From NCBI GenBank assembly GCA_947172415.1, contig OX359202.1:3136001-3200000 (forward strand): a DNA stretch of 64,000 nucleotides. Reading direction: 5' to 3'. Position 1 is the first letter of the stretch; each line of letters starts with the position of its first letter. Made by a program: the position numbers and the translations under genes. The notes under the pieces are model-generated. The model was not told where the DNA came from, did no database searches, and saw only the letters and a program-made list of their open reading frames with translations. This stretch comes from Chondrosia reniformis. Taxonomy: Eukaryota > Porifera > Demospongiae > Chondrillida > Chondrillidae. Of this stretch, positions 1-64,000 are shown piece by piece.

Positions 1-1969
1 ATGTTCTAATTGCTTGAACAAGTTCTCTGTAATAATTGTATGTACTAGGTATGTAGTAGTTACTAGTTTCTAGTTGTATGTACTAGTTGTAAGTACTAGT
101 TGTATATACTAAGTGTATATACCAGTTGTTGATTCTTGTACTACTTATACTATGTACTAGGAAGGTTCTAGTTGTATTTACTAGATACTTTGTGCATGTA
201 CTAGTTGTATGAAATAGTTTTATGAACTAGTTCTATGTACTGTTTATATGTACTAATTATATGTACCAGTTATATGTACCAGTTTTATGTACTAGTAGTA
301 TGTACTAGTAGTATGTACTAGTAGTATGTAGCTGTATGTACTATTTGTGTGTACTAATTGTATGCACTAGTTGTATGTACCAGTTGTATGTATTAGTTTC
401 CTGTACTTGTTGTATGTGCTAGCTGTATGTACTAATTGTAGGTTCTAGTATTAGTTATAGTAGGTACTAAGTAGGAATTAGTTGTATGCACTAGTTTTTA
501 GCACTACTTTAACGTACTAGTTGTATGTACTAGTTGTATATGCTAGTACTAGTTATATTTACTAGATGTAGGTACTGGTTGTATGTAGTAGTTGGATGTT
601 GTAGTTCTTTGTACTAATTGTTTGTACTAGTTTTATGTACTAGTTGTATGTATATACTAATTGTAAGTACTAGCAATGTACTTGTTGTATGTATATACTG
701 GTTTGTTGTTTATGTAGTAGTTGTATAGGCTAGTTTTATGTACTCGTAATATGTACAAGTTGTATGTACTAGTTATGTACCAATTGTACATTCCAGTTGA
801 ATGTATATACTAGTTGTTTATAGTTGCTATGTACTAGTTGTATATACAAGTTGTATGTTCTAGTATTTTACACTCCTTCTATGAACTAGGTGTATGTACT
901 AGTGTCTAGTTGTCTGTACTAGTTGTATGTACTAGTTGTATGTACGTTTTGTATGTACTTGTTGAATGAACTAGGTGTATGTACTAGTTGTATGTACGTT
1001 TTGTATGTACTTGTTGAATGAACTAGGTGTATGTACTATTTTTATACATTAGTTATATGCGTATCTTCTAGTTATATGTAGTAGTTGTATGTAAAAGTTG
1101 TATGTACAAGTTGCGTGTTTTACTTGTATGCGCTAGCTGTATGTACTAGTTGTAGGTTCTAGTACTAATTATATTAGGTACTAAGTAGGCATTAGTTGTA
1201 TGTACTAGTTGTTAGTACTACTTTAACGTATTAGTTGTATGTAATAGTTGTATGTACTAGTACTAGTTAAATTTTTATGTTGTAGGAACTGGTTGTATGT
1301 AGTAGTTGGATGTAGTAGTTGTATGTACTAATTGTAGTTATTAGTTGTATGCACTAGTTGTATGTATATACTAGTTTTATGTAGTAGCCATGTACTAGTT
1401 GTATGTACTAGTTTCCTGTTTATTTATTGGTTGTGTATCCTAGTTGAATATACTAGCTGCATATACTAGTTGTATGTACTCGACACTATTTGAAGCAATC
1501 AAATGTAGTAGTTATATGTACTAGTTGTATGTATTAGTTGTATGTACTAGTGACTAATTGTATGTACTAGTTGTATGTACTAGTTTTTTGAACTAGTTGT
1601 AGCTTCTAGTACAAGTTATACTAGGAACTATGAAGGAACCCGTTCTATTTACTACTTTTTTGTTTGTTTAAACTAGTTTATGTACTAATTGTATGTACTA
1701 GTTGTATGTACTAGTTGTAGGTTCATATCCTAGTTATATTAGGTACTAGGGAGGTTCTAGTTGTATGTGTTAGATATAAATTGTAAGAACTAGTTGTATG
1801 TACCAGTTGTGTGTAATTGTACTAGTTGTAAGTAGTATTTATATGTACCATTTATATGTGTATGTACTAGGTATATGTACTACTTGTATATACTAACTGT
1901 ATGTTTTTGTTGTATGTACTAATTGTATGTACTTGTTGTATGTACTAAAACTAGTTATATTTACTAGTT
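1..1969 (+). repeat. 13-bp satellite array, block 1
   Basis: Degenerate tandem copies of TGTATGTACTAGT, each holding the palindromes GTAC and ACTAGT, all in one orientation. A local tandem duplication of 52 bp (four monomers) lies near 935-1040. A recurrent non-canonical block built around CTAGTACTAG and TAGGTACTA(G/A)G appears near 440, 1154, 1600 and 1718. No gene is seen. Short open frames here only translate the repeat. Confidence 0.95.
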
Positions 1970-1978
1970 GTATGTGGT
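1970..1978. other. Target-site duplication, left copy (GTATGTGGT)
   Basis: GTATGTGGT lies directly before the LINE and recurs at 6323-6331 directly after its 3' end. It contains GTGGT where the satellite normally has GTACT. The match is therefore informative and not just the background 13-bp period. Confidence 0.8.
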
Positions 1979-1985
1979 GTCATGG

Positions 1986-2098
1986 GAATTGGAGGCTGTG
2001 GTTCCGAGCTGACAAGAGGATGGGTATTGTCCAGTTCAACCCCCCTACTGAGAAGGGTGCTTAGCCCCTCATGTGACATCCTGTGGCTAAATCAGCCT
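1986..2098 (+). ncRNA. Candidate HDV-like self-cleaving ribozyme in the LINE 5' UTR
   Basis: Possible double-pseudoknot layout. P1 would be GAATTGG (1986-1992) with CCAGTTC (2031-2037). P2 would be AGGCTG (1993-1998) with CAGCCT (2093-2098). A P4-like hairpin lies between, with TGAG/CTCA and GGG/CCC arms at 2049-2071. The strand before the P2 return is CTAA from 2087, which fits the CNRA pattern with a catalytic C. R2-class LINEs are known to carry HDV-like ribozymes at their 5' ends. Weak points: P3 is poorly formed, and P1 starts seven bases inside the element boundary inferred from the target duplication. Confidence 0.4.
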
Positions 2099-2144
2099 TC
2101 CTGTCAGCATGGGCTAACCCCCCGTCTGGCAGCTTCACTGGGCT

Positions 2145-2993
2145 ATGTTGCGCCATGAGAATGACAATTTTCAAGACAGGCCGTGGCCTAGGTGCACCAG
2201 TGGTGAAGAAAACCCTGGGTCAACCAGAATAGGTGATTCCACTGGTGCCTCACAGGTAGATGTACCTGAATGTAATAGCCTTTCTTCGGTCCCCATGACG
2301 GGCCAACCAGCCCTATGGACCGAGGAAATGGTTAGGGCACTAATTGATTGCTATGAGCGATCTGAACCCAAAAGAGGTGGCTATGAGAAGTGTTTAGAGC
2401 AGGAATGGCTGAGCAAATACCCACATTTGCCTCAGACCGGTGGAACCCTTGCCTTCCAAGCCAAAAGGAACTTGATAAGAGACGGAGTACTGCAAGTAAC
2501 GAATAGCCGAGATTTAGATTTGGTTAATGATGCACCGCAAGGTGCCTCTAGAAGGAGAAGGATCCAAGGGGTCATCTGGAACCTTCAGAGGGATAATATC
2601 CTCATGGAGCTCTACCAAGAAAGTAAGCCCATAGAAAAGGGGTATGCCGAGCGGTTGTACCAGGCTTGGAATGCTGCAATGCCAGACAATAAAACCACAA
2701 AGGTAGCGCTAACTACGAGAATTAGTAGAATCCGAAGAGGTCAAGGTCTCTCGAGACTAAACCTTGTGGAACCTGACTCTTGTGGTTTAGCCACCCTAAC
2801 TGAGACTGTGGAGGAAGGTGTGGGAGCCAAGGGAGAGGGGGATTTTCACCAAGTTCAGGCTGTGACTGAACAAAATGGTGAGCTGCCTGCAGCCCCTGTG
2901 GAAACTCCCACAAATGATCATCCTGGTCCCAGGACAAGTGGCAATGATCAACTGATGCAACTTTTAGGCAAAGCAAAAGATGCCTGTCTCTGA
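2145..2993 (+). pseudogene. LINE ORF, N-terminal DNA-binding part (two Myb-like repeats)
   Basis: A 282-residue open frame starting at the first ATG after the 5' UTR. Two related helical segments are visible. One is at about residues 57-111, beginning LWTEEMVRALIDCYE, and the other at about 144-200, beginning WNLQRDNILMELYQE. Each has the tryptophan-led, helix-rich look of Myb/SANT domains, which R2-type LINE proteins use to bind target DNA. The frame ends at TGA (2991-2993), but the same frame reopens at 3036. This is probably the start of one long ORF now interrupted. No zinc finger is evident before the Myb-like repeats. Confidence 0.65.
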
Positions 2994-3035
2994 AAGAAAC
3001 CTGGAGATTTCTCTGATAGAAAACCCTGTGGGGCG

Positions 3036-3587
3036 GTGCGGTTCAACCATGTTGATACGGCACTGCTTGAGGAGACCAAGGATTGGGTGGAGAAAGAGTG
3101 GCAGGAAGGCCCTAGGACGGCCTGGCACCTGAACTGCCTAGTCTACTCTGTTGCTATGGCTGTGAGGGGAAAAACAACCTACGAATCGCAGCCATGCAAC
3201 CAGGGAAGGAAATCAGATAATCAGAAGGGAAGTAAGAGACAGGAAGGTCATTTAAGTGACAGGAAGGCCAAGGGCCTTAGGTTTAGAAGACTGCTTGCCT
3301 GGTTGGATGTGGAAATAGCACGTCAACAGAATAGTAATCCTATGACCAAACGCCAGAAAGTACTCCAAAGAAAGCTTAGGAGGGAGTTCCATTCATTAAA
3401 CCTGAATGTGCTGATCAGAGCTCGAGAACAGACACTGGGGAAATTCAGGGTCTGGACCCTACAAGAGCGAAGATCGGCTGAACGCAGGAAATTTCAGGAA
3501 CAAAACCACCTTTGGAATACCCAAAGGAAGTTCCAGATGAATGGCAATGTTCCAACCTCTCCAATGAAGCTCCCTCAATTGAGGTAG
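3036..3587 (+). pseudogene. LINE ORF, linker between DNA-binding and RT domains
   Basis: In the same frame as the N-terminal piece. It encodes a basic, lysine- and arginine-rich stretch typical of the region just before the reverse transcriptase. The frame is lost around 3510-3587, where the reading continues in another frame starting at 3512 with residues that fit an RT N-terminus. This implies a frameshift between the two. I see no catalytic motif in this part. Confidence 0.55.
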
Positions 3588-4027
3588 TAAGAGACTTTTG
3601 GACAAAGATTGTAGGTACTGTTGGTAAGGTCAACAAAGACGACCCAGGGGTTAAAGAATGGCTAAAGGAAACCAAAAAGAGGGTCGGTAGAACCTCCTCT
3701 AAAGGTCCCGATAGCATCGATGAGACCAAACTGAGGAAAGCCTTGAAAAAGGCAAAAAGCTGGTCAGCCCCTGGGCCGGATGGCATCCACACTTTTTGGT
3801 GGAAAGCACTCCCCTCTGCACAGTCTGCCTTGGCAGATGTACTACGGAGGGTGGTGAGCGGAGATCTGTCAGTCACAGACTGGCTTACAAGGGGACGCAC
3901 TCTACTCATCCCCAAAAAGGGTGACCCGAAAAGTGCGCCAACTACGACCTATTGCGTGTCTCAACACAATGTACAAGGCTGTCACAGCATACATTGCATC
4001 AGAATTACTCACTTAAACCTACACTAA
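3512..4027 (+). pseudogene. LINE reverse transcriptase, fingers region
   Basis: Contains WSAPGPDGIHTFWWKAL followed by LLIPKKGDPKSA, the conserved fingers segments of non-LTR reverse transcriptases. Past about 3940 the translation turns to nonsense. A one-base deletion in the codons that should read NYRPI explains this, since the expected RT residues are recovered in another frame up to the next piece at 4035. This copy cannot make a full RT. Confidence 0.75.
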
Positions 4028-4034
4028 TGATCTT

Positions 4035-4865
4035 TTGCCTATGGCCCAAAGGGCCATGAGAAAAGGGAGGTGGGGTAGTGTGGACTGTCTACTGCTGGAT
4101 CAATCAATCGGTCTAGATGCCAAAATTATGGGCAAGCCACTTAGTGTGGCATGGATCGATTACGAGAAGGCATATGACAGAGCCCCTCACAAGTGGGTGA
4201 TGAAGGTGCTAAAAACCATCAAGTGCCCAGGTTGGATCCGGAGGTCTATAGAGCTCTTCTCCAAACACTGGGCTACTGTGCTTGAGTTGAGGACCGCAGG
4301 GAAGGTGGTTAGGAGCACCCCTGTTAAATATAGCAGGGGACTCTTCTAAGGAGACTCCCTATCGCCACTCCTCTTTTGTCTGGCCATAGCTACCATATGC
4401 TACGTTCTTAACAGAACCAAGGGATATACCCTCTGGCATAATGGGGAAAGGAACACCATGTCACACTTGCTGTACATGGATGACCTTAAGATATATGCTG
4501 GAGGGCCTGATAAACTCAGGGAAGCCATGGAATGTGTGGAGAAAACCTCAAATGCCATTGGAATGAGGTTTGGAGTGAGAAAGTGTGGAACAGCTCACAT
4601 GCAAAAAGGGAAAGTTCTGGATGGCCCAATCAACCCTGAACGCAGTGAAGGATCCATAAGGAGCCTTGAAAAAGGTACTACCTATAAGTACCTAGGGCTA
4701 GAACAACTGTTTGAGGTAGATGACAGCAAGGTCAAAGCTTGCTTGATCAATAAATTGAGGAGGAGACTCCACAAAGTGTGGGGCTCTCACCTCAATGGTA
4801 AGAATGCTGCAGAAGCCTCTAACATGTTGTGTGCCTCTCTATTGAGATACTCTTACCAGTTTTGA
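4035..4865 (+). pseudogene. LINE reverse transcriptase, palm and thumb, with one in-frame TAA
   Basis: One frame runs through 4035-4865, interrupted only by TAA at 4347-4349. Motif A is AWIDYEKAYDRAPH. Motif B should read QGDSLSPLLF, but its glutamine codon CAA has become TAA. Motif C is LLYMDDLKIYAG, with both catalytic aspartates present. The thumb follows and the frame breaks at 4865, with coding homology resuming in another frame. A single C-to-T change in motif B plus indels therefore inactivates an otherwise recognisable polymerase. Confidence 0.8.
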
Positions 4866-4982
4866 AGTGGACTCAAAGTGAGCTTACAAAACTGGACCGA
4901 ATGGTGAGAAAGATCATGAGAAAGTACCAGTGTCATCACTATAACTCTGCCATTGAAAGAGTGAATTTGCCTCGCTCTCAAG

Positions 4983-5975
4983 GTGGTAGAGAGGCTCTGT
5001 AGTTTTCCTTTGGATCACAACAGGGCTGTTGTGAATCTGGCAAGATACCTCCATACTGCCAATGATCCACTCATAGCTGTTGTGGTTAAACACCAAAAGT
5101 GGCTGGAGTGCTCAAAGCAGAAGAGGACTGTCTTGAAAGAAGCCAGATTGATACTGAGAAGCCACGGAATAGAACTAAAACCGGAAATGTGGCTGAAGAC
5201 AGATCCCTCACAAAACAGTGTAAGAGAATGGAGGAGAGTGGCACGTGAGCTCCGGGAGGCTCAGACTAAAAGGTTAACAAGTAACCTAGCCAAAAAGTCT
5301 CACCAGGGCTCATACCACAGACAAGTCACAAATAGGGAGTCTTTTGTGTGGATTTCTGAGGGGAGACTCAGACCTCAAACTGAGGCTCTGATTCTTGCAG
5401 CCCAAGATGATGTGCTGCACACTAGGTGGTACCAAAATAGGATTCTGAAGAATTCTAGCTTCCTGATGTGCAGAGAATGTGGCAAGGCTATGGAAACGGT
5501 CAAACACATACTAAACATGTGTGAGCCCAAGGGATTTTCTCTCTACAAAGAGAGACATGACCGGGCAATACTGATAGTGTTGTGGAGACGGTTGAAAGAA
5601 TATGGATTCAAGCAGGAAGAGCCCTGGTACAAACTAGAAGCAAAACCAGTCTATGAGATTAGGGCTGTCAAAATCTTGTGGGATCCTAGTATCCCTACAG
5701 ATGATGAAATGACAGAAAGAAGGCCAGACTTAGTGGTTGAGGTTTGGCTATGTAAGTCCATCTTCATTATTGAGATGTCAGTTCCTACTGACAGTAATAT
5801 TAATGGAAGATGGCAAGAGAAGTTCCAAAAGTACCAGAAGCTGGCGGCTGATATGAGGAAACAATTTAGGGGCTACCGAATTAAGGTAGTCCTGATGATA
5901 ATTGATGCTTTGGGGACAGTGGACACGCTCCTGGAAGACCTTAGGGAATTCCAAAGCTGTCAAAAGGTGCAGTAG
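4983..5975 (+). pseudogene. LINE C-terminal CCHC knuckle and restriction-like endonuclease
   Basis: A 330-residue open stretch. A zinc knuckle C-x2-C-x8-H-x4-C sits at residues 163-180 (CRECGKAMETVKHILNMC). The PD-(D/E)-XK type nuclease follows, with RRPDLVVE at 246-253 and FIIEMSVPTD at 261-270. A helical tail KYQKLAADMRKQ comes after it. In R2-type elements this domain nicks the target to prime reverse transcription. The apparent start inside the domain is an artefact of a frameshift near 4985. The second copy, at 10849, shows the intact continuation upstream. This frame also ends early relative to that copy, at 5973-5975. Confidence 0.8.
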
Positions 5976-6260
5976 AAGTGATGAGAGCCATGCAGAGAAC
6001 TGTTCTCTGCTCGGCTGTAAGGATATTGAGGCAACATCTATCTGTTGAGGGATTGGGGCCTGGACGATGAGTAGTCCTGTCCCAGTCCTTGCCTGTTGAC
6101 CTCTGGAAAGTAGTTGTGGATTTGTGTATGGAGGTACTCCCTCCTATTATGACGGTCAACTTTGGCCCGACGTGCACCTGTCTGCTGCTGCCGGAAGGAG
6201 GCAAAGCCGAGGCTTCTGGCTAAAAACCCAAAGAAAAGGGGTAGTCCAAGCCAGATACTC

Positions 6261-6284
6261 CTTGCCTTAGTAAACTAAGGCAAG
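6261..6284 (+). other. 3' UTR stem-loop of the R2-type LINE
   Basis: A perfect 10-bp stem CTTGCCTTAG / CTAAGGCAAG around a TAAA loop, about 40 bases before the 3' end. It is kept in the copy at 12222-12245 and recognisable in the tails near 24930, 39320 and 57870. R2-type reverse transcriptases recognise structure in their own 3' UTR, so this hairpin is a likely recognition element. Confidence 0.7.
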
Positions 6285-6331
6285 AAGTAACAAGGTTCTC
6301 CATTAAGGCTTTTGTTTCTAAAGTATGTGGT

Positions 6332-8556
6332 AGTTGTATGTACTAATTGTATGTACTAGTTGAATGTAGTAGTTGTATGTATTAGGGTTATATACTAGAT
6401 ATGAACCAGTTGTATGTACAAGATGTATGCACTAGTTGTTTGTACTATCTATATACTAGTTTTATGAACTAGTTGTATGTACTTGTTGTATGTACTAGTT
6501 GTATGTCATAGTCACATGTACTAGTTATATGTACTAGTTACTATTAGTGTGAACTAGTTGTACCTACTAATTTAAGTACTAATTGTATCTACTCTTTGTA
6601 TCTATATGCTAGTTTTATGTACTAGTCAAATGTGCTAGTGTTATATATATACTAGTTGTATGGACTAGTTTCTAGTTATATCTACTAGTTTTATATATCC
6701 GTTCTATGTACTAGTTGTATGTAGTATTTATAATTACCAGGTAAATGTGTATGTACTAGTTGTATGTAGTAGGTGTATATACTAGTTATATGTTCTAGTT
6801 GTTTTTATTAGTTGTATGTTCTAGTTGTATGTACTATTTATAATTACAAGGTATATTTGTATTTACTAGTTATAAGTAGTTGGTGTATGTTCTAGTTATA
6901 TATCCTAGTTGTTTGTCCTAGTTGTTTGTACTAGTTGAATGTACTAGTTATATGTACTAATTGTAAATACTAGTTGTATGAACTAGTTGTATGGACTATT
7001 ACTAGTTATATTTACTAGTTGTAGGTACTAGATGTATGTACTAGTTGTATGTAAATACTAGTTGTATGTACTAGCTATGTACTGGTTGTATGTTCTAGTT
7101 GTATGTGCTAGTTGTATATACAAGTGGTAGGTTCTTGTACTAGTTATACTAGGTGCTAGGAAGGTATTAGTTGTATGTAGTAGATACTAGTTGTATTTAC
7201 TAGTTGTATGTACTAGTTGTATGTACTATTTATAATATTAGGTAAAGGTGTATGTACTAGTTATGTGTAATAGGTTAATGTACTATTTATATGTCCTAGG
7301 TGTTAATCCTAGATGTGTGTAATAGTTATGTACTAGTTGAATATACAAGTTGTACGTTCTAGTATTAAGTACTCATTCTGTGAGCTAGTTGTATATAATA
7401 GTTTCTAGTTGTACTAGTTGTAAATACTATATACTTTTATTAACTAGCTGTTTGTAGTAGTTGTAAGTACTAGTTGTATGTACTGTGTGTATGTACCAGT
7501 TGTTGATTCTTGAACAAGTTATACTATGTACTAGGTAGGTTCTACTTGTATGTACTAGATACTTGTTGTATATACTAGTTGTATGAACTAGTTTTATGAA
7601 CTAGTTGTATGTACTCTTTATATGTACTAGTTATATGTACCAGTTATATGTACTAGTTTTATGTACTAGTAGTGTGTACTAGTTATATTTACTAGCTGTA
7701 TGTACTCTTTGTGGGTACTAATTGTATGCACTAGTTGTATGCACTAGTTGTAGTTTCTAGTACTAGTTAAACTAGGTACTAGGTAGGTACTCTATATTTA
7801 TATGTACTAAAATCTACTTGTATGTAGTTGTTATATAAAGTAGTTATATGTCCTAGTTATATGTACCAATTGTATGTCCTAGCTGATTGTATTATTTACT
7901 TATTTTATGTACAAGTTGTGTGTAGTAGTTCAATGTTCTGGTTGTATGTTTTCGTTACTATTTGTATGTACTAGTTATATGTACTAATTTTATCTACTAA
8001 TTGTATGTACAATTTGCATGTACTAGTTGCTTGTACATGTTGTGCGCACAAGTTCAATGTACTAGTTGTATGTACTCGTTATTAGTTGTTAGTAGTAGTT
8101 GTATGTACTAGTTGTATTTACTATTTGTATGTACTAATTTTATGTACAAATTGTAAAAACTAGGTGTATGTAGTGATTGCATATTCTAATTGTTTGAACT
8201 AGTTCTATGTACTAATTGTATGTGCTAGTTATGTACTAGTTATATGAACCAGTTTTAAGTACTAGTTGTATGTACTAGGTGTATATAGTTGTTTTATGTT
8301 CTAATTGTTTGAACTAGTTCTATGTACTAATTGTATGTACTAGGTATGTACTAGTTACTAGTTTCTAGTTGTATGTACTAGTTGTAAGAACTAGTTGTAT
8401 GTACTATGTGTATGTACCAGTTGTTGATTCTTGTACTAGTTATACTATGTACTAGGTAGGTTCTAATTGTATGTACTAGTAGTATGTACTAGTTATATTT
8501 ACTAGCTGTATGTACTTTTTGTGTGTACTAATTGTATGCACTAGTTGTATGTACTA
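6332..8556 (+). repeat. 13-bp satellite array, block 2
   Basis: The same satellite in the same orientation. The CTAGTACTAG-type block recurs near 7128, 7505, 7751 and 8425, often followed by a near-standard run of monomers. No gene or RNA is seen. Confidence 0.95.
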
Positions 8557-9554
8557 CACAGACGCCGTATGGCTTTTCCGCGTTAAACATTAAATTGCGT
8601 TAAACCATTAACGGTTTTACAAGTTAATTTCTCAGCATAGGAATAACTAATGCCTTTCAAAATTTATATTTAAAGTCTTTATGGTTAGGGTAATAGTCTT
8701 CTAAATTTTGAAGGGCATCGAAAAACATTTTCCTCGTTTGCAACACTCATAAGGTTTGTGCTTAGTTCTTGGAAGAGCTACAGCCAACATCATTGGAATC
8801 CTTATAGGTTAAACTAAAAATTTGTCGGTCTCGATTTTAATACAGCTTTCCTTTCTTGAGGTAATAAAGAAAATGTCACTATTAAGTGTAATTAACCAGC
8901 ACAAATTTGGCCATAGCTTGAATAATGAAGAAGGAATCAATACTGAGGCCGACAGTTTTGTATAGCAACACTTACTGATCACTATGAAACCATCGGCGCT
9001 GTCCAACTGTTTTTCTAGACTAAGCATAAAACTATTTTCTTCACAAAAACACTTCGCCGACATTTTCGACAGTTGTAATGATATTCATAAATACAGTTAA
9101 ATAAATTCATTGTCATTTAACACCTATCGTGTTTCGTCTACCGCAAATACAGTTAACGTACTTTCGGAAGTGCAATAGTCGGCGATCATTGGCTGGGCGT
9201 ACTTATGCATATATTTACAGCTTTGGCTAAAGTGTTACTTTATTTCTCAAGCAGAAATTGCCTAAAATCGTTCAAAGAAATGCCAAGAAAAGCCAAAGCA
9301 ATACATGGAAGTTTGACCTTCAATTGTGGATTTGCTCGCTTGCTGTTTATTATTTATTCGCCAACAAAAGGTAAATGTTCCGAATTGGGTGAGTTCTAGG
9401 GAGTCTTTAAAATGCAGAATCTGTATGGACTAATGCAAAATAACGCATTTACTCTAACAATTAAAAAACGAACATTCTTTACTAACTAGAGATTGTTAGG
9501 TGACGATCGCTATAACGCAGTCTATCCCTCAGGAACAGCCATAACGTACCAGTG
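8557..9554. mobile_element. Non-autonomous TIR element with TA target duplication (Tc1/mariner-like)
   Basis: A 998-bp non-satellite insert. Its left end begins CACAGACGCCGTATGGCT and its right end, read inward, begins CACTGGTACGTTATGGCT. The imperfect inverted repeats share TATGGCT and TTCC at matching positions. TA flanks both sides (8555-8556 and 9555-9556), as expected for the IS630/Tc1/mariner group. Two short open frames inside (84 codons at 8809-9063 on minus and 64 codons at 9205-9399 on plus) match nothing I recognise. It is probably a MITE or a decayed element. Confidence 0.65.
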
Positions 9555-9747
9555 TAGTTGTATGTACTCACTACAATTTGTATGTACTAGTCGAATGTAG
9601 TAGTTATTTGTACTAGTTGAATGTATAAGTAGTGTGTAATTGTTGTATGTACTAGTTGTATGTACTACATGTTTGAACTAGTTTTAGGTTCTAGTACAAG
9701 TTATACTAGGTACTAGGAATGAACTAGTTCTATGAACTACTTGTTTG
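9555..9747 (+). repeat. 13-bp satellite, short block
   Basis: Satellite monomers between two inserts. It includes one CTAGTAC / TAGGTACTAGG block near 9685. Confidence 0.9.
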
Positions 9748-10048
9748 TCTCTCTCATCTATGGTTGTTCTCTCTGTCGTTCAAGTTCAATCTCGGTTGAA
9801 CTTAGATAAAGCTTAAAATTTCCAAAAGTCGGCAAAAATGGCAACTTCTTCTTCTTCATTAAGAATGGATTGCACAATAAAATAATTGCCATGGCAACCA
9901 AAGTCGCATAAAAATCTGGAGACCTCATGCTTAAACTCTGAAATAAAACAGTCATTTATTACAAATTTTGCTCTAAACTGACAATTCACCATTGAAATCA
10001 CTTCCTACCTAAATTTTAGCTTTGGCAACTTTATGGCGCTATGCACTA
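9748..10048. other. Unassigned 300-bp non-satellite insert
   Basis: AT-rich unique sequence with sharp edges to satellite on both sides. I find no terminal inverted repeat, target duplication, tRNA box or convincing ORF. Open frames of 62-65 codons on the minus strand look like chance. It could be a captured host fragment or an old degenerate MITE. Confidence 0.5.
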
Positions 10049-10758
10049 TAGTTATATTTACCAGTTGTATTTACTAGTTGTATTAACTAACTGGTAGGAC
10101 TAGTTGTAGGTGCTCGTTGTATGTACTTGTGGTATGTGCTAGGTATATTTACTAATTGTAAGTACTAGTTGTATGTAAGAGTTGTATGTATTAGTTATAT
10201 GTACTAGTTGAATTTACGGGTTATAAGTACATGTTGTATGCACAAATGGTATGAACTACTTCTATGAACTAGTTGTACGTACTAGTTGTATGAAGCAGCT
10301 GTTTGAACTAGTTGTGTGTACTAGTTGTATGTACTAGTTGCATGTATTGGTTCTAGGCACTAGTTGTATGTGCTAGTTATATTTACTAGATGTAAGTACT
10401 AGATGTAAATTCTAGTTTTATGAACTCGTTGTATGTACTAGTTGGATGTACTAGTTGTTTGTACTACTTGTCTATACTACTTGTATGTAGTAGATGTATG
10501 TACTCTTTCGATGTACTAAATGTATGTACTAGATATATGTATTGGTTGAAGAACTAGTTTAATGGACAAGGTGAATGTACTAGTTGTATGTATTGGTTAT
10601 ATGTTCTAGTTGTATGTACTAGTTTAATGTGCTAGTTATATTTACTAGTTGTTAGTACTAATTGTATATACTAGCTGTCAGTACTAGTTGTAGGTACTTG
10701 CTGTACATACTAGTTGAATGTACTAGTTATACTTACTAGTTGTAAGTACTAGTTGTCT
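10049..10758 (+). repeat. 13-bp satellite array, block 3
   Basis: Satellite with no genes. The last 17 bases (10742-10758) match the 17 bases after the second LINE copy at 12285-12301, with two differences. This is the likely target duplication of that insertion. Confidence 0.9.
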
Positions 10759-12284
10759 AGAAGCCTCTAACATGTTGTGTGCCTCTCTATTGAGATACTC
10801 TTACCCAGTTTTGAAGTGGACTCAAAGTGAGCTTACAAAGCTGGCCGAATGGTGAGAAAGATCATGAGAAAGTACCAGTGTCATCACTATAACTCTGCCA
10901 TTGAAAGAGTGAACTTGCCTCGCTCTCAAGGTGGTAGAGGGCTCGGTAGTTTTCCTTTGGATCATGACAGGGCTGTTGTGAATCTGGCAAGATACCTCCA
11001 TACTGCCAATGATCCACTCATAGCTGTTGTGGTTAAACACCAAAAGTGGCTGGGGTGCTCAAAGCAGAAGAGGACTGTCTTGAAAGAAGCCAGATTGATA
11101 CTGAGAAGCTACGGAATAGAACTAGAACCGGAAATGTGGCTGAAGACAGATCCCTCACAAAACAGTGTAAGAGAATGGAGGAGAGTGGCACGTGAGCTCC
11201 GGGAGGCTCAGACTAAAAGGTTAACAAGTAACCTAGCCAAAAAGTCTCACCAGGGCTCATACCACAGACAAGTCACAAATAGGGAGTCTTATGTGTGGCT
11301 TTCTGAGGGGAGACTCAGACCTCAAACTGAGGCTCTAATTCTTGTAGCCCAAGATGATGTGCTGCACACTAGGTGGTACCAAAATAGGATTCTGAGGAAT
11401 TCTAGCCTCCTGCTCTGCAGAGAATGTGGCAAGGCTATGGAAACGGTCAAACACATACTAAACATGTGTGAGCCCAAGGGATTTTCTCTCTACAAAGAGA
11501 GACATGACCGGGCAATACTGATAGTGTTGTGGAGACTGTTGAAAGAATATGGATTCAAGCAGGAAGAGCCCTGGTACAAACTAGAAGCAAAAGCAGTCTA
11601 TGAGAATAGGGCTGTCAAAATCTTGTGGGATTCTAGTATCCCTTTAGATGATGAAACGACAGAAAGAAGGCCAGACTTAGCGGTTGAGGATCGGCTATGT
11701 AAGTCCATCTTCATTATTGAGATGTCATTTCCTACTGACACCAATATTAATGGAAGATGGCAAGAGAAGTTCCAAAAGTACCAGAAGCTGGCGGCTGATA
11801 TGAGGAAACAATTTAGGGGCTACCGAATTAAGGTAGTCCCGATGATAATTGGTGCTTTGGGGACAGTGGACACGCTCCTGGAAGACCTAAGGGGAATTCC
11901 AGAGCTGTCAAAAGGTGCAGTAGAAGTGATGAGAGCCATGCAGAGAACTGTTCTCTGCTCGGCTGTAAGGATATTGAGGCGACATCTATCTGTTGAGGGA
12001 TTGGGGCCTGAATGATAAGTAGTCCTGTCCCAGTCCTTGCCTGTCAACCTTTGGAAAGCAGAGGTGGATTTGTGTATGTAGGTACTCCTATTATGACGAT
12101 CAACTTTGGCCCGACGCGCATCTGACTGCTACTGCCAGAAGGAGGCAAAGCCGAGGCTTCTGGCTAAAAACCCAAAGAAAGTAAAACATAACTGACTGAG
12201 GGTTGTCCAAGCCAGATACTCCTTGCCTTAGTAAACTAAGGCAAGAAGTAACAAGCTTCTCCGTAAAGGCTGTTGTTTTCTAAA
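10759..12284 (+). mobile_element. R2-type LINE, 5'-truncated second copy
   Basis: Starts abruptly at the position equivalent to 4811 of the first copy and runs to the same 3' end. Truncation at the 5' side is the usual result of incomplete target-primed reverse transcription. It is flanked by a probable 17-bp target duplication (10742-10758 and 12285-12301). It keeps the 3' stem-loop at 12222-12245. It carries a 20-base 3' UTR segment around 12180 that the first copy lacks but the 24-kb, 38-kb and 57-kb tails partly share. Confidence 0.85.
10849..12015 (+). pseudogene. LINE C-terminal domain, uninterrupted 388-codon frame
   Basis: Open from the thumb region to the natural stop. The CCHC knuckle lies at residues 190-207 (C190, C193, H202, C207). 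The endonuclease has RRPDLAVE at 273-280 and FIIEMSFPTD at 288-297. The first copy is frameshifted in this region, so this is the best view of the family C-terminus. It has no RT catalytic core because of the 5' truncation. The first ATG is an internal methionine, so no protein of this form is expected naturally. Confidence 0.8.
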
Positions 12285-12380
12285 GTAAGTACTAATTGTT
12301 TGTTCTACTTGTATGTACTACTTATATGTACTAGTTGGAGTACTTGTTTAATGTACTAGTTGTATGTAGTAGTTGTATAA
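12285..12380 (+). repeat. 13-bp satellite, short block
   Basis: About seven monomers between the LINE copy and the foldback element. The first 17 bases are the right-hand target duplication of the LINE. Confidence 0.9.
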
Positions 12381-13164
12381 CAGAGAGTATGGTAGTACTC
12401 TCTATGTTGGGATGGTACTGGTTGTTTCGTTTTCCCCATACATTGGTATAGGAGCGAAATTCCGAAATAGGCTAAAAATCACCGAAACGAGACTATGTAG
12501 AGTTAAATATAGAACAGTCATGCTATAAATTGGCCTTGAAGGCAAGCGACCGTGTATCGTTGGCAAATGAATTAACTTTGAAATCTCCCATTTTCGTTTT
12601 CTTCTTCTTCATCTTCTTGATCTTCTTCTTCATCTTCTTCTTCATCTTCTTCGCCCGCAGTAACTAAAAAACGAAATAAGCCTTCGGACTACTTCATAAG
12701 TGAAAATACCCTAAATTTTCCGAGCTGTATTCTTTTGTAAAAGTGAGAGCGATAACGCTATTATTGAGTATCATAGTTTTCATGGCCCCAGAGTCAAGAC
12801 CTCAATAAATTCGCCATTTTAATGACGTCATATTTAGTCGAAACCAAAGTGGTTTAAAATACAACAAATTCCTAGCTTATGCTCCATAAAAAGTACAGAA
12901 ACTAGAGAACAATAAAAATTTTCTACAAAAATAGTGAAGATGTAGGGATGGCACAAAAAGCAGTGAAACAGGAAAGGGATGTTACACAGTGAAATATTAG
13001 CTTTGTATGAATCCTACAAGCAAGGGTGTTGTATGATTCATGCATACATAGCTAGAGATATATATATAATGCTTCACTGTGTAAAATCCCTTTCTTGTTT
13101 CTCTGCTTTTTGTGCCATCCTTACATCTTCACTATTTTTGTAGAAATTTTTTATTGTTCTCTAG
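12381..13164. mobile_element. Foldback element, left arm plus central palindrome
   Basis: Begins CAGAGAGTA and immediately forms a small hairpin with GTACTCTCT. About 500 bp of arm follow, including a TTC-rich microsatellite at 12600-12655, and then a near-perfect palindrome at 12902-13164. Comparison with the array ending at 46111 shows that the intact element would continue as the reverse complement of this arm. This copy therefore lacks its right arm. The break is at CTAG, which also occurs in the satellite, so microhomology recombination is likely. No coding capacity. Confidence 0.7.
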
Positions 13165-15753
13165 TACTAGTTGTGTGTACCAGTTGTTGAAGCAGTTGTA
13201 TGTACTAGTTGTATGTACTAGTTGTAGTTCTAGTTGTATGTAGTAGTCGTATATACGAGTTGTATTTACTAGTTGTATGAAGTAGTTGTATGTACTAGTT
13301 GTATGTACTAGTTGTATGAACTAGTTGTATGAACTAGTTGTAGTTCTAGTTTAAAGTACTAGTTGTATGTACTAGTTGTAGTACTAGTTGTATTTACTAG
13401 TTGAATGTCCTAATTGTTAGGACTGGTTGTATACTCTAGTTCAATGTACTATTTATAGTACTAGTTGTATGTACTAGTGGTATGTACTAGTTGTATGTAC
13501 TAGTGTATATACTACTTGAATTTACTAGTTGTAAGTACATGTTGTATGTACTAGTTTTATGAACTAGTTGAATGTACTAGGTGTACCAATAGTTGAAAGT
13601 ACTAGTTGTATGTAATAGTGGTATGTATTAGATGTATGTACTAGTTGTATGTGCTAGTTATATTCACTAGATGTATGTACTAGATGTATGTTCTAGTTGG
13701 ATGTAATAGTTGGATGTCCTAGTTGTATGTACTAGTTGTATACTCTAGTTCAATGTAGTTGTTGTAGTAGATGTATGTACTAGTTGTATGTACGAGTATT
13801 ATGTATTAGTTTTATGTACTAGTTTTATGTACTTGTTGTATGTACTATTTTCATGTACTAGTTCCATGTACAAGTTCAATGTACTATTTTTATGTACTAG
13901 TTCTTAGTACTAGTTGAATGTACTAGTTGTATGTGCTAGTTATATTGATTTAGTTGCATGTACTAGTTGTATGTGCTAGTTATATTGATTTAGTTGCATG
14001 TACTAGTTGTAATCACTAGTTATAGGTACTAGTGATATTTACTAGTTGTATGTACTAGTTGTACTTTCTAGTTGTACATTCTAGTTGTATGCACTAGTTA
14101 TACGCACTTGCTGTATGTACTAGTTATATGTACTAGTTGTATGTAGAAGTGGTAAGTACTTGTTTTAATCACTTGGTTTAAGCACTAGTTATATGCACTA
14201 GTTATATGTTCAAGTTGTATGTATATATTTGTTTTATGTTCTAGTTGTATGTACTTGTTGAATGTACTAGTGTATGTACTGGTTATATGTACTAATTGTA
14301 TGTTGCAGTTATATGTACTTGTTATGTATTAGTTGTATGTACTATTTATATATACTAGTTATATGTGTAAGTTCTAGTTATATGTTACAGGTGTAAGTAC
14401 AAGTTGTATGTACAAATGGTAATCACTAGTTATAGGTACTAGTTATATGTACTAATTGAATATACTAGTGGTAATGACTAGTTATATGTACTAGTTATAT
14501 GAGTATGTTCTAATTATATGGCATAGTGTTATGTACCAGTAGCATGAACTAGTTGTATGTTTTAGTTGTATGTACTATTTACATGGACAAGTTATATGTG
14601 TATGTTCTAGCTATGATTACTAGTTCTATATACAAGTTGTGTGCACGACTTGTATGTACTAGTTGTCTATACTAGTTTTATGTACTACTATATGTACAAA
14701 TTATATGTGTATCTTCTAGTTATCCTTACTAGTTCTATGTACAAGTTGTGTGTGCGACTTGTATGTACTAGTTGTATGAAGTTGTTATATGTCCTAGGTG
14801 TATGTATTAGTTGTATGTACTATTTATATGTACAAGTTGTATGTGTATGTTCTAGTTTTCCTTACTAGTTCTATGTACAAGGTGTATACACAACTTGCAT
14901 GTACTAGTCGTATATACTAGTTCTATGGACTAGCTGTATGTAGTAGGTGTATGTACTATTTGTATGTACTAGTTTTATGTTCTAGCTGCATATGTATACT
15001 AGTTATGTACTAGTTGTATGTACTAGTTGTATGAACTGGTTGTATATACTATTCAAATGTACCAGTTGTATGTTCTAGTTATATGTACTATTTATATATA
15101 CTAGCTATATATGTAATATTTAATATGTACTAGTTTTATGTTGATGCTCTAGTTATATGTACTAGTTGTATGTAAGAGTTGTATGCACTAGTTGTATGTA
15201 CTATTTATAAGTACTAGTTATATTTGTATGTTCTAGTTATATGTACTAGTTTTATGAACAAGTTGTATGTACTAGCTGTATGTACTACCTGTATGTAAAA
15301 GTTGTATGCACTAGTTGTATGTACTATTTACATGCATAAATTTTAAATGTATGTTCTAGTTATCTCCACTAGTTGAATGTACAAGTTGTATGTAATTGTT
15401 ATATGTACTAGTTGTATGTACTTGTTATATGTTCAAGATATATGTACTGGGTTTATGGACTAGTTATATCTACTACTTGTGTGTACTAGTTTTATGAACT
15501 AGTTATGTTCTAGTTGTATGTACTGGTTGAATGTACTGGAGTATGTACTAGTAATATATACTAATTGCATGTACTAATTATATGTAGTAGTTGCCTGTAC
15601 TAATTCTAATCACTAGTTATAGGTACTAGTGATATTTACTAGTTGTATGTACTAGTTGTACGTACAAGTTGTATATTCTAGTTGTATATATTAGTTAAAC
15701 GTACTAGTTGCATACACGTACTAGTTATCTGTACTAGTTGTATGTCCTAGCTA
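13165..15753 (+). repeat. 13-bp satellite array, block 4
   Basis: Satellite only. A 40-bp unit is tandemly duplicated at about 13928-14007. Open frames such as the one near 14641 merely read the repeat (rich in Tyr, Val, Cys and Met) and are not genes. Confidence 0.95.
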
Positions 15754-16279
15754 CAGTTCAGTCCACCTAATTCGAATCTCCAGGGAATCATGAAAAATTT
15801 GAAATAACAGGAATTTTGGAATTATATATCAGGAGATTATGTACAAAATAGCAAAGTAATGTCTAAAGACCAAATATACATTTGAAATATAATGAAAAAG
15901 AGAAAATTACAAAGCCAAGTAGCAGTAGCAATGTCCTTTTTCTTCTTTCCAGATGGAGTGTTGTCCACGAGATCGATAATCTCTAGTTTTCGTTCCAGAA
16001 TAAGTGATTGGTACCGAGAACGTTGCAAAGCTAGAGAATAACACGGTAATGAGAATGATTAATGATGATTTAGCTAAAATTCTAAACCGTTAAAGGTGCG
16101 ATTGCCTCCTAAGTAACTTTCAGCTCGCTTATTTCTGTTGAAATGCTTTTGTATTCTCTACGAAATAAACGAAAATTCCCAACGAAATTGATGTCCTGGG
16201 ACTATACAGGGAACCGGAGTTCTATTCATAATAGGCGAAAATTTGTCGAAAAGGGATTCGAATTAAGTGGACTGCACTG
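15754..16279. mobile_element. 526-bp Tc1/mariner-type MITE
   Basis: Terminal inverted repeats of about 25 bp. The left end starts CAGTTCAGTCCACCTAATTC and the right end, read inward, starts CAGTGCAGTCCACTTAATTC. TA flanks both ends at 15752-15753 and 16280-16281. CAGT termini plus a TA duplication fit the pogo/Tc1/mariner superfamily. The interior is AT-rich with no transposase. A 63-codon minus-strand frame at 15837-16028 is not convincing. Confidence 0.8.
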
Positions 16280-19064
16280 TATATGTACTACTAATATGTA
16301 CTAGTTGCATGAACTAGTTATATACACTTGTTGTAAGTACTAGTTGTATGTACTAGTTGTAGGTACCAGTGGGAAGTACTAGGTTTAATCACTTGTTATA
16401 GGTACTAATTATAAGTACTAGTTATATGGTCTAGTTGTATGTACTAGTTGTATGTACTAGTTTTATGTTCTAGTTGTATGTACTGGTTGCATGTACTAGT
16501 GTATATACTGGTTATATGTACTAATTTTATGTACCCGTTATATGTACTAGTTATGCATTAGTTGTAAGTACTATTTATATGTACTATTTATATGTTCTAA
16601 GTGTATGTACAAGTTGTATGAACTAGATGTATGTTCTAGTTATATATACTAGGCGTATGTACAATTTCTAGTACTAGTTGTATGTACCAGTTGCAGGTAC
16701 TGGCTGTATGTACCAGTTGAAGGTACTAGTTGTATGTACCAGTTGCATGTACTCGTTGTATGTACAAGTTGGATGTACTATTCATATGTACAAGTTATAT
16801 GTGTATGTTCTAGTTATCCTTACTAGTTCTATGTACAAGTTGTGTGTACCAGTTGTACGTAATAGCTGTATGAACTAGTTAAATGTACTAGTTGCATGTA
16901 CTAGTTGATTGTACCAGTGGTAATCACTAGTTATAGGTACTAGTTATATGTACAAGTTTTATGTACTTGTTGTATGTACTAGTTATATGTACTCGTTGTA
17001 TGTACTAGTTGTATGTATATACTGGTCGTATGTACTGGTTGTATGTACTAGCTGTATGTACTTGTTGTATCTACTAGTTGAATTTAGTAGTTATATGTAC
17101 TATTTATATGAACTAGTTTAATGTACTATTTATATGTTCTATTTATATGTATATGTTCTACTTATATGTACTAGGTGTGTGAACAATTTGTATGTACTAG
17201 ATGTTTGTACTAGTTGTATGTACTATTCATATGTACAAGTTAAATGTGTATGTTCTAATTATCGTTACTAGTTCTATGTACAAGTTGTATGTACTAGTTG
17301 TATAAACTAGTTAAATGTGTTAGTTGTATGTACTAGTTGCATATACTAGTTATGTACTAGTTGTAGGTACTAGTTATAAGTACTACTTATCTGAACTAGT
17401 TTTATGAACTCTTTTTATGTACTTGTTATAAGTGTATATTCTAGTTATATGTACTAGTTGTATGTATTAGTAATATATATTTGGTGTACGTACTAGTTGT
17501 ATGTATTAGTTGTTAACACTAGTTATATTGAACCAGTTATATGTATTATTTGTATGCACTGGTTGCATGTTCTAGACATAAGTATGTTTGTTATCCTTAC
17601 TAGTTCTATGTACAAGTTGTATGTACGAGTTGTATGTACTAGTGGTAATAACTAGTTATAGGTACTATTTATATGTACAAGTTTTATGTACTAGTTGTAC
17701 GTTTTAGTTGTATATTCTAGTTGTATGTACTAATAATATGTACTAGTTGTATGTACAAGTTGTATGTCCTGGTTGTATGTACTTGTCGCATATAGTTTTT
17801 ATATTTACTAGTTGTATGTGCAAGTTATATGTACTATTTATCTGTACTAATTATATATACTCTTTATATGTACTAGTTCTATGTGTATGTTCTAGTTATT
17901 TGTACTAGTTGTATGTACAAGTTGTATGTACTAGTTGTATGTACTAGTTGTACGTATTGGTTGAATGAACTGTTTGTATGTACTAGTTGTATTTACTAGT
18001 TATGTGTTTATGTTCTGGTTAAATGTACTAGGTGTATCTACAATTTGTATGTTCTAGATGTATGTACTAGTTGTATATACCAGCTGTGTGTTCTATTTCT
18101 TTGTACAACTTAAATGTGTATGTTCTAGTTATCCTTACTAGTTCTATATACAAGTTGTATATACACGAGTTGTATGTACTAATTGTATAAACCAGTTATA
18201 TGTACTTGTTGTGTGGACTAGTTGTAGATATTAGTTTCATGTACTAGTTGTATGTTCTAGTTGTGTGTTCACCTTGTATGTACTAGTTCTTTGTACTAGT
18301 TCTATGTACTAGTTTTTGAACTAGTTTAATGTACTAATTGTAGTACTAGTCATAAGTACTAGTTGTATATCCTAGTTGTATGTAGTAGTTGTAGTTCTAC
18401 TCTAATGTACTAGTTGTATGAACTAGTTGTGGGTTATAATGGTATGTACCATTTCTCTATGTATGTACTAGTTCTATGTACTAGTTTTATGTACTATATG
18501 TGAGGACTAGTTGTATATAATAGTTGTATATACAAGTTGTATGTTTTAGTATTATGTACTAATTGTATGTGCTAGTTATGTCTACTACATGTAGGTACTA
18601 GATGTATGTACTAGTTGTATGTATTAGTAGTATGTGCTAGTTGTAGGAACTAGTTCTGTCTATATACTTGGATGCCCTAGTTTTGTGCAGTAGTTGTAGT
18701 ACTAGTTGAATGAACTAGTTCTGTGTACTAGTTGTTTGTACTAGTTGTATGTACGAGTTGTATGTGCTAGTTGTAGTACTAGTTGTATGTATTAGTTGTA
18801 TGTACTATTTGTATGTCCTAGTTCTATGTACTAGTTGTATTGAGTAGTTGAAGTTCTAGTTTAATATACTAGATGTATGTATTAGTTGTGGGTTGTGATG
18901 GTATGTACCAGTTCAATGTGTATGTATTAGTTATATGTACTAGTTGTATGTAGAGGTTGTGTGTACTAGTTGTATATTATAGTTCTTTGTACTAGATGTA
19001 TGTTCTAGTTATGTTTACTACATGTTGGTACTAGATGGATGTACTAGTTTAAAGTACTAGTTGT
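16280..19064 (+). repeat. 13-bp satellite array, block 5
   Basis: Satellite monomers with many single-base variants and no insertions. No gene is seen. Long Tyr/Val/Cys-rich open frames here are repeat translation. Confidence 0.95.
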
Positions 19065-19347
19065 ATGAATAATCAAAGTGATAATCAAACCAGAAGTATA
19101 ATCAGTCAAACATCAATAGGAGGGAAAAACACGACAGAAGCAATTGCTGGGAATTGAACCCAGGACAGCTGGTTATGACCACCAGTTGCTCTGCCACTGA
19201 GCTACAACTGCCACAACAATGCCTCCTCCATGTTCTCCCTCTTAAACTAACTACCAGATAAATAATTAGTTTCCATTTTTTAATTGGTGGTGGATTCTCT
19301 TATCAGGATAAACTGAAAACAAACCCCAGCCCATTTCCAGTGGGAGG
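19065..19347 (-). mobile_element. tRNA-derived SINE, copy 1
   Basis: Read on the minus strand, it has a 5' segment starting near CCTCCCACTGGAAATGGGCT, then a tRNA-like core (19140-19211), then an AT-rich tail. It is flanked by TACTAGTTGT (19055-19064) and TACAAGTTGT (19348-19357), a likely 10-bp target duplication with one mismatch. Two further copies lie at 47061 and 47401. It is unusual that about 130 bp precede the tRNA part, whereas most SINEs begin with it. Confidence 0.75.
19140..19211 (-). tRNA. tRNA-like core of SINE copy 1 (pseudo-tRNA)
   Basis: Seventy-two bases fold as acceptor GCAGTTG/CAATTGC, D stem GCTC/GAGC, anticodon stem CTGGT/ACCAG and T arm CTGGG-TTCAATT-CCCAG. Pol III box A (TAGCTCAGTGGC) and box B (GGTTCAATTCC) are clear. 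The anticodon loop GGTCATA has G instead of U at position 33, and there is an extra base before the anticodon stem. A functional tRNA is therefore unlikely. It probably serves as the SINE promoter. Confidence 0.7.
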
Positions 19348-22300
19348 TACAAGTTGTATGTACCAGAGGTACGTATTAGGTGAATACTCGAGTTCTATGT
19401 TCTAGTTTTTGTACCAGTTGTATGTACTAGTTGTAGGAACTAGTTGTGTCTACTAGTTGGATGCTCTAGTTCTATGTACTAGGTGTATGTATTAACTGGT
19501 AGTATATACTAGTTGTAGCTAGTCATTGATTGTACTAGTGGTGTGCGCTAGTTTTATTTAGAAATTATAAATACTAGTTGTATTTACTAGTTGAATGTAC
19601 AAGTTCCATGTACTTGTTCTATGAACTAGTTGTATATTCTGAGTTGTGAGTAAAAGTTGTTTGTACTAATTGTGTGTACTACTTGTATGATCCAGTTGCG
19701 TGTACTAGTTGGTTGTACTATTTGTATGTACTAGACGTATGTACTAGTGGTAGGAACTAGTTGTGTCTACTAGTTGGATACTCTAGTTTTATGTACTAGT
19801 TGTATGTACTAGTTGAATTTACTAGTTGTAAGTACATGTTGTATGTACAAAGTTGTATGAGCTAGTTGCACCTATTAGTAGTGTGAACTAGTTGTGTAAA
19901 CCAGTTTTGTGAACTAGTTTTATGTACTAGTTGTAGTACCAGTTGTATGCACTAGTTGTATGTACAAGTTGTAATTACAAGTTGTATGTACCAGATGTGT
20001 GCATTAGGTGAATACTCGAGTTCTTTGTTCTAGTTGTAGTACCAGTTGTATGTTCTAGTTGCAGTACCAATTGTATGTACTAGTTGTATGTACTTTCCAT
20101 ATAAACTATTTTTATGTACCTGTAGTTGTATATTCGAGTTCTATGTACTAGTTGCAGTACTAGTTGTAGGAACTAGTTGTATGTACTAGTTGTATGTACT
20201 AATTATATTTACTAAATGTAGGTACTTGATGTATGTTATAGTTGTATATACTAGTTGTATGTACTAGTCGTATGTACTAGTTGTAGGAACTCGTTCTGTC
20301 TACTAGACTCTCTACTCTAGTTTTATGTAGTAGTCGTAGGACTACCTGAATGTACTATAAGTATGTACAAGTTGTATGTACTAGATGTATGATCTAGTTG
20401 AATGAACTAGTTCTAGTACAAGTGGTGTGTACTAATTGAATGTACTAGTTGTATACTCTAGTTCTATGTACTGGTTGTAGTTATAGTTGTATGTTCCAGT
20501 TGTATGTACGACTTGTATATTACTATTTGCATGTTGTAGTTTTTTGTACAAGTGGTGAGTACTATATGTATGTACCAGTTCAATGTTGTACAAGTTTTAT
20601 TAGTAGTTAAAAGTACTGGTTGTATATACTAGTTGTATGTACTAGTTGTATGTACTAGTTGTATGTTCTTGTTGTATGTACTAGTTGAATGTACTAGTTT
20701 TATGTTCTAGTTGTATGTACTAGTTGTATGTACTAGTTGTATGAACTAGTTGAAGGGACTAATTGTATGTACCAGTGGTATGTACTAGTTGTATGTACTA
20801 GTTGAATGTATTAGTTCTATGTACTAGTTGTAAGTACAGGTTGTATGTACTAGTTGAATGGACTAGTTGTATACTCTAGTTCTATGTACTAGCTGTAGTA
20901 CTAGCTGTATGTAATAGTTGTATGTACAAGTTGTATGAACTAGTTGCATGAAGTAGTTGTAGTGATTATTTAAAATACTAGTTGTATGTTCTAGTTGTAT
21001 GAACTGGTTGTATGTACTAATTATATGTCTAGTTTTATGTACTAGTTATGTACTAGTTGTATGCTCTAGTTGTATGTACAGGTTGAAAGTACTGGTAGCA
21101 TGTACTAGTAATATATACTAGTTTCATGTACTAGTTATATGTACTAGTTGCATGTACTTGTTATAATCACTAGTTATAAGTACTAGTTATATGTACTAGT
21201 TGCATGTACCTGTTGTAATCACTAGATATAGGTACTAGTGATATGTATTAGTTTTATGGACTATTTGTACGCACTAGTTGTACATTCTAGTTATATATAC
21301 TAATTATATGAGCTTGTTGTATATATGGACTAGTTATCTGTACTAGTTATGTATGTATGTACTAATTATATGTTCTAGTTGTATGTCCTAGTGGTAAGTA
21401 CTAGTTTTAATCACTTGTTATAAGCACCGGTTATATGTACTAGTTATATGTTCAAGTTGTATGTACTTGTTTTATGTTCGAGTTCTATGTACTGGTTTTG
21501 TGTACTAGTGTTTGTACTGGTTATATGTACTAATTGCATGTTGCATTAATATGTACTTGTTATGTATTAGTTGTATGTACTATTTATATGTACTATTTAT
21601 GTGTGTATTTTCTAGTTATATGTTACAGGTGCATGTACAAGTTGTATGTACTAGAGTTATGTATGTACCAGTTGTATGTACCAGTTGCAGGTACTAGTTG
21701 TATGTACGAGTTGCATGTACTAGTTGTTTGTACTACTTGAAGTTACTAGTTGTAAGTACATTTTGTATCTACAAGTTTTATAAACTATTTCGATGAACTA
21801 GCTGTGTGTACTAGTAGTATGTACTAGTTTTAGAACTAGTTGTATGTACTAGTTTTATAAACTAGTTGAATATTTACTAGTTGTAAGTACTAGTTGTATG
21901 TAGGAGTTGTATGTAGTAGTTGTTTCTACTAATAGTTTGTTCTAGTTGTATCTACTAGTTGTATGTAATGGTTATGTACATACTAGTTTTATGTCATTGT
22001 TCTATGTACTAGTTTCTATTTGTATGAACTAGTTGCATATACTAGTTGTGCTTACTAGGTTTATGTGCTATATAAATATCCTGGTTATATATTAATGTAC
22101 TAGTTATATGCACTAGGTACTAGGTACTAGTTGTTTGTACCAGATACTAGTTTTATGTACTCGGTGTATGTACTAGTTTTATGAACTAGTAGTCTTTCCT
22201 GTTATTATGTATGTACTGGTTGTATGTACTAGTTACTAGTTTTATTGACTAGTAGTATGTAGTAGTTATATGTACCAGTTTTATGTACTAGTTGTGTGTA

Positions 22301-24140
22301 AAAGTTGTATGTACTAGTTGTATATACACTAATTGTATTTACCAATTCTGTGTACTAGTAGTGTGTTCTAGTTGTATGTACTATTTATAACTACAAGTTA
22401 CATGCACTAGTTAGATGTACTAATAGTGTGGACTAGTTGTATGTTCTAGTTTTATGTACTAGTTGTATGTATTAGCTGTATGTAATACTTGTATGTACTA
22501 GTTACTAGTTGTATGTACTAGTTGTATGTACTAGTTGTGTGTAAAAGTTGTATGTATATACTAGTTTTATGTAATAGTTATATGTACTTCTTTAATATAC
22601 CAGGTGTGTGTACTAGTTGTATGTTTTTACTAGTTGTATGTGCTAGTTTATGTACTATTTATATGTACTTGTTATATGTCTGTGTACTAGGCATATGTAC
22701 CAGTTGTACGTATTAATTATATGTACTAGTTTTTGTACTAGCTGTATGAACTAGTTGTAGGTTCTAGTATTAGTTATGGTAGGTACTAGGGAGGGATTAG
22801 TTGCTTTTACTGGATATTAGTTTTATACACTAGTTGCATGCACTCGTTTTATGAACTTGTTGTATTTATTAGGACTAGTTATATTTACTAGTTGTAGGTA
22901 CTAGTTGTATGTTGTGGTTGTTTGTAACAGTTGTATGTACTAGTTGTATGTTTAAACTAGTTGTCTGAACTAGCTTTGTACTGTTGTATGTACTAGCTGT
23001 ATGTACTAGTTTTATGTACTAGTTCTACGTACTAGTTTCTATTTGTATGAAATAGTTCAATCTACTAGTTGTGTGAACTAGGTTTATGTACTATTTATAT
23101 ATACTAGTTATATGTTTATGTGCTAGTTATATACAGTAGGTGAGCGTACTAGTCATATGTACTAGTTGTATGTACTAGTTGTATGTACTAGTTGTATGTA
23201 CTAGTTGGAGGTTCTTGTACTTTTATATTAGGTACAAGTTGTTTGTACTAGTTTTATGAACTATTTTTTATGTACTAGTTGTATGTATGTACTAGTTGTA
23301 TGTCCTAGTTGTGTGTAAAAGTTTTATGTACTAGTTGCATATACACTAATTGTATTTACCAATTGTGTGTACTAGTAGTGTGTTCTAGTTGTATGTACTA
23401 TTTAGATGTACTAGTTATATGATTGTGTAATAGGCATATGTACTAGTTGTACGTAGTAATTGTATGTACTAGTTGTTGTACTAACTGTATATATGTACTA
23501 GTTTTTTGATCTATTTCTATGAACTGGGTATATGTGTATGTACTAGTTATATGTACTAGCTGTATGAACTAGTTGTAAGTTCTAGTACTAGTTATAGTAG
23601 GTATTTGTAGGGACTAATTGTTTTTACTAGATACTAGTTTTATGCACAAGTTGAATGCACTAGTTTTATGAACTAGTGCATGACTAGTTAGATTTACTAG
23701 TTGTAGGTACTAGTTTTATGTAATAGTTATGTACCAGTTGTGTGTACTAGTTGTATGTATATATTAGTTGTATGTACTAGCTTTGTACTAGTTGTATATA
23801 CCAGTTGAATGTACTAGTTTTATGTACTTGTTCTATGTACTAGTTTCTATTTATATGAGCTTGTTGTAACTACTAGTTGTGTGAACAGGGTTTATGCACT
23901 ATTTATATATACTAGTTATATGTTAGAGAACTATTTATATGCAATAAGTGTGCATACTAGTCATATGTACTAGTTGTAGGTTCGTGTATTTTTTATACTA
24001 GGTACTAGTTATTTGTACTAGATACTAGTTTTATGTACTAGTTGTATGTACTAGTTTTATGAACCAGTTGTATGTACCAGTTGTATGTATGTACTAGTTG
24101 TATGTCCTATTTAGATGTACTAGTTGTACGTACTAGTTAT
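19348..24140 (+). repeat. 13-bp satellite array, block 6, with higher-order repeats
   Basis: Satellite. The part from about 19430 to 20330 is closely paralleled by 29145-29960. The part from about 22540 to 24140 is paralleled by 34768-36200 and again by 56561-57540 and 63260-63930. At 22871-22900 the array reads uninterrupted through the point where the 13.5-kb block is inserted at 43022/56561. No gene is seen. Confidence 0.9.
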
Positions 24141-24999
24141 GTGGGAGCAGGGGTAACGGCGGAAATGGTGGAAACGGCGGTAATGGCAGAAAGTGCAAAA
24201 ATGGGCTTGTCTCAAAGCCACTAGTCAGCTGGAAATGCATGCATCTTTCTAACTAATAGCTATGCAGTAGCAGCGACTGATGGAGCCTCTTAAAGTTGTC
24301 CTTTGGAGTGAACGTCTATAAGAAAGGCTTGGAAACATTTAGGAATGGCTGAGTACTATAAAATGGTCATATATGACGTAACATAAAATGTCCTTGTGTT
24401 GGAAAACTTGGCTTTGGGCTGATCCTGGTTAAAAGATAACCCGTTTGTAGCATGAGGTTTTAAGAAGGTTAGTTGTACTACCAGAAGTACACATGGAACT
24501 GACCAAGGATCAGCACTTTGTCAATTAAGGGCAACCAAATTAAGGTTGTTCCGATGATAATTGGTGCTTTGGGGACTGTGGATACACTCCTGGAAGACCT
24601 TAGGGGAATTCCAAAGCTGTCAAGAAGTGCAGTAGAAGTGATCAGAGCCATGTAGAGAACTGTTCTCTGTTCAGCTGTATGGATATTGAGGCGACATCTA
24701 TCTGTTGAGGGATTGGGGCCTGGACGATAAGTAGTCCTGTCCCAGTCCTTGCCTGTCGACCTCTGGAAAGCAGTGGTGGTTTGTTGTATGGAGGTCCTCC
24801 TTCCTATTATGACGGTCAACTTTGGCCCACCGTTCACCGGTCTGCCACTGCTGGAAGGAGGCAAAGCCAAGGCTTCTGGCTAAAAACACAAAGAAGGGAA
24901 AACATATCTGACTGAGGGTAGTCAAAGCCATATACTCCTTGCGTTAGTAAACTAAGGTAAGATATAACAAGGTTCTCCGTTAAGGCTTTTCTTTCTAAA
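24141..24999 (+). mobile_element. LINE-tail chimera, copy 1 (380 bp unique plus R2-type LINE 3' end)
   Basis: The first 380 bp start with GGAG/GGTGG-rich sequence and are unrelated to the LINE 5' UTR. From about 24522 the sequence is the LINE 3' end, with the end of the endonuclease region, the 3' UTR and the stem-loop. This looks like a non-autonomous element that borrows the LINE 3' tail. A near-identical copy at 38505-39373 has the same internal junction. However, the satellite flanks are also shared, so the two may be one insertion duplicated with the array. The minus-strand open frame across 24478-24870 is an antisense shadow. Confidence 0.65.
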
Positions 25000-26195
25000 G
25001 CTAGTTATTTGCACTAGTTAAATGTACTAAATGTACAAGGTATTAGGTAGGTACTAGTTGTATTTACTAGTTTTATATTCAAGTTGTATATAATAGTTGC
25101 ATGTACTCACCACTAGTTGTAGGTACTAGTTGTATGTACTATTTAAATGTACTAGGTATATGTGTATGTACTAGTAATTAGTAATATGTACTAGTTGTAA
25201 GTGTTACTACTAGTTATACTAGCTACTAGAAAGGTACTAGTTGTAAGTACTAGTTGTTTGTACTAGTTGAATGTTATACTTGTATATATTAGTTGCATGT
25301 AATCAAAACTAGTTGTAGGTACTAGTTGTATGTACTACTTATATGTACTAGCTGTATGTACTAGTTGTTTGTACTATTTAAATGTACTAGGTATATGTAT
25401 ATTTACTAGATATTTGCAGTATGTACTAGTTGTATGAATACAAGTTGTTTGTACGAGTTGTAGTTTCTAGTACTAGTTATACTAGCTCCTAGGAAGATAC
25501 TGGTTGTTAGTACTAGTAGTTTGTACTAGTTGTATGTACCAGTTGTATGTCCTAGTTGTATATACTAATTGTATGTACTAGTTGTATGGACTATTTTTGT
25601 ACTAGTTCTATTTACTAGTTGTGTGTCATTGTTGCATGTAATAGTTATATATATTAGTTGTAGGTTCTAGTTGTATGTACTAGTTGTATGTCTGGTCGTA
25701 TGCACTAGAAAGTAGTTGTACTGTAGTAGTTGTAAATACTAGTTGTAGGTGCTATAACTAGTTATACTAGGTCCTAGGTTGTATGTACTAGTTGTATCTA
25801 CTAGTTGTATGTGCTACTTGTATGTACTAGTTGTGTTTACGTGTTGTATAGACTAGTTGTATGTACTAGTCGTATGTACTAGTTGTATTTACTAGTTGTA
25901 TGTACCAGTTGTATGTACTATTTATATGTACTAGTTGTATGTACTAGTTGTATGTATTAGTTGTAAGGACTTGATACTAGTTGTATGTACTTGTTCTATG
26001 ACTTGTTGTGTGCAATTGTTGTATGTACTAGTTGTATGTACTATTTATCTATACTAGTTATATATGTATGTACTAGGTATATGAACTAGTTGTATTTGCC
26101 AGTTATATGTACTAGGTGCATGTACCAGCTGTATGTACTAGTTGTAGGTTCTACTGCTCTTTAGACATACAAGGTACTAGATAGTTACTAGTTTC
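25000..26195 (+). repeat. 13-bp satellite array, block 7
   Basis: Satellite paralleling 39374-40140 and 57933-59510. It contains the uninterrupted sister site (TA at 25916-25917) of the pogo-like MITE at 58723. No gene is seen. Confidence 0.9.
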
Positions 26196-26206
26196 TAGTA
26201 GTAGTT

Positions 26207-26346
26207 AAAAAAATCTTATATAGATAGAGGTAATTCTTCCACTCAACCATCAGTCAGACCCCCAGGGTCGAAACGTTTGACCAAGAATCGAAAAACCAAC
26301 TGCGTTTTTAAACGCTCAAAAGTCAAAGGATGTACCATCCCAAAGA
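26207..26346. mobile_element. 140-bp insert with 11-bp target duplication and hammerhead-like stem
   Basis: Flanked by TAGTAGTAGTT at 26196-26206 and 26347-26357. Sister satellite near 40120 and 59500 has no insert. The core GACCC-CCA-GGGTC (26257-26269) followed by GAAAC (26270-26274) resembles stem II plus the GAAA box of a hammerhead ribozyme. The CUGAUGA box expected before it is not intact, and the putative cleavage triplet reads GAC. Hammerheads occur in Penelope-like elements, and an RT remnant of that type lies 50 bp away. Confidence 0.5.
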
Positions 26347-26394
26347 TAGTAGTAGTTGTTTGTAGTATTTGTAAGAACTAATTGAATGCACTAG

Positions 26395-27413
26395 TTGTAT
26401 GAAAAATCTAAGATACCATTTTCCTTCATGCTATATGCCTATTCTGCAAAAAGAGCCTATAGAGGAACTAAACCTGAAGAGAGCTTTGGATGAAGATACA
26501 GGAGTCTTTTCTTTCTTCTTTTCCCTTCTTTCATCTTCTTCTCCACTGGGTCAGACAGCCGTTTCTGGGAATTCCACCCTTCATCAGTGATCCTGGGAGT
26601 CTTTGTCTTTTTCTTTATCTTGATCTTCTGTGAATCCTTGGCTCACTATGCTAAATCTAGGGGCCATATATAAAGTATTTTGGCGCCAAAAGTTAAATAA
26701 GGTGTTAACTATGACACATGAAGAAATATAATTGTATGAAAGGAATGTAGGTCCAATTAACTTTTATGAATTAATTATAGATCTATTAGTAATCTTGCTT
26801 GTACAGGTAAAACAGAGTCAGAATAACTATAGACACATGCAAGTAGGACATATTACGTAAGTCTACCCTTAGGTCTTCTAGTAGAAACATTTCTTTGGAG
26901 GTGGGGTAACACAATATGGGGTAACACAAGGCAGTCCTTAAGCATACTAGCTACTTTTTGTTTATACTTAATTCTAACTAGAGGCTGCCGGGATAGGAAG
27001 GTTTTAAAAATTGATTTTAGCTTAAAGTATTTGTAACCCTGCTTAATAAGCCTACTGCATAACTGCAAACTTTTAGCCTGAAAACTGGAGAAGTCACTAC
27101 ATATTCTGGAATACCTAATTAGTTGTGAAATAAAGACACCATAGGCTGGGGTATTAGGAATATTACTATCTAAATGGGGGAAATTTACTATATCAAAGTT
27201 AAAGTCCTCTCGCTTATCATATACTTTAGTGATAAATTGATTATTAGTAATGGTTCTATCTAAGTCTAAAAAGGGGGATTTTTAAGGGCTGTTATTTGTC
27301 TTTTTAAGAATAAGTTCTTTGGGGTAAATATCACTAATTGACAGTTCAATATCCTTGTTGTTAATACATAAAAGGTCATCAATATACCTATAAGTATTGG
27401 AAAATTTAATAGC
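26395..27413 (-). pseudogene. Penelope-like element remnant with reverse transcriptase C-terminal part
   Basis: On the minus strand, 27413-26850 encodes TYRYIDDLLCINN, a YxDD RT motif C. Downstream it has FLDLDRTI, KVYDKREDFNFDIVNFPHLD and YGVFISQLIRYSRICSDF. I recognise this pattern from Penelope-type reverse transcriptases of invertebrates. One TAA (27282-27284) interrupts the frame, which ends at about 26850. The RT fingers and any GIY-YIG nuclease are absent. 26395-26850 would be its 3' non-coding part, with no domain I can identify. The element is 5'-truncated and dead. Confidence 0.65.
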
Positions 27414-27415
27414 TA

Positions 27416-30400
27416 GGTATGTACTAGTTGTATGTACTAATTACTAGATGGATGTACTAGTTCTATGTACTAGTTGTATGTCCTAGTTCTATGTACTAGT
27501 CGTGTGTACTAGATGTATGTACTACTTGTTTGTACTAGTTTTATGTCCAAGTTGGACGTACTAGTTACCAGTTGTATGTAATAGTCGTATGTACTAGTCG
27601 TAGTTACTAGTTGTATGTACTGTTTTATGAACTTGTTTTATGTGTAGTTACTAGGTATATGTATTAGTTGTATCTACTAGTTATGTGAACTACCTGCATG
27701 TAATAGCTGTATGTACTAGTTGTAGGTTCTAGTACTATATAATTCTAAAAGGTACTAGGTAGGTACTTGTTGTTTGTACTAGTTGTTTATACTAGTTGTA
27801 AGTACTAATTGTATTTACTAGTTGTGTGTACTAGGGGTTTGAACTAGTTGCATGTACTAATTACTGGTAGTATGCACTAGTTGTATGTACTAATTGTATA
27901 TACTAGTTGTATGTACTAGTTAAATGTACTAGTTGTATGTACTAATTGTATGTACTAGTTGTATGTACTATTTATATATTCTAGTTGTATGTGAATGTAC
28001 TAGGTATATGTACTAGTTGTATTTGCTAGTTATATGTACTAGCTGCATATATTAGCTGTATGTACTAGTTGTAGTATCTACTGCAATTTAGACATACAAG
28101 GTACTAGGTAAGTTCTATATAGTTGTTGGTAGTAGTTTTTTGTAGTAGTTGTAATTACTAATTATATGCCCTAGTTGTATGTACTAGTTGTATGTACTAG
28201 TTGAATGTACTAATTACTAGGTGGATGTACTAGTTGTATGGCCTAGTTGTATGTACAACTTTCATGTACTAGTTCTATGTACTAGTTGTAGTACTAGTTG
28301 TATATGCTAGCTGTATGTACTAGTTGTATGTACTAGTTATAGTACTAATTGTATGTACTAATTGTATGTACTAGTTGCATATACTAGTTGTATGTACTAG
28401 TTCTATATATTGATTGTATATACTAGTTGTATGTTCCAGTTCTATGTACTAGTTGTATGTACTAATTACTAGTTTAATGTCCTAGTTGAATGTACTAGTT
28501 GTATGTACCTAGTTGTATGTAATAGTTCTATATACTAGTTTTAGTACTAGCTCTTTGTACTAATTGTATGTTCTAGATCTATGTACCAGTTGTAAGTAAT
28601 AGGTATACGTACTAGTTGTTAGTCTAGTTTAATGTACCTGTTGTATGTTCTAGTTTAATGTACCTGTTGTATGTACTAGTTGAACATACTAGTTGCATGT
28701 ACTTTCAATATGCTAATTATATATACCAGTTGTATGTACTATAATTGTATGAACTAGTACTAGGTAATTATATTTACTAGTTGAATGTACTAGTTGTATG
28801 TACTATTTATGTACCAGTTGTATGTACCAGTTGTATGTATATACTAGTTGTAGGAACTAGTTGTATGTACAAATATTATGAACTAGTTATATGTACTAGT
28901 TGTAGTACTAGTATAATGTACTAGTTGTAAGTTATACTTTTGTGTACTAGTTGTACTTACTAGTTGTAAGTACTATATGTATGTACTTGTTCCATGTACT
29001 AGTTCTATGTACTAGTTGTAGTACTTGTTAAAAGTACTAATTGTGTGTACTTGCTGCATTTACTTGTTGTATGTACTCCTTGTATGTACTATTTGTATCT
29101 ACTTGTTTCATGTACTAGTTGTATGTACTAGTTGTATGTACTAGTTGTAGAAACTAGTTGTGTCTACTAGTTGGATGCTCTAGTTCTATGTACTAGGTGT
29201 ATGTACTAACTGGTTGTATATACTAGTTGTAGATAGTCTTTGTTTGTACTAGTGGTGTGCGCTACATATTTAGAAATTGTAAATACTAGTTGTATTTACT
29301 AGTTGAATGTGCAAGTTCCATGTACTTGTTCTATGAACTAGTTGTATGTTCTGAGTTGTGAGTAAAAGTTGTTTGTACTAATTGTGTGTACTACTTGAAT
29401 GATCCAGTTGCGTGTACTAGTTGGTTGTATTAGTTGTATGTACTAGACGTATATACTAGTGGTAGGAACTAGTTGTGTCTACTAGTTGGATACTCTAGTT
29501 TTATGTACTAGTTGTATGTACTAGTTGAATTTACTAGTTGTAGGTACATGTTGTATGTACAAAGTTGTATGAACTAGTTGCACGTACTAGTAATGTGAAC
29601 TAGTTGTGTAAACCAGTTTAATGAACTAGTTGTATGTACTAGTTGTAGTACCAGTTGTATGTACTAGTAGCATGTACAAGTTGTAATTACAAGTTGTATG
29701 TGCCAGATTTGTGTATTAGGTGAATACTTGAGTTCTATGATGTAGTTGTAGTACCAATTTTATGTACTTTCCCTATAAACTAGTTTTATGTGCCTGTAGT
29801 TGTAAATTCGACTTCTATGTACTAGTTGCAGTACTAGTTGTAGGAACTAGTTGTATGTACTAGTTGTATGTACTAATTATATTTACTAAATGTAGGTACT
29901 TGATGTATGTTATAGTTGTATATACTAGTTGTATGTACTAGTCGTATGTACTAGGTGAATGTACTATAGGTATGTACAAATTGTATGTACTAGATATATG
30001 TGCTAGTTATATTTACCAGTTCTATTTACCAGTTGTATTTACTAGTTTTATTAACTAGTTGTATTAACTAACTGGTAGTACTAGTTGTAGGTACTCGTTG
30101 GAAGAACTAGTGGTATGTGCTGGTTATATTTACTAATTGTAAGTACTAGTTGTATGTACGAGTTGTAGTTGAATTTACTAGTTATAAGTACATGGTGAAT
30201 GTACAAGTTGTATGAACTACTTCTATGAACTAGTTGTACGTACTAGTTGTGTGAACTAGTTGTGTGGACCAGTTGTTTGAACTAGTTGAATGTATTAGTT
30301 TTATGTACTTGTTGTATGTATTGGTTCTAGGTACTAGTTGTATGTGCTAGTTATATTTACTAGATGTAGGTACTAAATGTTTTTTCTAGTTGTATGAACT

Positions 30401-33400
30401 AGTTGTATGTACTAGTTAGATGTACTGGTTATATGTACTAGTTGCATGTACTAGGTGAATGTACTATTAGTATGTACTAGTTGTATGTACTAGTTGTATG
30501 TGCTAGTTATATTTACGAGTTGTATTTACTAGTTATATGTACTAGTTGAATATACTGGTTATAAGTACTCGTTGTATGTACAAATTGTATGAACTACTTC
30601 TATGAACTACTTGTACGTACCAGTTGTGTGAACCAGTTGTAAGTACAAGTTCTATGTAATAGTTGTATGTACTAGTTGTATGTACTCTTTGTATGTACTA
30701 TACGTATGTATCAGTTCTATGTACCAGTTCTATGTACTGGTTGTTGTACTAGTTTAAAGTAATAGTTGTATGTACTAGTTGTATATACTGGTTTTATATT
30801 CTAGTTGTATGTACTAGTTGTCGAACGTTTTGTATGTACTAATTGTAGGTCCTAGGTATAAGTACAAGTTGTATGTACTATTAGTATGTTCTAGTTGTAT
30901 ACTCTAGTTCTATGTACTAATTGTAGAACTCCATGCATGTACCAGTTGTGTGTAGCAGTTGTATGTACTAATTGTATGTACTATTTGTAAGTAGAAGTTG
31001 TATGTACTAGTTGTATGTACTAGTTATAGTAGTAGATGTAAGTGCTAGTTGTATGTACGACTAATATGTACAAGTTGTATGTACGGGTACTATGTACTAG
31101 TTGTATGTACTAGTTGGGTGTACTATTTGTATATACTTGTTCCATGTACTAGTTTTATAACTAGATGTATGTACTAGTTTAAAGTACTAGTTGTATGTAC
31201 TTGTTTTATGATCTAGTTGTAGGTACTAGGTATAAGTACAACTTGTATGTAGTAGTAGTATGTACTAGTTGTATACTCTAGTTCTATATACTAGTTTTAG
31301 AACTAGATGTATGTACTTGTTGTATGTACGAGTTGTATGTACTAGTTTTATGTACTAGTTGTAAGTTGAAATTGTATGTACGAGTTCTATGTACTAGTTA
31401 TAGTACTCGATGTATGTACTGGTTGTATGTATGACTAATATGTACTAGTTGTATGTGAGAGTACTATGTGCTAGTTGAATGTATTAGTTGTATGTACTAG
31501 TCATATATACTAGTTGTCAGTAGAAGCCGTATGTACTTTGTGCATGTACAAGTTGTACACTGGAGTTCTATGTACTAGTTATAGTACTACTTGAATGTAC
31601 TAGTTGAATGTACTATTTGTATTTACTAGTTCAATGTACTAGTTCTATGTAGTAGTTGTAATACTAGTTAAAATTACTAGTTGTATGTACTGGTTGTATA
31701 TACTAGTTGTTTGTACTAGTTCTATGTACTACTTGTATGTACTTGTTACAAGTTGAATGTAATAGTTGAATGTACTAGTTGCATGTAGTAGTTGTATGTA
31801 CTATTTGTATGTACTAGTTGATTGTAATAGTTGAATGTGCTATTTGTATTTACTAGTTTCATGTACTAATTGAAGGTGCTATTTGTATTTACTAGTTCAA
31901 TGTACTAGTTCTATGTAGTAGTTGTAGTACCAGTTTAAATTACTACTTTTATATACTAGTTGTGTGTACTAGTTGTATGTACTAGATGTATGTACTAGTT
32001 GTAGGAAGTAGTTGTGTCTACTAGTTTGATACTCTAGTTCTATGTTCCAGTTGTACCACTAGTTGAACGTATTAGTTTTATTTACTAACTGGTAGAAAAA
32101 GTTGTCGGTAGTCATTGCATGCAATAGCGGTGTGCACTTGTTATATTTAGTAATTGTAAGTACTAGTTGAATGTACTAGTTGTTTGTACTTGTTCTATGT
32201 ACTACTTGTATGTACTCGTTACAAGGTGAATGTACTAGCTGTATGTACTAGTTGCATGTAAGGGTTGTATGTACCAGTTGTATGTACTAGTTGTAAGTAC
32301 TAGTTTTAGAACTTTTAGTATGTACTAGTTGTAGGAACTAGCCTTAAGTACAACTTGTATGTACTAGTAGTATGTACTAGTTGTATACTCTAGTTCTATT
32401 TATTAGTTGTAGGACTAGGATGTATGCACTACTTGTATGAACGAGTTGAATGGACCATTTGTATGTACTAGTTTTTAGAACTAGTTGTATGTATTAGTTG
32501 TATTTACTAATTTCATGCTCTAGTTCTATGTACTAGTTGTAATACTTGTTGTATGTACTATTTGTATGTTCTAGTTTCATGTACTAGTTCTCAGTACTAG
32601 TTGTTTGTTCTAGTTGTAAGTACAAGTTGTGTGTTCAAATTGTGTGTACTACTTGTATGCACTAGGTGTATGTACTAGTTGTATGTTCTAGTTGTGTGTT
32701 CTAGCAATAATTACTAGTTGTAAGCCCTCGTTGGATGTACTAGTAGTATGAACTTTTTATGTACTAGATGTATGAACTAGTTAAAGGAACTAATTGTATG
32801 TACCAGTGGTATGTACTAGTTGTATGTACTAGTTGAATGTATTAGTTTTATGTACTAGTTGTAAGTACAGGTTGTATGTACTAGTTGTATGGACTAGTTG
32901 TATATTCTAATTCTATGTATTAGTTGTAGTCTGTACTAGTTGTATGTTCTAGATGTATGATCTAGTTGAATGAACAAGTTCTAGTATAAGTGGTATGTAC
33001 TAATTGAATGAACTAATTCTATACTCTAGTTCTATGTTCTAGTTGTACTTATAGTTGTATGTTCTAGTTGTATGTACAAGTTGTATTAACTGGTTGTATG
33101 TACTATTGTGTAAACTGGTTATATGTACTAATTATATGTCTTGTTTTATGTACTAGTTATGTACTAGTTGTATGTTCTAGTTGTATGTACTGGTTGAATG
33201 TACTGGTAGTATGTACTACTAATATGTACTAGTTTCATGTACTAGTTATATGTACTATTTATATATGTATGTTCTAGTTATATGTTACAGGTGTATTTAC
33301 AAGGTGTCTGTACTGGAGTTATGTATGTACCAGTTGTATGTACCAGTTGCATGTACTAGTTGTATGTACGAGTTGTGTGTACTAGTTGTTTGTACTACTT

Positions 33401-36200
33401 GAAGTTACTAATTGTAAGTACATTTTGCATCTACAAGTTTTATGAACTATTTTGATGAACTAGTTGTATGTACTAGTAGTATGTACTAGTTTTAGAACTA
33501 GTTGTATGTACTAGTTTTATAAACTAGTTGTATACTTACTAGTTGTAAGTACTAGTTGTATGTAGGAGTTGTAGTTGTATGTAGTAGTTGTTTCTACTAA
33601 TTGTTTGTTCAAGTTGTATCTACTAGTTGTATGTAATAGTTATGTACCAGTTGTGAGTACTAGTTGTATATACATACTAGTTTTATGTCAATGTTTTATT
33701 AACTAGTTTGTATTTGTATGAACTAGTTGTATCTACTAGTTGTGCTAACTAGGTTTATGTACTATATAAATATACTGGTAATATATTAATGTACTAGTTA
33801 TATGCTGTAAGTGTGCATACTAGTCATATGTACTAGTTGTATATACTAGTTTTATGCACTAGTTGTAGGTTCTTGTTCTTTTTATACTAGGTACAAGTTG
33901 CTTGTACCAGATACTAGGTTTATGTACTCGGTGTATGTACTAATTTCATGAACTAGTAGTATTTACTATAATTATGTATGTACTAGTTGTATGTACTAGT
34001 AGTATGTACTAGTTTTAAAACTAGTTGTATGTACTAGTTTTATAAACTAGTTGTATACTTACTAGTTGTAAGTACTAGTTGTATGTAGGAGTTGTATGTA
34101 GTAGTTGTTTCTACTAATTGTTTGTTCAAGTTGTATCTACTAGTTGTATGTAATAGTTATGTACCAGTTGTGAGTACTAGTTGTATATACATACTAGTTT
34201 TATGTCAATGTTATATTAACTAGTTTGTATTTGTATGAACTAGTTGTATCTACTAGTTGTGCTAACTAGGTTTATGTACTATATAAATATACTGGTAATA
34301 TATTAATGTACTAGTTATATGCTGTAAGTGTGCATACTAGTCATATGTACTAGTTGTATATACTAGTTTTATGCACTAGTTGTAGGTTCTTGTTCTTTTT
34401 ATACTAGGTACAAGTTGCTTGTACCAGATACTAGTTTTATGTACTCGGTGTATGTACTAATTTCATGAACTAAATAATTATGCATGTACTAGTTGTATGT
34501 ACTAGTTACTAGTTTTATTGACTAGTAGTATGTAGTAGTAATATGTACCAGTTGTATGTACTAGTTGTGCTTAAAAGTTGTATGTCCTAGTAGAATGTTC
34601 TAGTTGTATATACTATTTATAAGTACTAGTTATATGTACTAGTTAAATGTACTAGTAGTGTGGTCTAGTTGTGTGTTCTAGTTTTATGTTCTAATTGTAC
34701 ATATTAGCTGTATGTACTACTTGTATGTACTAGTTACTAGTTGTATGTACTAGTTGTATGGACTAGTTGTGTGTAAAAGTTGTATGTATTAGTTTTATGT
34801 ACCAGTTATATGTACTTCTTTAATGTACCAGGTATGTGTACTAGTTGTATGTTTTTACTAGTTGTATGTACTAGTTGTATGTACTAGTTGTATGTACTAT
34901 TTATATGTGCTAGTTATATGTCTGGGTACTAGGCATATGTACTAGTTGTACGTAGTAATTATATGTACTAGTTGTTGTACTAACTGTATGTACTAGTTCT
35001 TTGATCTATTTATATAAATTAGGTTTATGAGTATGTACTATTTATATGTACTAGCTGTATGAACTAGTTGGAGGTTCTAGTACTAGTTATAGTAGGTACT
35101 AGGGAGGGACTAGTTGTTTTTCTAGATACTAGTTTTATACACTAGTTGCATGCACTTGTTTTATGAACTTGTTGTATTTACTAGGACTAGTTATATTTAC
35201 TAGTTGTAGGTACTAGTTGTGTGTAGTGGTTGTTTGTAACAGTTGTATGTACTAGTTGTATGTATATACTAGTTGTGTGTAAAAGTTTTATGTACTAGTT
35301 GCAGATACACTTATTGTATTTACCAATTGTGTGTATATATATACTAGTAGTATGTTCTAGTTGTATGTACTATTTAGATGTACTGATTATATGTTTGTGT
35401 ACTAGGCTTATGTACTAGTTGTACATAGTAATTATATGTACTAATTGTTGGACTAACTGTATATATGTACTAGTTCTTTGATCTATTTGTATAAACTAAG
35501 TATATGTGTATGTACTAGTTATATGTACTAGCTGTATGAACTAGTTGTAAGTTCTAGTACTAGTTATAGTAGGTATTAGTAGGGACTAGTTGTTTTTACT
35601 AGACACTAGTTTTATACACTAGTTGAATGCACTAGTTTTATGAACTTGTTGTATTTACTAGGACTAGTTATACTACTAGTTGTAGGTACTAGTTGTGGAT
35701 AGTGGTTATATGTACTAGCTGTATGTACTAGTTGTTTGTACTATTTAAATGTACTGGGTATATGTGTATTCCCTACATATTAGTAGTATGTATTGTTGTA
35801 TAAATACAAGTTGTATGTACAAGTTATGTACTAGTTGTATGTACTAGCTGTATGTACTAGTTTTATGTACTTGTTCTATGTACTAGTTTCTATTTATTTG
35901 AGCTTGTTGTAACTACTAGTTTTGTGAACTGGGTTTATGCACTATTTATATATACTAGTTATATGTTAGAGAACTAGTTATATACAATAAGTGTGCATAC
36001 TAGTCATATGTACTAGTTGTAGGTTCTTGTACTTTTTATACTAGGTACTAGTTATTTGTACTAGATACTAGTTTTATGTACTAGTTGTATGTACTAGTTT
36101 TATGAACCAGTTGTTTGTACCAGTTGTATGTATGTAGTAGTTGTATGTACTATTTAGATGTACTAGTTGTATGTACTAGTTGTGTGTAAAAGTTGTAAGT
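27416..36200 (+). repeat. 13-bp satellite array, block 8, longest uninterrupted
   Basis: Nearly 8.8 kb of satellite with internal higher-order repeats. 29145-29960 matches 19430-20330. About 523 bp are tandemly duplicated at 33481-34003 and 34004-34470. 34768-36180 matches 22540-24110 and 63260-63920. The last 14 bases, TAAAAGTTGTAAGT (36187-36200), are the left target duplication of the following LINE. No gene or RNA is seen. Confidence 0.95.
33481..34470 (+). repeat. Tandem 523-bp higher-order satellite repeat
   Basis: The segment from 33481 repeats from 34004 with few differences, including unusual words such as a Phe/Leu-coding CTTGTTCTTTTTATAC run. A related single copy lies around 62090-62880. 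This shows recent local unequal exchange acting on a unit of about forty monomers. Confidence 0.8.
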
Positions 36201-38220
36201 CATCATCATCATCATTCAATAATGGCAAAATCTCCTATGCAGGAGGTAGCCTGATATACATAGAGTTATAGCATTGCGTGTCTAAAGCATTCATGTTCCT
36301 TAGTCAAAATGTTAGCTATAGATGAGTCATTTACTTAAAATTATCTGTCCACCGCTTCTTTGGTCTTCCTCTAGGTCTCTTTCCTGTCATTTCTTCTTCA
36401 TACACTTGCTTCACCAATCGTCTGCATTCATTTCCTCCATCTTCACCTTCCATCTTCTTTGCTTCTCCTTCACCATATCTACTACTACTTCCTGTCCAAG
36501 TGATCTCCTCACATCTTAATTTCTAATTCTGTCCAGCCTTGACACACCTTCCACTCTCCTTAAAAACATCATTTCAGACGCCTGTAACTTGCTTTCATGT
36601 CTTCTCTGCATGGTCCAGGTCTCGCAGCCATAGATGAGGGTGGGCACCACCATTGCATTGAATACCCTCAACTTAGTTTTCTTTAGTAACTCTCTTCTTT
36701 CAAGCACCTCCTTCCTCATAGCACCTACCACCTTTGCTGCTGCCCCCACGCGCTGTTCAATTTCTTCATCACATAACCCATCTGAACTGACCATTGCTCC
36801 TAGGTACTTCAGCTTCTTGACAGTTTCAATGTCTTCACCTTCTATGTTCAGGTTACAATCCTCTTCTGTCCTGCTCACCATCATCACCTTTGTCTTCCCC
36901 AAGTCCATCTTCATTCCCCACTTATCCATCACTTTCTTCATCTCACCCAAGATTGTCTGCATATCTTCCTCCTTCTCCGTCACCATCACTATATCATCCG
37001 CAAAACGTATCAGCTGCACGTTGGTAGTTGTTAGCTGAACCCCACCCTGTAACTTCTCCATTGTTTCTCTCATTATTCCATCCATAAACACATTAAACAG
37101 CCATGGCGACATCACACACCCCTGCCTCACTCCTTGGGTAATGGGGAACCACCCAGACACTTTCTCACTAGTACGCACACATGCTTGGCTCCCTAGGTAT
37201 ATGGACTGAATGGCTCTCAATAGGCCTCCCTGAATTCCATAACTTTCCAGCACCTGCCATAAGCTATCTCTACTGACCTTATCATATGCCTTCTCCAAAT
37301 CTATGCATGCTATTACCATCTGCTTGTTCTTCTCCAACACTTTCTCACTTAGCTGCCTAATTGTAAAGGTCTGATCTACACAACCTCTTCCTCGCCTAAA
37401 ACCTCCTATCTCTGCACCTCTCACCACTTTCACATCTTTTACCCTCGTTCGACTGTCCCTTCTCACCAGGAAGTAGTCTATGATGCTCTTCAACCCTCTC
37501 CCTGGGCATACCCATGTATACTTATGTATCTCCTTATGTTGGTAAAGTGAATTTGCTACAAGCATCTCATTTCCTGCACAGAACCTCAGCAACTGCTCAC
37601 CAGCCTCATTTCTAACTTCTTCACCATGCTTACCAATCATACTTCCCCAAGCTTCACAGTCCCTGCCAACTCTTGCATTTAGGTCACCCATAACTATCAA
37701 TGTCTCCTTCCTTCCAACTTTCTCAATGACCTTCTGCAGTTCACTGTAGAAATGCTCCTTCACTTCACTTCTACTGTCGTTCGTTGGGGCATACACTTGC
37801 ACAAAAGTTAACTGTTCTATCCAGACTGTTAGCTTCATCACCACAATTCTTTCACTCACACACTGCCAGCTCCTGACATGCCTACTCATCTTCTCCGACA
37901 GAAACACCGCTACGCCCGCTCTAGCTCTACCATCACTCACGCCCGAGAAAATCACGTAACAATCGTTTACACTTTTATCACCGCTGCCCTTCCATTTTGT
38001 CTCACTAACCCCAAGGACGCCAAGATCGTATCTCTTCATCTCTCCAATCAACTCCTGCTCTTTTCTTTTCACTGATCGTACATTCCATGTTCCTATTCTG
38101 TATAAATTTTCGCTCCGGCTGGTCGGCATCTCTGCTGGCAGGCTGTCCGATGACGATTTACCTAGCGCAGCTCCCGACGGCCATTTTGTATTATAATTAA
38201 ATGTATAGTAAATGTAAATG
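36201..38220 (-). mobile_element. Internally deleted LINE (APE-type endonuclease plus RT), minus strand
   Basis: A 2020-bp element between perfect 14-bp target duplications TAAAAGTTGTAAGT (36187-36200 and 38221-38234). Its 3' end on the minus strand is a short ATG-repeat tail (36201-36215), as in RTE- and CR1-like LINEs. It encodes an APE-type endonuclease fused in frame to the back half of an RT. The satellite at 57536-57549 has the same TAAAAGTTGTAAGT word with matching flanks and no insert, so it is a paralogous empty site. Confidence 0.85.
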
Positions 38221-38267
38221 TAAAAGTTGTAAGTACTAGTTGTATATACACTAATTGCATCTACCAC
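36516..38267 (-). pseudogene. Endonuclease-reverse transcriptase fusion ORF with in-frame deletion
   Basis: 583 codons are open. The first ~28 read satellite, so a native start is more likely M47 (MPTSRSENLYRIGTWN). Endonuclease motifs are GTWNVRS (59-65), SETKW (88-92), YAPTND (159-164), GDLNARVG (194-201) and IDYFLV (263-268). The closing SDH motif with the catalytic histidine is missing. At about residue 288 (near 37405) the protein jumps to GFRRGRGCVDQTF of the RT. RT motifs A (CIDLEKAYDK, 321-330), B (QGVRQGCVMSP, 378-388) and C (FADD, 422-425) remain. The EN-RT linker and RT fingers are gone without loss of frame. The family is RTE- or CR1-like. This copy should be inactive. Confidence 0.85.
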
Positions 38268-38504
38268 TTGTGTGTACTGGTAGTATGTACTACTTAGATG
38301 TACTAGTTATATGTTCTAGTTATAAGTACTAGTTATATGTACTATTTATATGAACTAGTTATATGTTGGTGTACTAGGTATATGTACTAGTTGTATGTAC
38401 TAGTTATATATACTATTTAAATGTCATAGGTGTATGTGTATGTACTAGTTATATGTGCTAGCTGTATGTACTAGTTATATGTACTAGTTGTACGTACTAG
38501 TTGT
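38235..38504 (+). repeat. 13-bp satellite, short block
   Basis: Continues the array interrupted by the LINE. It aligns with 57550-57690, the sister without the LINE. Confidence 0.9.
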
Positions 38505-39373
38505 GTGGGAGCAGGAGTAACGGCGGAAATGGTGGAACCGTGAGAATGGCAGAAAGCACGAAAATGGGCTGGTCTCAAAGCCACTAGTCAGCTGGAAATG
38601 CATGCATCTTTCTAACTAATTGCGATGCAGTAGCAGGGATTGATGGAGCCTCTTAAAGCTCTCCTTTGGAGCGAACGTCTATAAGAAAGGCTTAGAAACA
38701 TTTGGGAACGGCTGAGTACGATAAAATGGTCATATATGATGTAACATAAAATGTCCTCGTGTTGGAAAACTTGGCTTTTGGCTGATCTTGGTTAAAAGAG
38801 GCTTGGAATAAACCGTTTGTAGGATGAGGTTTTAAGAAGGTTGGTTGTACTACCAGAAGTACACATGGAACTGACCAAGGATCAGCACTTTGTCAATTTA
38901 GGGGCTACCAAATTAAGGTTGTTCCGATGATAATTGGTGCTTTGGGGACTGTGGATACACTCCTGGAAGACCTTAGGGGAATTCCAAAGCTGTCAAAAAG
39001 TGCAGTAGAAGTGATCAGAGCCATGTAGAGAACTGTTCTCTGTTCAGCTGTATGGATATTGAGGCGACATCTATCTGTTGAGGGATTGGGGCCTGGACGA
39101 TAAGTAGTCCTGTCCCAGTCCTTGCCTGTCGACCTCTGGAAAGCAGTGGTGGTTTGGTGTATGGAGGTCCTCCTTCCTACTATGACGATCAACTTTGGCC
39201 CAAGGTCCACCGGTCTGCCACTGCTGGAAGGAGGCAAAGCCAAGGCTTCTGGCTAAAAACACAAAGAAGGGAAAACATAATTGACTGAGGGTGGCCAAAG
39301 CCAGATACTCCTTGCCTTAGTAAATTAAGGCAAGACATAACAAGGTTCTCCGTTAAGGTTTTTGTTTCTAAAA
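38505..39373 (+). mobile_element. LINE-tail chimera, copy 2
   Basis: The same structure as at 24141: about 390 bp of unrelated 5' sequence, then the R2-type LINE 3' end from about 38894, with the stem-loop near 39318. The 5' part has an extra GGCTTGGAATA-like insertion relative to copy 1 around 38798. The right-hand satellite flank matches those of copies 1 and 3. Minus-strand open frames at 38905-39298 are antisense shadows. Confidence 0.65.
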
Positions 39374-41052
39374 CTAGTTATTTGCACTAGTTGAATGTAC
39401 TTGATGTACTGGGTATTAGGTAGGTACTAGTTGTATTTACTAGTTGTATATTCAAGTTGTATGTAATAGTTGCATGTACTCAACACTAATTGTAGGTACT
39501 AGTTGTATGTACTAGTTATATGTACTAGCTGTATGTACTAGTTGTATGTACTATTTAAATGTACTAGGTATATGTGTATGTACTAGTAATTAGTAATATG
39601 TACTAGTTGTATGAATAAAAGTTGTATGTACTAGTTGTTAGTTATACTACTAGTTATACTAGCTACTAGGAAGGTACTAGTTGTAAGTACTAGTTGTAAG
39701 TACTAGTTGTTTGTACTAGTTGTATATACTAATTGTATGAACTAGTTGTATATACTATTTTTTGCACTAGTTCTAAGTACTAGTTGTATGTACTAGTCCT
39801 ATGTACTAGTTGTATGTACCAGTTGTATGTACTATTTATATGTACTAGTTGTATGTACTAGTTGAATGTATTAGTAGTATGGACTTGATACTAGTTGAAT
39901 GTGCTTGTTGTATGACTAGTTGTGTGCAATTGTTGTATGTACTAGTTATATGTACTAGTTGTATGTACTCTTTATATATACTAGTTATATATGTATGTAC
40001 TAGGTATATATACTAGTTGTATTTGCTAGTTATATGTACTAGCTGCATGTACCAGCTGTATATACTAATTGTAGGTTCTAATGCTCTTTAGACATACAAG
40101 GTATTAGGTAGTTACTAGTTGCTAGTAGTAATTGTTTGTAGTATTTGTAAGAACTAATTGTATGCACTAGTTGTAGGTACTAGTTGTATGTACTAGTTGT
40201 AGGTACTAGTTGTATGCACTAGTTGTATGTACTAGTTGTATGTACTAATTACTAGATGGATGTACTAGTTCTATGTACTAGTTATATGTCCTAGTTCTAT
40301 GTACTAGTCGTGTGTACTAGTTGTATGTACTATTTGTTTGTACTAGTTTTATGTCCTTGTTATATGTACTAGTTACCAGTTGTATGTAATAGTCGTATGT
40401 ACTATTCGTATGTGGTAGTTGTGTGTACTGTTTTATGAACTTGTTATATGTGTATTTACTAAGTATATGTACTAATTGTATCTACTAGTTATGTGAACTA
40501 CCTGCATGTAATAGCTGTATATATTATATAGTTGTAGGTTCTAGTACTATATAGTTCTAAAAGGTACTAGGTAGGTACTTGTTTTTTGTACTAGTTGTTT
40601 ATACTAATTGTAAATACTAATTGTATTTACTAGTTGTATGTACTAGGTGTTTGAACTAGTTGCATGTACTAATTACTGGTAGTATGCACTAGTTGTATGT
40701 ACTAATTGTATATACTAGTTGGATGTACTAGTTGGATGTCCTAGTTGCTTGGACTACTTGTATGTACTACTTGCATGTATTAGATGTATGTACTCTTTCT
40801 ATGTACTATATGTATATACTAGATATATGTACTGGTTGAAGTACTAGTTTAATGTACTAGTTGAATGTACTAGTTGTATATACTGGTTTTATGTTCTAGT
40901 TGTATGTGCTACTTGTCAAACTTGTTGAATGTACTAGTTGTAGGTATTAGGTATAAGTACAAGTACTAGTTGTAGTACCAGTTTAAATTACTACTTTTAT
41001 ATACTAGTTTTGTGTACTAGTTGTATGTACTAGATGTATGTACTAGATGTAT
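39374..41052 (+). repeat. 13-bp satellite array, block 9
   Basis: Satellite paralleling 25000-28000 and 57933-59870. It contains the uninterrupted TA site (39830-39831) corresponding to the MITE at 58723. No gene is seen. Confidence 0.9.
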
Positions 41053-41808
41053 CAGAGAGTACGGTAGTACTCTCTATGTAGGGATGGTACTGGTTGTTTC
41101 GTTTTCCCCATACATTGGTATAGGAGCGAAATTCCAAATTAGGCTGAAAATCGCCGAAACGAGACTATGTAGAGTTAAATATAGAACAGCCATGCTATAA
41201 ATTGGCCTTGAAGGCAAGCGACCGCGTATCGTTGGCAAATGAACGAACTCTGAAATCTCCCATTTTCGTTTTCTTCTTCTTCATCTTCTTTTTCATCTTC
41301 TTCGCCCGCTGTAACTAAAAAACAAAATAAGCCTTCGGACTACTTCTTAAGCGAAAATACTCTAAATTTTCCGAGCTGTATTCTTTTGTAGAAGCGAGAG
41401 CGATAACGCTATTTTTGAGTATGACAGTTTTCATGGCCCCAGAGTCAAGACCTCAATAAAGTCGCCATTTTAATGACGTCATATCAGTCGAAGATTGCAA
41501 AACCAAAGTGGTTTAAAATACACGAATTCCTAACTTATGCTCCATAAAAAGTACAGAAACTAGAGAACAATAAAAATTTTCTACAAATATAGTAAAGATG
41601 TAGGGATGGCACAAAAAGCAGAGAAACAAGAAAGGGATGTTACACAGTGAAGCATTAGCTATGCATGAATCCTACAAGCAAGGGTGTTGTATGATTCATG
41701 CATATATAGCTAATGCTTCACTGTGTAACATCCCTTTCTTGTTTCTCTGCTTTTTGTGCCATCCCTACATCTTTACTATTTTTGTAGAAAATTTTTATTC
41801 CTCTCTAG
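41053..41808. mobile_element. Foldback element, left arm plus central palindrome, copy 2
   Basis: The same design as 12381-13164: terminal hairpin, about 500-bp arm with a TTC-rich tract near 41270-41300, then the palindrome at 41560-41808. The palindrome loop is flanked by GCATTAGCTA arms. The right arm is missing, again ending at CTCTCTAG. Sister satellite near 31960-32060 runs through this site without an insert, so insertion came after that duplication. Confidence 0.75.
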
Positions 41809-43022
41809 TGTACTAGATGTATGTACTAGTTGTAGGAACTAGTTGTGTCTACTAGTTTATTACTCTAGTCCTATGTTCCAGTTGTACTACTAGTTGAACG
41901 TCTTAGCTGTATTTACAACCTGGTAGAACTAGTTGCAGTTAGTCATTGCATGCAATAGTGGTGTGCACTAGTTATATTTAGTAATTGTAAGTACTAGTTG
42001 AATGTACTAGTTGTTTGTACTAGTTCTATGTACTACTTGTATGTACTCGTTACAAGGTGAATGTACTAGCTGTATGTACTAGTTGCATATAATAGTTGCA
42101 TGTACCAGCTGTATGTACTAGTTGTAAGTACTAGTTTTAGAACTTTTAGTATGTACTAGTTGTAGGAACTAGCCTTAAGTACAACTTGTATGTACTAGTA
42201 GTATGTACTAGTTTTATACTCTACTTCTATTTACTAGTTGTAGGACTAGATGTATGCACTACTTGTATGAACGAGTTGTATGGACCAGTTTTAGTACAAG
42301 TTGTATGTACTAGTTGTATGTACTAGTTGTATTTACTAATTTCATGCTCTAGTTCTATGTACAAGTTGTAATACTAGTTGTATATACTATTTGTATGTTC
42401 TTGTTCAATGTACTAGTTGAATGTGCTCTTTGTATTTTCTAGTGTATGTACTAGTTGTATGTACTAGTTGTATGTACTAGTTGTATGAACTGCTTGTATG
42501 TACTAGTGTGTAAACTGGTTATATGTACTAGTTTTATGTACTAGTTGTATGTACTGGTTGAATGTACTGGTAGTATGTACAAGTAATATGTACTAGTTTC
42601 ATGTACTAGTTATATGTACTAGTTGCATGTACTAGTTGTAATCACTAGATATAGGTACTAGTGATATGTATTAGTTGTATGTACTATTTCTACGTACTAG
42701 TTGTACATTCTAGTTGTATATACTAGTTATATGTGCTTGTTGTATATATCGACTAGTTATCTGTACTAGTTATGTATGTATCTACTAGTTATATGTACTA
42801 GTTGTATGTACTAGTGGTAAGTACTAGTTTTAATCACTTGTTATAAGCACCTCTTATATGTACTACTTATATGTACAACTGTGTGAACTAGTTGTAGGTT
42901 CTAGTACTAGTTATAGTAGGTACTAGGGAGGGACTATTTGTTTTTATAGAATACTAGTTTAATGCACTAGTTGCATGCAGTTGTTTTATATATGAACTTG
43001 TTGCATTTACTAGGACTAGTTA
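41809..43022 (+). repeat. 13-bp satellite array, block 10
   Basis: Satellite. Its last 140 bp match 22740-22881 and 35050-35193 up to GACTAGTTA. The array is then interrupted and resumes at 56561 with the exact continuation of those sister copies. No gene is seen. Confidence 0.9.
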
Positions 43023-46000
43023 TCAGAGAGTACGGTAGTACTCTCTATGTAGGGATGGTACGGGTCGTTTCGTTTTCCCTATACATGTGTAAAGGAGCGA
43101 AAATCCGAATTAGGCAGAAAATCGTCGAAAAAAGGCTATGTAAAGTTAACACTAGACTATCCATGCTATAAACTGGCCTTTAAGGATAACGACCGTGTTC
43201 CGCTGGCAAATAAACAAACTTTGAAATATCCCACTTTCGTTTTCTTCTTTTTCATCTTCTTCATCTTCTTCGCTCGCTGTAACTACAAAAGGAAATAGGT
43301 TTTTGGGCTAATTCTTTAGCAAAAATACTCCTAATTTTCTGCGCTGTATTCTTTTGTAGAAGCGAGAGCGATTACGTTATTATTGAGCATGACGGTTTTT
43401 GTGGCCCAAGAGTCAAGGCTTCAATATATTCGCCATTTTAATGACGTAATATCCATAGCAACCAAGTTGAGAAACGATTTCGTCAACTTCAAGAAATATT
43501 AGATTGGATAGAAATTAGCACGAATGGCGCAAGGAAGAAGAAATCCAGTAGTTAGTTGTACTTTGTTTGTCTATATGTTATGTAAGTATCTAGCTAGTAA
43601 TTGCGCCTGACTCGGTTCGGCAAGATCTTCGGGCCAATGTTTGACTTTCAAAATGAAATTATCGGCTAAATGTTCTGTGTGTTACGTTACGTAGCTTAAT
43701 AATGATTATACTTAATGTTGGCTGTATATATGTTTGGAACGTTAGTCTAGTTGTGAATGACTTTCGGCTATATATTATTCTCATTAAACTGTTAATGAAT
43801 AATAATAATTAATAATACTTAGGTGACCATATGATTCTCTGTATGCAACTCTCTTTTTACTTTCATATGACCATCTAAGTCCTAAGATGGATTGGTCATA
43901 TGCTTGGAATGACAGAGTTGTGTTGAGATAAATCGACTTAATTAATGATCTGTTTTTATGTCCCTGAAGCCATATATAGAAGGTTCGCTATATTCTTTCG
44001 TAGGAGCGAGGGTGATAACATTATTAAGCATGACGATTCTTGGCACCAGAGTCATTGCATCAATGAATTCGCCATTTTATTATATAAAAGAGAACAATAA
44101 AAATTTTCTACAAAAATAGTAAAGATGTAGGGATGGCACAAAAAGCAGAGAAACAAGAAAGGGATGTTATACAGTGAAGCATTAGCTATATATGCATGAA
44201 TCATACAACACCCTTGCTTGTAGGATTCATGCATATATAGCTAATGCTTCACTGTGTAACATCCCTTTCTTGTTTCTCTGCTTTTTGTGCCATCCCTACA
44301 TCTTTACTATTTTTGTAGAAAATTTTTATTGTTCTCTAGTTTCTGTACTTTTTATGGAGCATAAGCTAGGAATTCGTGTATTTTAAACCACGTTGGTTTT
44401 GCAATGTTCGACTGAATATGACGTCATTAAAATGGCGACTTTATTGAGGTCTTGACTCTTGGGCCATGAAAACTGTCATACTCAATAATAGCGTTATCGC
44501 TCTCGCTTCTACAAAAGAATACAGCTCGGAAAATTTAGAGTATTTTCGCTTAAGAAGTAGTCCGAAGGCTTATTTCATTTTTTAGTTACAGCGGGCGAAG
44601 AAAATGAAGAAGAAGATGAAGAAGAAGAAAACGAAAATGGGAGATTTCAAAGTTGGTTCATTTGCCAACGATACACGGTCGCTTGCCTTCAAGGCCAATT
44701 TATAGCATGGCTGTTCTATATTTAACTCTACATAGTCTCGTTTCGGCGATTTTCAGCCTAATTCGGAATTTCGCTCCTATACCAATGTATTAGCTATATA
44801 TGCATGAATCATACAACACCCTTGCTTGTAGGATTCATGCATATATAGCTAATGCTTCACTGTGTAACATCCCTTTCTTGTTTCTCTGCTTTTTGTGCCA
44901 TCCCTACATCTTTACTATTTTTGTAGAAAATTTTTATTGTTCTCTAGTTTCTGTACTTTTTATGGAGCATAAGCTAGGAATTTGTGTATTTTAAACCACT
45001 TTGGTTTCGCAATGTTCGACTGAATATGACGTCATTAAAATGGCGACTTTATTGAGGTCTTGACTCTTGGGCCATGAAAACTGTCATACTCAATAATAGC
45101 GTTTTCGCTCTCGCTTCTACAAAAGAATACAGCTCGGAAAATTTAGAGTATTTTCGCTTAAGAAGTAGTCCGAAGGCTTATTTCGTTTTTTAGTTACAGC
45201 GGGCGAAGAAGATGAAGAAGAAGATGAAGAAGAAGATGAAGAAGAAGATGAAGAAGAAGAAAACGAAAATGGGAGATTTCAAAGTTGGTTCATTTGCCAA
45301 CGATACACGGTCGCTTGCCTTCAAGGCCAATTTATAGCATGGCTGTTCTATATTTAACTCTACATAGTCTCGTTTCGGCGATTTTCAGCCTAATTCGGAA
45401 TTTCGCTCCTATACCAATGTATTAGCTATATATGCATGAATCATACAACACCCTTGCTTGTAGGATTCATGCATATATAGCTAATGCTTCACTGTGTAAC
45501 ATCCCTTTCTTGTTTCTCTGCTTTTTGTGCCATCCCTACATCTTTACTATTTTTGTAGAAAATTTTTATTGTTCTCTAGTTTCTGTACTTTTTATGGAGC
45601 ATAAGCTAGGAATTTGTGTATTTTAAACCACTTTGGTTTCGCAATGTTCGACTGAATATGACGTCATTAAAATGGCGACTTTATTGAGGTCTTGACTCTT
45701 GGGCCATGAAAACTGTCATACTCAATAATAGCGTTTTCGCTCTCGCTTCTACAAAAGAATACAGCTCGGAAAATTTAGAGTATTTTCGCTTAAGAAGTAG
45801 TCCGAAGGCTTATTTCGTTTTTTAGTTACAGCGGGCGAAGAAGATGAAGAAGAAGATGAAGAAGAAGATGAAGAAGAAGATGAAGAAGAAGAAAACGAAA
45901 ATGGGAGATTTCAAAGTTGGTTCATTTGCCAACGATACACGGTCGCTTGCCTTCAAGGCCAATTTATAGCATGGCTGTTCTATATTTAACTCTACATAGT

Positions 46001-46112
46001 CTCGTTTCGGCGATTTTCAGCCTAATTCGGAATTTCGCTCCTATACCAATGTATGGGGAAAACGAAACAACCAGTACCATCCCTACATAGAGAGTACTAC
46101 CGTACTCTCTGA
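43023..46112. mobile_element. Foldback array: old left arm, palindrome, three right-arm repeats
   Basis: Starts TCAGAGAGTACGG and ends in its reverse complement. The left arm is diverged, and an inner stretch at 43985-44080 resembles the same arm again. 43460-43985 is unassigned AT-rich DNA. The palindrome is at 44089-44339. The right arm then occurs three times head to tail, with starts at 44183, 44791 and 45423 (608 and 632 bp). The 24-bp difference lies in a GAAGAAGAT microsatellite. The last unit ends with the full terminal repeat at 46111. Short identical 64-codon frames in each unit come from the repeat and are not genes. Confidence 0.75.
44089..44339. repeat. Central palindrome of the foldback family
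   Basis: About 110-bp arms starting AGAACAATAAAAATTTTCTAC and ending in the reverse complement TTTTTATTGTTCTCTAG, with a 20-base loop. The loop reads CAACACCCTTGCTTG here but its reverse complement at 12902-13164 and 41560-41808. The arms have thus flipped relative to the loop between copies. Confidence 0.8.
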
Positions 46113-46150
46113 TTAGTGAATGTAACTCCATTAGCAACCTATTCGTAAAA

Positions 46151-46240
46151 ATGGCGATTGCTTTAAATGTTCTGACAGTCTTCGGGCTTTTAACTTCAAC
46201 AGTGCTTTTAAGCGCTCCAGCGTCATTGACGCTCGTATCA
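46151..46240 (+). CDS. Possible signal-peptide exon with splice donor (hypothetical)
   Basis: An ATG opens 30 codons with a strongly hydrophobic N-terminus, MAIALNVLTVFGLLTSTVLL, ending SAPASLTLVS. The consensus donor GTAAGT follows at 46241-46246, exactly at a codon boundary. Reading on gives only 23 more codons to TAA at 46310-46312. A first exon of a secreted protein would look like this, but no downstream exon is recognised and the sequence lies inside transposon-rich DNA. It could equally be a captured exon or a chance frame. Confidence 0.35.
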
Positions 46241-46356
46241 GTAAGTTACTACTACATGCACTCCTATGTTGAATTTTTATCCTATCATTTGACCACATTT
46301 AATTCAGTTTAACTTAAAATCTTCATTTAATTATTGGGCGAACTTTTATTAAAATA

Positions 46357-46710
46357 TTAACGGTCATTCCCCATCACACCTCCTATATATAAACCTGGCT
46401 GTATCATTCCCACCTCATCCTTTTGCTGATAAAGACCTTTGTATTCAAAACGTTCAAGAACTTGTATGTCTAAGTCCTCTGGATAGCTACCTCCATTCAT
46501 CGTAACCGTATGATTATAACCACGGTAATGGACCTTCACTTGTCCTGTCATAATGTTATGCTCGACAACTTCCACTTCATAAAAACTTTCTTTCGTACGT
46601 TTTGGCCTAATCGTTTTCTTGACTCTTTCACATAATTGTGAGATAGAGAGTTGCGTTGAAAATAATTTTACTTTCAGTTGTCTTAAGTTATAGCAACTAA
46701 TCTCTGTGAC
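46357..46710 (-). CDS. Hypothetical ORF, possible terminal exon
   Basis: Open on the minus strand from 46710 to TAA at 46357-46359, about 117 codons with no convincing ATG. It includes ESFYEVEVVEHNIMTGQVKV, then HYRGYN. The middle vaguely resembles chromo/Tudor-knot barrels, which often have KVHYxGY. That is only a resemblance. Codon content looks protein-like, so it may be a terminal exon or an exapted fragment. It converges on the hypothetical exon at 46151 from the opposite strand. Confidence 0.3.
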   Translation of the reverse strand, partial: VTEISCYNLRQLKVKLFSTQLSISQLCERVKKTIRPKRTKESFYEVEVVEHNIMTGQVKVHYRGYNHTVTMNGGSYPEDLDIQVLERFEYKGLYQQKDEVGMIQPGLYIGGVMGNDR

Positions 46711-46712
46711 TC

Positions 46713-47060
46713 AAGGGATGGAGAATTGATCAACAATCACTGTAGCAATTACCAATTATTGCACCCTTATATCACGTATTGCATTACTTAAGAGATAAAT
46801 GTCTATGAATACAATTATAGAGTGCATCCAAATGAATAATGTTACTCCGCATCCCTAATACCTTTTGCAAAATGAGCGCTACAAATTCATATGAATTACT
46901 GTTGTTAATGCTACTATGAAATCCATTGCATTATCTTTCAGTTAAGCATACAACTTATTTACAAAATTTAGAACAAGAAATTTGGGAAAGGAACAGCAAG
47001 AAGGAAATGCACCAACCACATGGATTTGGAGCCAAGATCAGATAAGTTATACAATATACA
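46713..47060. other. AT-rich stretch, nothing recognised
   Basis: I see no ORF, inverted repeat or satellite here. It separates the foldback array and small ORFs from the SINE pair. Confidence 0.6.
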
Positions 47061-47400
47061 ATGAATAATCAATGTGATAATCAAACCACAAGTTATAATC
47101 AATGAAACATCATAAAGAGGGAAAAACACGAAAGAAGCAATTGCTGGGAATTGAACCCAGGACAGCTGGTTATGACCACCAGTTGCTCTGCCACTGAGCT
47201 ACAACTGCCACAGCAATGCCTCTCCCATGTTCTCCCTCTTAAACTAACTACAACAAATAATCAGTGTACATTCTTAATTAGTGGTGATTCACTTCATCAG
47301 ACAAGCTGATAATCAAGACCCAGCCCATTTCCAGTGGGAGGGGCCATCTTAACCAAAGGGTCGCTGGCCACCATCAACCACAGGAGAGCTGGGTAAATCT
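47061..47400 (-). mobile_element. tRNA-derived SINE, copy 2 (longest)
   Basis: Read on the minus strand it starts near 47400 with CCCAGCTCTCCTGTGGTTGA, continues through the segment shared with copy 1, the tRNA-like core (47137-47208), and the tail ending GATTATTCAT. The first ~55 bp are absent from copy 1, which is 5'-truncated. It lies head to tail with copy 3, whose tail abuts directly at 47401. Confidence 0.75.
47137..47208 (-). tRNA. tRNA-like core of SINE copy 2 (pseudo-tRNA)
   Basis: Same fold and same box A and B as the core at 19140-19211, with the same GGTCATA loop lacking U33. The sequence is unchanged over the 72 bases compared by eye. The conserved oddity suggests it was already present in the SINE master copy. 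Confidence 0.7.
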
Positions 47401-47548
47401 ATGAATAATCGATGTGATAATCAAACCACAAGTAATAATCAATGAAACATCATAAAGAGGGAAAAACACGAAAGAAGCAATTGCTGGGAATTGAACCCAG
47501 GACAGCTGGTTATGACCACCAGTTGCTCTGCCACTGAGCTACAACTGA
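47401..47548 (-). mobile_element. tRNA-derived SINE, copy 3 (5'-truncated in the tRNA)
   Basis: Contains the tail and the tRNA-like core (47477-47548). Homology then stops at the first bases of the acceptor stem, where the putative Helitron region begins. This truncation point marks a junction, perhaps the left edge of the Helitron. Confidence 0.7.
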
Positions 47549-47561
47549 ACTACAATGTTAT

Positions 47562-48146
47562 GTGAAATGTGGCTGTGTCGTGTGGTTTCTGGCATATTTG
47601 TCAGCTACTCTCCTGTTTCAACCAATGTCAGACTCTTTACTTATTTTCTGCAGAACTCCACCTGCTGTACAGGGCGAGGAACAGGAAACAGTTGTTCCTG
47701 CTATTGAACTTTTATATATGCAGAATCTGTGTCTACCTTGTACCATATGTAGTGTTAATTGCACTGATGAATTAATGAATTTGTGTTGGCCCTGTGGCTG
47801 GGGCATTTGGTCCTGTGGTTGGGGTATTTGGTTCTGTGGCTGGGACTATTGGTCCTGTGACTGGGACTATTGGTCCTGTGACTGGGGTAATTCCTTCTGT
47901 TGCTGGGGCCATAAGTCCCATAACTGTGGCAGTTGGGAAAGTGGGATTCTCAGGGAAGTACCACAGTTTGTTGCAGCTCCAAATGATTTTATAAGGATCA
48001 CTGTTACAGCTGCAAAAGGGACATGTCGCAGTCATTATACTGAAAATACTATACTTCAGTACTATAATAGCATAGCAATGAGGAATTTTGCATTTATTTT
48101 AAGTACTGTTGATGCTGGCAAGCATACATTCATTTGTCAGAAATAG
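47562..48146 (+). CDS. Open frame upstream of the Helitron ORF (doubtful)
   Basis: 194 codons open in the same frame as the 2A-like segment that follows, ending at TAG 48144. The middle is a 7-residue repeat (CGWGIWS-like) created by a 21-bp minisatellite, and the other frames of that minisatellite are open as well. The frame ends just before the hydrophobic leader of the 2A segment. It may be 5' UTR or a decayed first coding part. I do not recognise a domain. Confidence 0.25.
   Translation: MKCGCVVWFLAYLSATLLFQPMSDSLLIFCRTPPAVQGEEQETVVPAIELLYMQNLCLPCTICSVNCTDELMNLCWPCGWGIWSCGWGIWFCGWDYWSCDWDYWSCDWGNSFCCWGHKSHNCGSWESGILREVPQFVAAPNDFIRITVTAAKGTCRSHYTENTILQYYNSIAMRNFAFILSTVDAGKHTFICQK
47799..47924 (+). 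repeat. 21-bp minisatellite, six units
   Basis: Units such as TGGGACTATTGGTCCTGTGA-C repeat every 21 bp, becoming diverged at the right end. Because 21 is divisible by three, every frame gives a heptapeptide repeat, which explains overlapping open frames on both strands here. Similar TGTGGCTG-rich words recur after the OTU region near 55070-55120. Confidence 0.8.
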
Positions 48147-49136
48147 TACTGGTTCAGATACACACTGTGGCTGCTACTATGCAGAAGATGCTATTGTAAA
48201 CATAATTGCTCCTTAGCCAGAGCACTTACTTTGTTGCTGCTGCTTGGAGGAGATATAGAATCAAATCCAGGTCCTTCAAAGGAATGGCTTAAGAAACAGG
48301 CCAAGAAACAAAAGTATGTGTTGCAAAGAGAAGAAATATTAGAGAAGCGAAGGCTTGATTATGCAGAGAGTCCTGAACCAAAATGACAGGGATCCAAAGA
48401 AAGCTATGAAATTAACATTGAGGCCAGGAAATCTGCTTTTAAAGTAAACTCCTCTGCTAATTCTGAAGCTAGAAAGGCTTCATCTAAAGCACATTACACT
48501 GTCACTCCAGAAGCAAAGAAAGCTGCAGCTAAAGCAAGACACTTTGCTGATCCAGAAGCGAGGAAATCTGCTTTTAATATAAACTACTCTACTAATTCTG
48601 AAGCTAGGAAGGCTTCATCTAAAGCACATTACGCTGTCAATCCAGAAGCAAAGAAAGCTGCAGCTAAAGCAAGACACCTTGCTGATCCAGAAGCGAGGAA
48701 ATCTGCTTTTAATGTAAACTACTCTACTAATTCTGAAGCTAGGAAGGCTTCGGCTAAAGCACATTACGCTGTCAATCCAGAAGCAAAGAAAGCTGCAGCT
48801 AAAGCAAGACACTTTGCTGATCCAGAAGCGAGGAAGTCTGCTTTTAAAGCCAACTACTTGGCTAACTCTGAAGTTAGGAAGGCTGCGGCTAAAGCACGTT
48901 ACACTGTCAATCCAGAAGCAAAGAAAGCTGCAGATAGAAAAAGGTACAAATGCAACTCAGGTGTGAGAAAAGCTGTCTCAAGAGCAAATTATGTTAAAAG
49001 ACGATGGATGAAAATAGCTGCATCAAAATCAATTTATGAACAGAAAAAGGAGCATGTGAATATTTATCGTAGAGATAAATATGCTTTGAATGAACCAAAA
49101 GCATATGCTAGGCAGCAGTATGTAGCAGATTTGTAG
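48147..49136 (+). pseudogene. Helitron N-terminal ORF: hydrophobic leader, 2A-like motif, 15-residue basic repeats
   Basis: After TAG 48144 the same frame reads a Cys- and Leu-rich leader ending ALTLLLLL, then GGDIESNPGP (48246-48275), then a lysine-rich linker. TGA at 48384 and a short out-of-frame patch follow. From about 48424 come three 135-bp repeats. Each encodes three 15-residue modules of the type NPEAKKAAAKARHFA, then a diverged tail to TAG at 49134. Such PEA(R/K)K repeats precede the Rep domain in some invertebrate Helitron proteins and are likely nucleic-acid binding. No ATG is found in frame before the 2A motif, so the native start is unknown. Confidence 0.65.
48246..48275 (+). 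other. 2A-like ribosome-skipping motif (GGDIESNPGP)
   Basis: Matches the 2A core D-(V/I)-E-x-N-P-G-P at every fixed residue and is preceded by a leucine run, as in known animal 2A-like sequences. 2A makes the ribosome skip the final Gly-Pro bond and release two proteins from one frame. Such motifs are documented in animal non-LTR retrotransposons and NLR-type proteins, where the upstream part can also act as a signal sequence. Activity of this copy is inference. Confidence 0.75.
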
Positions 49137-49160
49137 AAAAAGCTATTTTCAAAGCCTTCC

Positions 49161-49691
49161 TTGAGACTGGAATTAAGGAAAGACTTTAAGCAAAGTCATG
49201 AAAATATTGCAAGGAAATTGTCAAAAGGTGTCTTGACAAAAACTGTTTGCAGAATCACTGCACAAAGACTTCTTGACAGGGTAATCAAGAAGCACAGAGA
49301 GAGAGTGGGACAGTTGCTGAAGTGTGTTCGAGTGGAAAATTCTTTTGAACTGTCATTGAATTTGGGAGAAAGGTGGTACACTGCCTCGTCAGAGCCATTC
49401 TTTTATGATACCGCTTACATGCCAATGAAGCAAAACAATGCCATACCAGTGGATTAGTGTGGACGATGCTGCACTGCTGAGGAAGTGGGTGACAGAGACA
49501 AAAATACAATGCGTCCCAAAAAGTGGAAGTGCACAGAAGAGTGCAAACTGCCAACAGATGAAGAGATTAGTTCCATTGTTGCCGCAAAGGAACTTTTCAA
49601 AAAATTCATGCAAGAGCTTAGAAATGGACTTGAGTCCATCGACGATGGGATGTCAGCATGGACACTATACAGATCGGTGCTTTGTAGCTAA
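49161..49691 (+). pseudogene. Helitron ORF, segment between basic repeats and N domain
   Basis: The frame of the basic repeats continues past TAG 49134 and reads 99 codons to TAG 49455, then a stretch containing KKWKCTEECKLPTDEEISSI to TAG 49689. From there the coding frame shifts by one to join the next ORF. It is helix-rich and charged, with no domain I can name. It is placed here because frame and spacing fit a single original protein. Confidence 0.5.
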
Positions 49692-49764
49692 ATTTACCAG
49701 TCAACTGGATGAGCAAGAGTAGTTCCATGAGCTGCTAGGCCACCCATTTCCCTGTGCCATTGGA

Positions 49765-51372
49765 ATGTGCAGTAGTCTGCTTAGAACCCTCAGTGCTGCT
49801 TCCACTCACTACCCACGAATGCGAAGGTTCCTAGTCTTGCTATATTCTGCAAGAAACCACCATCGCCAAATTAATGCCATTGATGTGGCACTCGATTTAG
49901 TAGATTTTGATCTACTAATGGATGCTGCTGGCATCAGTCACTGTGTGGAACTATGTCAGAGTGAGTTTGAATCATCTCAAGAGAACTTGGCAGCAGGTCT
50001 TCCTAGTCTGGAACCCTTGCTTCAAGTAAAGCATGCCACTCTGATTACTAAACTAGAGAAGGAGGTTGGTGATGACCCAGAGTATGCATGTTGCTGTTGT
50101 GAGCATTTGCACCAACGAAAGAATGTCACAAGCATGAAGAAGAGTACCTTAAAGTTTGTGACAAAGGTCTGGCAGCAATTAAAGAAGTACATACTTGAGC
50201 AGAACAATGAAACTGGAATTGATTCTCTGTATGTGTGCCAATACTGCCGACCAATTCTGAATGACAACAAGGTACCTTCGCGCTGTATTCTGAATGGTTT
50301 GATAACTGAGCCTATGCCTGCAGAACTAGCTAAATTGGATGTTTTGAGTAGACAGCTGATTCAACGAGCGAAAGCATTTCAGACAATTGTAAGGTTAGAC
50401 ACATACACAGCCAAAGTGCCTATTTACAATTCACTAAAAGCTTGTAAGGGAACCATGTTCTTTCTTCCCCTACCTTTGAAAAAAACTTTGGAAACATTAG
50501 GAAATGTGAAGTCTGTCAACCAAGAGAGCAATTCACTCTCTCAGAAATCTGACCAAGATCCACATGTGCCATTGCCTGACCCTGAATTGTACATCATGGC
50601 CAATGGAATACCTTCAGAGAAGAAGGTCATTTGGCACAGCATAGTTGATGTGAGTGCAGTCAAGATTGCCATTCAAAAACTAAGAGAAATAAACTGGCTT
50701 TACAAAGAAGTTGCTGACACAAGCATTAATGAGGTTGCACAACAAGTCATTGAAACTGCAGACAGTGCAACCAGTACCATGTTAGTAAAGGCTAGTAAGG
50801 AAGATGTGTCCAGCTTTCAGTCATACACCATTCGTAGTTGGAATGTGAAGCAGTCTACAGTTTCTGATATTGAACAGTACAAACTGCTTAGTGTAAAGGA
50901 GGATGCATTTGACAATCGCCAAAAATTCCTGGATGTTATGTGCTTTCCTCATCTGTTCCCAAGTGGTAGGTTTGGTGAGTTTCACCAACGTAAATTAAAA
51001 ATCTCCTTCAGTGAGTATGCCAAATCTCGGCTACTAAACAAGGACTCTCGTTTTCGAAAAGATCCCCAGTATGTATTCTTTCTCATTTGTCAGAAAGAAT
51101 TACGGGAGCTCTCTGCAGGGGTTTACAAATTGATGAAAAGGACAGTACACCAAAGAATGTCTGTGCAGTTGTTCCTAGACAAGGTATCACATGCTGATGA
51201 ATCGGTGGAAGCAAACGTGTCCACAATATTACAATCCACTAAGCAGTACTGGTTCTTGAGGTCCAGTGAACTGCATTGCATGCTTCGTGAATGGGGTACT
51301 CCTACCCTGTTTCTCACATTCAGTTGTGCTGAATATGAGTCTCCAGAGATTGGAAGTTACCTAAAAAATTAA
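49765..51372 (+). pseudogene. Helitron transposase, N-terminal domains (DUF6570-like and Helitron-like N)
   Basis: 535 open codons. A Cys/His cluster CCCCEHLHQ (109-117) and CQYCRPIL (158-165) suggest metal binding. Around 155-250 the pattern resembles the DUF6570 domain often found in these proteins (LDVLSRQLIQRAKAFQ). From about residue 390, MCFPHLFPSGRFGEF and YVFFLICQKELREL are typical of the Helitron-like N domain that precedes Rep. It closes with LREWGTPTLFLTFSCAEY. The frame ends at TAA 51370, inside the domain, and the next part is in another frame. The first ATG is probably internal to the original protein. Confidence 0.75.
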
Positions 51373-51427
51373 TCAGGTATCTGACAGCTATCCAGTTTGG
51401 AAACTGTGCTGTGAAGATCCCATATCA

Positions 51428-51760
51428 TTGTCTAGGAAGTTTTTTCAAAAGTTCCATGCCTTGTTCAATACTGTGATTCTAAAAGGACAGGTTCTTGGCA
51501 AGGTAGAGCACTATTTCTTCAAAAAGGAATATCAGACACGGGGTGCACCTCATTATCATGTCGTCCTCGGTTTACAAAATGCACCAGTGATTGGCAAGGA
51601 TCAGCCAAAGCGAGTGCTAGATTGGATTCAGAAGAGAATCACTTGTCAAATCCCTGAAGAAAGGACAAATCCAGAGTTGCACAGGTTGCTCACTAGGTAC
51701 CAGATGCACAATGCAGCAACTACTGCAAGCGAAAGGCAAGGTACAATGGAGCATTTGTGA
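51428..51760 (+). pseudogene. Helitron Rep domain, HUH motif
   Basis: 110 codons with EYQTRGAPHYHVVLGL. The two histidines H42 and H44 (51551-51559) form the HUH metal site of rolling-circle nucleases. The preceding KFHALFNTVILKGQVLGKVEHYF fits the Rep fold. Coding homology continues after a frameshift near 51750. The frame ends at TGA 51758. Confidence 0.85.
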
Positions 51761-51960
51761 CTAGATGCAAGTTTGGATTTCCATGGGAAGTCAGTGACAC
51801 TGGCTCCTTGAACAGTGTGGAAGATTGCCTCAAATCAAGAAAAAAGATATACCACCTTCCACAGGCAGAACGGGAGACGAAAGTGAATGATTACAATCCT
51901 CTGTTGCTTTTGCTGTGGAAACAAACATGGATGTACAGTTTATTGCCGAGTCATCACTAG
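51757..51960 (+). pseudogene. Helitron Rep, bridge between HUH and Y2 motifs
   Basis: Contains TRCKFGFPWEVSD, matching the conserved C(R/K)FGFP segment between the HUH motif and the catalytic tyrosines, and KVNDYNPLLLLLWK. It is offset by one base from the previous and following pieces, so at least two indels surround it. Confidence 0.7.
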
Positions 51961-52562
51961 CCCTTGCTCACTATGTGACAGGATATGTCACAAAGGCAGA
52001 AAGAAGTAACATGCAGGATCTGTGGCAGGAAATTGGCTCCAACAAAAGTGTGTACAGTCGACTTTGGAGCTTTGGTATCAGAAGCTTGCGTTCTCGAGAG
52101 TGTGGACTCTATGAAGCAAGCGATCTGTTGATTGGCGATCACTTGTGTGAAAAGCCTGACACAGTTCAGTCGATTGACACCACCTTTCCACACAAAAAGA
52201 AACGCAGACTGAAGGATCACAGTAAGCTGCAAGAGCTTGGAAAGAAAGATCCAAATTCAACTGAAATCTTTGAAGACAGTGTCATTGACACATATTACCC
52301 ACAAAGGCCAGAAAAATGGAGGAGGTTTGCCTTTATGATTTTGTTAAATACTATGCGAAGTGTAAAGATGACAAATCAGGGCAGCGCAAGTATCACAGGC
52401 TTACCAAGCCCTGTCTTCCAAATCACAGGCTCTTTGATCCTAACAAAGAGGATCAGAAGGGAGAGTACTTTTACTCCATGCTACTGTTGTTTGTGCCTTT
52501 CAGAAGTGAAGGTAATCTACTTGCAGAGAATGAATCTGCTGAAAAGGCCTTTGCTCATTTAG
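51915..52562 (+). pseudogene. Helitron Rep, two-tyrosine motif, and linker
   Basis: ALAHYVTGYVTKAE carries two tyrosines, Y20 (51972-51974) and Y24, spaced as in the catalytic Y2 motif of Helitron Rep. These tyrosines attack DNA during rolling-circle transposition. Downstream to about 52330 the residues (SRLWSFGIRSLRSRECGLYEASDLLIG) match the expected Rep-helicase linker. Past that the coding frame shifts, and the last part of this open frame is not genuine. Confidence 0.8.
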
Positions 52563-54622
52563 TAGAGGCCAACCCTGACATGTACAGCCACCATGACAGA
52601 TTGCAACAAATGCTGAAAGCAAATGCTAAAGTGAAGGAGAATAATGAAGCTAGACAAGAAGAGGCAACTTTCTCTGTTGACAAAGAGGACATGGACAAAG
52701 GACCCCAAATTGTTGGGGAAGCAACAGCAGCTATGAATGATGTGCAGGAGCTGCAAGTAAATTGTACTGATGAAATCAGCCTTGAAGAGCGGATTGACAA
52801 ATTGAATGCAGACCAGTCACGTGTCTTTAAACGCATATCTGAACACCTTCTACACCAACAAAAACATGAGTCTGGAGTGTATAAATGCTCACAATTGCAA
52901 CCACTGCAAATGTTTGTTAACGGAGTTGGAGGGACTGGAAAATCTTTCCTTATTGAAGCCATCAGAGCTCAGGTGGCTACAATATGGAAAGACAAGTACG
53001 AGACACTTCTCTGTGCAGTGGCTGCACCAACAGGGCTTGCAGCCTTTAATGTTGGTGGCGTTACTGTGTATCGTTTGTTTCAGTTACCCATTGAGCATGA
53101 GGGAAAAGAAACTGCCTATTGGGGACTGCCACGAGACTCATTGAAGATCATGAGAACGACACTTTGAGATGTGAAACTTTTCATAATTGATGAAATGTCT
53201 ATGCTATCTAGTCTCAACCTGGCCTATCTTCATTTGCACCTGGAAAAAGTGTTTGGGACTGACAATTGGTTTGGGTCGATCAATATTCTCTTTGTGGGTG
53301 ATCTTCTGCAGCTGCCCCCAGTCAATGGTGCACCTGTGTTTGACAAACTGAACAACAAAGCAGTTTTATCAAAGCTAGGTTGCATGACTTCAGTAAACAT
53401 CTGGAAGAAAACTGTAGAATATGATGAGCTGACAATCAACGAGCGTCAGAGAAAGGACACACAATTCTGTGGAATTCTGGATGAAATCCGACGTGGTTGT
53501 GTGTCTGAAGAATGTGTTAAAACTCTGGAAGAGAGAGTTATCCATAGTCCAATAGCTGATAAATTTGAGGAACTGATGCACTCTGGGAAGTCGCCTGTAT
53601 GCCTATTTCCTACACGAAAGGCATGCAAAGAGTTCAACAATGAAATGCTCAGCAAGTTAGAGTGCAAGACTGTTGAAATTTGCTGCACTGATGAAGTAGA
53701 TGAAACTAAAGGCATGCACAAATGGAGCAAAAAAGAAGCAGAAGAGCTGAAGAGACTAAACAAAGACTGCAACCTAACTGCTGGTTTAGAGGCTGTGCTT
53801 CATATTGCTGTTGGGGCAAGAGTCATGTTGCGTAGGAATACTAATACAAGCTTGGGGTTGGTTAATGGCGCACTTGGCACAGTTGTGGCCATTGGTGCAC
53901 ACAAAGTGACAGTGAAGTTTGACCACATGAGCACAGAGTATGAAGTAGAAAAAGTCAAGAGCAGATTTCTTGTAATGAGAAGAGTCTATGTTTACAGGGA
54001 ACAGTTTCCACTGATATTGGCTTATGCTGTAACAATCCACAAGTGTAAAGGTCTTTCTCTTGACTGTGCCATGATGGATCTTTCTGACCAGGTCTTCCGT
54101 TCAGGTATGGCCTATGTTGCACTGTCACGAGTAAGATCACTTGATGGGGTGCACCTGGTTGCCTTTGATAGAAAGTCAATTATCGTTAGCTCAAAGTGTC
54201 TGCTGGAAATTAACAGGTTACGACAATTGCATAGACCAGACTTGATGGTCTATGCTTTGCCACCTGAACAAAGTAGCATTAGAAAGAGAAAGCTCAGTGG
54301 TACTTGCACAATCCCACCTGACCCTAAAAAGCAAAAGAAGAGTCTGAAAGGTACAACTGCAAGCTCCAAAAATGCTCGAAAGAGACCACTTTGTCAGATA
54401 AAGCAAATTAAAAGGCAACTTGCAGAGAAGCCATGTATGGAAACTGACAGCAACAACAGAGGTTGGAGTCAATTGGAACGATGCTCATTTAGGTTCCATC
54501 CAGTTGATTCGAAGTGGCAAAATAAAGCATGCAGTAGGGTAGGTGTCCAGTACCAACGACCTTGTCGATTTGGGCATGGCACACCAGGCTGCCCTCTGAA
54601 ACGGCCAACTTCCAGACAGTGA
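52316..54622 (+). pseudogene. Helitron PIF1-type helicase with one in-frame TGA
   Basis: One frame from 52316 to 54622, broken only at TGA 53165-53167. That codon probably comes from CGA by CpG decay, since the protein resumes at once. Walker A is NGVGGTGKS (52922-52945 for GVGGTGKS). After the stop come Walker B LFIIDEMSML, then FVGDLLQLPPVNG, VTIHKCKGLSLD and MAYVALSRVRSLDGVHLV. All are signature motifs of PIF1/RecD-like superfamily 1 helicases, which unwind DNA during Helitron replication. The C-terminal tail is lysine-rich and ends with a Cys/His patch (CRFGHGTPGC). Confidence 0.9.
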
Positions 54623-55032
54623 GATGGATGCTTCCAGATGGCAATTGTCTTTTCCGTTCATTCTCAATGATCATCACAGGGTCACAAGAAGGCCATCTTG
54701 CAGTTAGAAATGCAATCATCAAACATATGCAAAAGATTGCAACCCTTTTGCTAGGAGCACATGTAACTCAGAACAGTATTGCTGAGTACATACAGGACAC
54801 ACACATGGACAGGGATGGAGCATGGGGTACAGATGTAGAAATCCTCACTTTGGCTCATTTACTGCAGACTAACATTTATGTGTTTGACACCAGTTCTGAT
54901 AGCTGGCTACTATATAGTCCTTACCACTTGGACCATACTTTGCCAGTTGACAGCAGTGCAAAGTCAATGTACACTGTGCATTTTCCACAGCATTTTGAGG
55001 TAGTCTCATCTGTGGTGAAGGCAGCGACTTGA
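54562..55032 (+). CDS. OTU-family cysteine protease domain of the Helitron
   Basis: 156 codons in the frame after the helicase. The catalytic cysteine box is WMLPDGNCLFRSFS, with D26 and C29. WGTDVEILTLAHLLQTNIYV is the second conserved OTU segment, and QHFEVV near the end supplies the expected histidine (H144). OTU enzymes cleave ubiquitin-type linkages, and OTU domains occur in some animal Helitrons and Helentrons with unknown purpose. The start is uncertain, because the helicase and OTU overlap in different frames. Either an indel split a fusion or the two were separate products. Confidence 0.8.
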   Translation: MSIWAWHTRLPSETANFQTVRWMLPDGNCLFRSFSMIITGSQEGHLAVRNAIIKHMQKIATLLLGAHVTQNSIAEYIQDTHMDRDGAWGTDVEILTLAHLLQTNIYVFDTSSDSWLLYSPYHLDHTLPVDSSAKSMYTVHFPQHFEVVSSVVKAAT

Positions 55033-55759
55033 GACACACACAGGGTTAATGTATCGTGCATGTTTACAGGGCTGTGGCTGAGGTGGTTAACTCTGTGGCT
55101 GGAGTTGTAAATGGGTGGCTGAAGTATAGTGTACACAGTGACGTTGGTGCATTGCTTTCTCCTTTGCTGGGATAAAGAGATGGTAAATTTGCCTATATAC
55201 AGTGAATGCTCTGCCTACTTGAGCCTTTGATCTATTATTGCTTATAATATTAATTTTATACATTTTCTACAATAAAGTTTACATGCATTTTACACAATTT
55301 GCAAGTTCTCAAGTGCCCATAGACTCCAATTGAAAGGGTAAGGACTCATTATATTTTCTATTATAATTGCCATTATCATATGTTGGTTCACAACCAAATG
55401 TTGATAGACACTTTTCACTCTTTTCCTTGCAGAATTCTCCTACTATAAATGAAGTTTCGTGAAATGAAGAAAAATTCCTTTAATTAAGAGTCAAACATTT
55501 GACGCCAAGTACATCTTATAATTACACCATGAACATGGTACACCTTTCACTATCCTTTACTAACTGCATTGACTATATACAGATGACATTCAACTGCACT
55601 TAAATTACTTTTGTTTTGTTAATCTGAATCATTTGGAAGCCACAAAGTTTATTATATTTAAATATTTAGATGTAAATTAATGAAGAATTAATTATAGGGT
55701 ATACCTGGAGGTTAACCCTAAATTATATATCAGCTTGTGCTCCATAAAAAGTACAGAAA
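55033..55759. other. Helitron 3' region and AT-rich DNA; polyadenylation signal at 55271-55276
   Basis: TGTGGCTG-rich words at 55070-55125 recall the 5' minisatellite. AATAAA at 55271 could end the Helitron transcript. Beyond about 55290 I see only AT-rich sequence with no ORF, and I could not find a Helitron-type terminal hairpin followed by CTRR. Confidence 0.5.
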
Positions 55760-56560
55760 CTAGAGAACAATAAAAATGTTCTACAAAAATAGTGAAGATG
55801 TAGGGATGGCACAAAAAGTATAGGAACAAGAAAGGGATGTTACACAGTGAAGCATTAGCTGTGCATATGAATCATACAACCAAGGGTGTTGCAACATATC
55901 CCTACATCTGGCAACATTGGCATAGGAACTGGGGCAGATGAAGCTGCGTCCCCCTAACATGTATTCTCCTCACAATTACCGTGATGCAGTGAAATTAGTG
56001 TAAAGGCTGCAAATACGTATAGAACCTACCAGTCTTTTATCAGCTGAAGAAGGTCTGCACAAAGTATTATGTGTAATAATGTTTCCTCTATGTCCCACTT
56101 CCCTGTATAAATAAAATTTAAATGGCTCAAATGAATAAAACATTTGTTTGCATATAGAATGACACATTTTAAGGCTTCCTGTATGGTGGCATATACCAAT
56201 GTATATATACGTCCTGAAATAATCTTAATTGTTCTGACATGCTATATACGAATGATGTATAACTGAAAGCTGGACACATCTTCCCGACCATAGCCTTCAC
56301 CAACAGAATGACAAAGGCTTCCTGTATGATGGCATATATCAATGCACATGGGAAGAATAAGGTAGACACCATGCATTTTCTAGTGGAAAGCACACCATGC
56401 AAAATGTTGCCAGTTGTAGGGATATGTTGCAACACCCTTGGTTGTATGATTCATATGCACAGCTAATGCTTCACTGTGTAACATCCGTTTCTTGTTTCTA
56501 TACTTTTTGTGCCATCCCTACATCTTCACTATTTTTGTAGAAAATTTTTATTGTTCTCTA
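55760..56560. mobile_element. Large palindromic foldback relative with 495-bp loop
   Basis: Arms at about 55760-55913 and 56409-56560 are inverted copies and share the foldback palindrome sequence (AGAACAATAAAAAT, GGATGGCACAAAAAG). The loop is unique AT-rich DNA. It holds two direct copies of AAGGCTTCCTGTATG(G/A)TGGC (56172 and 56309) about 137 bp apart and some short open frames of no clear meaning. The right edge abuts satellite that continues the array left at 43022. Confidence 0.75.
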
Positions 56561-57695
56561 TATTTACGAGTTGTAGGTACTAGTTTTATGTAGTGGTTGT
56601 TTGTAACAGTTGTATGTACTAGTTGTATGTATATACTAGTTGTGTGTACTAGCTATGTACTGTTGTATGTACTAGCTGTATGTACTAGTTGTATGTCCTA
56701 GTTGTGTGAAAAAGTTTTATTTACTAGTTGCATATACGCTAATTGTATTTACCAATTGTGTGTAATAATAGTATGTTCTAGTTGTATGTACTATTTAGAT
56801 GTACTAGTTATATGTTTGTGTACTGGGCATATGTACTAGTTGTACGTAGAAATTATATGTACTAATTGTTTGACTAACTGTATATATGTACTAGTTCTTT
56901 GATCTATTTGTATGAACTAGGTATATGTGTATGTACTAGTTATATGTACTAGCTGTATGTACTAGTTGTAAGTTCTAGAACTAGTTATAGTAGGTATTGG
57001 TAGGGACTAGTTGTTTTTACTAGATACTAGATTTATGTACTAGTTGAATGCACTAGTTTTAAGAACTAGTTGTATGTACTAGGACTAGTTATATTTACTA
57101 GTTGTAGGTACTAGTTGTATGAAATAGTTATGTAGAAGTTGTGTGTACTAGTTGTATGTATATATTAGTTGTATGTATATATTAGTTGTATGTACTAGCT
57201 ATGTACTAGTTGTATGTACTAGCTGTATGTACTAGTTTATATTTAAATGAGATTGTTGTAACTACTAGTTGTGTGAACCGGGTTTATGCACTATTTATAT
57301 ATACTAGTTATATGTTAGAGAACTAGTTATATGCAGTAAGTCTACATAGTAGCCATATATACTAGTTGTAGGTTCTTGTCCTTCTTATACTATGTACTAG
57401 TTATTTGTGCTAGATACTAGTTTTATGTACTAGTTGTATGTACTAGTTTTATGAACCAGTTGTATGTACCAATTGTATGTATATACTGGTTGAATGTATT
57501 ATTTAGATGTACTAGTTGTATGTACTAGTTGTGTGTAAAAGTTGTAAGTACTGGTTGTATATACACTAATTGTATTTACCACTAGTGTGTTCTAGTTGTA
57601 TTTTCTAGTTGTATGTACTACTTAGATGTACTAGTTATATGTTCTAGTTATGAGTACTAGTTATATGTACTAATTATATGACCTAGTTATATGTT
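56561..57695 (+). repeat. 13-bp satellite array, block 11
   Basis: Resumes exactly where 43022 stopped, judged by sister copies at 22881 and 35193. It includes TAAAAGTTGTAAGT at 57536-57549, the empty-site counterpart of the LINE at 36201. No gene is seen. Confidence 0.9.
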
Positions 57696-57932
57696 CTGGA
57701 AAGCAGTGGTGGTTAGGTGTATGGAGGTCCTCCTTCCTATTATGACGGTCAACTTTGGCCCAACATTCACCGGTCTGCCACTGCTGGAGGGAGGCAAAGC
57801 CAAAACTTCTGGCTAAAAACACAAAGAAGGGAAAACATAACTGACTAAGGGTGGCCAAAGCCTGATACTCCCTGCATTAGTAAACTAAGGCAAGATATAA
57901 CAAGGTTCTCCATTAAGGCTTCTGTTTCTAAG
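57696..57932 (+). mobile_element. LINE-tail fragment, copy 3
   Basis: Only the last 237 bp of the R2-type LINE 3' end, with the stem-loop. The left satellite matches 38235-38350 and the right satellite matches that after 24999 and 39373. Compared with copy 2, a block of about 780 bp (satellite, unique 5' part and some LINE) is deleted. Confidence 0.8.
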
Positions 57933-58722
57933 GCTAGTTATTTGCACTAGTTGAATGTACTAGATGTACTAGGTTTTAGGTAGGTACTAGTTGTATTTAC
58001 TAGTTGTATATTCAAGTTGTATGTAATAGTTGCATGTACTCACCACTAGTTGTAGGTACTAGTTGTATGTACTATTTAAATGTACTAGGTATATGTGTAT
58101 GTACTAGAAATTAGTAATATGTACTAGTTGTATGAATACAAGTTGTATGTACTAGTTGTAAGTTGTACTACTAGTTATACTAGCTACTAGGAAGATACTG
58201 GTTGTAAGTACTAGTTGTTTGTACTAGTTGAATTTTATAGTTGCATGACTTAGTTGCATGTACTCAATACTAGTTGTATGTACTAGTTGTATGTACTAGC
58301 TATATGTACTAGCTGTATGTACTAGTTGTTTGTACTATTTAAATGTACTAGGTATATGTGTATTAACTAGATATTTGTAGTATATACTAGTTGTATGAAT
58401 ACAAGTTGTATGTATTAGTTGTAGTTTCTAGTGCTAGTTATACAAGCTACTAGGAAAATACTGGTTGTAAGTACTAGTTGTTTGTACTCGTTTTATGTAC
58501 TAGTTGTATGTACTAGTTGTATACACTAGAAAGTAGTTGTACTGTACTAGTTGTATGTATTAGTTGTAGGGGCTATAACTAGTTATACTAGGTCCTAGGT
58601 AGGTACTAGTTGTAGATACTAGTTGTATGTTCTACTTGTATGTACTAGTTGTGTGTACGTGTTGTATGGACTAGTTGTATGTACTAGTCATATGTACTAG
58701 TTGTATGTACCAGTTGTATATA
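57933..58722 (+). repeat. 13-bp satellite array, block 12
   Basis: Satellite parallel to 25000-25916 and 39374-39831. No gene is seen. Confidence 0.9.
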
Positions 58723-59199
58723 CAGTCATGACTCTTTAATCCGGCCATGTTGGTTTTATAGAAATATGCTGGATAAAGAAGGTGCTGGATTAACAAATCA
58801 GCAGTATTATCAGCAATGCAGTATCTCTCATCACTGACTGGCACATTTCTAGCGTGAACGTCAGAAACCCACAAAAACGACGCACGCTTAAACCGCGAAC
58901 CTATCGCTGCAGCTATTTCCTCGTCAGCATCCTTCGAATTCTGTTCCTTAAACAAACAAAGCGCTCTCTTAATAGTGGACGTCGGTTCCGTCCTTGGTAG
59001 TTTAGATAAAGAGCGGATTAACAAGACAAAAACGCATAATTATGTATACAAAGGTGTGAAAACTGGCGCTGCCGGATCCGGAAACCGAAGTCTGGATTAG
59101 CGTGTTCAAAAATGTACGGAGCACATCGGTTTTACTTAATAATTGTCAGGATATCATGGGTGCCGGTTTAACAGAGGCCGGATAATAGAGTCATGACTG
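58723..59199. mobile_element. 477-bp pogo/Tc1-type MITE
   Basis: Inverted ends begin CAGTCATGACTCTTTAATCC on the left and CAGTCATGACTCTATTATCC on the right, read inward. TA flanks both sides (58721-58722 and 59200-59201). Sister satellite at 39830 and 25916 has a single uninterrupted TA. A 117-codon minus-strand frame (58671-59024) starts inside and runs into satellite. Its inner part has a protein-like look (DADEEIAAAIGSRFKR) and may be a transposase remnant, but I do not recognise it. Confidence 0.85.
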
Positions 59200-62100
59200 T
59201 ACTATTTATATGTACTAGTTGTATGTACTAGCTGTAGGTATTAGTTGTAGGTATTAGTTGTATGGACTTGATACTAATTGTATATATGTACTTGTTGTAT
59301 GACTAGTTGTGTGCAATTGTTGTAAGTACTAGTTATATGTACTAGTTGTATGTACTCTTTATATATACTAGTTATATATGTATGAACTAGGTATATGTAC
59401 TAGTTGTATTTGCTAGTTATATGTACTAGTTGCATGTACCAGCTATATGTACTAGTTGTAGGTTCTAATGCTCTTTAGACATACAAGGAACTAGGTAGTT
59501 ACTAGTTGCTAGTGGTATTGTTTGTAGTATTTGTAAGAACTATTTGTATGCACTAGTTGTAGGTACTAGTTGTATGCACTAGTTGTATGTACTAATTACT
59601 AGATGGATGTACTAGTTCTATGTACTAGTTGTATGTCCTAGTTCTATGTACTAGTCGTGTGTACTAGTTGTATGTACTACTTGTTTGTACTAGTTTTATG
59701 TCCTAGTTGTACGTACTAGTTACCAGTTGTATGTAATAGTCGTATGTACTAGTCGTATGTAGAAGTTCTATGTACTGTTTTATGAACTTGTTATATGTGT
59801 ATTTACTAGGTATATGTACTAGTTGTTTATATTAGTTGTAAGTAGAAGTTGTATGTATTAGTTCTATGGACTGGTTATAGTACTAAATGTGTGCACTAGT
59901 TTTATGTACGACTAATATGTACTAGTTGTATGTACGAGTGCCATGTTCTAGTTGTATGTACTAGTTGTATTTAATAGTTCTATATACTATTGCTATGTAC
60001 TTGTTCCATGAACTAGTTCTATGTACTAGTTAAAGGTCTAGTTTAAAGTACTAATTTTATGTACTATTTGTAAGTGCTAGTTGCATGTACTAGTTGTATG
60101 TACTGGTTGCAGGTACTAGTTGTATGTACAAGTTGTATGAACTTGTTGTATGTACTATTTATATATACTAGTAATATTTGTATCTTCTAGTTATATGGAG
60201 TAGTTAATGTACTAGGTACGGGAACGAGTTTTATGAACTAGTTGTTTGCATTAGTGTTGATTCAACTTGTATGTATATATTAGTTGTATGGACCAGTTGT
60301 AAGTACAAGTTGTATGTACTAGTTGTATGTACTTGTTGTACACTCTAGCTCTATGTATTAGGTGCATTACTAGTTGTATGTACTTCTTGTATGTACTAGT
60401 TGTATATACTCTTTGTATGTACTATAAGTATTTACTAGTTCTTTGTACAAGTTCAATGTACTGGTTGTTGTACTAGTTTAAAGTACTAGGTGAATGTACT
60501 AGGTGAATGTACTAGTTGTATATACTGGTTTTATGTTCTAGTTGTATGTACTAGTTGTCGAACATTTTGTATGTAGTAATTGTAGGTATCAGGTATAAGT
60601 ACAAGTTGTAGGTACTATTAGTATGTTCTAGTTGTATACTCTCGTTCTATATACTAATTGTAGAACTCGATGCATGTACAAGTTGTGTGTAGGAGTTGTA
60701 TGTACTAGTTGTATGTACTAGTTGTAAGTAGAAGTTGTATGAACTAGTTCTATGTACTAGTCATAGTAGTAGATGTAAGTGCTAGTTGCATGTACGACTA
60801 ATATGTACTAGTTGTATGTACTAGTTGTATGTACTATTTGTATATACTTGTTACATGTACTAGTTGAAGGTACTAGTTGTATATAGTTCTAGTTTAAAGT
60901 ACTAGTTGAATGTACTAGTTTTATGTGCTAGTTGTATGTAGTAGTTCGATGTGCTAATAATATTTATTAGTTGTATGTACTAGTTGTATTTACGAACTGG
61001 GGTACTATTTGTAGGTACTCGTTGTATGGATTGGTTGTATGTACTAGTAGTGTGTTCTAGTTGTATGTTCTACCAATATTTACTAGTTGTAAGCACTCGT
61101 TGTATGTACTAGTTGAATGTATTAGTTTTAAGTACTAGTTGTAAGTACAGGTTGTATGTAATAGTTGTATGGACTAGTTGCATACTCTAGTTCTATGTAC
61201 TAGTTGTAGTTATAGTTGTATGTACGACTTGTATGTTACTCTTTGCAAGTTCTAGTTGTTTGTACAAGTGGTGAGTACTATATGTATGTACCAGTTAAAT
61301 GTTGTAGTTCTAGGTACAAGTTTTTACACTAGTTAAAAGTACTAGTTGTATGTACTAGTTGTATGTACTAGTTGTATGTACTAGTTGTATGTTCTAGTTG
61401 TATGTACTAGTTGAATTTACTAGTTTTATGTTCTAGTTGTTTGTAGTAGCTATATGTGCTAATAATATATATTAGTTGTATGTACTAGTTGTTTTTACTA
61501 ACTGGGGGTACTGTTTGTAGGTACTCGTTGTATGTACTATAGAGTGAACCTTTTATGTACTAGATGTATGAACTAGTTGAAGGAACTAATTGTATGTACC
61601 AGTGGTATGTACTAGTTGTATGTACTAGTTGAATGTACAACTTGTATGAATTAGTTACACGAACTAGTTGTAGTGATTATTTAAGTTGTATGTGCTTGTT
61701 GTATATATGGACTAGTTATCTGTACTAGTTATGTATGTATGTACTAGTTATATGTACTAGTTGTATATGCTAGTTATATATGCTTGTTGTATATATGGAC
61801 TAGATATTTCTACCAGTTATATATGTGTGTACTAGTTATATGTACTAGTTGTATTTACTAGTGGTAAGGACTAGTTTTAATCACTTGTTATAAACACCAG
61901 TTATATGTACTAGTTATATGTTCAAGTTGTATGTACGAGTTGTATGTACTAGTTGTTTGTAGTAGTTGAAGGTACTAGTTGTAAGTTCTTTTGTATCTAC
62001 AAGTTTTATGAGCTATTTCGATGAACCAGTTGTATGGACTAGTAGTGTGTTCCAGTTTTAGAAGTAGTTGTATGTACTAGTTTTATAAACTAGTTGTATA

Positions 62101-64000
62101 TTTACTAGTTGTAAGTACTAGTTGTATGTAGGATTTGTATGTAGTAGTTGTTTCTACTAATTGTTTGTTCTAGTTGTATCTACTAGTTGTATGTAATGGT
62201 TAGGTACCAGTTGTGTGTACTAGTTGTATGTACATACTAGTTTTATGTCATTGTTCTCTGTACTAGTTTCTGAACTAGTTTTATTTACTAACTGGGGGAC
62301 TGTGTGTAGGTAGTCATTGTATGGATTGGTTGTATGTACTAGTAGAATGTTCTAGTTGTATGTTCTAGCAATATTTACTAGTTGTGAGTACTCGTTGTAT
62401 GTACTAGTAGAGTGAACTTTTTATGTACCAGATGTATGAACTAGTTGAAGGAACTAATTGTATGTACCAGTGGTATGTACTAGTTTTATGTACTAGTTAA
62501 ATGTATTAGTTATATGTACTAGTTGTAAGTACAGGTTGTATCTACTAGTTGTATGGACTAGTTGTTACTCTAGTTCTATGTACTAGTTGTAGTACTAGTT
62601 GTGTGTACTAGTTGTATATACATATTAGTTTTATGTCATTGTTTTATTAATTAGTTTCTATTTGTATGAACTAGTTGTATCTACTAGTTGTGCTAACTAG
62701 GTTTATGTACTATATAAATATACTGGTAATATGTTAATATACTAGTTATATGCTGTAGGTGTGCATACTAGTCATATGTACTAGTTGTATATACTAGTTT
62801 TATGCACTATTTGTAGGTTCTTGTTCTTTTTATACTAGGTACAAGTTGCTTGTACCAGATACTAGTTTTATGTACTCGTGTATGTACTAGTTTTATGAAC
62901 TAGTAGTATTTACTATTAATATGTATGTACTAGTTGTATGTACTAGTTACTAGTTTTATTGACTAGTAGTATGTAGTAGTTATATGTGCCAGTTGTATAT
63001 ACTAGTTGTGTGTAAACGTTGTATGTACTGGTTGTATATACACTAATTGTATTTACTTATTCTGTGTAATTGTAGTATGTTCTAGTTGTGTGTACTAGTT
63101 GTATGTCCCAATAGAATGTTCTAGTTATATGCACTAGTTAAATGTACTAGGAGTGTTGACTAGTTGTATGTTCTAATTTAATGTACAAGTTGTATGTATT
63201 AGATGTATGTACTACTTGTATGTAATAGTTACTAGTTGTATGTACTAGTTGTATCTACTAGTTGTGTGTAAAAGTTGTATGTACTAGTTGTATGTACTAG
63301 TTATATGTACTTCTTTAATGTACCAGGTATGTGTACTAGTTGTATGTTTTTACTAGTTGTATGTACTAGTTGTATGTACTATTTATAAGTACTAGTTATA
63401 TGTCTGTATTCTAGGCATATGTATTAGTTGTGAGTAGTAATTATATGTACTAGTTGTTGTACTAACTGTATGTACTAGTTCTTTGATCTATTTATATAAA
63501 TTAGGTATATGTGTATGTACTAGTTATATGTACTAGCTGTATGAACTAGTTGTAAGTTCTAGTACTAGTTATAGTAGGTATTTGTAGGGACTAGTTGTTT
63601 TTACTAGATACTAGTTTTAGGTACTAGTTTCTATTTATATGAGCTAGTTGTAACTACTAGTTATGTGAACCGGGTTTATGCACTATTCGTTTATACTAGT
63701 TATATGTTAGAGAACTAGTTATATGCAGTAAGTGTGCGTACTAGTCATATGTACTAGTTGTAGGTTCTTGAACTTTTTATACTAGGTACTAGATATTTGT
63801 ACTAGATACTAGTTTTATGTACTAGTTGTATGTACCAGTTTTATGAACAAGTTGTATGTACCAGTTTTATGAACCAGTTGTATGTACCAATTGTATGTAT
63901 ATACTAGTTGTATGTACTAGTTGTGTGTAAAAGTTGTAGGTACTAGTTGTATTTACCACTTGTGTGTTCTATATAGTGGTATGTTCTAGTTGTATTTACT
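59200..64000 (+). repeat. 13-bp satellite array, block 13, to window end
   Basis: Satellite without insertions. 59200-59870 parallels 39831-40500 and 25917-27650. 62090-62880 parallels the 523-bp repeat at 33481-34470. 63260-63920 parallels 22540-24110 and 34768-36165. No gene or RNA is seen, and the array runs off the window. Confidence 0.95.

Follow-up and report, generated by a model that had tools for sequence, protein, structure and literature searches.

A 13.5-kb insertion in satellite DNA of the sponge Chondrosia reniformis is probably a decayed Helitron-type transposon with a palindromic 3' end

A 13.5-kb block at positions 43023-56560 interrupts satellite DNA in the window, by which we mean the whole 64,000-nucleotide stretch of Chondrosia reniformis DNA that was analysed. 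We conclude that the block is probably a single Helitron-type (rolling-circle) transposon, inserted between an A and a T of the satellite. An earlier note on this DNA had tentatively read it as a foldback element carrying a Helitron among its cargo; however, the two ends of the block differ, an 8-10-bp target duplication is lacking, and both ends and target are of the Helitron type. The apparent foldback transposon with a Helitron inside is most likely the Helitron itself, together with short relatives. The outer ends of the family are classed as Helitron-type because of their TC start, their CTAG or trimmed end, their A and T flanks, and the lack of long inverted repeats or a clear duplication. 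Coding sequence for Rep, helicase and OTU, with a broken frame, lies between the two ends, and presumably the Rep and helicase belong to these ends.

The letters at the joint are as previously reported: GACTAGTTA at 43022 forms the last bases of the left flank, and TATTTAC from 56561 the first bases of the right. The joined flank aligned without a gap to the sister satellite copy near 35 kb, crossing the joint at 35193/35194. For the sister near 22 kb, read-through was supported by the flank searches, in which the left match stopped at 22881 and the right match started at 22882 (93.0% identity between 56561-56703 and 22882-23024), but not by the long alignment, which preferred a register about 274 bp further on and bypassed 22882. 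A third uninterrupted paralogue of the joint lies at 57091/57092, inside the block's own right flank. The 140-bp flanks were 91.4% (left) and 85.1% (right) identical to the 35-kb sister, and 86.3% and 92.9% identical to the 22-kb sister. When the best five left matches were paired with the best five right matches, three contiguous flank pairs were obtained at the true joint, and none of 100 random pseudo-joints gave any. The satellite is thus continuous without the block in three paralogues, and the view that 43023-56560 is one net insertion relative to the sisters was upheld. The joint can be placed with an ambiguity of up to 3 bp and, considered in isolation, would also fit a TAT duplication. 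It is extremely improbable that the block is ancestral and was lost precisely from the sisters, or that the joint is an assembly artefact: although this is a single assembly and a satellite region, two sisters and a third paralogue lack the block at the same base, and the block ends coincide with the ends of other family copies.

Homology to the sisters had been said to continue for hundreds of bases on both sides. This held for the right flank, with 88-92% identity across about 1 kb, interrupted by a 274-bp jump in the 22-kb sister and a 62-bp gap in the 35-kb sister, but not for the left, where close similarity begins only at about 42853 (about 170 bp). Further left, identity to these sisters among the matches listed was at the background level (71% and 76%), and a regional search found 41809-42732 to be closest to a different stretch, 31978-32903 (86.7%). 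BLAST of the window against itself gave at least 5000 alignments, and regional searches were run in addition.

The proposal that both edges of the block belong to one repeat family was supported: the first base of the block is also the one at which the other copies begin, and its last base is the outer edge of the family's palindrome (Table 1). The 5' end region is 85.2% identical to 41052-41485, 83.4% to 12380-12833, and 86.3% to the copy nested within the block. Its first 27 bases are the same in three of the four copies and differ by two changes in the remaining one; an exhaustive scan of the window, allowing up to 7 mismatches, detected no fifth copy. The 5' hairpin of the block (z -3.65; 1 of 200 shuffles as good) was present in both copies, of the four, that were shuffle-tested, and subterminal inverted repeats were present in all three copies tested of the four; none of 1000 shuffles matched the 15-bp repeat. 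TC begins three of the four copies, and all four, as delimited, have A before and T after. At the 3' end, two copies read CTCTAG before the T, the block reads CTCTA, where the outer arm of its palindrome stops at the joint, and the nested copy reads CTCT, the latter two being one or two bases short of CTAG. Canonical Helitron ends (TC, CTRR, insertion between A and T) are therefore seen in the family, but not in full in the block itself. The last 60 bp of the block matched the three relatives at 56/60, 57/60 and 57/61 positions, and folded no more stably than shuffled sequence (61 of 200 equally good); a short terminal hairpin was not seen there. The two ends share no long terminal inverted repeat, only the 15 bp, which are subterminal. 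Neither the block nor the nested copy is flanked by a direct repeat of 4 bp or more, a 3-bp TAT being possible at the block; the 11- and 7-bp repeats flanking the two satellite copies are the satellite's own unit, indistinguishable from a duplication.

Table 1. Features of the insertion and of its relatives in the window
Feature	Positions	Strand	Basis
Whole net insertion, probably a decayed Helitron-type element in 13-bp-type satellite	43023..56560	+	Sister read-through; ends common to short relatives
5' end region, starting TC; positions 3-24 form a hairpin (9-bp stem)	43023..43453	+	Similarity to short copies; folding
Subterminal 15-bp inverted repeat, 5' copy	43047..43061	+	Inverted partner 38-52 bp from block 3' end; 14/15 match
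Nested reverse-orientation short relative	44089..46112	-	Interior of three tandem units, about 610-630 bp
tRNA-derived SINE-like copy	47061..47341	-	Rfam tRNA match 47136-47208
Second SINE-like unit	47401..47548	-	47401-47547 98.6% identical to 47061-47207
Open frame containing a 135-bp tandem repeat (KA-rich, 45 aa), before Rep region	48387..49136	+	No Pfam family at E<=0.01
DUF6570 plus beginning of Helitron_like_N (Rep)	49723..51372	+	Pfam E 2.4e-9, 3.8e-7
Rest of Rep, other frame; HUH motif HYH at 51551-51559	51365..51760	+	Pfam Helitron_like_N E 2.7e-10
Third-frame coding piece, YVTGYVTK at 51972-51995	51891..52562	+	Motif
PIF1-type helicase with in-frame stop; Walker A at 52922-52945	52289..54622	+	Pfam PIF1 E 1.3e-9, 6.5e-7 (two pieces)
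OTU-type cysteine protease domain	54538..55032	+	Pfam E 2.7e-12; PDB OTU domains
3' palindrome, arms 55761-55918 and 56403-56560, 97.5% alike; 484-bp loop	55761..56560	+
Short non-coding relative in satellite	41052..41808	+	Palindrome 41560-41809; ends CTCTAG before T
Short non-coding relative in satellite	12380..13164	+	5' end with 2 changes in 27; ends CTCTAG before T

The Rep, PIF1 and OTU coding pieces all lie on the + strand in matching orientation between the outer ends, their frames broken, and follow the domain order of the Helitron superfamily, Rep (HUH) and then a PIF1-type helicase. Among PDB entries, the second Rep piece matched Helraiser (7lcc, E 1.7e-4; sole match below E 0.1), and the second PIF1 piece matched PIF1 helicases and Helraiser. 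The third-frame piece had no match of its own in Pfam or PDB; we take its YVTGYVTK to be the two-tyrosine motif. In motif 2 of Rep, the residue separating G from P is A. No AP-type endonuclease domain was detected in the coding pieces of this decayed copy or in 9 further frames, out of 21 listed for 55030-56420. In virus and prokaryote collections, which say little about a eukaryote, the 5'-end pattern had no match among viral contigs and the 3'-end pattern none among genome contigs; the Rep piece had no relative among three candidate stretches, the N-terminal piece had no match, and the helicase piece gave one weak locus (35% over residues 5-61) that we left out of the argument.

If the block is one element, transposition would begin with a nick made by its Rep/helicase at the TC of the 5' end; one strand would then be peeled off as far as the CTAG of the 3' end, where the palindrome would probably act as the stop signal. 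The so-called foldback units are best read as non-coding short relatives of the element, of which two stand by themselves in the satellite and the third lies reversed in the block; they would have moved via the same ends, and one of them, along with the SINEs, would have inserted into the block later. On its left the block matches a short copy in the 5' part only, and on its right in the 3' part only. Identity to the short copies is 83-86% for the block's 5' part and 92-94% for its 3' inner arm (p 0.007, 0.007 and 0.03, non-independent), with 92.5, 85.6 and 93.3% for the outer arm; among the short copies themselves, the 5' part and inner arm agree in identity. The block may therefore be a mosaic. 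The 48-bp spacer of 41052-41808 is absent from the block apart from the nested copy.

We considered whether the same arrangement could arise in other ways. A composite in which 13.5 kb of cargo travelled between a pair of foldback elements might be suggested by the palindromic end and the inverted copies, but we rejected it on the target-duplication and terminal-repeat tests and hold it to be highly unlikely: the block's ends have no long inverted repeat in common, either side carries only part of a family member, the ends are of the TC/CTAG type between A and T, and an 8-10-bp duplication is absent at the block and the nested copy, the two satellite copies being undecidable in this respect.

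The warning that stepwise nesting would give the same picture was justified, and the SINEs and the reverse copy do look nested. The main rival to a single element, which we regard as unlikely but well ahead of a foldback composite, is that a short relative (about 43023-43451 plus 55731-56560) entered the satellite and a different rolling-circle element coding for Rep, helicase and OTU was later inserted into it. Further nested insertions are present in the block, and the left homology break, ATA followed by TCC, would fit a 5' TC after an A; the right break, however, ends in TATATA and lacks CTRR. Hairpins occur at both inner breaks (left z -3.37, right z -3.01), that near 55730 stopping about 10 bp before the break, the canonical Helitron spacing. 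These hairpins were looked for post hoc, though, and equally stable interior windows numbered 83 of 2010 (4.1%; left, 40 nt) and 115 of 2002 (5.7%; right, 60 nt); for the 26-nt hairpin on the right taken by itself, the count was 159 of 10078 (1.6%). Apart from words of 12-13 bases, the inner ends recur nowhere else in the window, and they have no inverted repeat in common (340 of 500 shuffles scored as well). The ATATC common to both breaks is uninformative, a 5-bp word being shared by 641 of about 2000 random window pairs (a true denominator somewhat below 2000, since pairs in the nested copy were skipped). Nesting also requires an additional loss of the 48-bp spacer, and that a Rep-coding element landed, with matching orientation, in a small element of Helitron type.

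As a single element, the block shares features with two groups. Canonical Helitrons (such as Helibat/Helraiser) are described as having, like the block family, ends of the TC...CTAG form, duplication-free insertion between A and T, and Rep with a PIF1-type helicase (PMC4778049; PMC4067079). Unlike these, the block has a hairpin at its 5' end together with subterminal inverted repeats of 15 bp, and in place of a 16-20-nt hairpin about 11 bp from the 3' end it has a palindrome of about 250 bp. Between G and P of Rep motif 2, where the block has A, L is reported for Helitrons (PMC4067079), and Helentrons have S. Helentrons, HINEs (DINE-1) and Helitron2 resemble the block in having a hairpin close to the 5' end, inverted repeats placed subterminally at a distance of tens of bp from the 3' end, a 3' palindrome and an OTU domain, as well as short relatives without coding sequence and tandem repeats in the interior (PMC4067079; PMC7492417; PMC5148889). 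In contrast, the Helentron target is TT or T-rich whereas that of the block family is A/T, Helentrons have a C-terminal AP-type endonuclease whereas none was found in the scanned pieces of this decayed copy, and mite HINE palindromes are 5-10 bp whereas block-family arms are about 120-158 bp. Proto-Helentron-Pi of Phytophthora infestans is similar in size (about 14 kb), 3' CTAG, A/T insertion and, as far as the scanned pieces of the block show, lack of endonuclease, but starts with TT rather than TC; the part of its description available does not mention OTU, subterminal repeats or a long palindrome (PMC4067079). Tetris, a foldback element of Drosophila virilis, likewise has large inverted repeats and a link to satellite DNA, but the terminal inverted repeats and the target duplications of 8-10 bp that it carries (PMC4079207) were not found at the block.

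What is likely unusual is that a palindrome of about 250 bp, with a 484-bp loop in the block, serves as the 3' end, and likewise that canonical ends are combined with a 5' hairpin and subterminal repeats like those of Helentrons and Helitron2. Among the papers listed by the literature searches, no title or abstract opening mentions a long palindrome at the 3' terminus of a Helitron, which does not prove that none has been published. We tentatively suggest, as a possibility with the odds against it, a lineage between Helitrons and Helentrons in which a palindrome formed from the element's own inverted 3' terminus replaces the short terminator hairpin. If so, the palindrome would give two outward-facing CTAG ends, termination would hinge on a large cruciform, and failed termination could account for the tandem triplication in the nested copy. 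Should the palindrome and mixed ends hold genome-wide, the family would be a natural test of the role of the 3' hairpin in rolling-circle transposition, since the same genome contains one version whose loop spans 484 bp and others that have almost no loop.

The satellite reads through the site of the short relative at 41052 in 31924-32056, which is 26 bp (two 13-bp units) shorter near the joint. The empty site of the relative at 12380 is weakly identified, with in-register read-through at 81-83% in several stretches of satellite. In the nested copy, 44089-44790 is 96.9% identical to 41110-41806 (among the matches listed), the tandem units are 95-98% alike, and both tandem junctions are identical. 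A candidate empty site for this copy, 43342-43440, was 78.8% like the joined site and was rejected because the similarity ends 9 bp short of the joint. A candidate captured host exon at 46357-46710 (- strand) had no Pfam match at E<=10, a best PDB match of E 0.011 and an AlphaFold2 mean pLDDT of 37. The SINEs are best read as passengers in the block; no convincing target duplication was found around the copy at 47061, and a relative of it stands alone in the satellite at 19065-19347 (88.8%).

We consider the block at 43023-56560, a net insertion in the satellite, to be probably one decayed Helitron-type element. Satellite sisters read through its joint, as the earlier note had proposed. When the flanks were joined without 43023-56560, they aligned to the sister at 34556-36200, gap-free at 35193/35194; for the other sister, a long alignment of the joined flank chose a register ~274 bp further on, and the read-through at 22881/22882 is supported by the 93.0% identity of 56561-56703 to 22882-23024 and by searches in which 140 bp on either side served as query. 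These searches also gave a third contiguous flank pair at 57091/57092, and contiguous pairs were among the top matches at 0 of 100 random pseudo-joints. The long homology to the sisters claimed for both flanks extends ~1 kb on the right, but close homology on the left covers only ~170 bp. The stretch 41809-42732 is nearest to 31978-32903 (86.7%), a different part of the satellite from that matched by the ~170 bp adjoining the block, so a satellite breakpoint is probable near 42732-42853.

Both termini are common to the block, to short non-coding copies at 41052-41808 and 12380-13164, and to a nested minus-strand copy inside the block (46112-44089). An exhaustive scan of the window found the 27-base 5' end four times (three exact, one with two changes) and no others within 7 mismatches. 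The 3' end before the flanking T is CTCTAG in two copies, CTCTA in the block and CTCT in the nested copy; as delimited, all four are inserted between A and T. No flanking direct repeat of at least 4 bp was found at the block or the nested copy, and at the two satellite copies the flanking repeats consist of the satellite unit and are indistinguishable from a target duplication. The first 40 bases hold a hairpin with a 9-bp stem (z -3.65 and -3.66 in the two of four copies shuffle-tested, 1 of 200 shuffles being equally good in each). A 15-bp repeat 25-39 bp from the 5' end has an inverted partner (14/15) 37-53 bp from the 3' end; this was tested in the block, 41052-41808 and the nested copy, and in each of the three none of 1000 shuffles was as good. 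The copy at 12380-13164 is more diverged.

The short copies have a palindromic 3' end of ~250 bp, with predicted folding energies between -105 and -136 kcal/mol, raw values not compared with shuffles; the nested copy's palindrome is 96%. The block ends in two 158-bp arms (97.5%) around a 484-bp loop, and both arms stop at CTCTA(G), suggesting that the inner arm is an inverted duplicate of the 3' terminus of the element itself. By analogy with Helraiser, whose 3' hairpin is described as a terminator in PMC4778049, the palindrome may serve as terminator. A short inverted match (86%) links the coding region (50780-50836) and the palindrome loop (56247-56305).

The plus strand of 48387-55032 contains open pieces in which Pfam recognises DUF6570, Helitron_like_N, PIF1 helicase and OTU; motifs of the HUH, two-tyrosine and Walker A types are also present. 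No endonuclease domain was detected in the pieces scanned. Helraiser was the sole PDB match of the Rep piece at E < 0.1, the second helicase piece matched PIF1 helicases and Helraiser, and the OTU piece matched OTU domains, which have been reported for Helitrons and Helentrons (PMC4067079 and PMC9741609). With its pieces spread over different frames and an in-frame stop in the helicase, this copy is very probably dead. The TC/CTAG ends and the A/T target are those of canonical Helitrons; an OTU domain, subterminal repeats and a hairpin at the 5' end occur in Helentron/Helitron2. At the position in Rep motif 2 where Helentrons carry S and Helitrons L (PMC4067079), the block has A. Provided that the genes go with these ends, the intermediate proto-Helentron-Pi is the closest case described.

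Outer ends, target and gene content, all of rolling-circle type and in matching orientation, argue for one element, as does the finding that each side of the block holds just part of a short copy. It is unlikely that a separate rolling-circle element with Rep, helicase and OTU inserted into a short relative, although the left break in homology to the short copies reads ATA/TCC and hairpins occur at both breaks (z -3.37 and -3.01), of which the right one stops ~10 bp short of the break. Against such nesting, the right break lacks CTRR, the inner ends show no inverted similarity to each other, and interior windows are equally stable at 83 of 2010 and 115 of 2002 positions. Identity to the short copies is 83-86% for the block's 5' part, 92-94% for the inner arm and 92.5, 85.6 and 93.3% for the outer arm; a mosaic block would explain the greater 5' divergence, which neither model predicts. 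A 48-bp spacer of 41052-41808, missing from the block outside its nested copy, costs either model one extra step.

The earlier note, which saw foldback DNA with cargo, held that separate movement of block parts would tell against a single unit. Since the satellite holds a relative of the SINE-like units at 19065-19347 with none of the rest of the block, parts do move separately; these, however, are secondary insertions. No convincing target duplications were found for the SINEs, the candidates being only SINE-internal, short or satellite words. The nested copy contains three tandem units with identical junctions. It lies 9 bp past the end of 43986-44079, which forms a diverged direct duplication (79%) with 43342-43440.

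Coordinates of further features inside and outside the block
Feature	Position	Strand	Remarks
135-bp tandem repeat	48426-48933		3.8 copies, 93% matches; codes a KA-rich repeat; upstream of Rep region
117-aa open frame	46357-46710	minus	exon-like look; no Pfam match; possibly a captured fragment
SINE-like units	47061-47341, 47401-47548		
Non-LTR retrotransposon-like coding	2118-5975	+	reverse transcriptase domain in 4350-4862
Stand-alone close relative of the 3' part of 2118-5975	10831-12015	+	
Second LINE-type element	36516-38306	minus	596-aa open frame; endonuclease and reverse transcriptase domains
Three ~306-bp copies	24762-25067, 39135-39440, 57695-58000		

The last of the ~306-bp copies is 92.2% identical to each of the other two; reverse-strand frames that overlap these two translate near-identically.
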